Shown here piece by piece: positions 1 through 37,098 of a DNA stretch of 37,098 nucleotides. The notes below the pieces were generated by a model, which saw nothing but the letters and a program-made list of their open reading frames with translations, had not been told where the DNA came from and searched no databases. Source of the stretch: a virus; IMG/VR virus record IMGVR_UViG_3300042879_003287, positions 1 through 37,098 of that record. One strand, 5' to 3'. Numbering within the stretch: position 1 is the first letter of the stretch; each line of letters starts with the position of its first letter. Both the position numbers and the translations under genes were made by a program.

Positions 1-10
1 GTGTGTTCAC

Positions 11-40
11 CTCCCGGCGGTTTGAGTGGCCCGCCGGGAG
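11..40 (+). terminator. Strong hairpin downstream of the capsid gene
   Basis: CTCCCGGCGG (11-20) and CCGCCGGGAG (31-40) are perfect inverted repeats with a 10-nt loop, followed only by TTT. On the circle it starts 15 bases after the stop of the major capsid gene. It could partly terminate transcription or protect the 3' end of the capsid mRNA. It is duplicated at 36982-37011. Confidence 0.6.
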
Positions 41-64
41 TTTCCATCTGGGTTTCGACCCGAA

Positions 65-101
65 GGGTCGCGCTTCCACTCAGCGCGGCCCTTTCCTTTT
101 G
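65..101 (+). terminator. Rho-independent terminator-like hairpin before the glycosyltransferase gene
   Basis: The stem 65-74 pairs with 82-91 (10 bp, one G-U) around a 7-nt loop and is followed by TTTCCTTTT. It lies between the capsid gene and the first glycosyltransferase and would reduce read-through from the capsid. A smaller perfect hairpin (56-61 with 65-70) shares bases 65-70 with it, so the two cannot form together. Duplicated at 37036-37072. Confidence 0.6.
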
Positions 102-107
102 TAGTCA

Positions 108-1832
108 GTGGCAAAGATTCATCTCGGAATAATCGTAGGAAACGAAGCGGCCAACATCACCCGCTTCCTCGACAGCTTCCAACCGCACGTTGATTCCGTC
201 AGCGTGGTGCGCGCCTGCGGCAACCAGCCGCCCGACGAGACGCTGGACATCGCCAAGGCGCGTGGCTGCATCGTGGGCGAGTATGTGAATGGCGAGACGG
301 GCAAGCAATGGCCGCACGTCGATAACTTTGCCGCCGCCCGCAACCAGACCTTTGCCCTCGCGCCCGAGGGCACCGACTGGATCATGTGGGCAGATTGCGA
401 CGATCTGCTGGCCGACTCAGGGGCCGAGGCGCTGGCCAAGATTCGCAGCGGCACAGAGATCATCAAAGGCGCCATCTACGCACCGTATGTGACCAACGCC
501 AGCGGCAGCTATGCCAGGCGCATCCGCCTCGTCCATGTGGACTGCTACAGCCAGTGGATCAACGCCGTTCACGAGGACATCGAGACTAAGGACGGCACCA
601 AAAACACTTGGTGCATGGAACTTCAAGTCATCCACCTACCCGAAAACAACAAGCGCGGCAGCGTAGTCCGCAACCGCGCCATACTTGAAAGCGTCCCGCC
701 AGAGCAACGCACGGGCCGCGAATGGTGGTTTCTTTTCCGTGAGTGCGAGACGCAGCAGGACATTCCCAAGGCTATGGAGGCCGCGATCTTTGCCACGGCG
801 CACCCCGAATTAGGCGACGAGGAAAAGTTCGTGGCCTACCAAACCATTGGCCGATGGATCAAAGACGTAGACGAGGCCGAGCGCCCGCTGCTGGAAGCCG
901 TGCGTCTCATGCCGTGGCGCCGCGAAGGCTACGCCGAGCTTTGCAAAATGCACACGGCCAGAGGCAACCCAAAGAAAGGGCTGGCCTATGCCTACGCAAT
1001 GGAAGCGCAACCTATGCCTGACGAACCCTCTTGGACGCACGATGCGTCCCTCTACGGATGGCGAGCGCACGATCTCAAGACGCTTGCCCTGGCTAAAGCC
1101 GGCCACACCAAGGAGGCCGAGCGCATCCGCAAAGAATGGCAGAAGCGCCTCAAGCCGCGCATTGCCGTAGGCCACCCGGCAGGCAGGGGGCAGAAGGACA
1201 TCGAAGTCCGCAACCTCTGGCTGGAGCGGGCCGCGCACCCGGAGCGCGTGGCGTATTATTTTGGCGTCTGCGAGTCGGACGCGGAGGTGGTTGAGCAGTT
1301 GCAGCACTACCCGCACGCATTGGCGCCCGCCGTTCCCGAAGGCCATTCCTCTGCTGTGGCCAACTACAACGCCGCCGCCCGCGCCGCCACCGCATCGGGA
1401 GCGCGCATCTTTATCATGGCGCAGTCGGACGTTTACCCGCCGCATGGTTGGGATGAGCAAGTGATCCAAGCCATGACCCCGCACATGGACAAGCCGACCG
1501 TGCTGCACGTTTCGGATGGCTTCAACAAGCCCGACGAAAAGCTAATGACCATCATGTGCTTTAACTGGCGGTGGTGGCTGGGGCGCGAGTGGTTGCTGTG
1601 CCCCGAATACGACGGCTATTGGTCGGACACCGAGTTTTCTTTCCGCTCCTACCGAGACGGCGTGGTCGAGGATGCGCGGCACATTAAGTTCTACCACGAC
1701 CACCCGCTATTCACGGGCGCGGCCACGGACGAATGTTACCGCCGCCAGCAAAACCCAGAGGCCAACGAGCGCGGCAAAGCTGTCTTCCGCCGCCGCAACC
1801 CGGATGCCGTGGCACAGGGATGGGTGCCATGA
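108..1832 (+). CDS. Two-domain glycosyltransferase (GT2-like N-terminus, helical middle, second GT-like domain)
   Basis: This 574-aa protein is probably a nucleotide-sugar-dependent glycosyltransferase. The N-terminal part reads as a GT-A/GT2 fold: a GNEAANITRFLDS start and an acidic metal-binding motif DCDD at residues 96-99. The middle (about 200-370) is helical and looks like a TPR spacer. A second region (about 385-550) has QSDVYPP near residues 439-444 and WSDTEFSFR, resembling another GT-A domain. The GTG at 108 is the first start after the terminator hairpin; no clear Shine-Dalgarno is seen. The stop overlaps the next glycosyltransferase start (ATGA). Finding it directly after the capsid gene, in the virion block, suggests modification of a virion component or of host surface sugar. 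Acceptor and sugar are unknown. Confidence 0.8.
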   Translation: MAKIHLGIIVGNEAANITRFLDSFQPHVDSVSVVRACGNQPPDETLDIAKARGCIVGEYVNGETGKQWPHVDNFAAARNQTFALAPEGTDWIMWADCDDLLADSGAEALAKIRSGTEIIKGAIYAPYVTNASGSYARRIRLVHVDCYSQWINAVHEDIETKDGTKNTWCMELQVIHLPENNKRGSVVRNRAILESVPPEQRTGREWWFLFRECETQQDIPKAMEAAIFATAHPELGDEEKFVAYQTIGRWIKDVDEAERPLLEAVRLMPWRREGYAELCKMHTARGNPKKGLAYAYAMEAQPMPDEPSWTHDASLYGWRAHDLKTLALAKAGHTKEAERIRKEWQKRLKPRIAVGHPAGRGQKDIEVRNLWLERAAHPERVAYYFGVCESDAEVVEQLQHYPHALAPAVPEGHSSAVANYNAAARAATASGARIFIMAQSDVYPPHGWDEQVIQAMTPHMDKPTVLHVSDGFNKPDEKLMTIMCFNWRWWLGREWLLCPEYDGYWSDTEFSFRSYRDGVVEDARHIKFYHDHPLFTGAATDECYRRQQNPEANERGKAVFRRRNPDAVAQGWVP

Positions 1833-2395
1833 AGCTGGAAATTCTGATTCCCACCATGCCGTCGCGCGCGGCCATGCTGGAAAAGCTGCTTGCCGTCTTA
1901 AAGCCGCAGGCCAAGCGCAGCGTCCGAATTAGCATTGATGACGGCCCCGGATCGGTCGGGGTTAAGCGCCAGCGTATGATCGAGCAAGCCACGGGCGACT
2001 ATGTGGCCTTTGTGGACGATGACGATATGGTGGCGCCCGACTACGTTGCGCGAATCCTTCCCCGCCTTAAAAGCAAGCCCGATGTGGTCGGCATTACCAT
2101 GCACGTCACGATGGATGGAGAGGACTACCGCCCTTCGCCCATTTTCCGCCACAGCCTGCGTTTCCGCGACAACCACCACTGGCAAGGCCAAGACCGCACA
2201 CCGCATCATTTGTGCGCCATTAAGCGCGAGGTGGCCCTACAAAGCCGCTTTCCCGATATGATGTGGGGCGAGGACTACAACTATGCGCTCGGCCTCCTGC
2301 CGCATTTACAGACCGAGGAATGGAGCGGCGACGAGCCGATTTACTTTTACAGCTACGTCACCAAGCACTACGACCCCGGCGTGGCGGGGCTTTGA
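1829..2395 (+). CDS. Family 2-like glycosyltransferase
   Basis: This 188-aa protein begins MKLEILIPTMPSR, as GT2 enzymes do, and has FVDDDDMV at residues 61-68, the acidic nucleotide-sugar/metal motif. A later WGEDYNYALGL resembles the ED motif that carries the catalytic base in GT2 enzymes. It is shorter than most stand-alone GT2 proteins and consists of the catalytic domain only. The start at 1829 overlaps the stop of the larger glycosyltransferase, so the two are probably translated together and may act in sequence. No membrane segment is seen, so it should act in the cytoplasm, before or during virion assembly. Substrates cannot be read from the sequence. Confidence 0.82.
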   Translation: MKLEILIPTMPSRAAMLEKLLAVLKPQAKRSVRISIDDGPGSVGVKRQRMIEQATGDYVAFVDDDDMVAPDYVARILPRLKSKPDVVGITMHVTMDGEDYRPSPIFRHSLRFRDNHHWQGQDRTPHHLCAIKREVALQSRFPDMMWGEDYNYALGLLPHLQTEEWSGDEPIYFYSYVTKHYDPGVAGL

Positions 2396-2414
2396 CTCGC
2401 GGACGTAGGGCATG
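2392..2414 (+). promoter_or_regulatory. TTGACA-type start element, copy at the connector gene
   Basis: TTGACT at 2392, with the upstream TGA stop inside it, is followed by GTAGGGC directly before the ATG at 2412, 20 nt after the first T. It matches the element seen at several other gene junctions in this genome. Function unknown; see findings. Confidence 0.55.
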
Positions 2415-2750
2415 GCCAACCAGTTAGACACAGCGCACATCCTTGGCGTTGCTGCCATCACGGACGTAGGCGGCGAATATGTGACGATCGGCGGCACGCA
2501 ACTCAAGGCCGTAGTCGGCGACATGGATTTGCGCGACGAGCTCGCCGAGGGCGGGGTGCGCCAGATCCGCTCGGTGCGAGTCGGGATTCCGCGCAGTGAG
2601 TTTGAGCGGTGCGTTGCTATGGGCATCAAAACCGTGGAGATCCCCGCCATCTGGAGTCGCATCACCGTCCGCGACATCGAGCTTCAAGTGCTCGGCGTGG
2701 CGCAGGACGCGGCGGTCATCGAGATCACAGCCGGCGGGCTGGCGGAGTAG
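2412..2750 (+). CDS. Probable head-tail connector / stopper protein
   Basis: This 112-aa protein is rich in beta strand and short Gly turns (for example GGEYVTIGGTQLKAVVGD), which suits small beta-barrel head-tail joining proteins such as the lambda FII type. I assign it mainly from position: it follows the capsid region and precedes the tail-completion and tail-terminator genes, where phages place connectors. No diagnostic motif is visible. The ATG at 2412 is chosen because it follows the recurring TTGACA-type element. The next gene starts 4 nt after its stop. It could also be a minor tail protein. Confidence 0.5.
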   Translation: MANQLDTAHILGVAAITDVGGEYVTIGGTQLKAVVGDMDLRDELAEGGVRQIRSVRVGIPRSEFERCVAMGIKTVEIPAIWSRITVRDIELQVLGVAQDAAVIEITAGGLAE

Positions 2751-2754
2751 GGCG

Positions 2755-3639
2755 ATGGCTGCGGCTATCTCAGTCGAGATTTCCTTGGACGAACTGCGGA
2801 AGATGGTTCCGAAGTTTTCCAGTGCCACCACACGGGAGGTGGGATTAGAGCTTTTCAAGCAGGCTCGCCTCATGGTGCGCGACGATGGCGACAATGGGCT
2901 TTTGGCGATTACGCCCCCCAAGACGCAGGAAATGGGGGACAGCGCCACGACCCGCGACATCAACCGCGTCTTTGTCACGGCAGGAACTATCCGAGCCATC
3001 CTCAAAGACAGCGGAGAGCGTGGAGCCCGCTCGGCCTTTCGGCGATACATAACACCCGGCCCCGACTATTCGCAGGCCCGCGCCTTGGATTTCCTCAACA
3101 ACCAAACGCCAACCACCGTAGAGGTTCGCCCCTACACCACCAAGGGCGGCAAGCGCGTCCGCAGCTACACGCAGACGCGCCAAGTCTCCTCATTGGGCGA
3201 CTCTCGCCTTGGGCGCTTGCAGTATGTGGATGATGCGCCGAGCCGAACCCTGCACAAATCGCGCAAGAACTCCCGTGGCCAAGTGCGGCAAGCGGCGTGG
3301 TCGCAGCTTGTGATGAGCAAGGGCCAGATGAACAGCTACACCAAGGAGGTGGTCAAGCGTGTCGGCACGATGAAAGCAGGCTGGGGCGCGGCAGCAAGGC
3401 AGGCTGGTCTTTCGGTCAATCTGCCAGCCTTCGCCGCCCGCAACGTCAAGCGCGCCAGCGGCAAGGGTCGCACCAGCGTAGCCAACCCCAACAATATGTA
3501 TATGGAACTGGCCAACACCACGCCGAACGCCGCGAGCATTATCAACCAGGGCGCGGTAAATTGGGTGGTTCGCCTCCGCCAAAAGCAGATCGAGCGCGAA
3601 ATGAACAACCGCATCAGCAAGCTCGCCGCCGCCGCATGA
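2755..3639 (+). CDS. Probable tail completion / minor tail protein
   Basis: This 294-aa protein sits between the connector candidate and the tail terminator, the usual place of HK97 gp10-like or lambda Z-like neck proteins. It is basic and polar, with an N-terminal helical start (SLDELRKMVPKF) and a C-terminal segment with conserved-looking ANTTPNAASIINQG and many Arg/Lys. It has no signal peptide or membrane segment. The ATG at 2755 is chosen because it lies 4 nt after the previous stop; the open frame extends further upstream but would overlap the connector gene. It ends in an ATGA overlap with the next gene. The assignment is by position and general composition. Confidence 0.5.
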   Translation: MAAAISVEISLDELRKMVPKFSSATTREVGLELFKQARLMVRDDGDNGLLAITPPKTQEMGDSATTRDINRVFVTAGTIRAILKDSGERGARSAFRRYITPGPDYSQARALDFLNNQTPTTVEVRPYTTKGGKRVRSYTQTRQVSSLGDSRLGRLQYVDDAPSRTLHKSRKNSRGQVRQAAWSQLVMSKGQMNSYTKEVVKRVGTMKAGWGAAARQAGLSVNLPAFAARNVKRASGKGRTSVANPNNMYMELANTTPNAASIINQGAVNWVVRLRQKQIEREMNNRISKLAAAA

Positions 3640-4514
3640 TCCACCGCGAACTTGAAGGCGCCTTCGCCACCTACCTTACCGCCAACCGCACAGGCACCGC
3701 GCTGTCGGGCATCCCTGTGCGCCATGCTGTTCCCGCCGATGCGCTGTCCCTGCCGTGCGTCATTGTCGCCTCGGCCACAGCGGAATTGCTGGAGGGCGGC
3801 GTCCGACAAGCCACCCGCGCCACAATGGATTTCTCGGTCATCTCCGCCGCCAATGCCGGCGCAGGCTGGCAGGCCGCGCACAAGGATCGTGTGGCCGCGC
3901 TTTCGCGCCTTTTAGACGATACCAATACCAGCACCGCCCTTGCCGCGATCAACGCGGCACAGACGGATTTCACGCTCTACGGATGGCATCTGGCCGAACT
4001 GACCAGCGAGACATCGGCCAACTACCAGAGCGACAGCATCCGCATCAGCTTGGTTGCAGGCGAGCGCATCAACACCTCCCCGACTGGCCCCACGGCCACC
4101 CCGCAAAATTACAGCCTGCGGCACGAGATCGAGCAAATCGTGTCCGCTCACCTCGGCACTGAGCTCCCCGGCGCCGTGACGGATGACTACACGGTGTATC
4201 CCTATTACTCCGAAACCACTGCCCCGCCCCGCCGCATTGTCGCCGCCTGTCTTTCCGCCGAGCGCCCGTTCCCGCAGTTGGCGCGCTGGTCGGCGCAAGT
4301 GACGATCCACGTTATCACGCCCGGTCAATACGCCAGCACCCACGACGAAGCGGTTACTTTGGTGCAGGAAACCCTGCGCGATATTGTCGCCCAAGACTTC
4401 ACCTCGGCCAACGTCACAGTCGCCGGGATGCTGGAGACGGGCCACTCGGTCGATAGCTCCGACAACCGCATCACCGACGTGTTGGCCGTGACACTCTATT
4501 GCCAGCAGAATTGA
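3636..4514 (+). CDS. Tail terminator-like protein with two tandem domains
   Basis: This 292-aa protein contains two related halves. Each has a block of the type PCVIVASA...FSVIS or RIVAACLSA...QVTIHVI, then a helix beginning with an acidic or His-Asp residue (HKDRVAALSRLLDD; HDEAVTLVQETLRD), then a terminal beta strand (IRISLVA; LAVTLYC). That alternation is typical of the small tail terminator (lambda gpU-like) fold, normally about 130 aa. The position between the neck protein and the tail tube fits. If right, this is a fused duplication, so three copies would make the six-fold ring. Start at 3636 by ATGA overlap. Confidence 0.6.
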   Translation: MIHRELEGAFATYLTANRTGTALSGIPVRHAVPADALSLPCVIVASATAELLEGGVRQATRATMDFSVISAANAGAGWQAAHKDRVAALSRLLDDTNTSTALAAINAAQTDFTLYGWHLAELTSETSANYQSDSIRISLVAGERINTSPTGPTATPQNYSLRHEIEQIVSAHLGTELPGAVTDDYTVYPYYSETTAPPRRIVAACLSAERPFPQLARWSAQVTIHVITPGQYASTHDEAVTLVQETLRDIVAQDFTSANVTVAGMLETGHSVDSSDNRITDVLAVTLYCQQN

Positions 4515-4533
4515 CACGCCCCGCGAGGGCATG
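4511..4533 (+). promoter_or_regulatory. TTGACA-type start element, copy at the tail tube gene
   Basis: TTGACAC at 4511 (TGA stop of the terminator gene inside it) is followed by GCGAGGGC and the ATG at 4531, exactly 20 nt from the first T. This is one of the three best copies of the recurring element. Confidence 0.65.
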
Positions 4534-5082
4534 GCGACAATTACTTACGGCTCTGGCGCTGGCTTTTCCCGCTCCACCAGCAAAACCTTTGAATACGTTG
4601 CGCCGCAAGACAAAGACGGTGCCGTAGCGGATAACATCCTCAAATACACCCGCACGGAAACCACCACGGAAACCGTGACCTCTACCTTTGGCGCTCCTGA
4701 GATTGACGGCGAGGACGCCATTAGCGCGTCCGTTACTTGGAGTGTGGACGAGGTGATTGTCGATCCGTCTTCCGCTGGCGCCGTTCCTCCCGCCGCCCGC
4801 ACCTACAACCCGCGCGCCGAAGCCTCGGCCACGGTGCTTGGGCCATTTACGGCCAGCACCTTTGAACTCGACGGCACCACTTTCGACACCGTTTCCACCG
4901 AGAAAGCCGAAACCGCTGGCGATGTGGTCAAGACCAACATTCGCGGCGTTTATTACGGAGCGGGCGGAAGTCTGACGGTCGGCAGCATTGCCGCAGGCGG
5001 CACGATCCGCACCGAAAAGCGGTTCAGCAACACTGACTTTGTCCGCACCGTCGCCACAACCGTAGCATTCAGCGGTTCGTAA
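4531..5082 (+). CDS. Probable major tail (tube) protein
   Basis: This 183-aa protein is almost all beta strand, rich in Thr, Ser, Ala and Gly, with few charged helices, which suits a tail-tube subunit. It comes straight after the tail terminator and ahead of the chaperone-like and tape measure genes, the standard siphovirus order. The start carries one of the strongest TTGACA-type elements, as would fit a highly expressed structural gene. There is no Ig-like extension and no contractile sheath gene nearby, supporting a non-contractile tail. The identification is by order and composition. Confidence 0.62.
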   Translation: MATITYGSGAGFSRSTSKTFEYVAPQDKDGAVADNILKYTRTETTTETVTSTFGAPEIDGEDAISASVTWSVDEVIVDPSSAGAVPPAARTYNPRAEASATVLGPFTASTFELDGTTFDTVSTEKAETAGDVVKTNIRGVYYGAGGSLTVGSIAAGGTIRTEKRFSNTDFVRTVATTVAFSGS

Positions 5083-5094
5083 CCGCGCAAGCGC

Positions 5095-5658
5095 ATGGAC
5101 GCGCTCGCGGCAGAGTCTTTTTTAAACGCGCCGCACAAAGTGTGCGGCCTGCGGATGCACCCGCTTTCCTTGGGTCACGCTTTCGCGCTGGAGGCTATTG
5201 CCTCGCCCTTCTACCACGGCAAGCTCGGCAGCGAGGCCGATCTGCGTTTGGCCGTTTGGATCTGCTCGCGCCCGCCCTTGGCCTTGCCACAAATGGACGG
5301 ATGGCGCTGCCGCCTATGGAAATGGCGCAAGATGGATTTCGTCGCCGAGGTGGCGAGGTGGCAGACCTACGTTGCCGACTACTGCGCGCCCCCGCAGATG
5401 TGGAACAAGTCGCCCAAGGCCGGCGAAGAACGCGGCGAACCCTCGCGCATCCCGAACGCCATCACGACCGTCGCCCGCCTCATGCGCCTTGGCATGACCG
5501 AGAAACAAGCCTGGGCCACGCCAGTGGGCGCAGCGGCATGGTATGAGGCTGCGGCCTACGAAACCGAAAGCGGCGCTCACCTCGACATTGTGACCGACTC
5601 TGAGCGCGAGGCCATCGCCCGCAGCAAGGCCCGCAAGGAGGAACAAGCTCATGGCTGA
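5095..5658 (+). CDS. Tail assembly chaperone-position protein
   Basis: This 187-aa protein is rich in Trp, Ala and Arg and mainly helical (for example AVWICSRPPLALPQMDGWRCRLWKWRKMDF). It lies between the tail tube and tape measure genes, where tail assembly chaperones are found, and overlaps the tape measure start by 8 bases. I see no clear -1 frameshift slippery site joining it to a second chaperone frame, so if it is the chaperone it may be a single-product version. The start follows a GCGCAAGCGCATG junction 12 nt after the previous stop. Function is inferred from position only. Confidence 0.45.
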   Translation: MDALAAESFLNAPHKVCGLRMHPLSLGHAFALEAIASPFYHGKLGSEADLRLAVWICSRPPLALPQMDGWRCRLWKWRKMDFVAEVARWQTYVADYCAPPQMWNKSPKAGEERGEPSRIPNAITTVARLMRLGMTEKQAWATPVGAAAWYEAAAYETESGAHLDIVTDSEREAIARSKARKEEQAHG

Positions 5659-7009
5659 AGTAAAAGTAAAAATCACAGCGGCCAACCAGACGCAGACGGG
5701 CTTCCAGTCCGTGCTGGCCGACGCCAAGAAAACGGCGACTCAGGTGCAGCAAACTTTTTCGCAGGCATCGGCGGGGCCGCGTATGCCCAAGCTCAAAGAG
5801 ATGACATCTGCCGGGCCAATGGACATCGACATCGGCGACTACGGGCTTGGGCCGCTGCGCGAACTCCAAGACGAGCTCAAAAAAGCAAGACAATCGGCAC
5901 AGCAAGCCTTCGACACGACTCCGCCAGAAGAATTTAGCAACGGGATTGGCAGTGTCTTGGGCCGTTTTGCGCTGATGATCGGCGCTGCGGCAACCGTTGG
6001 AAAAATTGTGGCGTCGGCTTTCGACAGTTTAAGCGAAGCCGTAAAGCGAGCCATAGGTGTGCAGGAGCAATTTAACCGATCACTGCGAGAAGCTGGTAGC
6101 GCCACATCTCTTGAGGGGGCGATTACTCAATTCAAGCAGCTTCAAGATTTTGCCCAGCAAACTGGCAAAACTATTGAACAAACATTCGGTCGCAGCACAG
6201 GCGAAGCCCTTGCTAACCTCTTTAGCGGACGGCCCGGACAACTTTTGGCGCGTGGTGCGGATATGCTCACGGGCGGGTCAGTGGCCGACGAAATAAGAGC
6301 GCAACAACAACAACAGCGCCGAATTGCTGGGGAATCCCTGCTTGCGTCACTTTCCCGCCAATCGCTTGAGGCGCAAGCGGTGGCCCAAGCCGGCGGCGAC
6401 GAAGGCGCCATAGACCAAGCGCAAAAAGAGCAACGCCGTCGCGCAGCAAAGCAGCAGCTTGAAGCCGCTCTGACGGGCGTGAATCCCGTCATGGCCGACC
6501 TTATACGCCAAGAGCAGGCGGCTATTGATGCGGCCCAAGACCAGGCAGAGGCCAACAAGCAAAAGCTCGAAACAGAAAAAGAAATCACGCGAGAAAAAGA
6601 GCGCCAAGCTCAAGCCGACGCCCGCGCCGCCGAGCGTCGCCGTGACTTTAACGCCAACACCGAACTGCTTCAGGCTCGCGCCAGCGGAGACAAGGGGCTG
6701 GAGCGTGATCTTTTGGAGCGGCAAGACTTTGAGCGCGCCCTTGAAGCAACAGGAAGTTTTGAAGACGCCGCCAACTTTGCCGCCGCATCTCAAGCATTGC
6801 GCGACCAGAAGGAAAACAAAGAAGGGGGCATAGCCGGCTCCTTCGGCGCCTCCCAACTCCAACGCATCGGCTTTGCCTCAAACGAGTTTTTCGACACCCG
6901 CCGCAAGGAAGACCCGGCAAAGACAATGCAGCAAGTTGTCAGAGAGCTTCAGAAGGTAAACAAGAACCTCGAAAATGGAGAACCCATCGTTCTCCGCAAC
7001 AACGGATAA
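5651..7009 (+). CDS. Tape measure protein (short)
   Basis: This 452-aa protein is helical, with long Gln/Glu/Lys/Arg coiled-coil stretches (roughly 215-345) and one hydrophobic stretch, ALMIGAAATVGKIVASAF, near residues 105-122. This is the make-up of a tail tape measure, which sets tail length and enters the channel. It is short for the family; at about 0.15 nm per residue it predicts a tail of roughly 70 nm. Its position after the tail tube and chaperone-like genes supports the call. It begins inside the end of the previous gene, and its stop lies 3 nt before the next start. Confidence 0.72.
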   Translation: MAEVKVKITAANQTQTGFQSVLADAKKTATQVQQTFSQASAGPRMPKLKEMTSAGPMDIDIGDYGLGPLRELQDELKKARQSAQQAFDTTPPEEFSNGIGSVLGRFALMIGAAATVGKIVASAFDSLSEAVKRAIGVQEQFNRSLREAGSATSLEGAITQFKQLQDFAQQTGKTIEQTFGRSTGEALANLFSGRPGQLLARGADMLTGGSVADEIRAQQQQQRRIAGESLLASLSRQSLEAQAVAQAGGDEGAIDQAQKEQRRRAAKQQLEAALTGVNPVMADLIRQEQAAIDAAQDQAEANKQKLETEKEITREKERQAQADARAAERRRDFNANTELLQARASGDKGLERDLLERQDFERALEATGSFEDAANFAAASQALRDQKENKEGGIAGSFGASQLQRIGFASNEFFDTRRKEDPAKTMQQVVRELQKVNKNLENGEPIVLRNNG

Positions 7010-7012
7010 GTC

Positions 7013-7654
7013 ATGGCACAAATCGAAACAACAGGCGGTGGGTATCTCGACAGCGGAGACAGAAAAGTTCTTCGCAAGGTTTACGTTTCCACAGGCGGGA
7101 CGCTCATCAACATACCGACAACCGAGCAAGGCTTCCCCCTGTCCTCCGTCAGCGCCAGCGAAGAACCCGGCGGCATCCGCCGCGCCGTGGCCGAATACTC
7201 CCAAGGCGGCGAGGGGGGCGCGTCTTACAACGCCTACGGCAAGCGAATTGAGCTTACTGGCGGAACGCGGGAGGTGCCGATCTACAACCACCCTACATTT
7301 GAGACACTAACGCCGCAGCAAATTCAGGACGTGCAGACGGCGGTGGAAAACAAAACTCAAGGGCCATTTGGCAGTGCGGCACAGACCAAGCTCTTTGGCT
7401 TCCTTTTGCGCGGCACGGAATACTTTCTTGCCCCTGCTGTTGTCGGGCGCATCTCGGAAATCGAATCGACTCTGCCGAGCCTTTCTCCCATTGCAAAAGC
7501 TGCCAACCCCTCGGAGCTAAACGCACCAAACGGAACCTTCTGGATTTGCACCGCGATCACAGCCAACCCGATCGGAACGCGCTACGAAGTGACCCGCGAA
7601 TACACGTTGAGCTTCAGCGCGTGGGAAGACGTGCAAGACCTTTATAGCTGGTAG
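7013..7654 (+). CDS. Distal tail / baseplate-region protein
   Basis: This 213-aa protein follows the tape measure gene, where distal tail (Dit-like) genes lie. It is beta-rich, with Gly-rich turns, and ends with YEVTREYTLSFSAWEDVQDLYSW, a strand pattern seen in structural proteins. No enzymatic motif or membrane segment is visible. It is 3 nt from the tape measure stop and 3 nt from the next start, so it belongs to the same translation unit. I place it in the tail tip by position. Confidence 0.42.
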   Translation: MAQIETTGGGYLDSGDRKVLRKVYVSTGGTLINIPTTEQGFPLSSVSASEEPGGIRRAVAEYSQGGEGGASYNAYGKRIELTGGTREVPIYNHPTFETLTPQQIQDVQTAVENKTQGPFGSAAQTKLFGFLLRGTEYFLAPAVVGRISEIESTLPSLSPIAKAANPSELNAPNGTFWICTAITANPIGTRYEVTREYTLSFSAWEDVQDLYSW

Positions 7655-7657
7655 GCC

Positions 7658-8314
7658 ATGTCCGACTTCGCGCAAATCCGATTCCTGCCAAACAGGCCGC
7701 TCCTGCGCGAACTGAGCGCCGATCGTCTCAACACGATCCTGCAAGAGATCAAACGCAACAAGCCCAAGGGCGAGCGCGGCATCACCGTCAGACAAGACGG
7801 CACCGGCACTTACATCGGACTTGCCGCGTCCTTGCCTCGCGGCGGCACCTCCTCCGCCCCAGCAACCCGCCAACCATGGGACTTAATCGCCCGCGTCGAT
7901 CCCGACGCCGATCCCGAAGACGAGAACCCGCCTTATCTCGTCAGCGTTCAGCCCGGAACGCTGAACGGATTTCTCCCGACAAACTGGAACACGGAGGGGG
8001 GCGGCAAGGATGCTGTTTGCCAATCAGACGGCACGCTCTACTACGCCAAGGCTATCGTAGCGACAGACGGCCAAGCCATGACGAGCGTGACGATTGAGAT
8101 AGACGAAAATGCGCCAGACCCGCAAGAGCCGCAGGAGTTCGGCATAGATAACCCGATCGAGATTGTGTTCGGGCTCTTTGCAGAGGGTGCCGTCTACCGC
8201 TTAATTGGCGCGGGCAACATTGCGGCTTCGCCCAAACTTTGGCTTACCACCGAGCGGCAAACGCCCCCAGCCCCCGGCGAGCTTCCGTTCAGCCAATACT
8301 TTTTCTTCCGATGA
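7658..8314 (+). CDS. Tail tip / baseplate structural protein of unknown role
   Basis: This 218-aa protein begins with a helical N-terminus (RELSADRLNTILQEIKRNKP) followed by strand-rich sequence with RGITVRQDGTGTYIGLA, typical of proteins that dock fibres onto a baseplate. The middle has an acidic stretch (DPDADPEDENPP). No catalytic motif is seen. It lies between the distal tail candidate and the Ser/Thr-rich protein and overlaps the latter by ATGA, suggesting equimolar translation with it. It could be an adaptor between tail tip and that protein. Confidence 0.4.
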   Translation: MSDFAQIRFLPNRPLLRELSADRLNTILQEIKRNKPKGERGITVRQDGTGTYIGLAASLPRGGTSSAPATRQPWDLIARVDPDADPEDENPPYLVSVQPGTLNGFLPTNWNTEGGGKDAVCQSDGTLYYAKAIVATDGQAMTSVTIEIDENAPDPQEPQEFGIDNPIEIVFGLFAEGAVYRLIGAGNIAASPKLWLTTERQTPPAPGELPFSQYFFFR

Positions 8315-10104
8315 TCTCGTGGGAAACCACCGTTGCGCCCCAGACTTCTTTTAGCGGGTCAAGCGAGCAGTCCACGATTCGCAACCAAAACCCTGGTGGT
8401 GGCGCTTCTATTACTATCACTCAGCGCGCAACATTTACCTCGTCCTATAACTGGTCACGAACAGAATTCTCTTCGACATCTTCAGTGGCGGCGCACACTG
8501 GCGGCGGAAGCGGCAATTCGCAAAGCTACATTTCCGTTTTAGGCACAACAAATTCAACGCAGGGTAACAGCTACACTCGGCGCTCGGTAATGAACATTAC
8601 CTCAACCGAAACCACCCGCCAATACACCTACGGAGCGACGGGAACGCAAACGGTTGAAACAACAGCGCAAACCACGACAGCGATTGAGGGGGAGGAGCAA
8701 ACTTTTGTCTGGTCTGTCCCGACCACTTCCACAATCACCACCACCACGGGCTACGCAACAACCCTTGAAACTTGCCTCAGCACAACGACGGGGTCGGACA
8801 CGATTGCCACACCAATCCGCGCAACTGTCTATGTGGCCGACAAAAATGAGGCGCTCCTCGTTGCCCCCTCTTTTGCCGCCACCGATGCCAGTGGCTACAC
8901 GGCGGCAAGCGCCGTTCTCACAACGGCAACGCGCACAACTTTGATGCCGTGGACGCAAACCGCGGTTGCTCTGAAGGCCAACTCAACAGAAACAACATCA
9001 TACGAGCAGGCAGCAATATCTGGCTCGGTCTCATTTCACAGGCTGGCCTTTGGAAGCGAAACGCGGACAACGGTGACCAACTTTGCCTCTTTGCCGAACA
9101 AAACCGAGGTAACAAACTGGCAAACCTATGCGCTAAATACAAGCGCAGCATTTTTTACGGCGTTGCCAGCCGAAACCATCACGGCTACGGGGTCAGTTGT
9201 TTCTATCAGCAGTGTCGTGACATCAGTTGTTCAAACTTTCGGCACAACCTACGGATCATCTTACGCCACAACAGCATCAAGCGTGGCGATTGTGTCTCGT
9301 CAACAGACAGCGCCGTGGGTTGAGTCTTCCACTCAAGCAAACAGGCCCACCATTGGAGCAACAAATGGAAGCGGAACAAATACAACCGCCTACACATGGA
9401 CAATGTCATTCGACGCAACCACATCCAACGAGCTAACAACATTTGCCGCGCAGCCCCAAGGAGTTACCCTTTTTCGCTCAACAAATCAGTCGCAGATCAG
9501 CAGACAAAGAAGGTTTGTTGGTGGCGTTAGTGGAGGCAGTGCCGTCGCCGTGGGCTACACTTGCCAAGAACTCGGCCTCATTCCTTCATCTCCATTAGTA
9601 AGTCGAAGTGTGGCATCGCTGACGTGCGGAATTGTTGAGTATTCGCAAACTTATTCCACCGTCTATTCATTTGATGAAGAAACTTACGAGGGAACTTTAA
9701 ACAGCGCGGCTGGCACGGCCACAATTAATGGCCTGTCGGTCACCGCCCAACATTCAAGCACCACAGCAACCACAAGTTTTGTTGTCAGCGGATTTGGCGA
9801 CACAACTTATCGTTTTGCCAATTTGCTAACCTCAAAGATTGACGCTTCATCGCTCGGCCAAAGTGAAACTGTTTACGCCACGGCAATCAGTGGCGTTTAT
9901 TCTTCTGAAGCAACCACTTTTAGCACAACAGGAGGAGCTTCTTCTTGGGCAGTTGGCGGGGGATCACAGCCTGCTCTTTTCCCTTTAAGTTATTTGGGCG
10001 CTGGAACGGGCGCAACGCCTGACGCAATTCTTTGGTCAGTTTCTCGAAATTCGCACCCAAGCCACTCTGCTTTGACCGATGCCCAGGCGTATAGCCAACT
10101 TTGA
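8311..10104 (+). CDS. Very Ser/Thr-rich tail protein, possible glycosylation target
   Basis: This 597-aa protein has extreme composition: by my count about 39 of its first 100 residues are Ser or Thr, with very few Lys. It looks like a long beta-rich, mucin-like filament. I recognise no family domain. Its place between tail tip genes and fibre genes makes a tail fibre or tip adhesin likely. The next gene downstream is a glycosyltransferase and the one after a sugar-epimerase-like cupin; this arrangement makes it a candidate O-glycosylation substrate, which is my inference. The start at 8311 is set by ATGA overlap with the previous gene; the open frame extends upstream but only into that gene. 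Base composition is more AT-rich than its neighbours. Confidence 0.55.
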   Translation: MISWETTVAPQTSFSGSSEQSTIRNQNPGGGASITITQRATFTSSYNWSRTEFSSTSSVAAHTGGGSGNSQSYISVLGTTNSTQGNSYTRRSVMNITSTETTRQYTYGATGTQTVETTAQTTTAIEGEEQTFVWSVPTTSTITTTTGYATTLETCLSTTTGSDTIATPIRATVYVADKNEALLVAPSFAATDASGYTAASAVLTTATRTTLMPWTQTAVALKANSTETTSYEQAAISGSVSFHRLAFGSETRTTVTNFASLPNKTEVTNWQTYALNTSAAFFTALPAETITATGSVVSISSVVTSVVQTFGTTYGSSYATTASSVAIVSRQQTAPWVESSTQANRPTIGATNGSGTNTTAYTWTMSFDATTSNELTTFAAQPQGVTLFRSTNQSQISRQRRFVGGVSGGSAVAVGYTCQELGLIPSSPLVSRSVASLTCGIVEYSQTYSTVYSFDEETYEGTLNSAAGTATINGLSVTAQHSSTTATTSFVVSGFGDTTYRFANLLTSKIDASSLGQSETVYATAISGVYSSEATTFSTTGGASSWAVGGGSQPALFPLSYLGAGTGATPDAILWSVSRNSHPSHSALTDAQAYSQL

Positions 10105-10125
10105 CATTCTGCCCGCCCGCGAGTG
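10101..10125 (+). promoter_or_regulatory. TTGACA-type start element, copy at the third glycosyltransferase
   Basis: TTGACA at 10101, again with the upstream TGA stop inside it, is followed by CGCGA and the GTG at 10123, 22 nt after the first T. It is a weaker member of the set (slightly longer spacing and GTG start). Confidence 0.5.
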
Positions 10126-11154
10126 CTGGCGATAGCAACATACGCAACCAAGAGCTATTTCCACTGTTGGCCGCAGGCTCTAAGGCGCATCGCTGCCGCC
10201 GCCGGGCATCACGCCGAAGCGCATTTCATCTTGGCGACCGATCAGAGCGACGAGGCGAAGCAGGCTATTGAAGCAGCGCGCCACGAGCTACCCGAAGGGT
10301 GGCGAATCCAAGCCGTGCAGCTTCCGCTCGATGACGGGGGAGTCGAGGGAAAGGACTACCAAGTAGAGGCGCAGATGCGGATTGCCGCCCTGCAAGGGGC
10401 CGCTTTTGCCGCCGCTCGCAAAATCCGCGCCTCGATGCTGTGGAGCGTCGAGGCCGACAACCTTGTCCCTGCCGATGCCCTCCGAGTGGCCGAGTGGACG
10501 TTGCAAATGCCGCAGGCGGATGGCTCGCCTTACTATGAGGTGGCGGCGGTAACGTATCCCAACGGCTTATTTCTCGGAGGCAATGGGACGCCACAGCACC
10601 CGATTGCCGAAGACTTCACCGAGAAGGAGCGCAAGCTGCCGCCGCGCCTCGCCCGCGCTTTGGAACTATGCCGGGAACGCCTAAAGTCCGAGCCAACCAG
10701 CGAGAAGGAGGGCAAGCGGTTGGGCCGATTGCATGAGCGGGTAAAGAAATGCGCGCCCGATGGCAACGTGTTTGAAGTCACGGCCAAACACGGCTGGAGG
10801 CGCAGGGGATGGCTGGACTTTGCGTTCCCCGGAATCGGTCGCGGGGCCATTGTGCAGTCTGATTGGTGCGGGCTTGGCTGCACACTCATGTCGGCCAAGG
10901 CATTGGCGCTGGCCGAGTTTAGCGGCTACGACGGGCGAGGGACGCAAGACCTGTTCCTTTGCTGGCATAGGTGGCACCCGGCAGGGCTTCGAATTGCCTG
11001 CATCCCTCACACGGCGGCGGATCATGTGAAGCGCAAGGCCAAGGACGCACCCGCAGACGCACCCGAATATACCCATTTCCGCGCCTACCACGAAACAGAA
11101 GGCGAATATCGCGGCCACCTCCGCGTTCGTCAGCAGGAATGGATGCCATGTTAG
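10123..11154 (+). CDS. Probable glycosyltransferase (GT-A fold)
   Basis: This 343-aa protein has the layout of a GT-A glycosyltransferase: an N-terminal strand-helix start (LAIATYATKSYFHCWPQAL), an acidic motif SVEADNLVPADAL with E110 and D112 in the DxD position, and a C-terminal GTQDLFLCWHRW followed by IACIPHTAADHV, resembling the catalytic-base and final His motifs of the fold. It uses a GTG start in the recurring TTGACA-type junction. It overlaps the RmlC-like gene downstream. Placed right after the Ser/Thr-rich protein, it may decorate that protein; this is inference. It might instead modify host polysaccharide. Confidence 0.68.
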   Translation: MLAIATYATKSYFHCWPQALRRIAAAAGHHAEAHFILATDQSDEAKQAIEAARHELPEGWRIQAVQLPLDDGGVEGKDYQVEAQMRIAALQGAAFAAARKIRASMLWSVEADNLVPADALRVAEWTLQMPQADGSPYYEVAAVTYPNGLFLGGNGTPQHPIAEDFTEKERKLPPRLARALELCRERLKSEPTSEKEGKRLGRLHERVKKCAPDGNVFEVTAKHGWRRRGWLDFAFPGIGRGAIVQSDWCGLGCTLMSAKALALAEFSGYDGRGTQDLFLCWHRWHPAGLRIACIPHTAADHVKRKAKDAPADAPEYTHFRAYHETEGEYRGHLRVRQQEWMPC

Positions 11155-11576
11155 CCGAGATCCGCCCACTCACCGCCCACCTCGATGAGCGGGGCAAGCT
11201 CACCGAAATCTTCCGCGCCTCGGATGACGCGCACGGATTCGGCCAAGCCTACATCACGACTTGCGCGGCGGGTGTGGTGAAAGCCTGGCACCGCCATCGG
11301 CTGCAAGTGGATCGCTGGTATTGCGTGGCCGGGGCGGCGAAAGTCGGCATCTGGGACGCCGAGGCCATGCGCGGCCAGACGATCATCCTTTCCGCCGACA
11401 CGCCGCAACTTTTGACCATCCCAGCAGGCTTGTTCCACGGATTCACGCCATGTCACGGCCACCGCGAGGCGGCGATCCTTAACCTACCATCCTGCGAATA
11501 TGATCCCGCCAACCCCGACGAGGAGCGACGTGGGCCGTTGGCTTTCCCGTTTCAGTGGGCCGTAGAGTCGCGCTGA
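11148..11576 (+). CDS. RmlC-like cupin (dTDP-4-dehydrorhamnose 3,5-epimerase family relative)
   Basis: This 142-aa protein has the signs of a sugar epimerase-type cupin: RPLTAHLDERGKLTEIFRA at the N-terminus, then KAWHRHRLQVDRWYCVAG with paired His and the Q-x-D, a Gly-rich turn, and IPAGLFHGF with the late cupin His, ending in EYDPANPDEE. In RmlC relatives this fold changes the configuration of nucleotide sugars. It is shorter than full RmlC (about 180 aa), so the exact reaction is uncertain. It overlaps the third glycosyltransferase by 7 bases and probably supplies or edits its donor sugar. An in-frame ATG at 11139 is an alternative start. Confidence 0.75.
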   Translation: MLAEIRPLTAHLDERGKLTEIFRASDDAHGFGQAYITTCAAGVVKAWHRHRLQVDRWYCVAGAAKVGIWDAEAMRGQTIILSADTPQLLTIPAGLFHGFTPCHGHREAAILNLPSCEYDPANPDEERRGPLAFPFQWAVESR

Positions 11577-11580
11577 CACT

Positions 11581-11614
11581 TTGACACAGAGGGCGAGGGC
11601 AGGAGTCCTCTGTG
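11581..11614 (+). promoter_or_regulatory. TTGACA-type element with displaced start
   Basis: TTGACACAGAGG at 11581 and GCGAGGGC before 11601 match the recurring element, but the base expected to begin ATG is followed by GG, and the usable GTG lies at 11612. A short GAG-rich stretch (GGCAGGAG) could act as a Shine-Dalgarno for that GTG. It looks like a decayed or altered copy. Confidence 0.45.
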
Positions 11615-12166
11615 CGCGTCTATATCAACCTCGACAGCAGCGAATTTGTCGTTTCGCCCGTCCTAACCCAACGGGTCAATACGCTGTTTTTCACCCGCCG
11701 CGACACGGTTCCCGTCGAGGTGCAGTTCGTGCGAGGCGCCTCTGTGGTTGAGTTGGGCGCGGGGGCCACGGGCGCGATCGGGATAAAAAAGACCTACACG
11801 GGCAGCTTTTTGGCCTCGGACACCGCTTGGACAAAGACGGGCACGGGCAGCGCCACGGTTTACCAATTTGATTTAAATCTCAACACAACCAGCTTGGACT
11901 CTGAGTTCAGCCCGGACGCAACGACTGACAGCATCACGGCCAAAATCGAAGTCACTTGGTCTGTTAGCGGAACCACCACCACCACGTTGCCAACTTCGGC
12001 GGTGATCTACAACGATGTGATTCGCGGCGGCGAAGGCGCGCCCGTCACTCCGGGTGGCGGAAGCGGTGGCGGCGCAATCTCCTCGTTCATCCTTGTCGCC
12101 CCCAACAGCGATCAATGGTCGGTCTCCATCGACAACAGCGGAGTTTTGACGGCAACCAAGCAATAA
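11612..12166 (+). CDS. Structural protein of the fibre/baseplate region
   Basis: This 184-aa protein is beta-rich and Thr-rich (a SGTTTTTLPTSAV stretch), with a Gly-rich linker GGGSGGG near residue 148-156 and a terminal strand pair SSFILVAPNSDQWSVSIDNSGVLTATKQ. The final segment resembles small tail-attached domains in fibre modules. It has no signal peptide. It starts with GTG after a displaced TTGACA-type element. Together with the 13294 gene it resembles baseplate upper/fibre attachment domains. I cannot name it more exactly. Confidence 0.4.
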   Translation: MRVYINLDSSEFVVSPVLTQRVNTLFFTRRDTVPVEVQFVRGASVVELGAGATGAIGIKKTYTGSFLASDTAWTKTGTGSATVYQFDLNLNTTSLDSEFSPDATTDSITAKIEVTWSVSGTTTTTLPTSAVIYNDVIRGGEGAPVTPGGGSGGGAISSFILVAPNSDQWSVSIDNSGVLTATKQ

Positions 12167-12167
12167 C

Positions 12168-13118
12168 ATGAAAACTCTCCTCACCCTCCTTTTCGCCACC
12201 CTCTGCGCGGCCACCGGCTACGGGCAGACCATGAAGGCGTTGTCTTACAATGCAAGCAACGGCGTTGTGGCTTATAGTGGGACGAATACGCTGGAGTTTA
12301 CAAACAAACCGCTGTTTGCAAGTGGAATTTCAGTGTCGGACGAGTTGTTTTTTGTTGACGCTGGATCAATATTTTTTGATGGCGATACAGATATTTCGAT
12401 AAATTCGTCCTACACATCAGAGCAGTGGCGAAACGCGATCGGCCTTGGCGCGACCAACAGCGCTACATTTGGAGCAATAACGGTCAATGACGGATCTGGT
12501 AACCACGAGCTAAGAATTACAGAGGGCGGATTTCTTGCGGTAGAAGGAACAAACGAACTTGGATCATTAGACCTTGAAACTCGTGGTTTCACTGGGGGAG
12601 TTTTCACATTTGAGCAGGGGCTACACAGCAGGGGAAACATCGTCATCACCAACCAGACCGCCACCAACAACGGGATTCTTTTCATCTACCGCACCAACAA
12701 CGAACCCTTCCTCGGCCTTGCCAACCTCATAGCGTCAAACAACACGACGATCAGCAACGAAACGCTTTTTCGCGTAGGCACCGCAGAGGCCACAAACCGC
12801 TCGGCGCAATTCGGATTCCGCAGCACCAACACCAACGGCAGCGGCGTGGCCGTGTTCAGCGTGTTTGGATACAACGCTTTGATGATGGTGGGCGCGGACG
12901 CCTCGACCAACGCCGTGATCTATTCGGGCGGCGGCACAAACAACGAAGTGATGACCCTTATCCGCGACGGAGCCACCGAGTTTGCCCGCCCGATCCGCTT
13001 TTCGACCAACGCCTCGACCCGCCCCGCGACCAACGCACCGGCCAACACGACCAACGTGGCCGCGTGGGTCGAGTTTCGCATCGGCACGAATTCTTACCGC
13101 GCACCGTTGTATCAATGA
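12168..13118 (+). CDS. Fibre-like protein with an N-terminal signal peptide
   Basis: This 316-aa protein begins with a clear Sec signal peptide: MKTLLTLLFATLCAATGYGQ, Lys then a hydrophobic core, with cleavage likely near residue 18-20. The rest is Asn/Thr-rich beta sequence with many TN steps and ends with AAWVEFRIGTNSYRAPLYQ, which looks like a fibre tip. A signal peptide is unusual for a tail protein made in the cytoplasm. It may be an exported decoy or host-surface protein, or a host gene captured and used in fibres. It starts 1 nt after the previous stop and overlaps the next gene by ATGA. The region around 12230-12620 is noticeably more AT-rich. Confidence 0.55.
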   Translation: MKTLLTLLFATLCAATGYGQTMKALSYNASNGVVAYSGTNTLEFTNKPLFASGISVSDELFFVDAGSIFFDGDTDISINSSYTSEQWRNAIGLGATNSATFGAITVNDGSGNHELRITEGGFLAVEGTNELGSLDLETRGFTGGVFTFEQGLHSRGNIVITNQTATNNGILFIYRTNNEPFLGLANLIASNNTTISNETLFRVGTAEATNRSAQFGFRSTNTNGSGVAVFSVFGYNALMMVGADASTNAVIYSGGGTNNEVMTLIRDGATEFARPIRFSTNASTRPATNAPANTTNVAAWVEFRIGTNSYRAPLYQ

Positions 13119-13297
13119 TCCACGAGCTTTCAGATTTCTTTACCCGCCCCACCGTGGCCGTAGCTTCTTCACTCGGTAGCGTCATCGTCTCGCTGCTTCC
13201 GCATTTGGAGACAGGGATGAGGCTTGGCACACTTTTTTGCGGCCTCGCCATCGCCGTGCTGGCCTTGGGCAAAGCATGGAGGGATCGGAACAAATGA
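13115..13297 (+). CDS. Small two-TM protein, holin candidate
   Basis: This 60-aa protein has two hydrophobic segments, TVAVASSLGSVIVSLLP (about residues 12-28) and TLFCGLAIAVLALGKAW (about 39-55), and a charged C-terminus (RDRNK), the layout of small class II phage holins. It lies between fibre genes and is not next to the amidase, so an alternative is an anti-holin or a membrane protein involved in adsorption or entry. The start at 13115 comes from ATGA overlap with the upstream stop; the frame is open further upstream but inside the previous gene. Confidence 0.5.
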   Translation: MIHELSDFFTRPTVAVASSLGSVIVSLLPHLETGMRLGTLFCGLAIAVLALGKAWRDRNK

Positions 13298-13659
13298 GCG
13301 CCTGCACTTCCTCACAAGCCGATCTGTGCTGGACGCGGGGCGACTCCGGGCGGCTCGATGTGTCGGTCAAAGACGCGGACGGCACGGCCTACAACTTAAC
13401 GGGCAGCACGCTTTTCTTAACAGTGAAGAACGCGCTCACCGATGCGGATTCTGCCGCCGTGATTCGAAAAGAAGTCACCTCGCACAGCAACGCGGCGGGT
13501 GGGATTTCGCATTTTGATCTTCTGACCACGGACAACGCCACGGCGGGCACTCGTTACTACGATGTGCAGTTAAAGGACTCGACCAACAAAATCTACACGC
13601 TTTTCGGCGGTCTGTGGAAAGTCCTCTCCGACGTAACCACCCGCACCGCACCGCTCTAA
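13294..13659 (+). CDS. BppU-like baseplate/fibre-attachment domain protein
   Basis: This 121-aa protein has a pattern I associate with baseplate upper/fibre N-terminal domains: RGDSGRLDVSVKDADGTAYNLTGSTL followed by GGISHFDLLTTDNATAGTRYYDVQLKDSTNKIYTLFGG and a final strand. This beta-sandwich often links fibres to the tail tip. It starts by ATGA overlap at 13294 and ends 1 nt before the long fibre gene starts, so it likely forms part of the same fibre complex. The call rests on pattern recognition and not on a catalytic motif. Confidence 0.5.
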   Translation: MSACTSSQADLCWTRGDSGRLDVSVKDADGTAYNLTGSTLFLTVKNALTDADSAAVIRKEVTSHSNAAGGISHFDLLTTDNATAGTRYYDVQLKDSTNKIYTLFGGLWKVLSDVTTRTAPL

Positions 13660-13660
13660 A

Positions 13661-15553
13661 ATGGCCGCGTATCACAAAGTCGAGGTCAGTCTGAACACCA
13701 ACGCGGTTGAGGTTGGTATTCCTTCGCCGCAAACAGTCAATGTTGTCGTGCCGACCATAGGCCCGGCTGGGCCTGTCGGCAGCGTTGGCCCCGTTGGGCC
13801 TCAAGGCCCACAGGGAGTGCCAGGCACCGGGCTGGAAGTCCTGACCACGCAGGGCGACATTCTTTACCAAGGAGCGTCTACCGGGCAGCGCCTCCCCATC
13901 GGCACAAGCGGCCAAATCCTCAAAGTCGCCGCCAGCGGAATCCCCGAATGGGGCGCAGCCCCGGCGTCGGGCGTGTCCTCGGTGAATGGCGAAACGGGCG
14001 CAGTCACAATCACCGCAGCCTCAATCGACGCCGCCAACGCAAATCACTCGCACCAGCCAGCGGATGTCTTTGCCGACGCGGCAAAAGTCACCTCTTCTTC
14101 CGCAATCTTTGCAGGGATCTATTTTCGCAACGGCGACGATAACGGCAAAGGGCTTTACGAAGACCCGGACAGCCGAAACTACTTCTGGTGGGACAGCGAT
14201 CTCAGCAAATGGTTTCTTGCCAATGCCGCAGACGCCAGCCGCTTTGAGAGCAGCAGCAACACGCTATTTCCGTGGCAGGCGACAGGCTGGACGCCGATTT
14301 CCCCGCAAACGGGAACCCTCACCGTGGCCCAAGCTAATCTCTATGAGGCGTCCGGGGCTTCGGCCAATGAGTCGCTGTTAAGAACTCCAAAAAGCGGCAA
14401 CGCCACAAGCGGTCAGCTTGTCTTGGGCTCCGATTCCCGCCTTTCCGACAGCCGCACTCCAAGCAGCACCCTCGCGCACGCCGCAAGCCATTCGGCGGGT
14501 GCTAAAGCATTCTTTTTGGGGACTGTTGGCGGTGCTCCAGACACGTTTTCCATTATTGCAGATAATGTCGGCGCTGCTGGAAACAGCATTTCTTTTTCTT
14601 TTAACGGCTCGACTGACATTGATTCAGCCGTGAATGCGTGGAATGCGGCAAATCCATCAAATACGGCATCTGTTATTTCGTTATCTGGAGATGGAACACA
14701 AGTTCCCAGCAACGGCCAAACCATTACATTGTCTGGAGGCGTAAACCTTGGCAGCGATCCAATTGTTAGTCCTGTTTTTGAAAAGGTAACAATAGCCAAT
14801 GATGATGAGGACGTTTCAGTTCTTTCTCTAACAAAACTCACACAAAACATTATTGAGTTTGCCACACAAGAGCTTTCAATAAACCACACAGGCGGTAACG
14901 ATACGCCATACATATCAGTAAGCGATGGAACAGATGAGGCGCTGCTTGGTCTTCGCCAAGGCGAAATGTTTTTGCAAGGCAGCAACCCCAATGTCCGCAT
15001 TGAGCAAAATGGTGGCGCGCTTGCCAACATCCTTATGGCAAGCGCCAAACTTGTTGACGATTTGGGCTTTGACGAGCAAGGGCCATATACTGCGACAATA
15101 GATGTTCAAGAGCAGCTTACAGACAACGTAACCCTCACGATTCCCGACCAGTCGGGAACTCTCGCAGTCGTTACAGACATCCCAACCACCGCAGGAGATG
15201 TTGGCGCGGTAGCGGCAGGAGCCATCACCACCTCTGGCCTCACCCAAGCCACGGCGCGTCTAATCGGAAGGACGAGCAGCGGCACAGGTGCCGTCGAGGA
15301 GATCCAAATCGGCACGGGCCTTTCGCTGTCGGCGGGGGAGCTTTCGGCAACGGGCGGAAGTGGCGGCGGAGAAGTCCGCAGCGATTTCGTCAGCCCTTAC
15401 ACCTACACGGGCCTCGCAGACGCGGGCACCAGCGAATCCACCGCAAACTGGACAATCCGCCGCAGTGAATACAACTCGGCAGGAACCTATGTCGCCACGC
15501 TTACCGCATCCGCTGTCCAGTGGGCCAATCGCTTAACCGCCTCTTACGCTTAA
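13661..15553 (+). CDS. Tail fibre with collagen-like segment
   Basis: This 630-aa protein has Gly-X-Y triplets at about residues 34-55 (GPAGPVGSVGPVGPQ and on), a trimeric collagen-like stem, followed by fibre-type repeats with TLAHAASHSAGA and other beta-rich blocks, and a C-terminal SGGEVRSDFVSPYTYTGLAD with the tip sequence NWTIRRSEYNSAGTYVATLTA. The collagen stem and C-terminal tip point to a homotrimeric receptor-binding fibre. The middle (about 14480-15120) is more AT-rich than the ends, which suggests domain exchange. The start at 13661 lies 1 nt after the previous stop. Confidence 0.75.
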   Translation: MAAYHKVEVSLNTNAVEVGIPSPQTVNVVVPTIGPAGPVGSVGPVGPQGPQGVPGTGLEVLTTQGDILYQGASTGQRLPIGTSGQILKVAASGIPEWGAAPASGVSSVNGETGAVTITAASIDAANANHSHQPADVFADAAKVTSSSAIFAGIYFRNGDDNGKGLYEDPDSRNYFWWDSDLSKWFLANAADASRFESSSNTLFPWQATGWTPISPQTGTLTVAQANLYEASGASANESLLRTPKSGNATSGQLVLGSDSRLSDSRTPSSTLAHAASHSAGAKAFFLGTVGGAPDTFSIIADNVGAAGNSISFSFNGSTDIDSAVNAWNAANPSNTASVISLSGDGTQVPSNGQTITLSGGVNLGSDPIVSPVFEKVTIANDDEDVSVLSLTKLTQNIIEFATQELSINHTGGNDTPYISVSDGTDEALLGLRQGEMFLQGSNPNVRIEQNGGALANILMASAKLVDDLGFDEQGPYTATIDVQEQLTDNVTLTIPDQSGTLAVVTDIPTTAGDVGAVAAGAITTSGLTQATARLIGRTSSGTGAVEEIQIGTGLSLSAGELSATGGSGGGEVRSDFVSPYTYTGLADAGTSESTANWTIRRSEYNSAGTYVATLTASAVQWANRLTASYA

Positions 15554-15575
15554 CAACTAACCGAAGAACAAAACT

Positions 15576-15893
15576 ATGATCGCTACAACTCCTCTTGAAA
15601 TCGACGGCCAGACCTACGACCGCTGGTCGCTCAACCTCGCCATCACGGGCAAATACAAAGCAGACGGCTCGCCCGATGCGTCGATTGCGATGCGCCTTAT
15701 CCCCACGCGCATAGCACACGCGACCACCGACGAAGAAGGCAACGCCGTTCTCGCCCAAACCGTCACCGCCGACAGCAATGCCATCGGCATCCTGCGCGGG
15801 TATCTCTCGGAGGTTAATGACCCCGCCGAAGCCGCTTGCGTCTCGGCCATCACCACCGCGTTGCAAACCTTCATCGCCGCCAAGGGGTTGTAA
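15576..15893 (+). CDS. Small fibre-associated protein
   Basis: This 105-aa protein lies between two fibre genes. It begins TPLEIDGQTYDRWSLNLAITGKYKADGSPDASIAMRLIP and ends with a helical AACVSAITTALQTFIAAKGL. It resembles small proteins encoded next to phage fibre genes (fibre assembly or accessory proteins) but has no known motif. There is no signal peptide. The 22-nt gap upstream has no TTGACA-type element and only a weak A-rich leader; the next gene follows 3 nt after its stop. Confidence 0.42.
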   Translation: MIATTPLEIDGQTYDRWSLNLAITGKYKADGSPDASIAMRLIPTRIAHATTDEEGNAVLAQTVTADSNAIGILRGYLSEVNDPAEAACVSAITTALQTFIAAKGL

Positions 15894-15896
15894 GTC

Positions 15897-17165
15897 ATGG
15901 CAAACTATTTCGCCAGAAAAGCGGGCAATATCAATGCTACCGATGTCTGGGCCACCACGCCCGCAGGATCGGCGGCGGATGTGTTTTCGACTTTTACCAG
16001 CAGCGATGTGCTGCACTCCAACAACTTTGCCATCACGGTCAACGTCTCGACTACGGTGGGCGAGGTGCGGAATGACAATGCCAATAGCGCCACGGCGGGT
16101 GGATCATTTGCTTTACAAAATGGCATTACGCTGACGGCGGATGCTTTTGCTGGAACAGCAAACGCTCAAACTGTAACTTATGCTGGAACAGTCGGCAATT
16201 CTGCATCTTTCGTGGGTGATGCCACTTCTGGCAGCGGAGCAAATAGTCGGGCACTAGAAAATAGTTCCACGGGAACACTTAATATTACAGGCAATGTGAC
16301 GGGCGGATCGGCATCGGCTGCTCACGGTGTTAATAATACATCTACGGGAACTGTAAATATTACAGGCAATGTGACGGCTGGATCGTCAACAGGCGTCAAC
16401 GGAGCCAATAACAACTCTACGGGCACTATAAATATCACAGGCAATGTCGTAGGCGGCGGCGCAAATACGGCCAACGGTGCCAATAACGTCTCTACGGGCA
16501 CAATGACGATCACGGGCAACGCCACAGGCGGAAGCGTTGCTGGTGCCCTTGGTGCCAATAACGCCTCTACGGGCACAATGACGATTGTCGGTAGTGCTTT
16601 CGGCTCCAACAACGCCATCGGAGCCAACAACGCCTCCACGGGTATCCTCAACGTAAAACGCGCAGTCGGCAACGACTTTGGTATCGGAGCCACGGGCATG
16701 GCGTCTGTGGCGGGCGTGGTCAGTGCCGTAGTAGGAGCGCAAACTCGCGTTGAAGAATTTGAATACGGTCTGCTCGGTCAAGCCCCGACCACAGGGGCCG
16801 TAAGCTGCCCCGATCAAACGACCAACGTGTGCTTGGTGCATCGTTTGAGCAGCACCAAGAAAACGCTTATCGACGCAGCTTCCGTGTCTGGCGCACTGCC
16901 AGCCGCAGGCGACGTTCGCTTCGGGACAACTTTTAACCAAGGCAGCACCACAGGAACCCTGCGTGTTCCCGCTGCTGGCAGCGTGGCGCTTGGCGTGTTG
17001 GTGGATAACACCACAGGCACCGCCGTCCTCACGCCTGCCGCCGTATGGGATGCACTGACGAGCGGGATGACTACTTCGGGCAGCATCGGGGCGCGGCTTA
17101 AAAATGCGGCCACGCTGGATTCGACGGGGCAACAACTGGCGGATGCGCTTTCGCCTGTGCCGTAA
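15897..17165 (+). CDS. Tail spike/fibre with tandem 25-residue repeats
   Basis: This 422-aa protein has a beta-rich N-terminus, then 25-residue repeats each carrying STGT..ITGN (about residues 122-244), as expected of a trimeric beta-helix or coiled stalk. The C-terminal part, RVPAAGSVALGVLVDNTTG followed by AVWDALTSGM, resembles the end domains of phage fibre proteins in which Ala/Thr-rich triplets form a tip. Its position next to the collagen-like fibre suggests two receptor-binding proteins. The repeats are described as a separate feature. The start at 15897 is 3 nt after the previous stop. Confidence 0.68.
   Translation: MANYFARKAGNINATDVWATTPAGSAADVFSTFTSSDVLHSNNFAITVNVSTTVGEVRNDNANSATAGGSFALQNGITLTADAFAGTANAQTVTYAGTVGNSASFVGDATSGSGANSRALENSSTGTLNITGNVTGGSASAAHGVNNTSTGTVNITGNVTAGSSTGVNGANNNSTGTINITGNVVGGGANTANGANNVSTGTMTITGNATGGSVAGALGANNASTGTMTIVGSAFGSNNAIGANNASTGILNVKRAVGNDFGIGATGMASVAGVVSAVVGAQTRVEEFEYGLLGQAPTTGAVSCPDQTTNVCLVHRLSSTKKTLIDAASVSGALPAAGDVRFGTTFNQGSTTGTLRVPAAGSVALGVLVDNTTGTAVLTPAAVWDALTSGMTTSGSIGARLKNAATLDSTGQQLADALSPVP
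16260..16670 (+). repeat. In-frame tandem repeat in the fibre gene (75-bp units)
   Basis: Units begin at 16260, 16335, 16410, 16485 and 16560 (75 nt each; the fifth is 69 nt), and a partial sixth at 16629. All begin with Asn and carry the STGT motif. Sequence similarity is highest between adjacent units, consistent with expansion by unequal recombination, so the copy number could vary. Confidence 0.85.
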
Positions 17166-17174
17166 AGAAGGGCT

Positions 17175-17196
17175 TTGACACCCCGCGACGAGCATG
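17175..17196 (+). promoter_or_regulatory. TTGACA-type start element, copy at the holin-like gene
   Basis: TTGACAC at 17175 precedes GCGACGAGC and the ATG at 17194, 19 nt from the first T. Here the TTGACA is not part of the upstream stop codon (the stop is TAA at 17163), so the element is kept independently of the stop. Confidence 0.6.
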
Positions 17197-17361
17197 AACT
17201 TCATGCTCGGAAAGCTCAAAGAAAAAAGCACCTACGCGGGGCTGTTGGCCTTGCTTGCCGCCTTCGGGTGGTCTGTTGACCCTGACCAGTTTTCGGCGAT
17301 CTCAGCGGCAGTTATTGCGCTGATCGGCGTGTGGGAAGTCTTTCGCCGGGAGTCCAAATAG
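17194..17361 (+). CDS. Small one-TM protein, holin-like
   Basis: This 55-aa protein has a positively charged start (MNFMLGKLKEKSTY), a hydrophobic segment AGLLALLAAFGWSV and a second one, ISAAVIALIGVWEVF, and ends RRESK. It resembles short phage holins (two short membrane segments or one long hairpin). It sits directly ahead of the lipoprotein and amidase genes with TAG/GTG overlap, so I take it as the lysis holin. It is chosen as a gene because it follows a good TTGACA-type element and its frame closes exactly at the next start. Confidence 0.68.
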   Translation: MNFMLGKLKEKSTYAGLLALLAAFGWSVDPDQFSAISAAVIALIGVWEVFRRESK

Positions 17362-17498
17362 TGCGCGCCTTCATCTTGGCGCTGGCCGCGCTGGCCCTCA
17401 CGGGCTGCGCGGGGACCAAGTTCAACCTTGGCTACGACTTCAACGCGAAAAAGTTTTTTGCCGAAATCGAGCAGCCGTTAAGCGGCTACAAAAAGTGA
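17361..17498 (+). CDS. Small lipoprotein, Rz1-like (outer-membrane spanin candidate)
   Basis: This 45-aa protein has an N-terminal signal peptide with lipobox LTGC (Cys16), so it should be lipid-anchored after cleavage. It starts with GTG, overlapping the holin-like stop by one base. The mature part, AGTKFNLGYDFNAKKFFAEIEQPLSGYKK, is only about 30 residues, as in Rz1-type outer-membrane spanin partners. Its place between holin-like and amidase genes supports a role in outer-membrane disruption, implying a Gram-negative host. No inner-membrane partner with a coiled coil is apparent nearby. It ends in a GTGA overlap with the amidase. Confidence 0.6.
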   Translation: MRAFILALAALALTGCAGTKFNLGYDFNAKKFFAEIEQPLSGYKK

Positions 17499-18136
17499 AC
17501 CCGCTCAAATGGTTCAGTCACTTATTCGCGGTCTTTCGCGCTGGCCCACCGTCGATCTCGCCGAGCTCCTCCTCGCTATTAAAGTCATCCTCGATAAGCG
17601 AGCCAAAGAAGCCGAGCGCGCCACCAAAAAGCGCCCCCGCCACAAAGGCGAAAAGCCCTAAAAGTTACCCGGAGAAGCTGCTTAACTCTCCGAACGTGTC
17701 GAAGGGCAGGCGCATCGCGCCGAAAGCTATCGTCCTGCATCACACGTCGGGCTCTTACGCGGGCAGCGTGGCGTGGTGCATGAACCCGGCGAGCAAGGTC
17801 AGCTATCACTGCATCGTCGCCAAAGACGGACGGCGCTCTACGTTGGCCGATCCAGACGAGAGAGCTTGGCACGCGGGAAAAAGCGCCTGGCGCGGAAGGC
17901 GCGACCTTAACTCGTGGAGCATCGGCGCTGCCTTTGAAGGCGACACTTACCAGCGGCAGTTGAACGAGGACGAGATGGCGAGCATGGCCGAATACCTTGA
18001 GCCGTTAATGAGGCGCTATCGGCTCACGCTGGATGACGTTACCGACCACCGCACCGTTAGCCCCGGACGCAAAGACGATTTGAACCCGACGGAATTTGCG
18101 CGCTTCAAGGCGTATCTGGCAAAGCGACTAACATGA
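17495..18136 (+). CDS. N-acetylmuramoyl-L-alanine amidase endolysin (Amidase_2)
   Basis: This 213-aa protein cleaves the amide bond between muramic acid and L-Ala in peptidoglycan. The domain starts at about residue 72 with KAIVLHHTSG (zinc ligand among H82/H83), has WHAG at 125-128 and ends with VTDHRTVSPGRKDDLNP, with H185 and D194 as the remaining zinc-ligand candidates. The N-terminus up to about 60 is a Ser/Pro/Lys-rich linker with no clear signal peptide, so it would rely on the holin for export. It starts with GTG overlapping the spanin-like gene. It is a single-domain lysin with no visible cell-wall-binding repeat. Confidence 0.88.
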   Translation: MNPLKWFSHLFAVFRAGPPSISPSSSSLLKSSSISEPKKPSAPPKSAPATKAKSPKSYPEKLLNSPNVSKGRRIAPKAIVLHHTSGSYAGSVAWCMNPASKVSYHCIVAKDGRRSTLADPDERAWHAGKSAWRGRRDLNSWSIGAAFEGDTYQRQLNEDEMASMAEYLEPLMRRYRLTLDDVTDHRTVSPGRKDDLNPTEFARFKAYLAKRLT

Positions 18137-18149
18137 AAGGAGGACAACA

Positions 18150-18290
18150 ATGCACCGAGCAACCGACAGCGGCCTTGTTTATGGGCCTTACGGAGCAGTC
18201 GGCTACGTCGAGCGCATCAGTCCGAATCGCCGTGCGCGGCGGTTCAGCCTGCGGCGTTTTGTGAGACGTTTAGCCATGCTGCTTGCCTAA
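18150..18290 (+). CDS. Small basic protein of unknown function
   Basis: This 46-aa protein follows the amidase with a strong Shine-Dalgarno: AAAGGAGGAC about 8 nt before the ATG at 18150. It is basic, rich in Arg, with a C-terminal stretch (RRARRFSLRRFVRRLAMLLA) that could bind nucleic acid or membrane. The strong ribosome-binding site, stronger than most of the genome, makes a real gene likely. No family is recognised. It is the last gene of the late block before the convergent leftward operon. Confidence 0.5.
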   Translation: MHRATDSGLVYGPYGAVGYVERISPNRRARRFSLRRFVRRLAMLLA

Positions 18291-18312
18291 ACCAAAACGG
18301 CTTTCAGTATCA

Positions 18313-18355
18313 ACAACGTGTCGATGTCTTAAACAGAGTTGAGACAACGTGTCGA
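18313..18355. repeat. 12-bp direct repeat ACAACGTGTCGA between convergent operons
   Basis: ACAACGTGTCGA occurs at 18313-18324 and 18344-18355, 31 bp apart, in the 69-bp gap between the late genes and the leftward operon. It may be a protein-binding site or part of a transcription stop; no good T-tailed hairpin is seen here. Confidence 0.6.
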
Positions 18356-18359
18356 AATT

Positions 18360-18506
18360 TCAGCGGGACGCTATGTAAAGGAACCCAAGGTTGGCCCCTG
18401 AATAGCCAAGGAAAATTGCGGCCATCGGCCAGTTTTTTTCCAAGGCAAAGCCCGCGCTGGTGGCAACATAGCACAGGGTGCAGATGAGCAAGGGCCAGAA
18501 GGTCAT
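18360..18506 (-). CDS. Small two-TM membrane protein
   Basis: This 48-aa protein has a hydrophobic N-terminal segment (FWPLLICTLCYVATSAGFAL), a short loop EKNWPM, and a second hydrophobic segment (AAIFLGYSGANLGFLYIA), ending SR. It overlaps the metalloprotease gene by ATGA, so it is the last gene of the leftward operon. Two-TM proteins of this pattern are common in phage genomes; function is not known to me. It may be a membrane partner of the upstream proteins or a small superinfection-exclusion-type protein. Confidence 0.62.
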   Translation of the reverse strand: MTFWPLLICTLCYVATSAGFALEKNWPMAAIFLGYSGANLGFLYIASR

Positions 18507-18847
18507 CGGTCTGCCCGGTGTCGCCCTATGCTGATCGTCCCGCCCGTGTGCTTGGCCGTGAAACGAGCAACCGCCGAGGCCACGCGCTCTAATTCCAAGA
18601 TAGGGTCTTCCGCGATGTCGCGCAGGATGGCATGGGCAACCTCATGCACAATGATGCCGAATCCGTTGTTCGCCACGGCGCGAGGGTCGAGATAGATCGT
18701 GCGGAGATCGTAGCGCACCAAGCCCTCCAGCACTTCTTTCTCCGGTGGACGGCAGATTTTAACCTTCCACCATTCGCCATCGAAGCGGAAGCGCATCACA
18801 GGGATGCCCTTCTTGCGCTTACGCGGGGTGCTGGCGCGCTTTTTCAT
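18503..18847 (-). CDS. HExxH metalloprotease-like protein
   Basis: This 114-aa protein has HEVAH at residues 68-72, the zinc-binding helix of gluzincin-type metallopeptidases, preceded by IYLDPRAVANNGFGIIV and followed by E85/E87, a possible third ligand. Size and motif resemble ImmA/IrrE-type domains, which cleave phage repressors, but it is a minimal version. It overlaps the HTH protein (ATGA at 18844-18847), so a protease-plus-DNA-binding pair, as in ImmA-ImmR, is a reasonable idea. The longer reading frame upstream is contained in the HTH gene region, so the short start is preferred. Confidence 0.6.
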   Translation of the reverse strand: MKKRASTPRKRKKGIPVMRFRFDGEWWKVKICRPPEKEVLEGLVRYDLRTIYLDPRAVANNGFGIIVHEVAHAILRDIAEDPILELERVASAVARFTAKHTGGTISIGRHRADR

Positions 18848-19128
18848 TTTAGCTTGTAGTGCCGCAGCGCCAAAACACGCTGCCCGCAGGGAACCCGAAA
18901 CATCGCCGTCTCGCATCGGCCTTCTTCGGCGGCTTTGCGGATGAGCTTCGCCATGTGGCTTTCGCTTTTTCCGAGTAAGGTGGCTATCTCGCTCATGCGG
19001 AGCCAACCCGGCGGCACCTCGTCGGTGGCGGCTTGCGTGGATAGGGCCGCGCACCATTTGGCGAGGTCGGGATCAAGGGAGGGGGGCAAATTGCCGCCCC
19101 CCTTTGTGGTTGAGAGCCGCGACTTCAT
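18844..19128 (-). CDS. Helix-turn-helix DNA-binding protein
   Basis: This 94-aa protein has a helix-turn-helix at about residues 42-72 (GWLRMSEIATLLGKSESHMAKLIRKAAEEG), followed by a wing-like segment MFRVPCGQRVLALRHYKLK. It probably regulates transcription. The N-terminal 40 residues are less ordered. It sits between the metallophosphoesterase and the metalloprotease, overlapping both by ATGA. Which operator it binds cannot be told; its coupling to a metalloprotease is suggestive of a repressor switch, but is only inferred. Confidence 0.6.
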   Translation of the reverse strand: MKSRLSTTKGGGNLPPSLDPDLAKWCAALSTQAATDEVPPGWLRMSEIATLLGKSESHMAKLIRKAAEEGRCETAMFRVPCGQRVLALRHYKLK

Positions 19129-19865
19129 AGCGGGAGCCTGTAATGGGGGGAAAGGGTGACGAGGTTAACCGTGCAGGCCGTGTCGCAGTATTCGCCGTAG
19201 GCAAAACCATGCCGCCATGCCAAGGTCTGCCGCCGTCCTGCGGCATACTCCATATCGAGGCGAGCCAGGCACCCGATGTTGTAGCCAATGGCGTCGGCAT
19301 GGGTGCGGGCGGGCTCCATCGCCACCCGGTGCGTGTGGCCGAACACGCTATGCGCGCCGATGGTTTCCGCCGTGTCGCGGGCCGCGCTGACGTTGAAGAG
19401 AGCGCCATGCAGAAAGGCCGTGCCGCCCAGATACCGCACTGAGTCGCGGGCCATGCCGCGATAGGGGATGATCTCGGTTTTGTATTTGGCGAGGTTGTCG
19501 TGGATCTTCGCCATGACCGCGCCCGCCGCATAGGCCACGACCTGATTGGCGCTATGGGTCAGGGCAACGGCACGGGCCTCGTGGTTGCCGTGAAAATACA
19601 TGGTGGGCCGCATCTCGTGCAGGAACGACAACCCGGAGAGCAAATCGTCCATGAGGGACTCGGCGCGGTCGGGGTCATCGGGATCACGCCGAGCGCCAGC
19701 GCGCAGGCAAGCGAGGTCAATGGCATCGCCCAGGTGGATGCGTTGGTGCGGGTTGTAGCGGTCGAGGAAAGTCAGGAACGCTTCGCGGGCCTTGGGGTCG
19801 ACGTCTGAACCGTGGGAGCAAGTCGCGGCTACCCAGCGTTTCCACTTTCGTGTAATGTTTGCCAC
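19125..19865 (-). CDS. Calcineurin-like metallophosphoesterase
   Basis: This 246-aa protein has the metal-site motifs of the family in order: LGDAID (G46, D47), FHGNHEAR (G93-N94-H95-E96), FLHGA (H153-G154) and FGHTHR (G176-H177-T178-H179). The first motif, normally DxH, reads CSH here (C16, H18), so the first Asp ligand seems replaced by Cys. Such enzymes hydrolyse phosphodiesters or phosphate esters. It is the first gene of the leftward operon and lies beside the attP candidate, where lysogenic-conversion or defence genes commonly sit. The substrate is unknown. Confidence 0.78.
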   Translation of the reverse strand: MANITRKWKRWVAATCSHGSDVDPKAREAFLTFLDRYNPHQRIHLGDAIDLACLRAGARRDPDDPDRAESLMDDLLSGLSFLHEMRPTMYFHGNHEARAVALTHSANQVVAYAAGAVMAKIHDNLAKYKTEIIPYRGMARDSVRYLGGTAFLHGALFNVSAARDTAETIGAHSVFGHTHRVAMEPARTHADAIGYNIGCLARLDMEYAAGRRQTLAWRHGFAYGEYCDTACTVNLVTLSPHYRLPL

Positions 19866-19918
19866 GCAAGTGCGCGGCGTATGTCAAAACCCTATGCCAA
19901 AGGCTCAAAATGAAACCA

Positions 19919-20083
19919 GAAAGTAACCACTATTCCGACTCTATGTTATCGCCCGATCTTCTCAATTTCCTGTGTCGGAGGGCACCATTTGGAGCCACTC
20001 AAACCAAGTAGTGTAGATTCGACCCCCTCCGCCGGCATCTTACAAATCAACGACTTACAGAATTTGAGAGAGGAAAGTAACCA
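19919..20083. other. Candidate attP: tRNA-like core with flanking 11-bp repeats
   Basis: The core TTCGACCCCCTCCGCCGGCA (20018-20037) looks like the T-loop plus 3' acceptor strand of a tRNA or tmRNA gene. GAAAGTAACCA occurs at 19919-19929 and 20073-20083, flanking it in the same orientation, as arm-type integrase sites would. The region lies directly downstream of the integrase gene, a usual attP position. The core is inferred by resemblance only. Confidence 0.6.
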
Positions 20084-21117
20084 GTTTTGAACCACTCGGT
20101 TGCGGCCCTTCTTTCCTGCATCTCAAGGTAGTTCTTGCGGACTACGGCCTCGGAGTTGCCCATTTCTAAGGCCACTTGTGAGGCACTTTTCACGGCGGCG
20201 CATCGGTAACTTCCGAAAGAATGTCGCAGACCGTTCTTCACCCACAGGGCTCCTTTCCTGCGGAGTCGCTTGGCAAGGTTGTCGATGCGGTCTTGCGGGG
20301 CAACCATGCCGCCCGGTTGCGCTTCGCTCTTGCGTATCCATGAGGCGAGAGCGGGCAGGATTGGAACGAGGCGACGGCGTTTTGTCTTACAGATTTCGGG
20401 CCGCACCTCGATGTGCTTTCTGCCGAGCTTGATGTCCTCCCATCGCAGTCCTTGGATCTCCTCGGTGCGTAGGCCAGCAAGGCCACCGATTGCCAGGGCG
20501 AGTCGCCATTCGCTTGGGGCGGCGGCAAGCAGGGCGCGGAACTCCTTCGGCGTGTAGATCGCCACAGGCTTTGTGTCCAAGGTCTTGGTGTGTGTGCGCT
20601 CTGGCGCGGTCATGCCGTCAGGGATGAGCGCCGACTTGCGCGCCCACGAGAAGAAGCTGACGAGGGCCGTGCGGACGTTGTTGTAGCGGCGGGGGCCAAC
20701 AAGCAGGCGGTCGAGGTAGTCGCGGATCTGGTCGGGTGTGACCTCGCTCATGCGGACGGGGTGCGCCTTGGCGAACTTGGCAAGGTCGGAGGACACGATG
20801 CGCGTCTCTTGCACCTTGCGGTCTTTAAGGTGCGCCATGTAGCGAGTCACGGCCTCGGCCACCTTGGGCGACTCCAGCCGCGTGGCTCGCCATTGTTGGA
20901 ACTCGGAAAGTAGTGCGGGGCTGATCTCGGACAAGTCGGCCTTGCCCACTCGGATGGCTTTAAGCTGCAAGCGGGCTTTGTCGCGGGCGCGGTCGAGGTT
21001 TTTGGCGGTGCAGAGGATGCGCCGACCCGCTTTGTGGGTGTGCCATTTCCAACGTCCGTCAGAGGCCAGCCAAAGGCGGGCGGAGAAATTACCGACTTTG
21101 ACGGTATCGGTATTCAT
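20047..21117 (-). CDS. int: Tyrosine recombinase integrase
   Basis: This 356-aa protein catalyses integration and, with an excisionase, excision. An N-terminal arm/core-binding region (about 1-170) is followed by the catalytic domain: GLRTEE with R217, KTKRRR with the lysine near 244-246, GLRHS with R298 (His in the HxxR position replaced by N295), EMGNSE with N321 in the usual His/Trp position and Y330 in VRKNYLEM. So two of the conserved positions are Asn. No Shine-Dalgarno is apparent before the ATG at 21117, and a 13-base C tract on the coding strand lies 20 bases upstream. The attP candidate overlaps the gene's 3' end. Confidence 0.92.
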   Translation of the reverse strand: MNTDTVKVGNFSARLWLASDGRWKWHTHKAGRRILCTAKNLDRARDKARLQLKAIRVGKADLSEISPALLSEFQQWRATRLESPKVAEAVTRYMAHLKDRKVQETRIVSSDLAKFAKAHPVRMSEVTPDQIRDYLDRLLVGPRRYNNVRTALVSFFSWARKSALIPDGMTAPERTHTKTLDTKPVAIYTPKEFRALLAAAPSEWRLALAIGGLAGLRTEEIQGLRWEDIKLGRKHIEVRPEICKTKRRRLVPILPALASWIRKSEAQPGGMVAPQDRIDNLAKRLRRKGALWVKNGLRHSFGSYRCAAVKSASQVALEMGNSEAVVRKNYLEMQERRAATEWFKTGYFPLSNSVSR

Positions 21118-21136
21118 TTTCTATTTATTGATTTGC

Positions 21137-21149
21137 GGGGGGGGGGGGG
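21137..21149. repeat. Homopolymer of 13 G (13 C on the integrase strand)
   Basis: A run of 13 G lies in the 91-bp gap upstream of the integrase start. On the integrase strand, TATTGCCC before the tract and CAATAAAT after it could be promoter boxes with the tract in the spacer. Long C tracts slip readily, so the length may vary, or be a sequencing error. Confidence 0.85.
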
Positions 21150-21208
21150 CAATACTGCGGATGTCCTACGCCCTTAGTTATCAATAGTCCCTTATGAACA
21201 CCATAAAG

Positions 21209-21424
21209 CTACTTTCCGAGGCTGCGTTTTATGCGACTCGCGGCCTTGCGAAGATCATCCTTGCCCGACTCGTGAAGCTGGTTTGTTAGCAATCCTGCAA
21301 TTGCTTCGCGGACAATATCGCTTCGGTTTACCCCTTCCGGGCGGGACGCTACCACTGTGTCGATTTGCCGACTCATGGCCTCGCTGATCCTTACCTTTAG
21401 CTCAATGTCCAGATTGCTGCTCAT
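21209..21424 (-). CDS. Ribbon-helix-helix regulator (CopG/Arc-like), repressor candidate
   Basis: This 71-aa protein has the RHH pattern: a strand LDIELKVRIS, then helix A (EAMSRQIDTVVASRP), turn, and helix B (NRSDIVREAIAGLLTNQL), with a basic C-terminus (AASRIKRSLGK). RHH proteins bind DNA as dimers at short repeats. The ATG at 21424 is preceded by AAAGGA, a fair Shine-Dalgarno; longer frames upstream run into the intergenic region. It is transcribed divergently from another RHH gene with tandem decamers between them, so it may be the lysogeny or early repressor. Confidence 0.75.
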   Translation of the reverse strand: MSSNLDIELKVRISEAMSRQIDTVVASRPEGVNRSDIVREAIAGLLTNQLHESGKDDLRKAASRIKRSLGK

Positions 21425-21500
21425 GTGTTCCTTTGTCCCACGTTCCAGCCGCCCTAAAAAAAAGTCAAAAAAAATCACAATAAGGACTTGACCCCATACC

Positions 21501-21520
21501 CCATTGTGTCCCATTGTGCC
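21501..21520. promoter_or_regulatory. Tandem decamer, likely operator
   Basis: CCATTGTGTC and CCATTGTGCC stand head to tail with no gap, between divergent RHH genes. Direct repeats with 10-bp phasing suit binding of RHH dimers. A TTGACC at 21489 could be a weak -35 box for the rightward early genes; the expected -10 would fall in the second repeat. Confidence 0.6.
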
Positions 21521-21524
21521 CCAC

Positions 21525-21701
21525 ATGAACGAGCTCACGACTTCGATCAAAGCGCGCATCTCCTCGTCGATGTTCGATGCGCTGATGAAAATTTCGGGAC
21601 GCGATTGCGTTCCTGTCTCGCACTTGGTTCGCACGGCGCTGCGTCTTTTTTTGGCGAACAATGTGTCCCAACACGGCCACAAGCGAACACGCTCCAAATG
21701 A
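21525..21701 (+). CDS. Ribbon-helix-helix protein, first early gene
   Basis: This 58-aa protein also looks RHH: strand TTSIKARISS, helix SMFDALMKISGR, turn, helix SHLVRTALRLFLAN, then a basic tail (HGHKRTRSK). It is likely a transcription regulator, in the position of a Cro-type protein opposite the leftward RHH gene. The ATG at 21525 follows a tandem decamer. No clear Shine-Dalgarno is seen; the alternative TTG at 21504 would begin in the decamers. It ends in an ATGA overlap with the excisionase-like gene. Confidence 0.65.
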   Translation: MNELTTSIKARISSSMFDALMKISGRDCVPVSHLVRTALRLFLANNVSQHGHKRTRSK

Positions 21702-21874
21702 TCCCGCAACTCGTCACCACGAAGGAAGCCGCCGAGATGCTTCGTATCTCGCGCAACAAAGTGAAGTTGCATTTGCCCGCCGTGAAACTTTCAGCGCATG
21801 GCACTCGCTATGACATAGCGGACATTCGTGCGCTCATTGAAAACAAAAAGGAGAACACACAATGGACTACATGA
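21698..21874 (+). CDS. xis: Excisionase-like MerR-type HTH protein
   Basis: This 58-aa protein has the compact HTH of small excisionases: LVTTKEAAEMLRISRNKVKLHLPAVKLSAHGTRYDIADIRALIE, with the EAAEMLRIS helix, a recognition helix and a small wing ending in an Asp-Ile-Arg step. It is probably Xis, directing prophage excision with the integrase, and could also regulate early genes. It overlaps the RHH gene by ATGA at 21698. The position in the early operon, away from the integrase, is common in temperate phages. A general HTH regulator role is the alternative. Confidence 0.65.
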   Translation: MIPQLVTTKEAAEMLRISRNKVKLHLPAVKLSAHGTRYDIADIRALIENKKENTQWTT

Positions 21875-22074
21875 CCATCATACTCGGAACCACCGCCCTC
21901 GCGGCCCTCGTCGGGCTGGTGTGGATGGCTGGTTACGAATTAGGACAGGCGAACGCCCAAGACGCACCGCCGCGTCGGCCCACCGTGGCCGAGCTCGTCA
22001 ACGAACTGAAACCCCGCCGCCCGAAGGCTGCGCGCAACCGCCGCAAGGCCGCGAGAAAGGCGGTGCGGGCGTGA
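21862..22074 (+). CDS. Small single-TM protein
   Basis: This 70-aa protein has one membrane segment near residues 4-25 (MTIILGTTALAALVGLVWMAGY) and a basic, cytoplasmic-looking C-terminal half rich in Pro, Arg and Lys (PRRPTVAELVNELKPRRPKAARNRRKAARKAV). AAAAAGGAG precedes the ATG at 21862 by a good spacing. It overlaps the previous gene by 13 bases and the next by GTGA. The role is unknown; small TM proteins here often act in exclusion or host takeover. Confidence 0.5.
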   Translation: MDYMTIILGTTALAALVGLVWMAGYELGQANAQDAPPRRPTVAELVNELKPRRPKAARNRRKAARKAVRA

Positions 22075-22241
22075 GCATTAACCCGCGCCTGCGTTACTCC
22101 GACAATCTCGGAGCCTGCCCTTGCCTTGATCCGTTGGCCCTTGGCCGCGTGATGGAAGCTATCTGCAACGGCCACCGCCCGACACTCGCCGACCGCGTGA
22201 AGCGCGCCCTGGCTCAACTCCGCAAGAAGCTCGCCCGATGA
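22071..22241 (+). CDS. Small hypothetical early protein
   Basis: This 56-aa protein starts with GTG overlapping the previous stop and ends by ATGA overlap with the next gene. It has a Cys pair (GACPCLD), then a helical and basic half (MEAICNGHRPTLADRVKRALAQLRKKLAR). No family is recognised. Its coupling at both ends to neighbouring genes is the main reason to believe it; the frame is open much further upstream, but only by crossing real genes. Confidence 0.5.
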   Translation: MSINPRLRYSDNLGACPCLDPLALGRVMEAICNGHRPTLADRVKRALAQLRKKLAR

Positions 22242-22345
22242 TCCCAACACCCCCGGACAACGGCATTGCGGCAATGGCTTTGCTTACGGCAATCGCCATC
22301 GCGCTGGTTCTCGTCGCCGATTGGATTGCCAACTTACTCCGATGA
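22238..22345 (+). CDS. Tiny single-TM protein
   Basis: This 35-aa peptide, MIPTPPDNGIAAMALLTAIA and on, has a single hydrophobic segment of about 20 residues and a short charged end (ADWIANLLR). It overlaps both neighbours by ATGA (22238 and 22342), which supports translation. Function is unknown. Confidence 0.45.
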   Translation: MIPTPPDNGIAAMALLTAIAIALVLVADWIANLLR

Positions 22346-22776
22346 TCTCCGACATCTCCGACATTTGCGTGGCCTCGCACAACGGCAAGCCATCCCGCTC
22401 CGTGGGCGGCGACCCGTCGCTGGATCGTAGCGGCTGGGAGCTTCTGGCGTGGGCCATCTTGGAGCAGGCCGTGGCCGACCTCGTGCTGTTCGCCCGCTTC
22501 GGCATCATCACCACTTCGGGCAAGTGCCTTCCGTGGCCTACCACGATGAAGCGCATCACCAAATACGGCCCCAGCGGCAAGCTCGGCACCTACTGGCACC
22601 GCGTCCCGCGAAACTTGGCAACGGCCAAAGGGCCGAACGAGCACAGGGAACTCAAAGCCTGGTTCCTGTCAGACCACGCGCAGAGCTTTTGCGACCTCAT
22701 CGGGTGCCGCCTGCCGGCCAAAGAGATTTTCACGAACACGCTCAAGACACACGGAGGACTAAATCATGTCGCATGA
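22342..22776 (+). CDS. Hypothetical early protein
   Basis: This 144-aa protein starts by ATGA overlap at 22342. It has a helical central part (SGWELLAWAILEQAVADLVLFARFGII) and a C-terminal basic-helical region (HRELKAWFLSDHAQSFCDLIGCRLPAKEIFTNTLKTHG). It has no signal peptide. I recognise this general pattern among small phage early proteins, but no function. The end overlaps the coiled-coil gene by 11 bases. Confidence 0.5.
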   Translation: MISDISDICVASHNGKPSRSVGGDPSLDRSGWELLAWAILEQAVADLVLFARFGIITTSGKCLPWPTTMKRITKYGPSGKLGTYWHRVPRNLATAKGPNEHRELKAWFLSDHAQSFCDLIGCRLPAKEIFTNTLKTHGGLNHVA

Positions 22777-23026
22777 GATGGAAATGGAAGACTTTGTGCG
22801 CGCAAAAGACGCCGAACTCGGCGCGCTCCGCGAGGAGTTGCAACGCTGCCGCCTCATTATCGAGCGATTGGAGAACGAGATCGCCGAGCTTTACACGGCG
22901 GCGAAGCGCGCCACCAAAGACAACCTCGACTTGCGGAAGCAGTTGCAATCGTGGGCCGACGAGGCTGACGCGGAAATCCAACTGGCGAAGCTGCGGCGCG
23001 CTGAACTGGAGGCTTGCGAGCTATGA
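22766..23026 (+). CDS. Coiled-coil protein
   Basis: This 86-aa protein is almost entirely a predicted coiled coil (ELGALREELQRCRLIIERLENEIAELYTAAKR and on), very rich in Glu, Leu, Arg and Lys. It probably forms homodimers. It overlaps the previous gene by 11 bases and the next by ATGA. No other motif is seen. Confidence 0.55.
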   Translation: MSHEMEMEDFVRAKDAELGALREELQRCRLIIERLENEIAELYTAAKRATKDNLDLRKQLQSWADEADAEIQLAKLRRAELEACEL

Positions 23027-23433
23027 ATTTGCCGTCCGTTATCAACAATGGGGGAACGGTCGGCAGAGCCGGGGCGGTGGAGCTTGGGGGCTCCGTAAAA
23101 GCCGCCCCGGTTAATCCCACATACCAAGTTGGCGAGATTGGCTTTGGCCCGATGTGGAACGACGAGCCAAGTGTGCGCGAGCTTTACGACCAAGCCTGTG
23201 CGTCGATCGTTCGCGCCGAGTGCGAGGCTGACGAGCTACGCGCCGAAGTGGCGATGCTGAAGCAGGGGATGCTCCTGCTCGCGGAGGAGCGGGACGAGGC
23301 GCGGGATACAGTTTTGAAATTGCGCCGCGAGCGAGCAGCGCAGGATGCCGTCATTGCCACATACCGCGACGAGGCTTGCCGTGAATCCTGCCGCGACAAA
23401 GCAGCGGCAGATGGAGGGTGGGGAAATATATGA
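23023..23433 (+). CDS. Hypothetical coiled-coil early protein
   Basis: This 136-aa protein has a Gly/Val-rich N-terminus without clear structure (about 1-45) and a C-terminal coiled coil (ECEADELRAEVAMLKQGMLLLAEERDEARDTVLKLRRERAAQ). Its coiled coil shows the same Glu-Arg-Asp-Glu-Ala style as the 25331 gene, so the two may be relatives or partners. Start at 23023 by ATGA overlap; it ends by ATGA overlap with the nuclease gene. Confidence 0.45.
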   Translation: MNLPSVINNGGTVGRAGAVELGGSVKAAPVNPTYQVGEIGFGPMWNDEPSVRELYDQACASIVRAECEADELRAEVAMLKQGMLLLAEERDEARDTVLKLRRERAAQDAVIATYRDEACRESCRDKAAADGGWGNI

Positions 23434-23831
23434 GCGCCATGTCCCGCAACAAAGGCGCAGGCGGCGAGCGCGAGGTGTCGGCGCTGATCGAGGACGCCAG
23501 CGGCGGCGTGTTTAAGGCTCAACGAGGATGCCAACACGCGGGACGCTTTGCCGTGGGCGTTCCCTCGCCCGATGTGCTGACAGACTTGCCCCTGCATCTG
23601 GAAGTTAAGCGCACGGAAAAGCAGGCGCTTCGCCAGTGGTGGGCGCAGGCCGTCAATGACGCTGGCATTGAGAAAGAGCCGTGCGTGGTCACGCGCTGGA
23701 ACAAGGGCGAATGGCTTGGAGTGTTGCGCTTTTCCCACCTTGTCGCGCTGTGCGCCGAGATTGCCCGCCTTCGCCAAATGATTTGCCGATTGAACGACGA
23801 GCTAAAGGAGGCCCGCGAACGATTGGCTTAA
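23430..23831 (+). CDS. PDDEXK nuclease, Holliday junction resolvase-like
   Basis: This 133-aa protein begins SRNKGAGGEREVSALIED, with E13, then PSPDVLTDLPLHLEVKR with D48 and E58-x-K60, the PDDEXK metal-site layout used by Hjc-like resolvases and other nucleases. A C-terminal helix (LRQMICRLNDELKEARERLA) is coiled-coil-like. It may resolve recombination or replication intermediates. It sits upstream of the annealing protein and exonuclease genes, as expected in a recombination module. Start at 23430 by ATGA overlap. Confidence 0.72.
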   Translation: MSAMSRNKGAGGEREVSALIEDASGGVFKAQRGCQHAGRFAVGVPSPDVLTDLPLHLEVKRTEKQALRQWWAQAVNDAGIEKEPCVVTRWNKGEWLGVLRFSHLVALCAEIARLRQMICRLNDELKEARERLA

Positions 23832-23844
23832 CCCAAAAAAAAGA

Positions 23845-23872
23845 CCGCGCCGAGGTTGCACCCCCGACGCGG
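23845..23872. terminator. Imperfect hairpin next to an A8 tract
   Basis: CCGCGCCGAGG and CCCCGACGCGG pair with two mismatches around a 6-nt loop. The A tract lies before the stem on the + strand, so it would give a U tail only on the minus strand. Rightward function is doubtful; it could attenuate or mark a 3' end. Confidence 0.3.
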
Positions 23873-23890
23873 CATTAGAACACACACCAA

Positions 23891-24835
23891 ATGGAATCGA
23901 CTCAATTAGCGGTGTCAAGTGGCACCCAACACCAAGTAAGTCACCACCGTCAAGCAACGGAAGTGGCGTCAGTTTGCAAAGAGATTGTTACGCGCACGGC
24001 GCAAAACATACAGGGGCGCAAATACGTCCGCGTCGAGGGATGGCAGTCCGTGGCGAATGCCTTCGGCTGTGTCGCATCGGCCAAAGACGTTGAGCGCACC
24101 GAGACAGGCTACCGCGCCATCGGCCAAGTTCGACGCATGGACACCGGGGCCGTGATCTGCGAGGCCGAGGGCTTCGTAGGCGATGATGAGCGCACCTGGG
24201 CGAAGCGTGACGAATACGCCAAGAGGGCGATGGCACAGACTCGCGCCATCTCGCGGGCCTGCCGCAGCGCGTTCGCCTTTGTCGTGACAATGATGGATGC
24301 CGGGCTTGAAACCACGCCCGCCGAGGAAGTGCCGCAGGATGGATTCGCGGACGCACCGCGCCCGGCAAGTCCTGCGCGCTACCAAGCGCAAAGCAAACCC
24401 GCCCCGCGCATGGTGGACGAGGACGTGATTGACGTAACACCAGAGCGCGTGGAGCCCAAAGCTCCCGTCCGCAAAAAACAACCCGTGGCCGCGATGGAAG
24501 ACGGAGCCGATTGGCAGACGGCGCGCTTCATCAAAGGCAACAGGCAAGACAAGACATCGAAGGCAGGCAAGAGCTACACGCAATGGGGCGCTTTCGTGGA
24601 AATTGAAGGCTCCGAAAAAGCGGAATGGCTCAACACCATTAACCGCGAGGTGGGCGAGACTATCGACGCGCTGGAGAAGGGCGAAAGCGTCTTGCTGCAA
24701 GTCACGGTGGATGACTACGGGCGCAAGCTCGCGGCTATCCGCACTTCGGATGTGCCGACGAAGCACGAGGAGAAGGCCGCAGAGAAGGACATCGAGTGGG
24801 GCAGCGGCTCCGAAGACTCCAGCATACCTTTTTGA
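23891..24835 (+). CDS. Annealing-type recombination protein with C-terminal OB-like domain and SSB-like tip
   Basis: This 314-aa protein has an N-terminal region (about 20-138) with KYVRVEGWQSVANAFGC and AKRAMAQTRAISRACRSAFAFVV, a pattern I know from phage single-strand annealing-related proteins near exonucleases. After a Pro-rich linker (145-195) comes ADWQTARFIKGNR with beta strands typical of an OB fold, and the chain ends EDSSIPF, like the acidic, Pro-Phe tip of SSB that recruits partner enzymes. So it may both coat and anneal ssDNA. It is followed closely by an HNH gene and then an exonuclease. A partner of the 25696 exonuclease is the likely role. The start at 23891 has no clear Shine-Dalgarno. 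Confidence 0.7.
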   Translation: MESTQLAVSSGTQHQVSHHRQATEVASVCKEIVTRTAQNIQGRKYVRVEGWQSVANAFGCVASAKDVERTETGYRAIGQVRRMDTGAVICEAEGFVGDDERTWAKRDEYAKRAMAQTRAISRACRSAFAFVVTMMDAGLETTPAEEVPQDGFADAPRPASPARYQAQSKPAPRMVDEDVIDVTPERVEPKAPVRKKQPVAAMEDGADWQTARFIKGNRQDKTSKAGKSYTQWGAFVEIEGSEKAEWLNTINREVGETIDALEKGESVLLQVTVDDYGRKLAAIRTSDVPTKHEEKAAEKDIEWGSGSEDSSIPF

Positions 24836-24854
24836 CAAGGGAGCATAAGAGATG
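24832..24854 (+). promoter_or_regulatory. TTGACA-type start element, copy at the HNH gene
   Basis: TTGACAAGGGAGC at 24832, with the upstream TGA inside it, precedes the ATG at 24852 by 20 nt. It shares spacing and TTGACA with the late-gene copies but lacks GAGGGCATG, and GGGAG might serve as an ordinary Shine-Dalgarno. It is the only copy in the early block. Confidence 0.45.
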
Positions 24855-25334
24855 AAGACCTGTTTCAAATGCGGCCAGAGCAAACCGCTTAACGAGTTCT
24901 ATGCTCACCCACGGTGCCGCCAAGGCACCCTTAACAAGTGCAAGGAATGCACCAAGATCGACGTTGGCCTGCACTACCAAAAGCAGATGCAAGACCCTGC
25001 TTGGATTGCCAAGGAACGCGAGCGCCAACGCATAAAAGAACGCGCACGCCGGGCCGCTGGCAAACAAACGCCAGCCAAGCCCGAAAGTAAAAACGCATGG
25101 CGCAAACGCAATCCGCATAAGTCGCGGGCGCAGATCCGCGTTGCTCAATCCGTCCGCAAGGGCGCATTGCTTCGCCAACCCTGCGAAGTCTGCGGCATCG
25201 CCAACGTCCAAGCACACCACGATGACTACACTCGCCCGCTTGATGTGCGCTGGCTGTGCGCCAAACACCATGCACAGCACCATGTGCGCCTGCGGCTGGC
25301 CGAGCTTATGGAAATGGGGGTCACCGTAATATGA
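24852..25334 (+). CDS. HNH endonuclease-like protein with N-terminal zinc knuckle
   Basis: This 160-aa protein has two metal motifs. The N-terminal knuckle uses C4, C7, C30 and C33. A basic helical linker follows (about 50-105). The C-terminal part has CEVCG (C111, C114), AHHDDYTRP (H122/H123) and LCAKHHAQHH (C136, H139/H140, H143/H144), the layout of the HNH/His-Me finger in phage zinc-HNH proteins. It could nick DNA, or act as a DNA-binding protein if the catalytic residues are not complete. It overlaps the next gene by ATGA. Confidence 0.65.
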   Translation: MKTCFKCGQSKPLNEFYAHPRCRQGTLNKCKECTKIDVGLHYQKQMQDPAWIAKERERQRIKERARRAAGKQTPAKPESKNAWRKRNPHKSRAQIRVAQSVRKGALLRQPCEVCGIANVQAHHDDYTRPLDVRWLCAKHHAQHHVRLRLAELMEMGVTVI

Positions 25335-25699
25335 GCACCTCACAAACAGTGGAAATGTATATCCCTGCTGAGTTTGTTGATAGAATTGAGCGCGCCGAGA
25401 GGGAGCGTGACGAGGCGCGGGATGCGGCTACTCGATTAAACCGCAGGCTAACAAAAGCGGAAGGAATAATTGAGGCCGCTCACCTTATCGACAACAGGCC
25501 GACCAAAGGTGGGGGAGGATTGGGTCGCGCTTTGGCTAACTACGCAGCGGAAAAATATATGCGCGAGCGAGACGAGGCGCGTAGGGCTTTGTCGCTTATC
25601 TCTGAGGACTGCGAAGCGTGGATGGCAAGCGAATCGGACGAGCCAAGCTGCCAGTTTATTAAATTGGTCGGGCAATACGCGAAGGAGGCCAGCAAATGA
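25331..25699 (+). CDS. Hypothetical coiled-coil early protein
   Basis: This 122-aa protein has a coiled coil near residues 16-48 (DRIERAERERDEARDAATRLNRRLTKAEGIIE), then a Gly-rich turn and a second helical part (RERDEARRALSLISEDCEAW). It repeats the ERDEAR motif found in the 23023 gene. It begins by ATGA overlap with the HNH gene and ends by ATGA overlap with the exonuclease gene. No function can be assigned. Confidence 0.5.
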   Translation: MSTSQTVEMYIPAEFVDRIERAERERDEARDAATRLNRRLTKAEGIIEAAHLIDNRPTKGGGGLGRALANYAAEKYMRERDEARRALSLISEDCEAWMASESDEPSCQFIKLVGQYAKEASK

Positions 25700-26556
25700 G
25701 CACCCTGCGCGACGCCCCGCCCAACCTCACAGGCATCCATTACCAAATGGACGAGAAAGAATACCGCATGGCCCCGGCTATTGCGGGCAGTGACGCCAAG
25801 CACATCCTGCCGCCTAAATCGCCAGCGCACTACGCCGCCCACATGGCGGGGGAACTGAAGCGCGAGCAGACGAAGGCAATGCTGCTCGGCACTATGTCGC
25901 ACCTCGCTGTGCTGGAACCCAACAAGCTCGACACGGCTTTCGTGGAGAAACCCGAAGGCAAGGAGGGCGACTTCCGCACCAAAGAAGGCAAGGAGTGGAA
26001 AGCCAAGATGGGCACCACGCCGATCCTCGACGCCGACGAGGCGCGGGCCGTGCGGGGAATCCGCGACTCAATCGCCGCGCACGATGCGGCGAAGGCGCTC
26101 TTGGCTGGCTGTGACAGCGAGGTGGCGATGTTTGCCGAGCATAGGACGGGATTGTGGATCAAGGGCAGGGTTGATGCGCTCAAAGTCGAAAGCGACAACG
26201 AGGCCATTATTTGCGATGTGAAGACCACGAGCGCAGGGGCCGACTACGGCACCTTCTCGCGGCAAGCGGCATCGCTTAACTACCACGTTTCGGCGGCATG
26301 GTATTGCCATCTTGCCGGGCTGAATGGGTTGCCGCCTGCGCGCTTCTACTGGATCGCGGTGGAAGTGGCCCCGCCTTACGCCGTGGCGGTTTATGAAATC
26401 CATCCTGACGCGCTCGATCTGGGCGTGGGCATGATGAATGACGCGCTGGAGTTGATCGCGCAGTGCGAGGATGAGGGCCGGTGGCCGGGTTATGCGCCCG
26501 AAGTGCAGTGCCTCAACTTGCCGAGTTGGGTTTATGGGAAGGGGGTGGCGGCGTGA
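25696..26556 (+). CDS. RecE/Exo VIII-like PDDEXK exonuclease
   Basis: This 286-aa protein has the pattern of phage PDDEXK exonucleases of the RecE/Exo VIII C-terminal type: GTMSHLAVLEP with H69, the SEVAMFAE strand with E142, KGRVDAL with D160 and IICDVKTTSAGADYGTF with D174 and K176, followed by the helix with NYHVSAAWYCHL. Such enzymes degrade one strand from DNA ends and pair with an annealing protein. The 23891 annealing-type protein is two genes upstream, and both belong to one overlapping operon. The start at 25696 is ATGA-coupled to the coiled-coil gene. Confidence 0.82.
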   Translation: MSTLRDAPPNLTGIHYQMDEKEYRMAPAIAGSDAKHILPPKSPAHYAAHMAGELKREQTKAMLLGTMSHLAVLEPNKLDTAFVEKPEGKEGDFRTKEGKEWKAKMGTTPILDADEARAVRGIRDSIAAHDAAKALLAGCDSEVAMFAEHRTGLWIKGRVDALKVESDNEAIICDVKTTSAGADYGTFSRQAASLNYHVSAAWYCHLAGLNGLPPARFYWIAVEVAPPYAVAVYEIHPDALDLGVGMMNDALELIAQCEDEGRWPGYAPEVQCLNLPSWVYGKGVAA

Positions 26557-26987
26557 GCGAAGCAATAAAAGTTGGGCACGAAATACCCATTAACCACGAA
26601 GCGCGAATGATATTTGCTAAAGCTCCTTGGTGGTCAAAGCCACCGTCCGAAGCAAAATTTCATGTGCTAAACATAGAAGATCGGTGCACTTGGACGGCTT
26701 CTGTTGATTATTTTCGCCGCCCGCCAGAGGCGCACGGAAACAATATGCAAGTCACTGACCTTAGAGGTTGGCTTTTGCAAAACAGAAACGAGATTAAAAA
26801 GTTTGGTTGCTCAAAAAATTATGTGGTTTTGGGATACGCATACACTGAGCGGAAATGGTATGCGGCGCGGAACCACTATAAGTGTGCTCATTATTGGTAC
26901 GCATTTGATGGTGACTCCATTGTTGCAATCAACACGCGTAAGGGTGGTTGGACTATAGTTTATCCAGAACAAGGAGGTGCGGCATGA
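26553..26987 (+). CDS. Hypothetical protein, AT-rich gene
   Basis: This 144-aa protein has no recognised motif. It is rich in Trp, Tyr, Asn and Lys (WYAARNHYKCAHYWYAFDGD) and shows TTGCAA/AAAA-rich codons, so the gene is clearly more AT-rich than those around it and looks recently acquired. It starts with GTG at 26553 overlapping the exonuclease stop and ends by ATGA overlap with the wHTH gene. It could be a moron or a host-interaction gene. Confidence 0.5.
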   Translation: MSEAIKVGHEIPINHEARMIFAKAPWWSKPPSEAKFHVLNIEDRCTWTASVDYFRRPPEAHGNNMQVTDLRGWLLQNRNEIKKFGCSKNYVVLGYAYTERKWYAARNHYKCAHYWYAFDGDSIVAINTRKGGWTIVYPEQGGAA

Positions 26988-27307
26988 CCTGGCAACCCGA
27001 CTTGTTCGACTCAGGCGCGGCGGTCATCGACGTTGCGCCAGTCCGCTACACCGACCCCGAAACGTGCAACGAGGCGCGAAAGGACGCGCTATCGAACGCG
27101 GCAAGAGGTCGCAAGATCGCGCTGGATTTGCTTTTCGCCCACTCGGATGGCCTGACCGACTTTGAGTTGGCCGAACTTTCGGGATGGCAGCAGACCAGCA
27201 TTGGCAAGCGCCGTGGCGAATTGCGCGACCTTGGGCTGGTCGAGGATTCGGGGCTTCGCCGCCCAAGCCCAAGCGGAAGCCGGGCGATTGTTTGGAGGGT
27301 TAGTTAA
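26984..27307 (+). CDS. Winged-helix DNA-binding protein
   Basis: This 107-aa protein has a winged-helix domain at about residues 50-106: RKIALDLLFAHSDGLTDFELAELSGWQQTSIGKRRGELRDLGLVEDSGLRRPSPSGSRAIVWRV. The order, helices then a beta wing ending RAIVWRV, is typical of phage wHTH proteins near the replication gene. The N-terminal 45 residues look flexible. AAGGAGGTGC lies just upstream of the ATG at 26984, one of the best Shine-Dalgarno sites in the genome. It ends with TAATG overlap with the initiator gene, so it may help at the origin or regulate replication. Confidence 0.65.
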   Translation: MTWQPDLFDSGAAVIDVAPVRYTDPETCNEARKDALSNAARGRKIALDLLFAHSDGLTDFELAELSGWQQTSIGKRRGELRDLGLVEDSGLRRPSPSGSRAIVWRVS

Positions 27308-28173
27308 TGGCTGGCGACTGGATCAAAATGCGCTGCAATCTGGACACCGACCCAGCGGTGTTCCAGATGGCGGCGGCGTTGGAAATGGACGAGCTTGCCG
27401 TAGTCGGAAGGCTCTGGAAGGTCTGGGCGTGGGCCGATCAGCATATCGCAGATTGTAACGCTGTGAGCGTTACAGCAAATGTGCTTGATCGCATCACGAC
27501 CACACCGGGTTTCGCCGAGGCGATGCGAAAGGTGGGCTGGTTGGAGGGCCGCGATGGCGACTTGTCCTTCCCGCACTTCGACCGTCACAACGGCCAAACA
27601 GCTAAGAAGCGGGCACTTACAAAGAATCGGGTGGAAAAAACGAGGGCCGATTCTGTAACGCTCCCAGCGTTACAAGAGCGTTACCAGAGAAGAGAAGAGA
27701 AGAGTATATATAGCACAGTAGGTGGCGAGGCGGGGTTTGCGGTCGAGGAAGTCATCGAGGCAGGCAGACGCGCCAGCATCCCCGAAGACGTGTGCCGGGC
27801 TTACCACGATGACCGCGAGGGCGCCGGGTGGATGGACGGCAAGGGCCGACCCGTGCGCTCCATGCCGCATGACCTCTCTGGGTTCTGGCGCAAGTGGCAG
27901 TCGAATCGCAGTCCGAAGCAATTCGGCAACGGGCAGGTCAACGGCCATAACGGCAGCCCGAAGCCGGCCGAGGGCGTGTGGCACCTCGAGAAACGGATTG
28001 AGGCCGCGCAGAAGGAGATCGACCGCATTCAGGCCAACCCCGCGAACAAAGAGCAGGTGCCCGACAGCTTCGACAGGCGCTTGAAAGCCGAGCCGATGGC
28101 GAAGGTGAAGCAACTGAAGGCGAGCATTTCGGAAATGCGGCAGCGGTTGGCTGGCGTGGAGGTGGCAGCGTGA
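27307..28173 (+). CDS. Lambda O-like replication initiator
   Basis: This 288-aa protein resembles phage replication initiator proteins: an N-terminal winged-helix-like domain (about 1-95; DWIKMRCNLDTDPAVFQMAAAL, then AVVGRLWKVWAWAD) that would bind origin iterons, a linker, then a C-terminal part with a coiled coil (EKRIEAAQKEIDRIQANPANK) that may recruit the host helicase loader. The gene contains two copies of a palindrome and an AT-rich segment, like the origin inside lambda gene O. No DnaB- or DnaC-like gene is seen in the window. The start overlaps the wHTH stop (TAATG). Confidence 0.68.
   Translation: MAGDWIKMRCNLDTDPAVFQMAAALEMDELAVVGRLWKVWAWADQHIADCNAVSVTANVLDRITTTPGFAEAMRKVGWLEGRDGDLSFPHFDRHNGQTAKKRALTKNRVEKTRADSVTLPALQERYQRREEKSIYSTVGGEAGFAVEEVIEAGRRASIPEDVCRAYHDDREGAGWMDGKGRPVRSMPHDLSGFWRKWQSNRSPKQFGNGQVNGHNGSPKPAEGVWHLEKRIEAAQKEIDRIQANPANKEQVPDSFDRRLKAEPMAKVKQLKASISEMRQRLAGVEVAA
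27454..27712 (+). other. Candidate replication origin: palindromic iterons inside the initiator gene
   Basis: Two perfect 21-bp palindromes, TGTAACGCT-NNN-AGCGTTACA, lie at 27454-27474 and 27654-27674, with a half-site AGCGTTACC at 27677-27685. Directly after it is a purine-rich stretch of GAAGA repeats running into GTATATATAG (27686-27712), an AT-rich, easily melted segment. This matches the lambda-type origin plan. Confidence 0.68.
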
Positions 28174-28442
28174 GAAGAACACCGCGCACAAATGCCGCCA
28201 AGTTTGCCGTCAGCGGGGTTGAAGTCGTGGACGTTGCGTTTGCCTGCCAACTTGAACTGGAAGTTATAGCAATGAACTCGCTGCGATCTCAGGCGCAGTT
28301 GTTGCTGGATATTGAAACCACGCAGCACGAGAAAACGCGCGAAGCTCTAATGAATGTGCGGTTTGAGCTTAACCACGCTCGCGCGCTTTTGTCTGAGATG
28401 AAATCTGCTCTCAAATGGGCGACACAGGAGGCCACAAAATGA
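28170..28442 (+). CDS. Hypothetical early protein
   Basis: This 90-aa protein starts by GTG overlap (28170) with the initiator stop. It is partly helical (RSQAQLLLDIETTQHEKTREALMNVRFELNHARALLSEMKSALKW) and has no membrane segment. No family is recognised. It may work with the initiator because of its tight coupling, but nothing else points to that. It ends by ATGA overlap with the zinc-ribbon gene. Confidence 0.48.
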   Translation: MRRTPRTNAAKFAVSGVEVVDVAFACQLELEVIAMNSLRSQAQLLLDIETTQHEKTREALMNVRFELNHARALLSEMKSALKWATQEATK

Positions 28443-28648
28443 GCAACAAATGCCGTTTTTGCGGCAGGAAAAGGCGAATTGGCCTTGGCCTTCCTACAGT
28501 GTGCGACCGCCATTTCATGGTTGAGTGCCCCCAGTGCGGGCATGAAGCCTTTTTTATGGAGCCGATTCTTCGCCGCTCTCCGAGTTACGTCTGTTTTTCT
28601 CTGGATTGCGATTGGCGAAGCTCACGACCGCCAAAGGCCAGCAAATGA
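28439..28648 (+). CDS. Small zinc-ribbon protein
   Basis: This 69-aa protein has two Cys pairs: CRFCGRKRR near residues 5-13 and CPQCGH near 30-35, plus a C-terminal CFSLDCDW, the makings of a small zinc ribbon. It probably binds nucleic acid or a protein. It is coupled to both neighbours by ATGA overlaps. Function is unknown. Confidence 0.52.
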   Translation: MSNKCRFCGRKRRIGLGLPTVCDRHFMVECPQCGHEAFFMEPILRRSPSYVCFSLDCDWRSSRPPKASK

Positions 28649-28848
28649 GCGAATCCCTCCGCGCATACATCGCCGCCTGCGGCCTCGACGCCCGGCTGGT
28701 GATGAACGAACTGCAAGACCACGGCGTCATTAGCGACAATGCCGTGAGCGTTGCCGAGGTGGGCAATGGCGGTGTGGCTATTGCTTGGCTGGAAAAGCGC
28801 GACCTGAGGGCTTTGCGGGCGCGGGAAGAGGCAAGGAGGGCGGCGTGA
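28645..28848 (+). CDS. Small hypothetical early protein
   Basis: This 67-aa protein (RAYIAACGLDARLVMNELQDHGVISDNAVSVAEVGNG) is helical and ends in a basic stretch (EKRDLRALRAREEARRAA). Overlaps: ATGA at its start (28645) and GTGA at its end. No motif is recognised. Confidence 0.45.
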   Translation: MSESLRAYIAACGLDARLVMNELQDHGVISDNAVSVAEVGNGGVAIAWLEKRDLRALRAREEARRAA

Positions 28849-29072
28849 AGAAGTGGGAAGCGTGCATTTGGAAGCGGGCTTACGACTCGGAGGCTCACGC
28901 CTTAAAGGCCAGCAAGTATTTTCCAGAGCAGGAGACTTATCTGTGCGTCTATTGCTGCAAGTGGCATCGGCGGTCTGCTGTGGTGGTGAGGGACGCCAAG
29001 GGCGCGGCAAAACATTTTGCCGAACTGCGAGCCAAGCAGATACGGCGAGCGAGGAAGGAATTTAGCTTATGA
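28845..29072 (+). CDS. Small Cys/His-rich protein
   Basis: This 75-aa protein has YLCVYCCKWHRR, a CxxCC-x-W-H motif that often makes a zinc knuckle in small phage proteins, within a basic helical frame. It starts with GTG (28845) in a GTGA overlap and ends by ATGA overlap with the next gene. The role is unknown; the motif is common in small phage proteins that accompany replication genes. Confidence 0.5.
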   Translation: MKKWEACIWKRAYDSEAHALKASKYFPEQETYLCVYCCKWHRRSAVVVRDAKGAAKHFAELRAKQIRRARKEFSL

Positions 29073-29575
29073 TTGACATTAGGCGCTTCACCGCGATGGG
29101 CGAAAACCCCTTAGACAAGCTGGAAACCAGCTACAAACCCGACATGGCCGGCGAGATCGACACACTGGCCGACGAGTGGGCCGACGAGCTCGACCTGGCT
29201 GAATGGCAGCATAAGGCGCTCGTCCTGCTTATGGCCGAATACCAGATGCGCGAGGCACGGGAGGCGGCGAGCAAGATGCTCATTCCCATCCTGACCTATC
29301 TGAACGAGCCACGAGGCAACAAGACGTTGCGGTATTACGCCTTCCTGCTCGCTGCCGGCGATACCTCCATAACGCTGGCGCATAGCTATTCGGAGTTGGC
29401 GCGGAAGATTGGGGTCACGAGGGCGGCACTATCCAAGGCCGTCATCGAGATGCAGGACAAGCTGGGGCTCAAGGGGCACAACAACTTTCAAAAGAGTGAC
29501 GCGGCGCGGGAGAGTTCCCGCAAGGCCGCGCATCGCTCTTGGACAAAACGACACGAAGAGGAGAACACACACTGA
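29069..29575 (+). CDS. HTH protein, possible regulator
   Basis: This 168-aa protein is helical, with an acidic first third (GEIDTLADEWADELDLAEWQHKAL) and a C-terminal helix-turn-helix-like part (YSELARKIGVTRAALSKAVIEMQDKLGL). It could be a late regulator. A start at 29069 gives an ATGA overlap with the previous gene. A TTGACA also occurs at 29073, 23 nt before an in-frame ATG at 29096, so the real start could be there. It overlaps the next start by a single base (TGATG). Confidence 0.55.
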   Translation: MIDIRRFTAMGENPLDKLETSYKPDMAGEIDTLADEWADELDLAEWQHKALVLLMAEYQMREAREAASKMLIPILTYLNEPRGNKTLRYYAFLLAAGDTSITLAHSYSELARKIGVTRAALSKAVIEMQDKLGLKGHNNFQKSDAARESSRKAAHRSWTKRHEEENTH

Positions 29576-30147
29576 TGAGCAAGGAGATTGAACTACGGGC
29601 AGCGGACGATTTGGCCGCGCAAATTAACAAAGACCACGCTGAGATCATGGCAAAGGTGGACGCGGTGAAGGCTACGGCTTCCGAGATCGGGTCGATGGCA
29701 AACCATGTCGGGATGCTGCTTGCCAGCGCACGCGATACGGTGGGCGATGCGTTCCACCATTGGCTGCGCGAGAAGGTCGAGATGCCTGGCGTGACCGCCG
29801 AGCGATACATTCGGCACCATCGGAACTACCATCCTGGGCAGTTGTTCTTGCCTGGCTTTAAGCCTGTCGAGGACAGGGCCAGCGTGCAGGCACAGGCTGA
29901 GGCCAACGCCGAGACAGCCGAGGGGGACACGCCGACCAAAGATGAGGTGCCAGAGGTGAGCGTGCGCGATATAGCGGCGGGCTGGGTCTACGATGCGCGG
30001 CGGTGGTTCAGTCAGCTATTGGTCAAGCTGCCGCCTGACAAGATGAGCGCCGACCAGATCGAGGAAACTCTGCGCGTGGTCAAGCCTGTGCGGGACGCGA
30101 TCTATGCCTACGAGCAGAGGTATGTGCAACTGAAAGGGCAGGCGTGA
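29575..30147 (+). CDS. Hypothetical early/mid protein
   Basis: This 190-aa protein is helical, with an Ala/Glu-rich linker near the middle (VQAQAEANAETAEGDTPTKDEVPEV) and a C-terminal helical half with RWFSQLLVKLPP and IEETLRVVKPVRDAIYAYEQRYVQL. No catalytic motif is visible. It is the last gene before the non-coding region that precedes terminase, so a regulator or packaging-related factor is possible, but not shown. It begins TGATG with a GAGGAG before the start. Confidence 0.5.
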   Translation: MSKEIELRAADDLAAQINKDHAEIMAKVDAVKATASEIGSMANHVGMLLASARDTVGDAFHHWLREKVEMPGVTAERYIRHHRNYHPGQLFLPGFKPVEDRASVQAQAEANAETAEGDTPTKDEVPEVSVRDIAAGWVYDARRWFSQLLVKLPPDKMSADQIEETLRVVKPVRDAIYAYEQRYVQLKGQA

Positions 30148-30149
30148 GC

Positions 30150-30330
30150 AGTCTCAATAAGCGTATGTTACAATGCTCCTTGTTGAGACTTGATAAAGGA
30201 ATCTCTTTGGAAGCAGGAGCGCGAGGAGCCTGCGACTGGCGGAAAATGGGCCCAAATTTATTGCGATTCGTTGAAGTAATAAACACTTCCCACGATTTCA
30301 GTCTCAACAAGCCTTTTTGATAATGAGACA
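30150..30330. promoter_or_regulatory. Palindrome-bearing non-coding region before terminase (cos/pac or operator candidate)
   Basis: Region 30148-30357 carries no gene. AGTCTCAA (30150-30157) pairs with TTGAGACT (30183-30190), a perfect 8-bp inverted repeat; a second unit has AGTCTCAA (30300-30307) and TGAGAC (30324-30329). TTGATAA follows or precedes these in both units. They may be TerS-binding sites for packaging, or regulator sites controlling the late genes. Confidence 0.5.
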
Positions 30331-30357
30331 CGCGAAAAAGCCGTATCACAATGCCCA

Positions 30358-30897
30358 ATGGCCCTGACGCAGATCCAACTGGCGAAGGCGCTCGACGCCA
30401 ACCAGACGAGCGTGTCTCTCTGGAAGGCGCAAGGGATGCCAACGGACTCGGTGGATGCGGCGAGGGCATGGCTGGCCGCGAACATTCGCCGCCGCAAGTC
30501 GGGCAAGGTGGCCGCGCCAACGGCCAGCACCAACCCGGCGCTGGGGCCGAAGGCGCGACTCGACCGGGCAGCGGAGGGGGAGATTCGCCATTACGAATTA
30601 TGGAAGGCAGCAGCGAACTCGGAGGAGGCCAACAGCCGAACCGTGGCCGAACTGGCAGGCGCGTGGCGCGACAGCCGAAAGGCCGTGGCACAAGCCGAGC
30701 AGGAGTTGGGGCAATTCCTGTCGATGACCAAGGCGACACTCAACAAGGCGGAGACGGTGGCGGCGATCCGTGGGCTGATCTCGGCAATGGTGCAGGATTT
30801 TTCGACATTCCCGTGGGGAGAACAGGCGACCTCGATGCTACGGAAGCACTTAGCGACCCTGCCGCCGTCATTGTCGGAGGCGACCGCGAAGGGTTAG
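30358..30897 (+). CDS. Terminase small subunit (Nu1-like)
   Basis: This 179-aa protein has an N-terminal HTH at about residues 4-45 (TQIQLAKALDANQTSVSLWKAQGMPTDSVDAARAWLAANI), as in Nu1-type small terminase subunits, which bind the packaging site, followed by a helical oligomerisation region. It is directly upstream of the large terminase subunit and directly downstream of a region with palindromes, the expected target. Frame conservation of the HTH and a good length support it; a very long frame in another phase crosses this gene and is discussed under the large subunit. Confidence 0.78.
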   Translation: MALTQIQLAKALDANQTSVSLWKAQGMPTDSVDAARAWLAANIRRRKSGKVAAPTASTNPALGPKARLDRAAEGEIRHYELWKAAANSEEANSRTVAELAGAWRDSRKAVAQAEQELGQFLSMTKATLNKAETVAAIRGLISAMVQDFSTFPWGEQATSMLRKHLATLPPSLSEATAKG

Positions 30898-32600
30898 CCG
30901 AGGCGTGGGCCGCAGGGCACGAGGTAACACTGACGCCGCCGAAGCCAGGCGTGGTGGCGTGGGCTGAGTCGAATCTGAAGCTCTCCGAGCGCATCACCAA
31001 TAAGCCGGGGAGTTATCTGACCCAGCGCACTCCGTATGTGCGCGAAGTGTTGGAGTGCTTTGCGGACGATAGGGTGCGGCGGCTTGCCTTGGTGTGGGGC
31101 GCGCAGACGAGCAAGACCACGGCCATCATTGTGGGCATGGCTTACAAGCTGGACGTAAATCCCGCCCCGTGTCTTTGGGTCATGCCTTCGACGCACTTGG
31201 CTCGGTCATTCTCCGAGACTCGATGGATGCCGCTCATAGATCAGAACCCGACTTTGGCGCGGCACAAGCAGGCCGACCCCGACAAGTATCGACTCTTAGA
31301 GCAACACTTTGACCGCATGAGCGTGTGGTTCACGGGCAGCAACTCGCCGGCCTCGCTTTCCTCGCGTTCGATTGCCGCGCTGTGCATGGACGAATTGGAC
31401 AAATTTCCCGCGAAGGGTGGCAAAGAGTCGGCGCCTTTGCAGTTGGCCGAGGCCCGTGTGGCGACTTACCCGCAGCACATCATCGTAACGACCTCAACCC
31501 CGACCTACGAAGACGGGGCGATCTGGACGGAATGGCTGAAGGGCGACCAGCGCAAATACTTCGTGCCGTGCCTTGGCTGCGGCGATGCGTGGTCTTTGGA
31601 ATGGGAGCACATCAAATGGGATGAGACGGCCAAGCAAGACGAAGGCTGGAACATGGAGCGGGTGGCCGCAACGGCGCGGTGTGTTTGTCCTGCCTGTGGT
31701 CACGCGCACGAGGAGGCCGACAAGCAAGAGATGCTTGAGCGCGGAGAGTGGAGGCCCACGGATTTTGCCGCCGAGCCAGGGCGGCGCAGCTATCACTTGT
31801 CTTCTCTCTACGCACCGTGGCGGAAGTGGGCGGATTTGGCCGTGAAGTTTTTGCAAGACCGAGAGGCGCCGGGCGGATTGCAGGATTTCTACAACCGAGA
31901 ACTGGCGATCCCTTGGAAGGTCGAAGGCTCACGCATCACGACTGCCATGATCCGCGAGCGCATCGACGCCTCGCCCAAGTATCTGCTGGGGCAACCGCCG
32001 AGTGACGGGGTGCTGGCCCGGCTCATGGCTGTGGACGTGCAGCAAACCGAACTGTGGTGGCTGGTTCGCCAACTGCACGAAGACGGGAGTAGCTATCTCG
32101 TGCAATACGGGTCGGCCTTGGGGTGGGGCGGGCTGTCAGAGAAATTCCGCGAGCTTGGTTGCCAGTGGGGGATTGTGGACGCGGGCTATGCGGCCAAGGC
32201 GACTTCGGGCGTTTACAACTTTGTTTTCGGGACTGCGGGCAAATTCTGCGCGGCCTTCGGGCGAACCAAAAAGCACAACTCGTCTTTGAAGCCTTGGGAG
32301 ACGGGCGAGCTTCAGATCGACGGCACCCGCACCATCCGCCAAATGCGCTTCGATGCGTTGCTCTGGCAGGAGCGGCTTTACCACGATGTGCTACGGGATG
32401 GCCGCGTGCCGTGGTATTTGCCGCGTGATCTGGCCAAGGACTACGTTTCGCAGATGCAAAACGAGGCGCTGGTAGACGATAAGGACGAAAAGAAGTGGCA
32501 ACGATTCGGCCCCAACCACTTGGCCGACTGCGAGAAAATGGCGCTGGTTTACATGGATTGCTTCTTGTCGGCCTTCCGCGCACAGAACGCCACTCCTTGA
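30813..32600 (+). CDS. Terminase large subunit (GpA family)
   Basis: This protein (595 aa from the GTG at 30813) cuts DNA and powers packaging. The ATPase part begins near residue 50 with VAWAESNLKLSERITNKPG and has VWGAQTSKT (about 94-102) as a Walker A variant and CMDELDKFP as Walker B. A zinc-binding insert follows (CLGCGDAW ... CVCPACGH). The nuclease part has AVDVQQTELW, VDAGYAAKATSGVYNF and NHLADCEKMALVY, supplying the acidic residues. The frame is open to 30351, but that part overlaps the small subunit in another phase and has repetitive, Gly/Arg-rich composition, so I discard it. GTG at 30951 or 30954 are other possible starts. Confidence 0.85.
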   Translation: MGRTGDLDATEALSDPAAVIVGGDREGLAEAWAAGHEVTLTPPKPGVVAWAESNLKLSERITNKPGSYLTQRTPYVREVLECFADDRVRRLALVWGAQTSKTTAIIVGMAYKLDVNPAPCLWVMPSTHLARSFSETRWMPLIDQNPTLARHKQADPDKYRLLEQHFDRMSVWFTGSNSPASLSSRSIAALCMDELDKFPAKGGKESAPLQLAEARVATYPQHIIVTTSTPTYEDGAIWTEWLKGDQRKYFVPCLGCGDAWSLEWEHIKWDETAKQDEGWNMERVAATARCVCPACGHAHEEADKQEMLERGEWRPTDFAAEPGRRSYHLSSLYAPWRKWADLAVKFLQDREAPGGLQDFYNRELAIPWKVEGSRITTAMIRERIDASPKYLLGQPPSDGVLARLMAVDVQQTELWWLVRQLHEDGSSYLVQYGSALGWGGLSEKFRELGCQWGIVDAGYAAKATSGVYNFVFGTAGKFCAAFGRTKKHNSSLKPWETGELQIDGTRTIRQMRFDALLWQERLYHDVLRDGRVPWYLPRDLAKDYVSQMQNEALVDDKDEKKWQRFGPNHLADCEKMALVYMDCFLSAFRAQNATP

Positions 32601-32619
32601 CACAAGCAACGAGGGCATG
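32597..32619 (+). promoter_or_regulatory. TTGACA-type start element, copy at the connector gene after terminase
   Basis: TTGACAC at 32597 (terminase TGA stop inside it) is followed by CGAGGGC and the ATG at 32617, 20 nt from the first T. The stretch GAGGGCATGACCGA is shared with the copy inside the prohead protease gene. Confidence 0.65.
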
Positions 32620-32877
32620 ACCGATGCGTCGATGCTCGCCCGTGTCTTCACGGCGTCCGAACTTTCCCAACTCAAAGCAAGCTGCAAGGCGCAAATTCTG
32701 GCGGGCGGCGCCTCTCAAGCGTTTGTTTTGTCAAGCAGCGTGGGCGGTCGGTCGGTGACGCTTCAGAAGAGTTACGATGCATGGGAAATGCTCGGCCTTA
32801 TCGAGACGGCCCTTGCCATCAATGCCGGCGACATCGGCAACGACCGCGCCACCCGCGCCCAATACGGAGTATATTAA
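32617..32877 (+). CDS. Small head connector protein (gpW-like position)
   Basis: This 86-aa protein is helical-beta (ARVFTASELSQLKASCKAQILAGGASQAFVLS, then SVTLQKSYDAWEMLGLIETALA). Between large terminase and portal, lambdoid phages carry gpW, a small connector of similar size that stabilises the filled head. I assign it by position and size. It ends 1 nt before the portal start. The start carries a strong TTGACA-type element. Confidence 0.6.
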   Translation: MTDASMLARVFTASELSQLKASCKAQILAGGASQAFVLSSSVGGRSVTLQKSYDAWEMLGLIETALAINAGDIGNDRATRAQYGVY

Positions 32878-32878
32878 A

Positions 32879-34927
32879 ATGGCCAACCTCATCGACAAAA
32901 TGGCCAAGGCGCTGGGCTTCTCACGCATGGTCGAAGCCGCCAACTGGCGCCCGGAAGAACGCGCATGGGTGCAGTCGCAGGCGCAGGACAGCAAGGTGGA
33001 TATTTCCAACGGCGACCGCGTGCGCCTGCTCGGCCTGTCGCGCAAACTTTTTTACAACAACGCGATCGTCAGAAGCGCCATCCGCGACAAGGCGACCTAC
33101 TCGGTCGGCTCGGCCATCGCCCCGCAGGCCAACAGCGGCGATCCTGCATGGGATGACGCCGCCGAAGCGTGGTGGGATAACTGGAGCAAGTCGCCCGAAA
33201 TCAGCGAGCGCCACGATATGCGCCGGCTGCAAATGCTCGTTTCCGAGGCCATCGACCGCGACGGCGAAATCTTTTGCATCCTGACCAACAAGCGCGACGG
33301 GATACCCGCCGTCCAAGTGGTCGAGTCGCACCGCGTGGCCAACCCGCCCGACAAGGCCGACCAGATCATTGATGGCGTGAGCCTCGACCGCTTTGCGCGT
33401 CCGCTCGCTTATCATGTGGTCGAGGGCGACACCTTCAGCCAGCGCACCAGCCGCAGCATCCAGGCGGATCTAATGCTCCACGTTTACGAGCCCGAACGCC
33501 CCGACCAAGTGCGCGGGTATCCCGCCGTGGCCGTGGCGCTGAACAACCTCCTCGACCGCGACGAACTTCTGCGATTTGAAATGCAGGCCGCGAAGATCGG
33601 CAGCAGCATCGGCCTTGTCGTTCAGAACGCGCAGGGCGGGGTGGGGGCCGAGGGATTCTTTGGCGACTTGTCCAAGAGCGCGGGCGAAAGCCTGACACGC
33701 GAAACGGTTTTCGGCGGCGGCATGATCCCGCGACTGAAGGCCACCGAGCGCATCGAGTCCTTCATGATGAACCGCCCCAACGAAAAGTTGGACGCGCATC
33801 TGGAGCAATACATTCGCGCTGCTGCTCTGGGCCTTGGCCTGCCTTACGAGTTTATCTGGGACACCTCCGCTGTCGGCGGCGTGGCCCAGCGTTTCATTAT
33901 CCAAAAAGCCGCCCGCGCCTTTGCCGCACGGCAAGACGTTCTTATCTCCTCCTTCCTTGGCAAGCTCTGGAACTACGCGATCGCCAACGCCATGCGCCGC
34001 CGCGAACTGCCGCAGAATCCCAACTGGCGCAGCGTTCACTGGCAGACACCGCGCTCGATCACGGTGGACGTAGGCCGCGAAGCCGCCGCCCGCCGCGACG
34101 ATGTGAAGGCCGGGCTCATGACCTTGGCCGACTTCTTTGGCGAGCAGGGGCTCGATTGGAAAACCGCCATGCAGGAAATCGCTGCCGAGCGTCAGTTCGC
34201 CGCCGAGCTCGGCGTGGTGGTCGGCGTCGAGCGCACCGAGGGGGCGACGGTCATCGACCCTGTGCCCACAGGGGACGGCGGTTCAACTCCGCCCGCCTCC
34301 ACCGACGCAGGATTTGCTCAACTGGACTGCGGCACGGGCGCTGGCGGGTTTAAGCCGGGGAATGATTGTGCGCGTGGTGGGCGCGGTGGCTCAAAAAAAA
34401 AGACTGAAAACGAGCCAAGCTCTCCGGGCCAATCAAAACACAAGGCAATTAACGACTTTGAGGACTCAAAAAGAAACCAATCGTTTGAGTCAATAATTGT
34501 CGTTGATAAAAACGGCGATGTTCTTTTTGAAGGAGATGGCGACGAAAAAAGCGTTCTTATACCAGCAGGCACAGTTCAAGAATTAGATGGCGTTGGTGGC
34601 CTTACCATTTCGCACAACCACCCCGGCGGAATGTCTTTTAGTGAGCGAGACTGGCAAACCGCAAAAGAACTGAATGTTGATGAGATTCGAGCAGTGTCCG
34701 AAAAATACACTTACGTTCTTAAAAAACCAGAGCGGCAACCTTGGCCAACAAAAACGCCAGTTGAATTGATAAGAGACCAATCAGAGGGCCCGATATTCAA
34801 CAAATACAACGATTTGGTATTACAAGAGAAAATGTCGATACCCGAAGCCAATGAAGAATACTGGCACGAAGTAACCGGCGGCATAGCAAAATATTTCGGA
34901 GCATCCTATGAGCGAATCAAAAAATAA
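32879..34927 (+). CDS. Portal protein with a C-terminal JAB/RadC-like extension
   Basis: Residues 1 to about 460 form the portal (Phage_portal_2/gpB-like): RMVEAANWRPEERAW, a KATYSVGSA region, VVESHRVANPPDKA, and GLPYEFIWDTSAVGGVAQRF followed by the stem helices. This ring threads DNA into the capsid. After a Gly-rich linker with CGTGAGGFKPGNDCARGG (C484-C497) comes an unrelated domain: SIIVVDKNGDVLF near 538, and SHNHPGGMSFSERD with H579, H581 and D591, the HxH-P-x5-SxxD pattern of JAMM/RadC domains. The extension, from about 34380, is more AT-rich than the portal part. It may be a JAB-type isopeptidase or effector carried in the virion. Start 32879 lies 1 nt after the upstream stop. Confidence 0.85.
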   Translation: MANLIDKMAKALGFSRMVEAANWRPEERAWVQSQAQDSKVDISNGDRVRLLGLSRKLFYNNAIVRSAIRDKATYSVGSAIAPQANSGDPAWDDAAEAWWDNWSKSPEISERHDMRRLQMLVSEAIDRDGEIFCILTNKRDGIPAVQVVESHRVANPPDKADQIIDGVSLDRFARPLAYHVVEGDTFSQRTSRSIQADLMLHVYEPERPDQVRGYPAVAVALNNLLDRDELLRFEMQAAKIGSSIGLVVQNAQGGVGAEGFFGDLSKSAGESLTRETVFGGGMIPRLKATERIESFMMNRPNEKLDAHLEQYIRAAALGLGLPYEFIWDTSAVGGVAQRFIIQKAARAFAARQDVLISSFLGKLWNYAIANAMRRRELPQNPNWRSVHWQTPRSITVDVGREAAARRDDVKAGLMTLADFFGEQGLDWKTAMQEIAAERQFAAELGVVVGVERTEGATVIDPVPTGDGGSTPPASTDAGFAQLDCGTGAGGFKPGNDCARGGRGGSKKKTENEPSSPGQSKHKAINDFEDSKRNQSFESIIVVDKNGDVLFEGDGDEKSVLIPAGTVQELDGVGGLTISHNHPGGMSFSERDWQTAKELNVDEIRAVSEKYTYVLKKPERQPWPTKTPVELIRDQSEGPIFNKYNDLVLQEKMSIPEANEEYWHEVTGGIAKYFGASYERIKK

Positions 34928-35111
34928 AAGCATATTGCTCGACGGTGAAAATGCCTTTCCCGATTTCGGCAATCCAAAATGGGTTGCAGCTATGAGGAAA
35001 AAATATGCAGACAACTCAGAAGAGAACACCGAAATGTCTGCGCGTGCGCGCAAGAAAAAGCGGATTTACAAGCGCAAAAACACAAAGAAGACAAGTGGCT
35101 CCATCTCTTAA
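34908..35111 (+). CDS. Small AT-rich ORF after the portal-JAB gene
   Basis: This 67-aa protein begins inside the end of the portal gene (20-base overlap) and is Lys/Asn-rich with a basic C-terminus (MSARARKKKRIYKRKNTKKTSGS). It has the same AT-rich composition as the JAB-like extension, so both were probably acquired together. No motif is recognised. If the extension is toxic, this would be a candidate immunity or adaptor protein; that is speculation from position alone. Confidence 0.4.
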   Translation: MSESKNKSILLDGENAFPDFGNPKWVAAMRKKYADNSEENTEMSARARKKKRIYKRKNTKKTSGSIS

Positions 35112-35187
35112 AAAGTTTGTTGCCTCAGTCTTTGGGGGCATCCTTGCCGTTATCGGCTACAAGCTGGCCGGACTGTTCATCCCTTGA
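35095..35187 (+). CDS. Very small hydrophobic peptide
   Basis: This 30-aa peptide starts with a GTG at 35095, overlapping the previous gene by 17 bases, and has one hydrophobic segment (FVASVFGGILAVIGYKLAGLFIP). An ATG in the same frame at 35005 would give 60 aa but a basic, repetitive start. Its stop, TGA at 35185-35187, lies in the TTGACA element of the protease gene. Translation is uncertain. Confidence 0.35.
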   Translation: MAPSLKKFVASVFGGILAVIGYKLAGLFIP

Positions 35188-35207
35188 CATGAGCCGCCGC
35201 CTATATG
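35184..35207 (+). promoter_or_regulatory. TTGACA-type start element, copy at the prohead protease gene
   Basis: TTGACATG at 35184 is 21 nt before the ATG at 35205. The GAGGGC part is not kept (CGCCGCCTAT instead), so this is a weaker copy than the one inside the gene at 35641. Confidence 0.45.
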
Positions 35208-36065
35208 GCGGATCTAAAATTTGAAGGCATCTCGGTAGCGACCGTTGGCCCCGCGCTCGGCCACGAGATGTTCGTGGACGATGTGACCCTTCTCCAAGCC
35301 GAACAGGCGGGGCAGGCTGGTAGCCCGGTCAAAGTGTTTGTCGATCACGACGAGTCCATCGACTCCCTCATCGGCCTGCTCAACAACTTCCGCATCGAGC
35401 AAGACCAACTGCGCGCCGATTTGGAACTGCTTTCGGCTCACCCGCAGGCGGAGTTCTACGCCGAGATTCTGAGTAAAGCGCCTGGCCGCGTCGGATTTTC
35501 AATGGCCTTCAGTGGCAAGCCCGAAGAAGTGGGCGACCGCCGTTTTGCCCGCGTCGAAAATCTGGTCAGCGTTGACCTCGTTTCGCGCCCCGCCGCAAAC
35601 CGCGAAGGCGTCTTCCGCGCCGGCAGCGAGCCCGTCCAAGTTGACACCTCGGCGGAGGGCATGACCGAATCTTCTGTCACCGAACAAGTCGAGTTTGACG
35701 CGAAAGCCGCCATTGAGGCGCTGACCGCCGTTGTCTCCAAGCTCGAAGAATCCGTCGCCGCGATCGCTGCCGACAAATCCGAACCCGCCGAGGCTGAAGT
35801 TGTCGCCGAGGAAGTGAAGTCCGAAGAGGTCGCGCCCGCTCCCGAAGCCGCCGAACTCTCCGCTCTCTCCGCGAAAGTCGCCGAGCTTGAAATCGCTCTC
35901 GCCGCCAAAGGCAGCGAGGCCGTCGCCAGCAACGCCGTCGCCTCCGAAGACCCCGTCGAGCAGTTCAAAGCTGCCAGCGAGTCGAAGGACTGGAAGCGCG
36001 CCGCGCAAATCTTTTCCGCGAACAAGAGCGCCATTTTCCGCGCTCGCAACGCCAGAACTTTCTAA
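35205..36065 (+). CDS. Prohead protease with in-frame C-terminal scaffold
   Basis: This 286-aa protein has two parts. Residues 1-150 form a prohead protease of the U35/S78 group: FVDHDES with H48, GRVGFSMAF with S99 and ARVENLVSVDLVSRPAAN, which matures the capsid and cleaves scaffold. From residue 153 on, acidic Ala/Glu-rich helical sequence forms a scaffold with a basic C-terminal tail (DWKRAAQIFSANKSAIFRARNARTF), like coat-binding tails of scaffolds. An internal in-frame start with a TTGACA element should also make the scaffold alone (see the separate CDS). It lies directly ahead of the major capsid gene, as in lambda C/Nu3. Confidence 0.82.
   Translation: MADLKFEGISVATVGPALGHEMFVDDVTLLQAEQAGQAGSPVKVFVDHDESIDSLIGLLNNFRIEQDQLRADLELLSAHPQAEFYAEILSKAPGRVGFSMAFSGKPEEVGDRRFARVENLVSVDLVSRPAANREGVFRAGSEPVQVDTSAEGMTESSVTEQVEFDAKAAIEALTAVVSKLEESVAAIAADKSEPAEAEVVAEEVKSEEVAPAPEAAELSALSAKVAELEIALAAKGSEAVASNAVASEDPVEQFKAASESKDWKRAAQIFSANKSAIFRARNARTF
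35641..35663 (+). promoter_or_regulatory. TTGACA-type start element inside the protease gene
   Basis: TTGACACCTC at 35641 is followed by GCGGAGGGC and ATG at 35661, exactly 20 nt apart. It shares GAGGGCATGACCGA with the copy at 32611-32624. It sits inside an open reading frame, in frame with it, where no gene junction would otherwise require it. Confidence 0.72.
35661..36065 (+). CDS. Nested scaffold protein from an internal in-frame start
   Basis: An ATG at 35661 (residue 153 of the protease reading frame) would make a 134-aa scaffold separately. The product is acidic and helical (EALTAVVSKLEESVAAIAADKSEPAEAE and on), with a basic coat-binding end. The start is preceded by a full copy of the recurring TTGACA element. 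In lambda, gene C protease and Nu3 scaffold are arranged this way, from overlapping frames of one region; many copies of scaffold are needed per head and a few of protease. The nested start is therefore well supported but not proven. Confidence 0.7.
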   Translation: MTESSVTEQVEFDAKAAIEALTAVVSKLEESVAAIAADKSEPAEAEVVAEEVKSEEVAPAPEAAELSALSAKVAELEIALAAKGSEAVASNAVASEDPVEQFKAASESKDWKRAAQIFSANKSAIFRARNARTF

Positions 36066-36117
36066 GGGCCAACCCCCAAAGAAAAACCAACAACAACCCG
36101 AAAAAACCTAAAATAAT

Positions 36118-36966
36118 ATGGCAAACGTATTCGATTCAGCACTCGTCGTAGCGACGATCTCTGAACAGGTGCAGACGGTGCTCGCCAACCGGTTGGCCCC
36201 GCTTCGCATCTTCAGCACGGATTTCTCCAACGAAGTCCGCAAACCCAAGGACACCATTCAGGTGCCCCTCGTCACGGCCACCAGCGCCACGACCACCAAC
36301 CCGACCGATTTCACCCCGGCTTCCGACGTTACCGTTGGTAAGGCGACCGTGACGCTCGACCACTACAGCCAGTTCTTCGGCATCACACAGGCCGACCTCG
36401 CTTTGGGTCATCGTCTGGAGAATCTGGTGCGTATCAACCTCAACGCTCTCGCCGACAAACTGTTCTCGGTGGCGATCACCCCGATCACCACGGTTAACTT
36501 CGGCGCGGCCACGGTTACCACGACCACCATCACCCCCGGTTCCGGCCATCTCGCTTCCCTGTGGAGCGCGATCAGCAAGAGCGACCGCAAGGGTCTGGTT
36601 GTTACTCCCGAAATCTACAGCAAGTTGATCCCGACCAACGCCGACTTCCTGCCGCTCCAAAACGGAGCCTACGGATTCGACCAGGGCATCTACTACGCCA
36701 ACAGCTTCAGCGGTGCTGTCGCGGGCCTCGACGGCTTCGCGGTTTCGCCCGAAGCGGTTGCGGTGGCCTCGGCCATGCCCGTCATCGATCCGGCGGTCGC
36801 TAACCTCCTCTACGTCTCGGACAACGTGACGCTTGAGCAGCTTGGCATGACCGTCATGTATAACATCACCGCCTCGCAGTCCACCCGCACGGTGACTGCC
36901 TCGGTCGAAGTTATGTTCGGATCGGCAGCCGGTCTGACCAGCGGCACCTGCGCGCTCATCATCTAA
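36118..36966 (+). CDS. Major capsid protein
   Basis: This 282-aa protein is the likely major capsid protein: MANVFDSALVVATISEQVQTVLANRLAPLRIFSTDFSNEV, then strand-rich T-loop sequence (TIQVPLVTATSATTTNPTDF) and a C-terminal LYVSDNVTLEQLGMTVMYN segment, as seen in the P22/HK97-like coat fold. It follows the protease-scaffold gene, the standard order, and is followed by a hairpin-rich region. The 52-bp upstream gap is A-rich (AAAAAACCTAAAATAAT before ATG) with no TTGACA element or Shine-Dalgarno, so its initiation differs from other late genes. No Ig-like insertion is seen. Confidence 0.83.
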   Translation: MANVFDSALVVATISEQVQTVLANRLAPLRIFSTDFSNEVRKPKDTIQVPLVTATSATTTNPTDFTPASDVTVGKATVTLDHYSQFFGITQADLALGHRLENLVRINLNALADKLFSVAITPITTVNFGAATVTTTTITPGSGHLASLWSAISKSDRKGLVVTPEIYSKLIPTNADFLPLQNGAYGFDQGIYYANSFSGAVAGLDGFAVSPEAVAVASAMPVIDPAVANLLYVSDNVTLEQLGMTVMYNITASQSTRTVTASVEVMFGSAAGLTSGTCALII

Positions 36967-36971
36967 GGCTC

Positions 36972-37098
36972 GTGTGTTCACCTCCCGGCGGTTTGAGTGG
37001 CCCGCCGGGAGTTTCCATCTGGGTTTCGACCCGAAGGGTCGCGCTTCCACTCAGCGCGGCCCTTTCCTTTTGTAGTCAGTGGCAAAGATTCATCTCGG
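36972..37098. repeat. Direct terminal overlap (copy 2 of 2), with partial glycosyltransferase start
   Basis: This is identical to 1-127. It contains the second copies of the two hairpins, and bases 37079-37098 are the first 20 bases of the first glycosyltransferase gene. It should be removed once when the sequence is closed. Confidence 0.93.

What the first reader, a model, noticed from the sequence alone, without database searches (positions are those of the whole stretch)
8311..11576. Candidate virion glycosylation island around an extremely Ser/Thr-rich tail protein
A 597-aa protein with about 39 Ser/Thr in its first 100 residues is followed by a glycosyltransferase and an RmlC-like cupin. 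With the two glycosyltransferases near the capsid gene this gives three transferases and a sugar-editing enzyme inside the late block. The simplest reading is that the phage builds a sugar coat on its own tail or capsid, for masking or receptor use. I do not know a described system with this set.
Basis: inference. Interest (0 to 1): 0.8.

Follow-up and report, generated by a model that had tools for sequence, protein, structure and literature searches.

The report
Phage tail-protein sugar-coating gene cassette
This uncultured phage, probably infecting Verrucomicrobiota, carries a fast-changing serine/threonine-rich tail-region protein that is always paired with the same nearly unchanging sugar-attaching enzyme; the pair is gained and lost together, so the phage very probably sugar-coats part of its own tail, by a system separate from a second set of sugar enzymes tied to its capsid.

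Summary
The 597-aa protein at 8311-10104 has 39 Ser/Thr in its first 100 residues (34% overall) and is followed by a GT-A-fold glycosyltransferase (gtC, 10123-11154) and an RmlC/FdtA-like cupin. In 64 of 64 distinct relatives whose neighbouring gene is complete, gtC lies beside such a protein (median 30.5% Ser+Thr against 12.5% for other long genes). The partner changes almost beyond recognition (about 29% identity) even where gtC is 90-95% identical. A search blind to gtC found 6 relatives without gtC; all also lack the Ser/Thr-rich protein and the cupin. One is a complete genome with the same capsid (99%) and the same capsid-side transferases (98%). The capsid-side gtA changes allele together with the major capsid protein. 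gtB resembles glycosyltransferases of actinobacteriophages, the group in which capsid and tail-tube glycosylation has been reported. gtC and the cupin belong to the Ser/Thr-rich tail protein. Best reading: phage-encoded O-glycosylation of a hypervariable tail protein, a new variant of a known kind (virion glycosylation). Not shown: the sugar, the modified residues, or that modification happens at all.

The parts
7658..8314 (+). gene immediately upstream of the Ser/Thr-rich gene (218 aa), probable tail adaptor; its C-terminal part differs in phages that lack the cassette
   Evidence: conserved N-terminus, divergent C-terminus in gtC-negative relatives; stays next to the Ser/Thr-rich gene in both gene orders (L035)
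8311..10104 (+). hypervariable Ser/Thr-rich tail-region protein (597 aa), proposed acceptor
   Evidence: counterpart adjacent to gtC in 64 of 64 distinct relatives with a complete neighbour gene
10123..11154 (+). gtC, GT-A-fold glycosyltransferase (343 aa, GTG start), 18 bp after the Ser/Thr-rich gene
   Evidence: invariant E110-x-D112, T274-Q275-D276, D300-H301; GT-A fold; median dN/dS 0.09 and no membrane segment
11139..11576 (+). RmlC/FdtA-like cupin, candidate sugar-nucleotide isomerase/epimerase (145 aa), overlaps the gtC end
   Evidence: found beside gtC in 32 of 66 representatives
36118..36966 (+). major capsid protein (separate capsid module)
   Evidence: Phage_capsid_4 below the cut-off, 3.3e-4; position after portal and the putative protease gene
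108..1832 (+). gtA, two-domain glycosyltransferase-like protein of the capsid module
   Evidence: weak GT2 and SunS matches; allele switches with MCP
1829..2395 (+). gtB, family 2 glycosyltransferase of the capsid module
   Evidence: PF00535 6.5e-11; homologous to Che8 gp108 and to 59 actinobacteriophage records

Best explanation
The genes 8311 / 10123 / 11139 form a cassette in which the phage makes a Ser/Thr-rich, probably beta-strand-rich tail protein and glycosylates it in the host cytoplasm before tail assembly. gtC is the transferase. Its partner varies freely in sequence, so gtC most likely recognises a Ser/Thr-dense strand rather than one sequence. The cupin, where present, edits the sugar nucleotide supplied by the host; in relatives it is joined or replaced by a DUF3431 protein, a second GT-A enzyme or a sulfotransferase, which would change the glycan. 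The upstream 7658 gene is the likely attachment partner on the tail. A second, independent module (gtA, gtB) sits behind the major capsid protein and probably modifies the capsid. Shown: gene content, folds, linkage, co-loss, purifying selection on gtC. Inferred: acceptor, O-linkage, the sugar, the site of assembly and the benefit (solubility, protease or receptor masking, or adhesion).
For: (1) gtC has a GT-A fold with an invariant E-x-D in the DxD place and is under purifying selection (median dN/dS 0.09), with no membrane segment. (2) A Ser/Thr-rich gene is adjacent in 64 of 64 distinct relatives with a complete neighbour, 58 upstream on the same strand and 6 convergent where the cupin-gtC pair is encoded on the opposite strand, so linkage survives a change of operon. 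(3) Co-loss: of contigs found through tail genes without reference to gtC, 43 with gtC (my count from contig names) all have the Ser/Thr-rich gene, and 6 with the slot fully sequenced but no gtC all lack it (Fisher 7e-8, not corrected for relatedness). One of the 6 is a complete 38,591-bp genome with the same 127-bp terminal overlap, MCP 99%, gtA 98%, gtB 98%, portal 94%. (4) Constant enzyme, variable partner: at 90-95% gtC identity the partners are 29% identical at the median. (5) Adjacent accessory genes are sugar or decoration enzymes. (6) The same pair occurs with a distant gtC homologue on a tail-gene-bearing contig of a genome in the phylum of the Chthoniobacter MAG (660 aa, 31% Ser+Thr).
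Against: No biochemical evidence; metagenomic sequence only. Ser/Thr occur preferentially at even spacings (lag 2 z = 16, lag 4 z = 13) and proline is low (3.9%), so the bias could be partly structural (beta-fibre) and is not mucin-like. The AlphaFold model of the 8311 protein is unusable (pLDDT 43.7). gtC's best fold match covers it only moderately (TM 0.48) and no sequence family names it, so substrate class is unknown. The cupin is absent in about half the relatives (some lack downstream sequence), so it cannot be essential. A few partners are only 21-24% Ser/Thr. The gtC-negative contigs represent only about three replacement types, so the co-loss rests on few independent events.
Confidence: 0.68

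Rival explanations
1. gtC (with cupin) modifies a host surface glycan, for superinfection exclusion or serotype change, and the Ser/Thr-rich protein is the receptor-binding protein that would otherwise bind that glycan.
For: Phage transferases that alter host surface sugars are well known; the cupin family also serves polysaccharide synthesis. Linkage of a receptor protein to a receptor-altering enzyme would also give co-loss.
Against: gtC lies inside the tail gene block, usually 18 bp after the tail gene; it has no membrane segment and no GtrA/flippase companion was seen beside it. gtC stays 80-93% identical in the close group while its partner is rewritten, whereas a changing receptor should change the enzyme.
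Confidence: 0.13
2. gtC modifies another virion protein (for example the 7658 gene product or the major tail protein); the Ser/Thr content of the 8311 protein is only beta-fibre composition.
For: Even-spaced Ser/Thr typical of beta strands; the C-terminal part of 7658 also differs when the cassette is absent; the putative major tail protein (4531) is 26% Ser/Thr.
Against: 7658 and the 4531 gene persist in gtC-negative relatives; the Ser/Thr-rich protein disappears with gtC. Other fibre-type genes in the same genomes are mostly 19-25% Ser/Thr.
Confidence: 0.12
3. All three transferases and the cupin build one glycan on a shared target.
For: All lie in the late block; multi-transferase operons exist in actinobacteriophages.
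Against: gtA and gtB remain at 88-98% in three relatives without 8311, gtC or cupin; gtA allele type tracks the capsid allele type in every contig while gtC does not.
Confidence: 0.05
4. gtC glycosylates phage DNA bases.
For: A protein annotated as TET-associated glycosyltransferase appears among weak fold matches.
Against: Strict pairing with a tail-region gene; no base-hypermodification gene was recognised in the window, although not every gene was searched.
Confidence: 0.02

Closest known systems
Virion glycosylation of actinobacteriophages (mycobacteriophages Che8, Corndog, Myrna; Freeman et al. 2023, as cited in PMC12363180, PMC11256854, PMC12619734; the original was not readable here)
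   Same: Phage-encoded transferases acting on the phage's own capsid and tail tube. gtB is homologous to Che8 gp108 (31% over 157 aa, 73 bits) and to LittleE gp15, which like gtA lies directly behind the capsid gene.
   Different: gtC has no detectable sequence relative among 50,697 phage records including Che8. The proposed acceptor is a hypervariable Ser/Thr-rich tail protein, not the capsid or tail-tube subunit, and it travels with its enzyme.
Serine-rich repeat / Ser-Asp repeat adhesins with adjacent dedicated transferases (GtfA/GtfB, SdgA/SdgB; from general knowledge, Sdg system listed in PMC3794999)
   Same: A Ser-rich surface protein beside its own cytoplasmic transferase.
   Different: No repeats recognised, no secretion locus, GT-A instead of GT-B fold; here the protein belongs to a virion gene block.
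Collagen hydroxylysine galactosyltransferase COLGALT1 (GT25)
   Same: Best fold match of gtC; a protein O-glycosyltransferase.
   Different: 12-14% identity, TM 0.48; fold resemblance only, not membership.
Phage serotype-conversion gtr clusters
   Same: Phage-encoded transferases.
   Different: No membrane flippase or lipid-carrier transferase; encoded in the tail block.

Membership tests
GT-A fold glycosyltransferase (gtC) | Rossmann-type nucleotide-sugar fold | tested here: met
   AlphaFold pLDDT 78.7; 131 PDB matches at E<=1e-3, the 50 listed dominated by GT-A enzymes
GT-A fold glycosyltransferase (gtC) | Acidic DxD-type motif at the end of the nucleotide-binding strand | tested here: met
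   Invariant E110-x-D112 at the end of strand 105-110 in 29 aligned sequences; metal binding not tested
Phage-encoded virion glycosylation (Che8 type) | Transferase gene(s) carried by the phage itself | tested here: met
   Window is a virus record with a 127-bp terminal overlap, i.e. complete
Phage-encoded virion glycosylation (Che8 type) | Homology to the actinobacteriophage enzymes | tested here: inconclusive
   gtB: met (Che8 gp108, 59 records). gtC: not met
Phage-encoded virion glycosylation (Che8 type) | Glycans covalently on virion proteins, dependent on the transferase | not testable with these tools
   needs virions or recombinant protein
Capsid-gene-adjacent transferase module | Transferase between the capsid gene and the head-tail connector genes, linked to the capsid | tested here: met
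   gtA starts 104-120 bp after MCP and its two allele types match two MCP types without exception; LittleE has the same order
RmlC/FdtA-like sugar-nucleotide cupin | Passes a curated family cut-off | tested here: met
   PF14667 39.5 bits, cut-off 28.7; L035 homologue reaches the FdtA cut-off
RmlC/FdtA-like sugar-nucleotide cupin | Isomerase or epimerase activity on a dTDP-sugar | not testable with these tools
   enzyme assay needed
Serine-rich repeat glycoprotein system | Repeat-built Ser-rich acceptor with GT-B transferase pair GtfA/GtfB | tested here: not met
   gtC is GT-A; no dominant shared motif in partners beyond MISW-type starts and short Thr runs
Serotype-conversion gtr cluster | Membrane flippase and lipid-linked transferase | tested here: not met
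   No hydrophobic segment in gtA, gtB, gtC or cupin (largest 19-residue Kyte-Doolittle mean 1.14)

The most novel reading that the evidence does not exclude
A constant glycosyltransferase coats a freely diversifying tail protein, with swappable sugar editors (cupin, DUF3431, second GT-A, sulfotransferase), giving a phage lineage a modular system for changing both the protein and the glycan on its tail, exchanged as a cassette independently of the capsid-glycosylating module.
Probability: 0.4. Interest if true: 0.75.

Novelty: new variant of a known kind. Interest (0 to 1): 0.62.

Why it matters
Virion glycosylation in tailed phages is reported, in the literature found here, for actinobacteriophages, on capsid and tail tube. 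This points to two separable modules in phages that probably infect Verrucomicrobiota. One resembles the actinobacteriophage capsid type; the other is, as far as the searches here show, an undescribed tail cassette in which enzyme and acceptor are inherited together. It names the acceptor, the enzyme and natural cassette-negative phages with almost the same capsid module, so the function of a sugar coat on a phage tail becomes directly testable.

Tried and rejected
Single-system reading of all three transferases: rejected on allele tracking and natural cassette-negative relatives. Mucin-like domain: rejected (proline 3.9%, even-lag Ser/Thr). Common acceptor sequon: none found beyond protein ends and short Thr runs. 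Structure of the 8311 protein: model too poor to search. Cultured relatives: gtC and the 8311 protein have no match in 50,697 phage records; the nearest cultured phage by terminase is Akkermansia phage Moulinsart (33%), whose annotated left two-thirds shows no transferase. First alignment of 7658 homologues was too divergent to search. Literature searches for a Ser/Thr-rich phage tail protein with a dedicated transferase found none; the primary Freeman 2023 paper was not held. One early script failed on a wrong frame and was corrected.

Full report
What the window is. The record is a virus genome of 37,098 bases whose ends share 127 bases, so it is complete. Terminase (GpA type), lambda-type portal and capsid genes lie at 30351-36966 and the late block continues across the circle junction into 108-18136. 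Its terminase is closest among cultured phages to Akkermansia phage Moulinsart (33%), and gtC homologues occur in a contig binned as Chthoniobacter (L061) and in a second genome of that phylum, so the host is probably a member of Verrucomicrobiota (inference).

The observation. The 8311-10104 gene encodes 597 aa, 39 Ser/Thr in the first 100 and 34% overall; all other genes tested in the window are at 26% or less. It carries almost no lysine (0.7%). No Pfam, PHROG or NCBIfam model matches it. The 10123-11154 product (gtC) also has no family match, but AlphaFold with 29 aligned sequences gives a GT-A fold (pLDDT 78.7); Foldseek finds 131 solved structures at E<=1e-3, the best being COLGALT1, with TarS and GnT-I lower in the list, and viral glycosyltransferases. 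E110-x-D112 is invariant and sits at the end of a strand, where GT-A enzymes keep the DxD motif. The cupin passes the PF14667 cut-off and resembles a dTDP-sugar isomerase.

Linkage. Scans with gtC gave 91 usable loci including the window, 66 after removing those above 95% gtC identity. In all 64 whose neighbour is not cut by a contig end, a gene of 357-858 aa with 21-39% Ser+Thr adjoins gtC; 94% of these reach 24% Ser+Thr, against 3.7% of 273 other long genes in the same loci. In 58 it lies upstream on the same strand, usually with an 18-bp gap. In 6 the cupin-gtC pair is encoded on the opposite strand and the Ser/Thr-rich gene converges on gtC; in L035 it still adjoins the 7658 homologue. The two exceptions (L071, L072) have a convergent Ser/Thr-rich reading frame cut off by the contig end. 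gtC evolves under strong constraint (median dN/dS 0.09) while partners of 90-95% identical gtC are 29% identical at the median.

Natural knock-outs. To avoid choosing by gtC, relatives were collected with three tail genes. By contig name, 43 contigs have gtC and all carry the Ser/Thr-rich gene. Six have the whole slot sequenced without gtC (L126, L128, L131, L132, L139, L174); in each, Ser/Thr-rich gene, gtC and cupin are all missing and a single gene of 222-296 aa with 15-21% Ser+Thr fills the slot, in L126 followed by a small extra frame. Three further contigs end inside the Ser/Thr-rich gene, so their gtC status is unknown (L137, L140, L175). L131 and L132 are near duplicates, and the fillers fall into about three types, so the 7e-8 Fisher value overstates independence. 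L174 belongs to a complete genome of 38,591 bp with the same 127-bp terminal overlap, MCP 99%, gtA 98%, gtB 98%, portal 94% identical to the window, and no cassette anywhere. The C-terminal part of the 7658 protein also changes with the cassette, which suggests that it docks the Ser/Thr-rich protein (inference).

Two modules. gtA begins 104-120 bp after the capsid gene in every contig where both are seen. Capsid alleles of 62-99% identity always go with gtA alleles of 65-98%, capsid alleles of 23-26% always with gtA of 33-37%, while gtC is 80-92% with either. gtB matches Che8 gp108 (31% over 157 aa, 73 bits), and all 59 records it finds among 50,697 phage records are phages of Mycobacterium, Gordonia or Actinoplanes; in LittleE the homologue lies directly behind the capsid gene and before the head-tail connector, the same order as here. 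Mycobacteriophages glycosylate capsid and tail-tube proteins with their own transferases (PMC12363180 and PMC11256854, citing Freeman 2023). So the capsid module is a probable member of a known kind, and the tail cassette is a separate unit.

Accessory genes. The cupin occurs in 32 of 66 representatives, always within 2.5 kb of gtC, although some of the rest lack downstream sequence. Others carry DUF3431 between gtC and cupin (L026, L032, L034, L063), a second GT-A-like gene directly after gtC (L046, L091, L093; motif-based reading, no Pfam hit for the L046 protein), or a sulfotransferase (L052, L060). These fit a decoration system whose final sugar varies.

Mechanism, likely but not shown. 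Host nucleotide sugar, edited by the cupin where present, is used by soluble gtC to modify Ser/Thr of the tail protein in the cytoplasm before assembly. Ser/Thr are enriched at even spacings, so they would line one face of beta strands. That pattern could also be plain fibre composition, which is the main weakness. Whether the glycan hides the tail, protects it or helps it adhere cannot be told from sequence.

Verdict. New variant of a known kind.

Noticed in passing
32777-34927: The portal protein has a C-terminal extension with a JAMM/MPN-like HNHP...S...D pattern beyond the lambda-portal domain (domain match ends near residue 480).
   Followed up: no
12168-13118: A tail-block gene starts with a signal-peptide-like sequence (MKTLLTLLFATLCAATGYGQ); counterparts in L126, L131 and L139 also begin with signal-like sequences.
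   Followed up: partly
5651-7009: The putative tape measure gene (452 aa) is itself very variable between close relatives (22-53% identity) although several flanking genes are 80-99% identical.
   Followed up: no
L228:10174-11562: In a distant phage region of a genome in the phylum of the Chthoniobacter MAG, the gene after the gtC homologue is called as a 462-aa protein with 55% Ser+Thr.
   Followed up: no
108-1832: gtA has a second GT-A-like half (around residues 380-574) and its first half weakly matches the SunS peptide S-glycosyltransferase family.
   Followed up: partly
L028:13915-14598: Some relatives carry a D-alanyl-D-alanine carboxypeptidase-type (VanY/M15) gene where the window has an Amidase_2 gene (17495-18136).
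   Followed up: no
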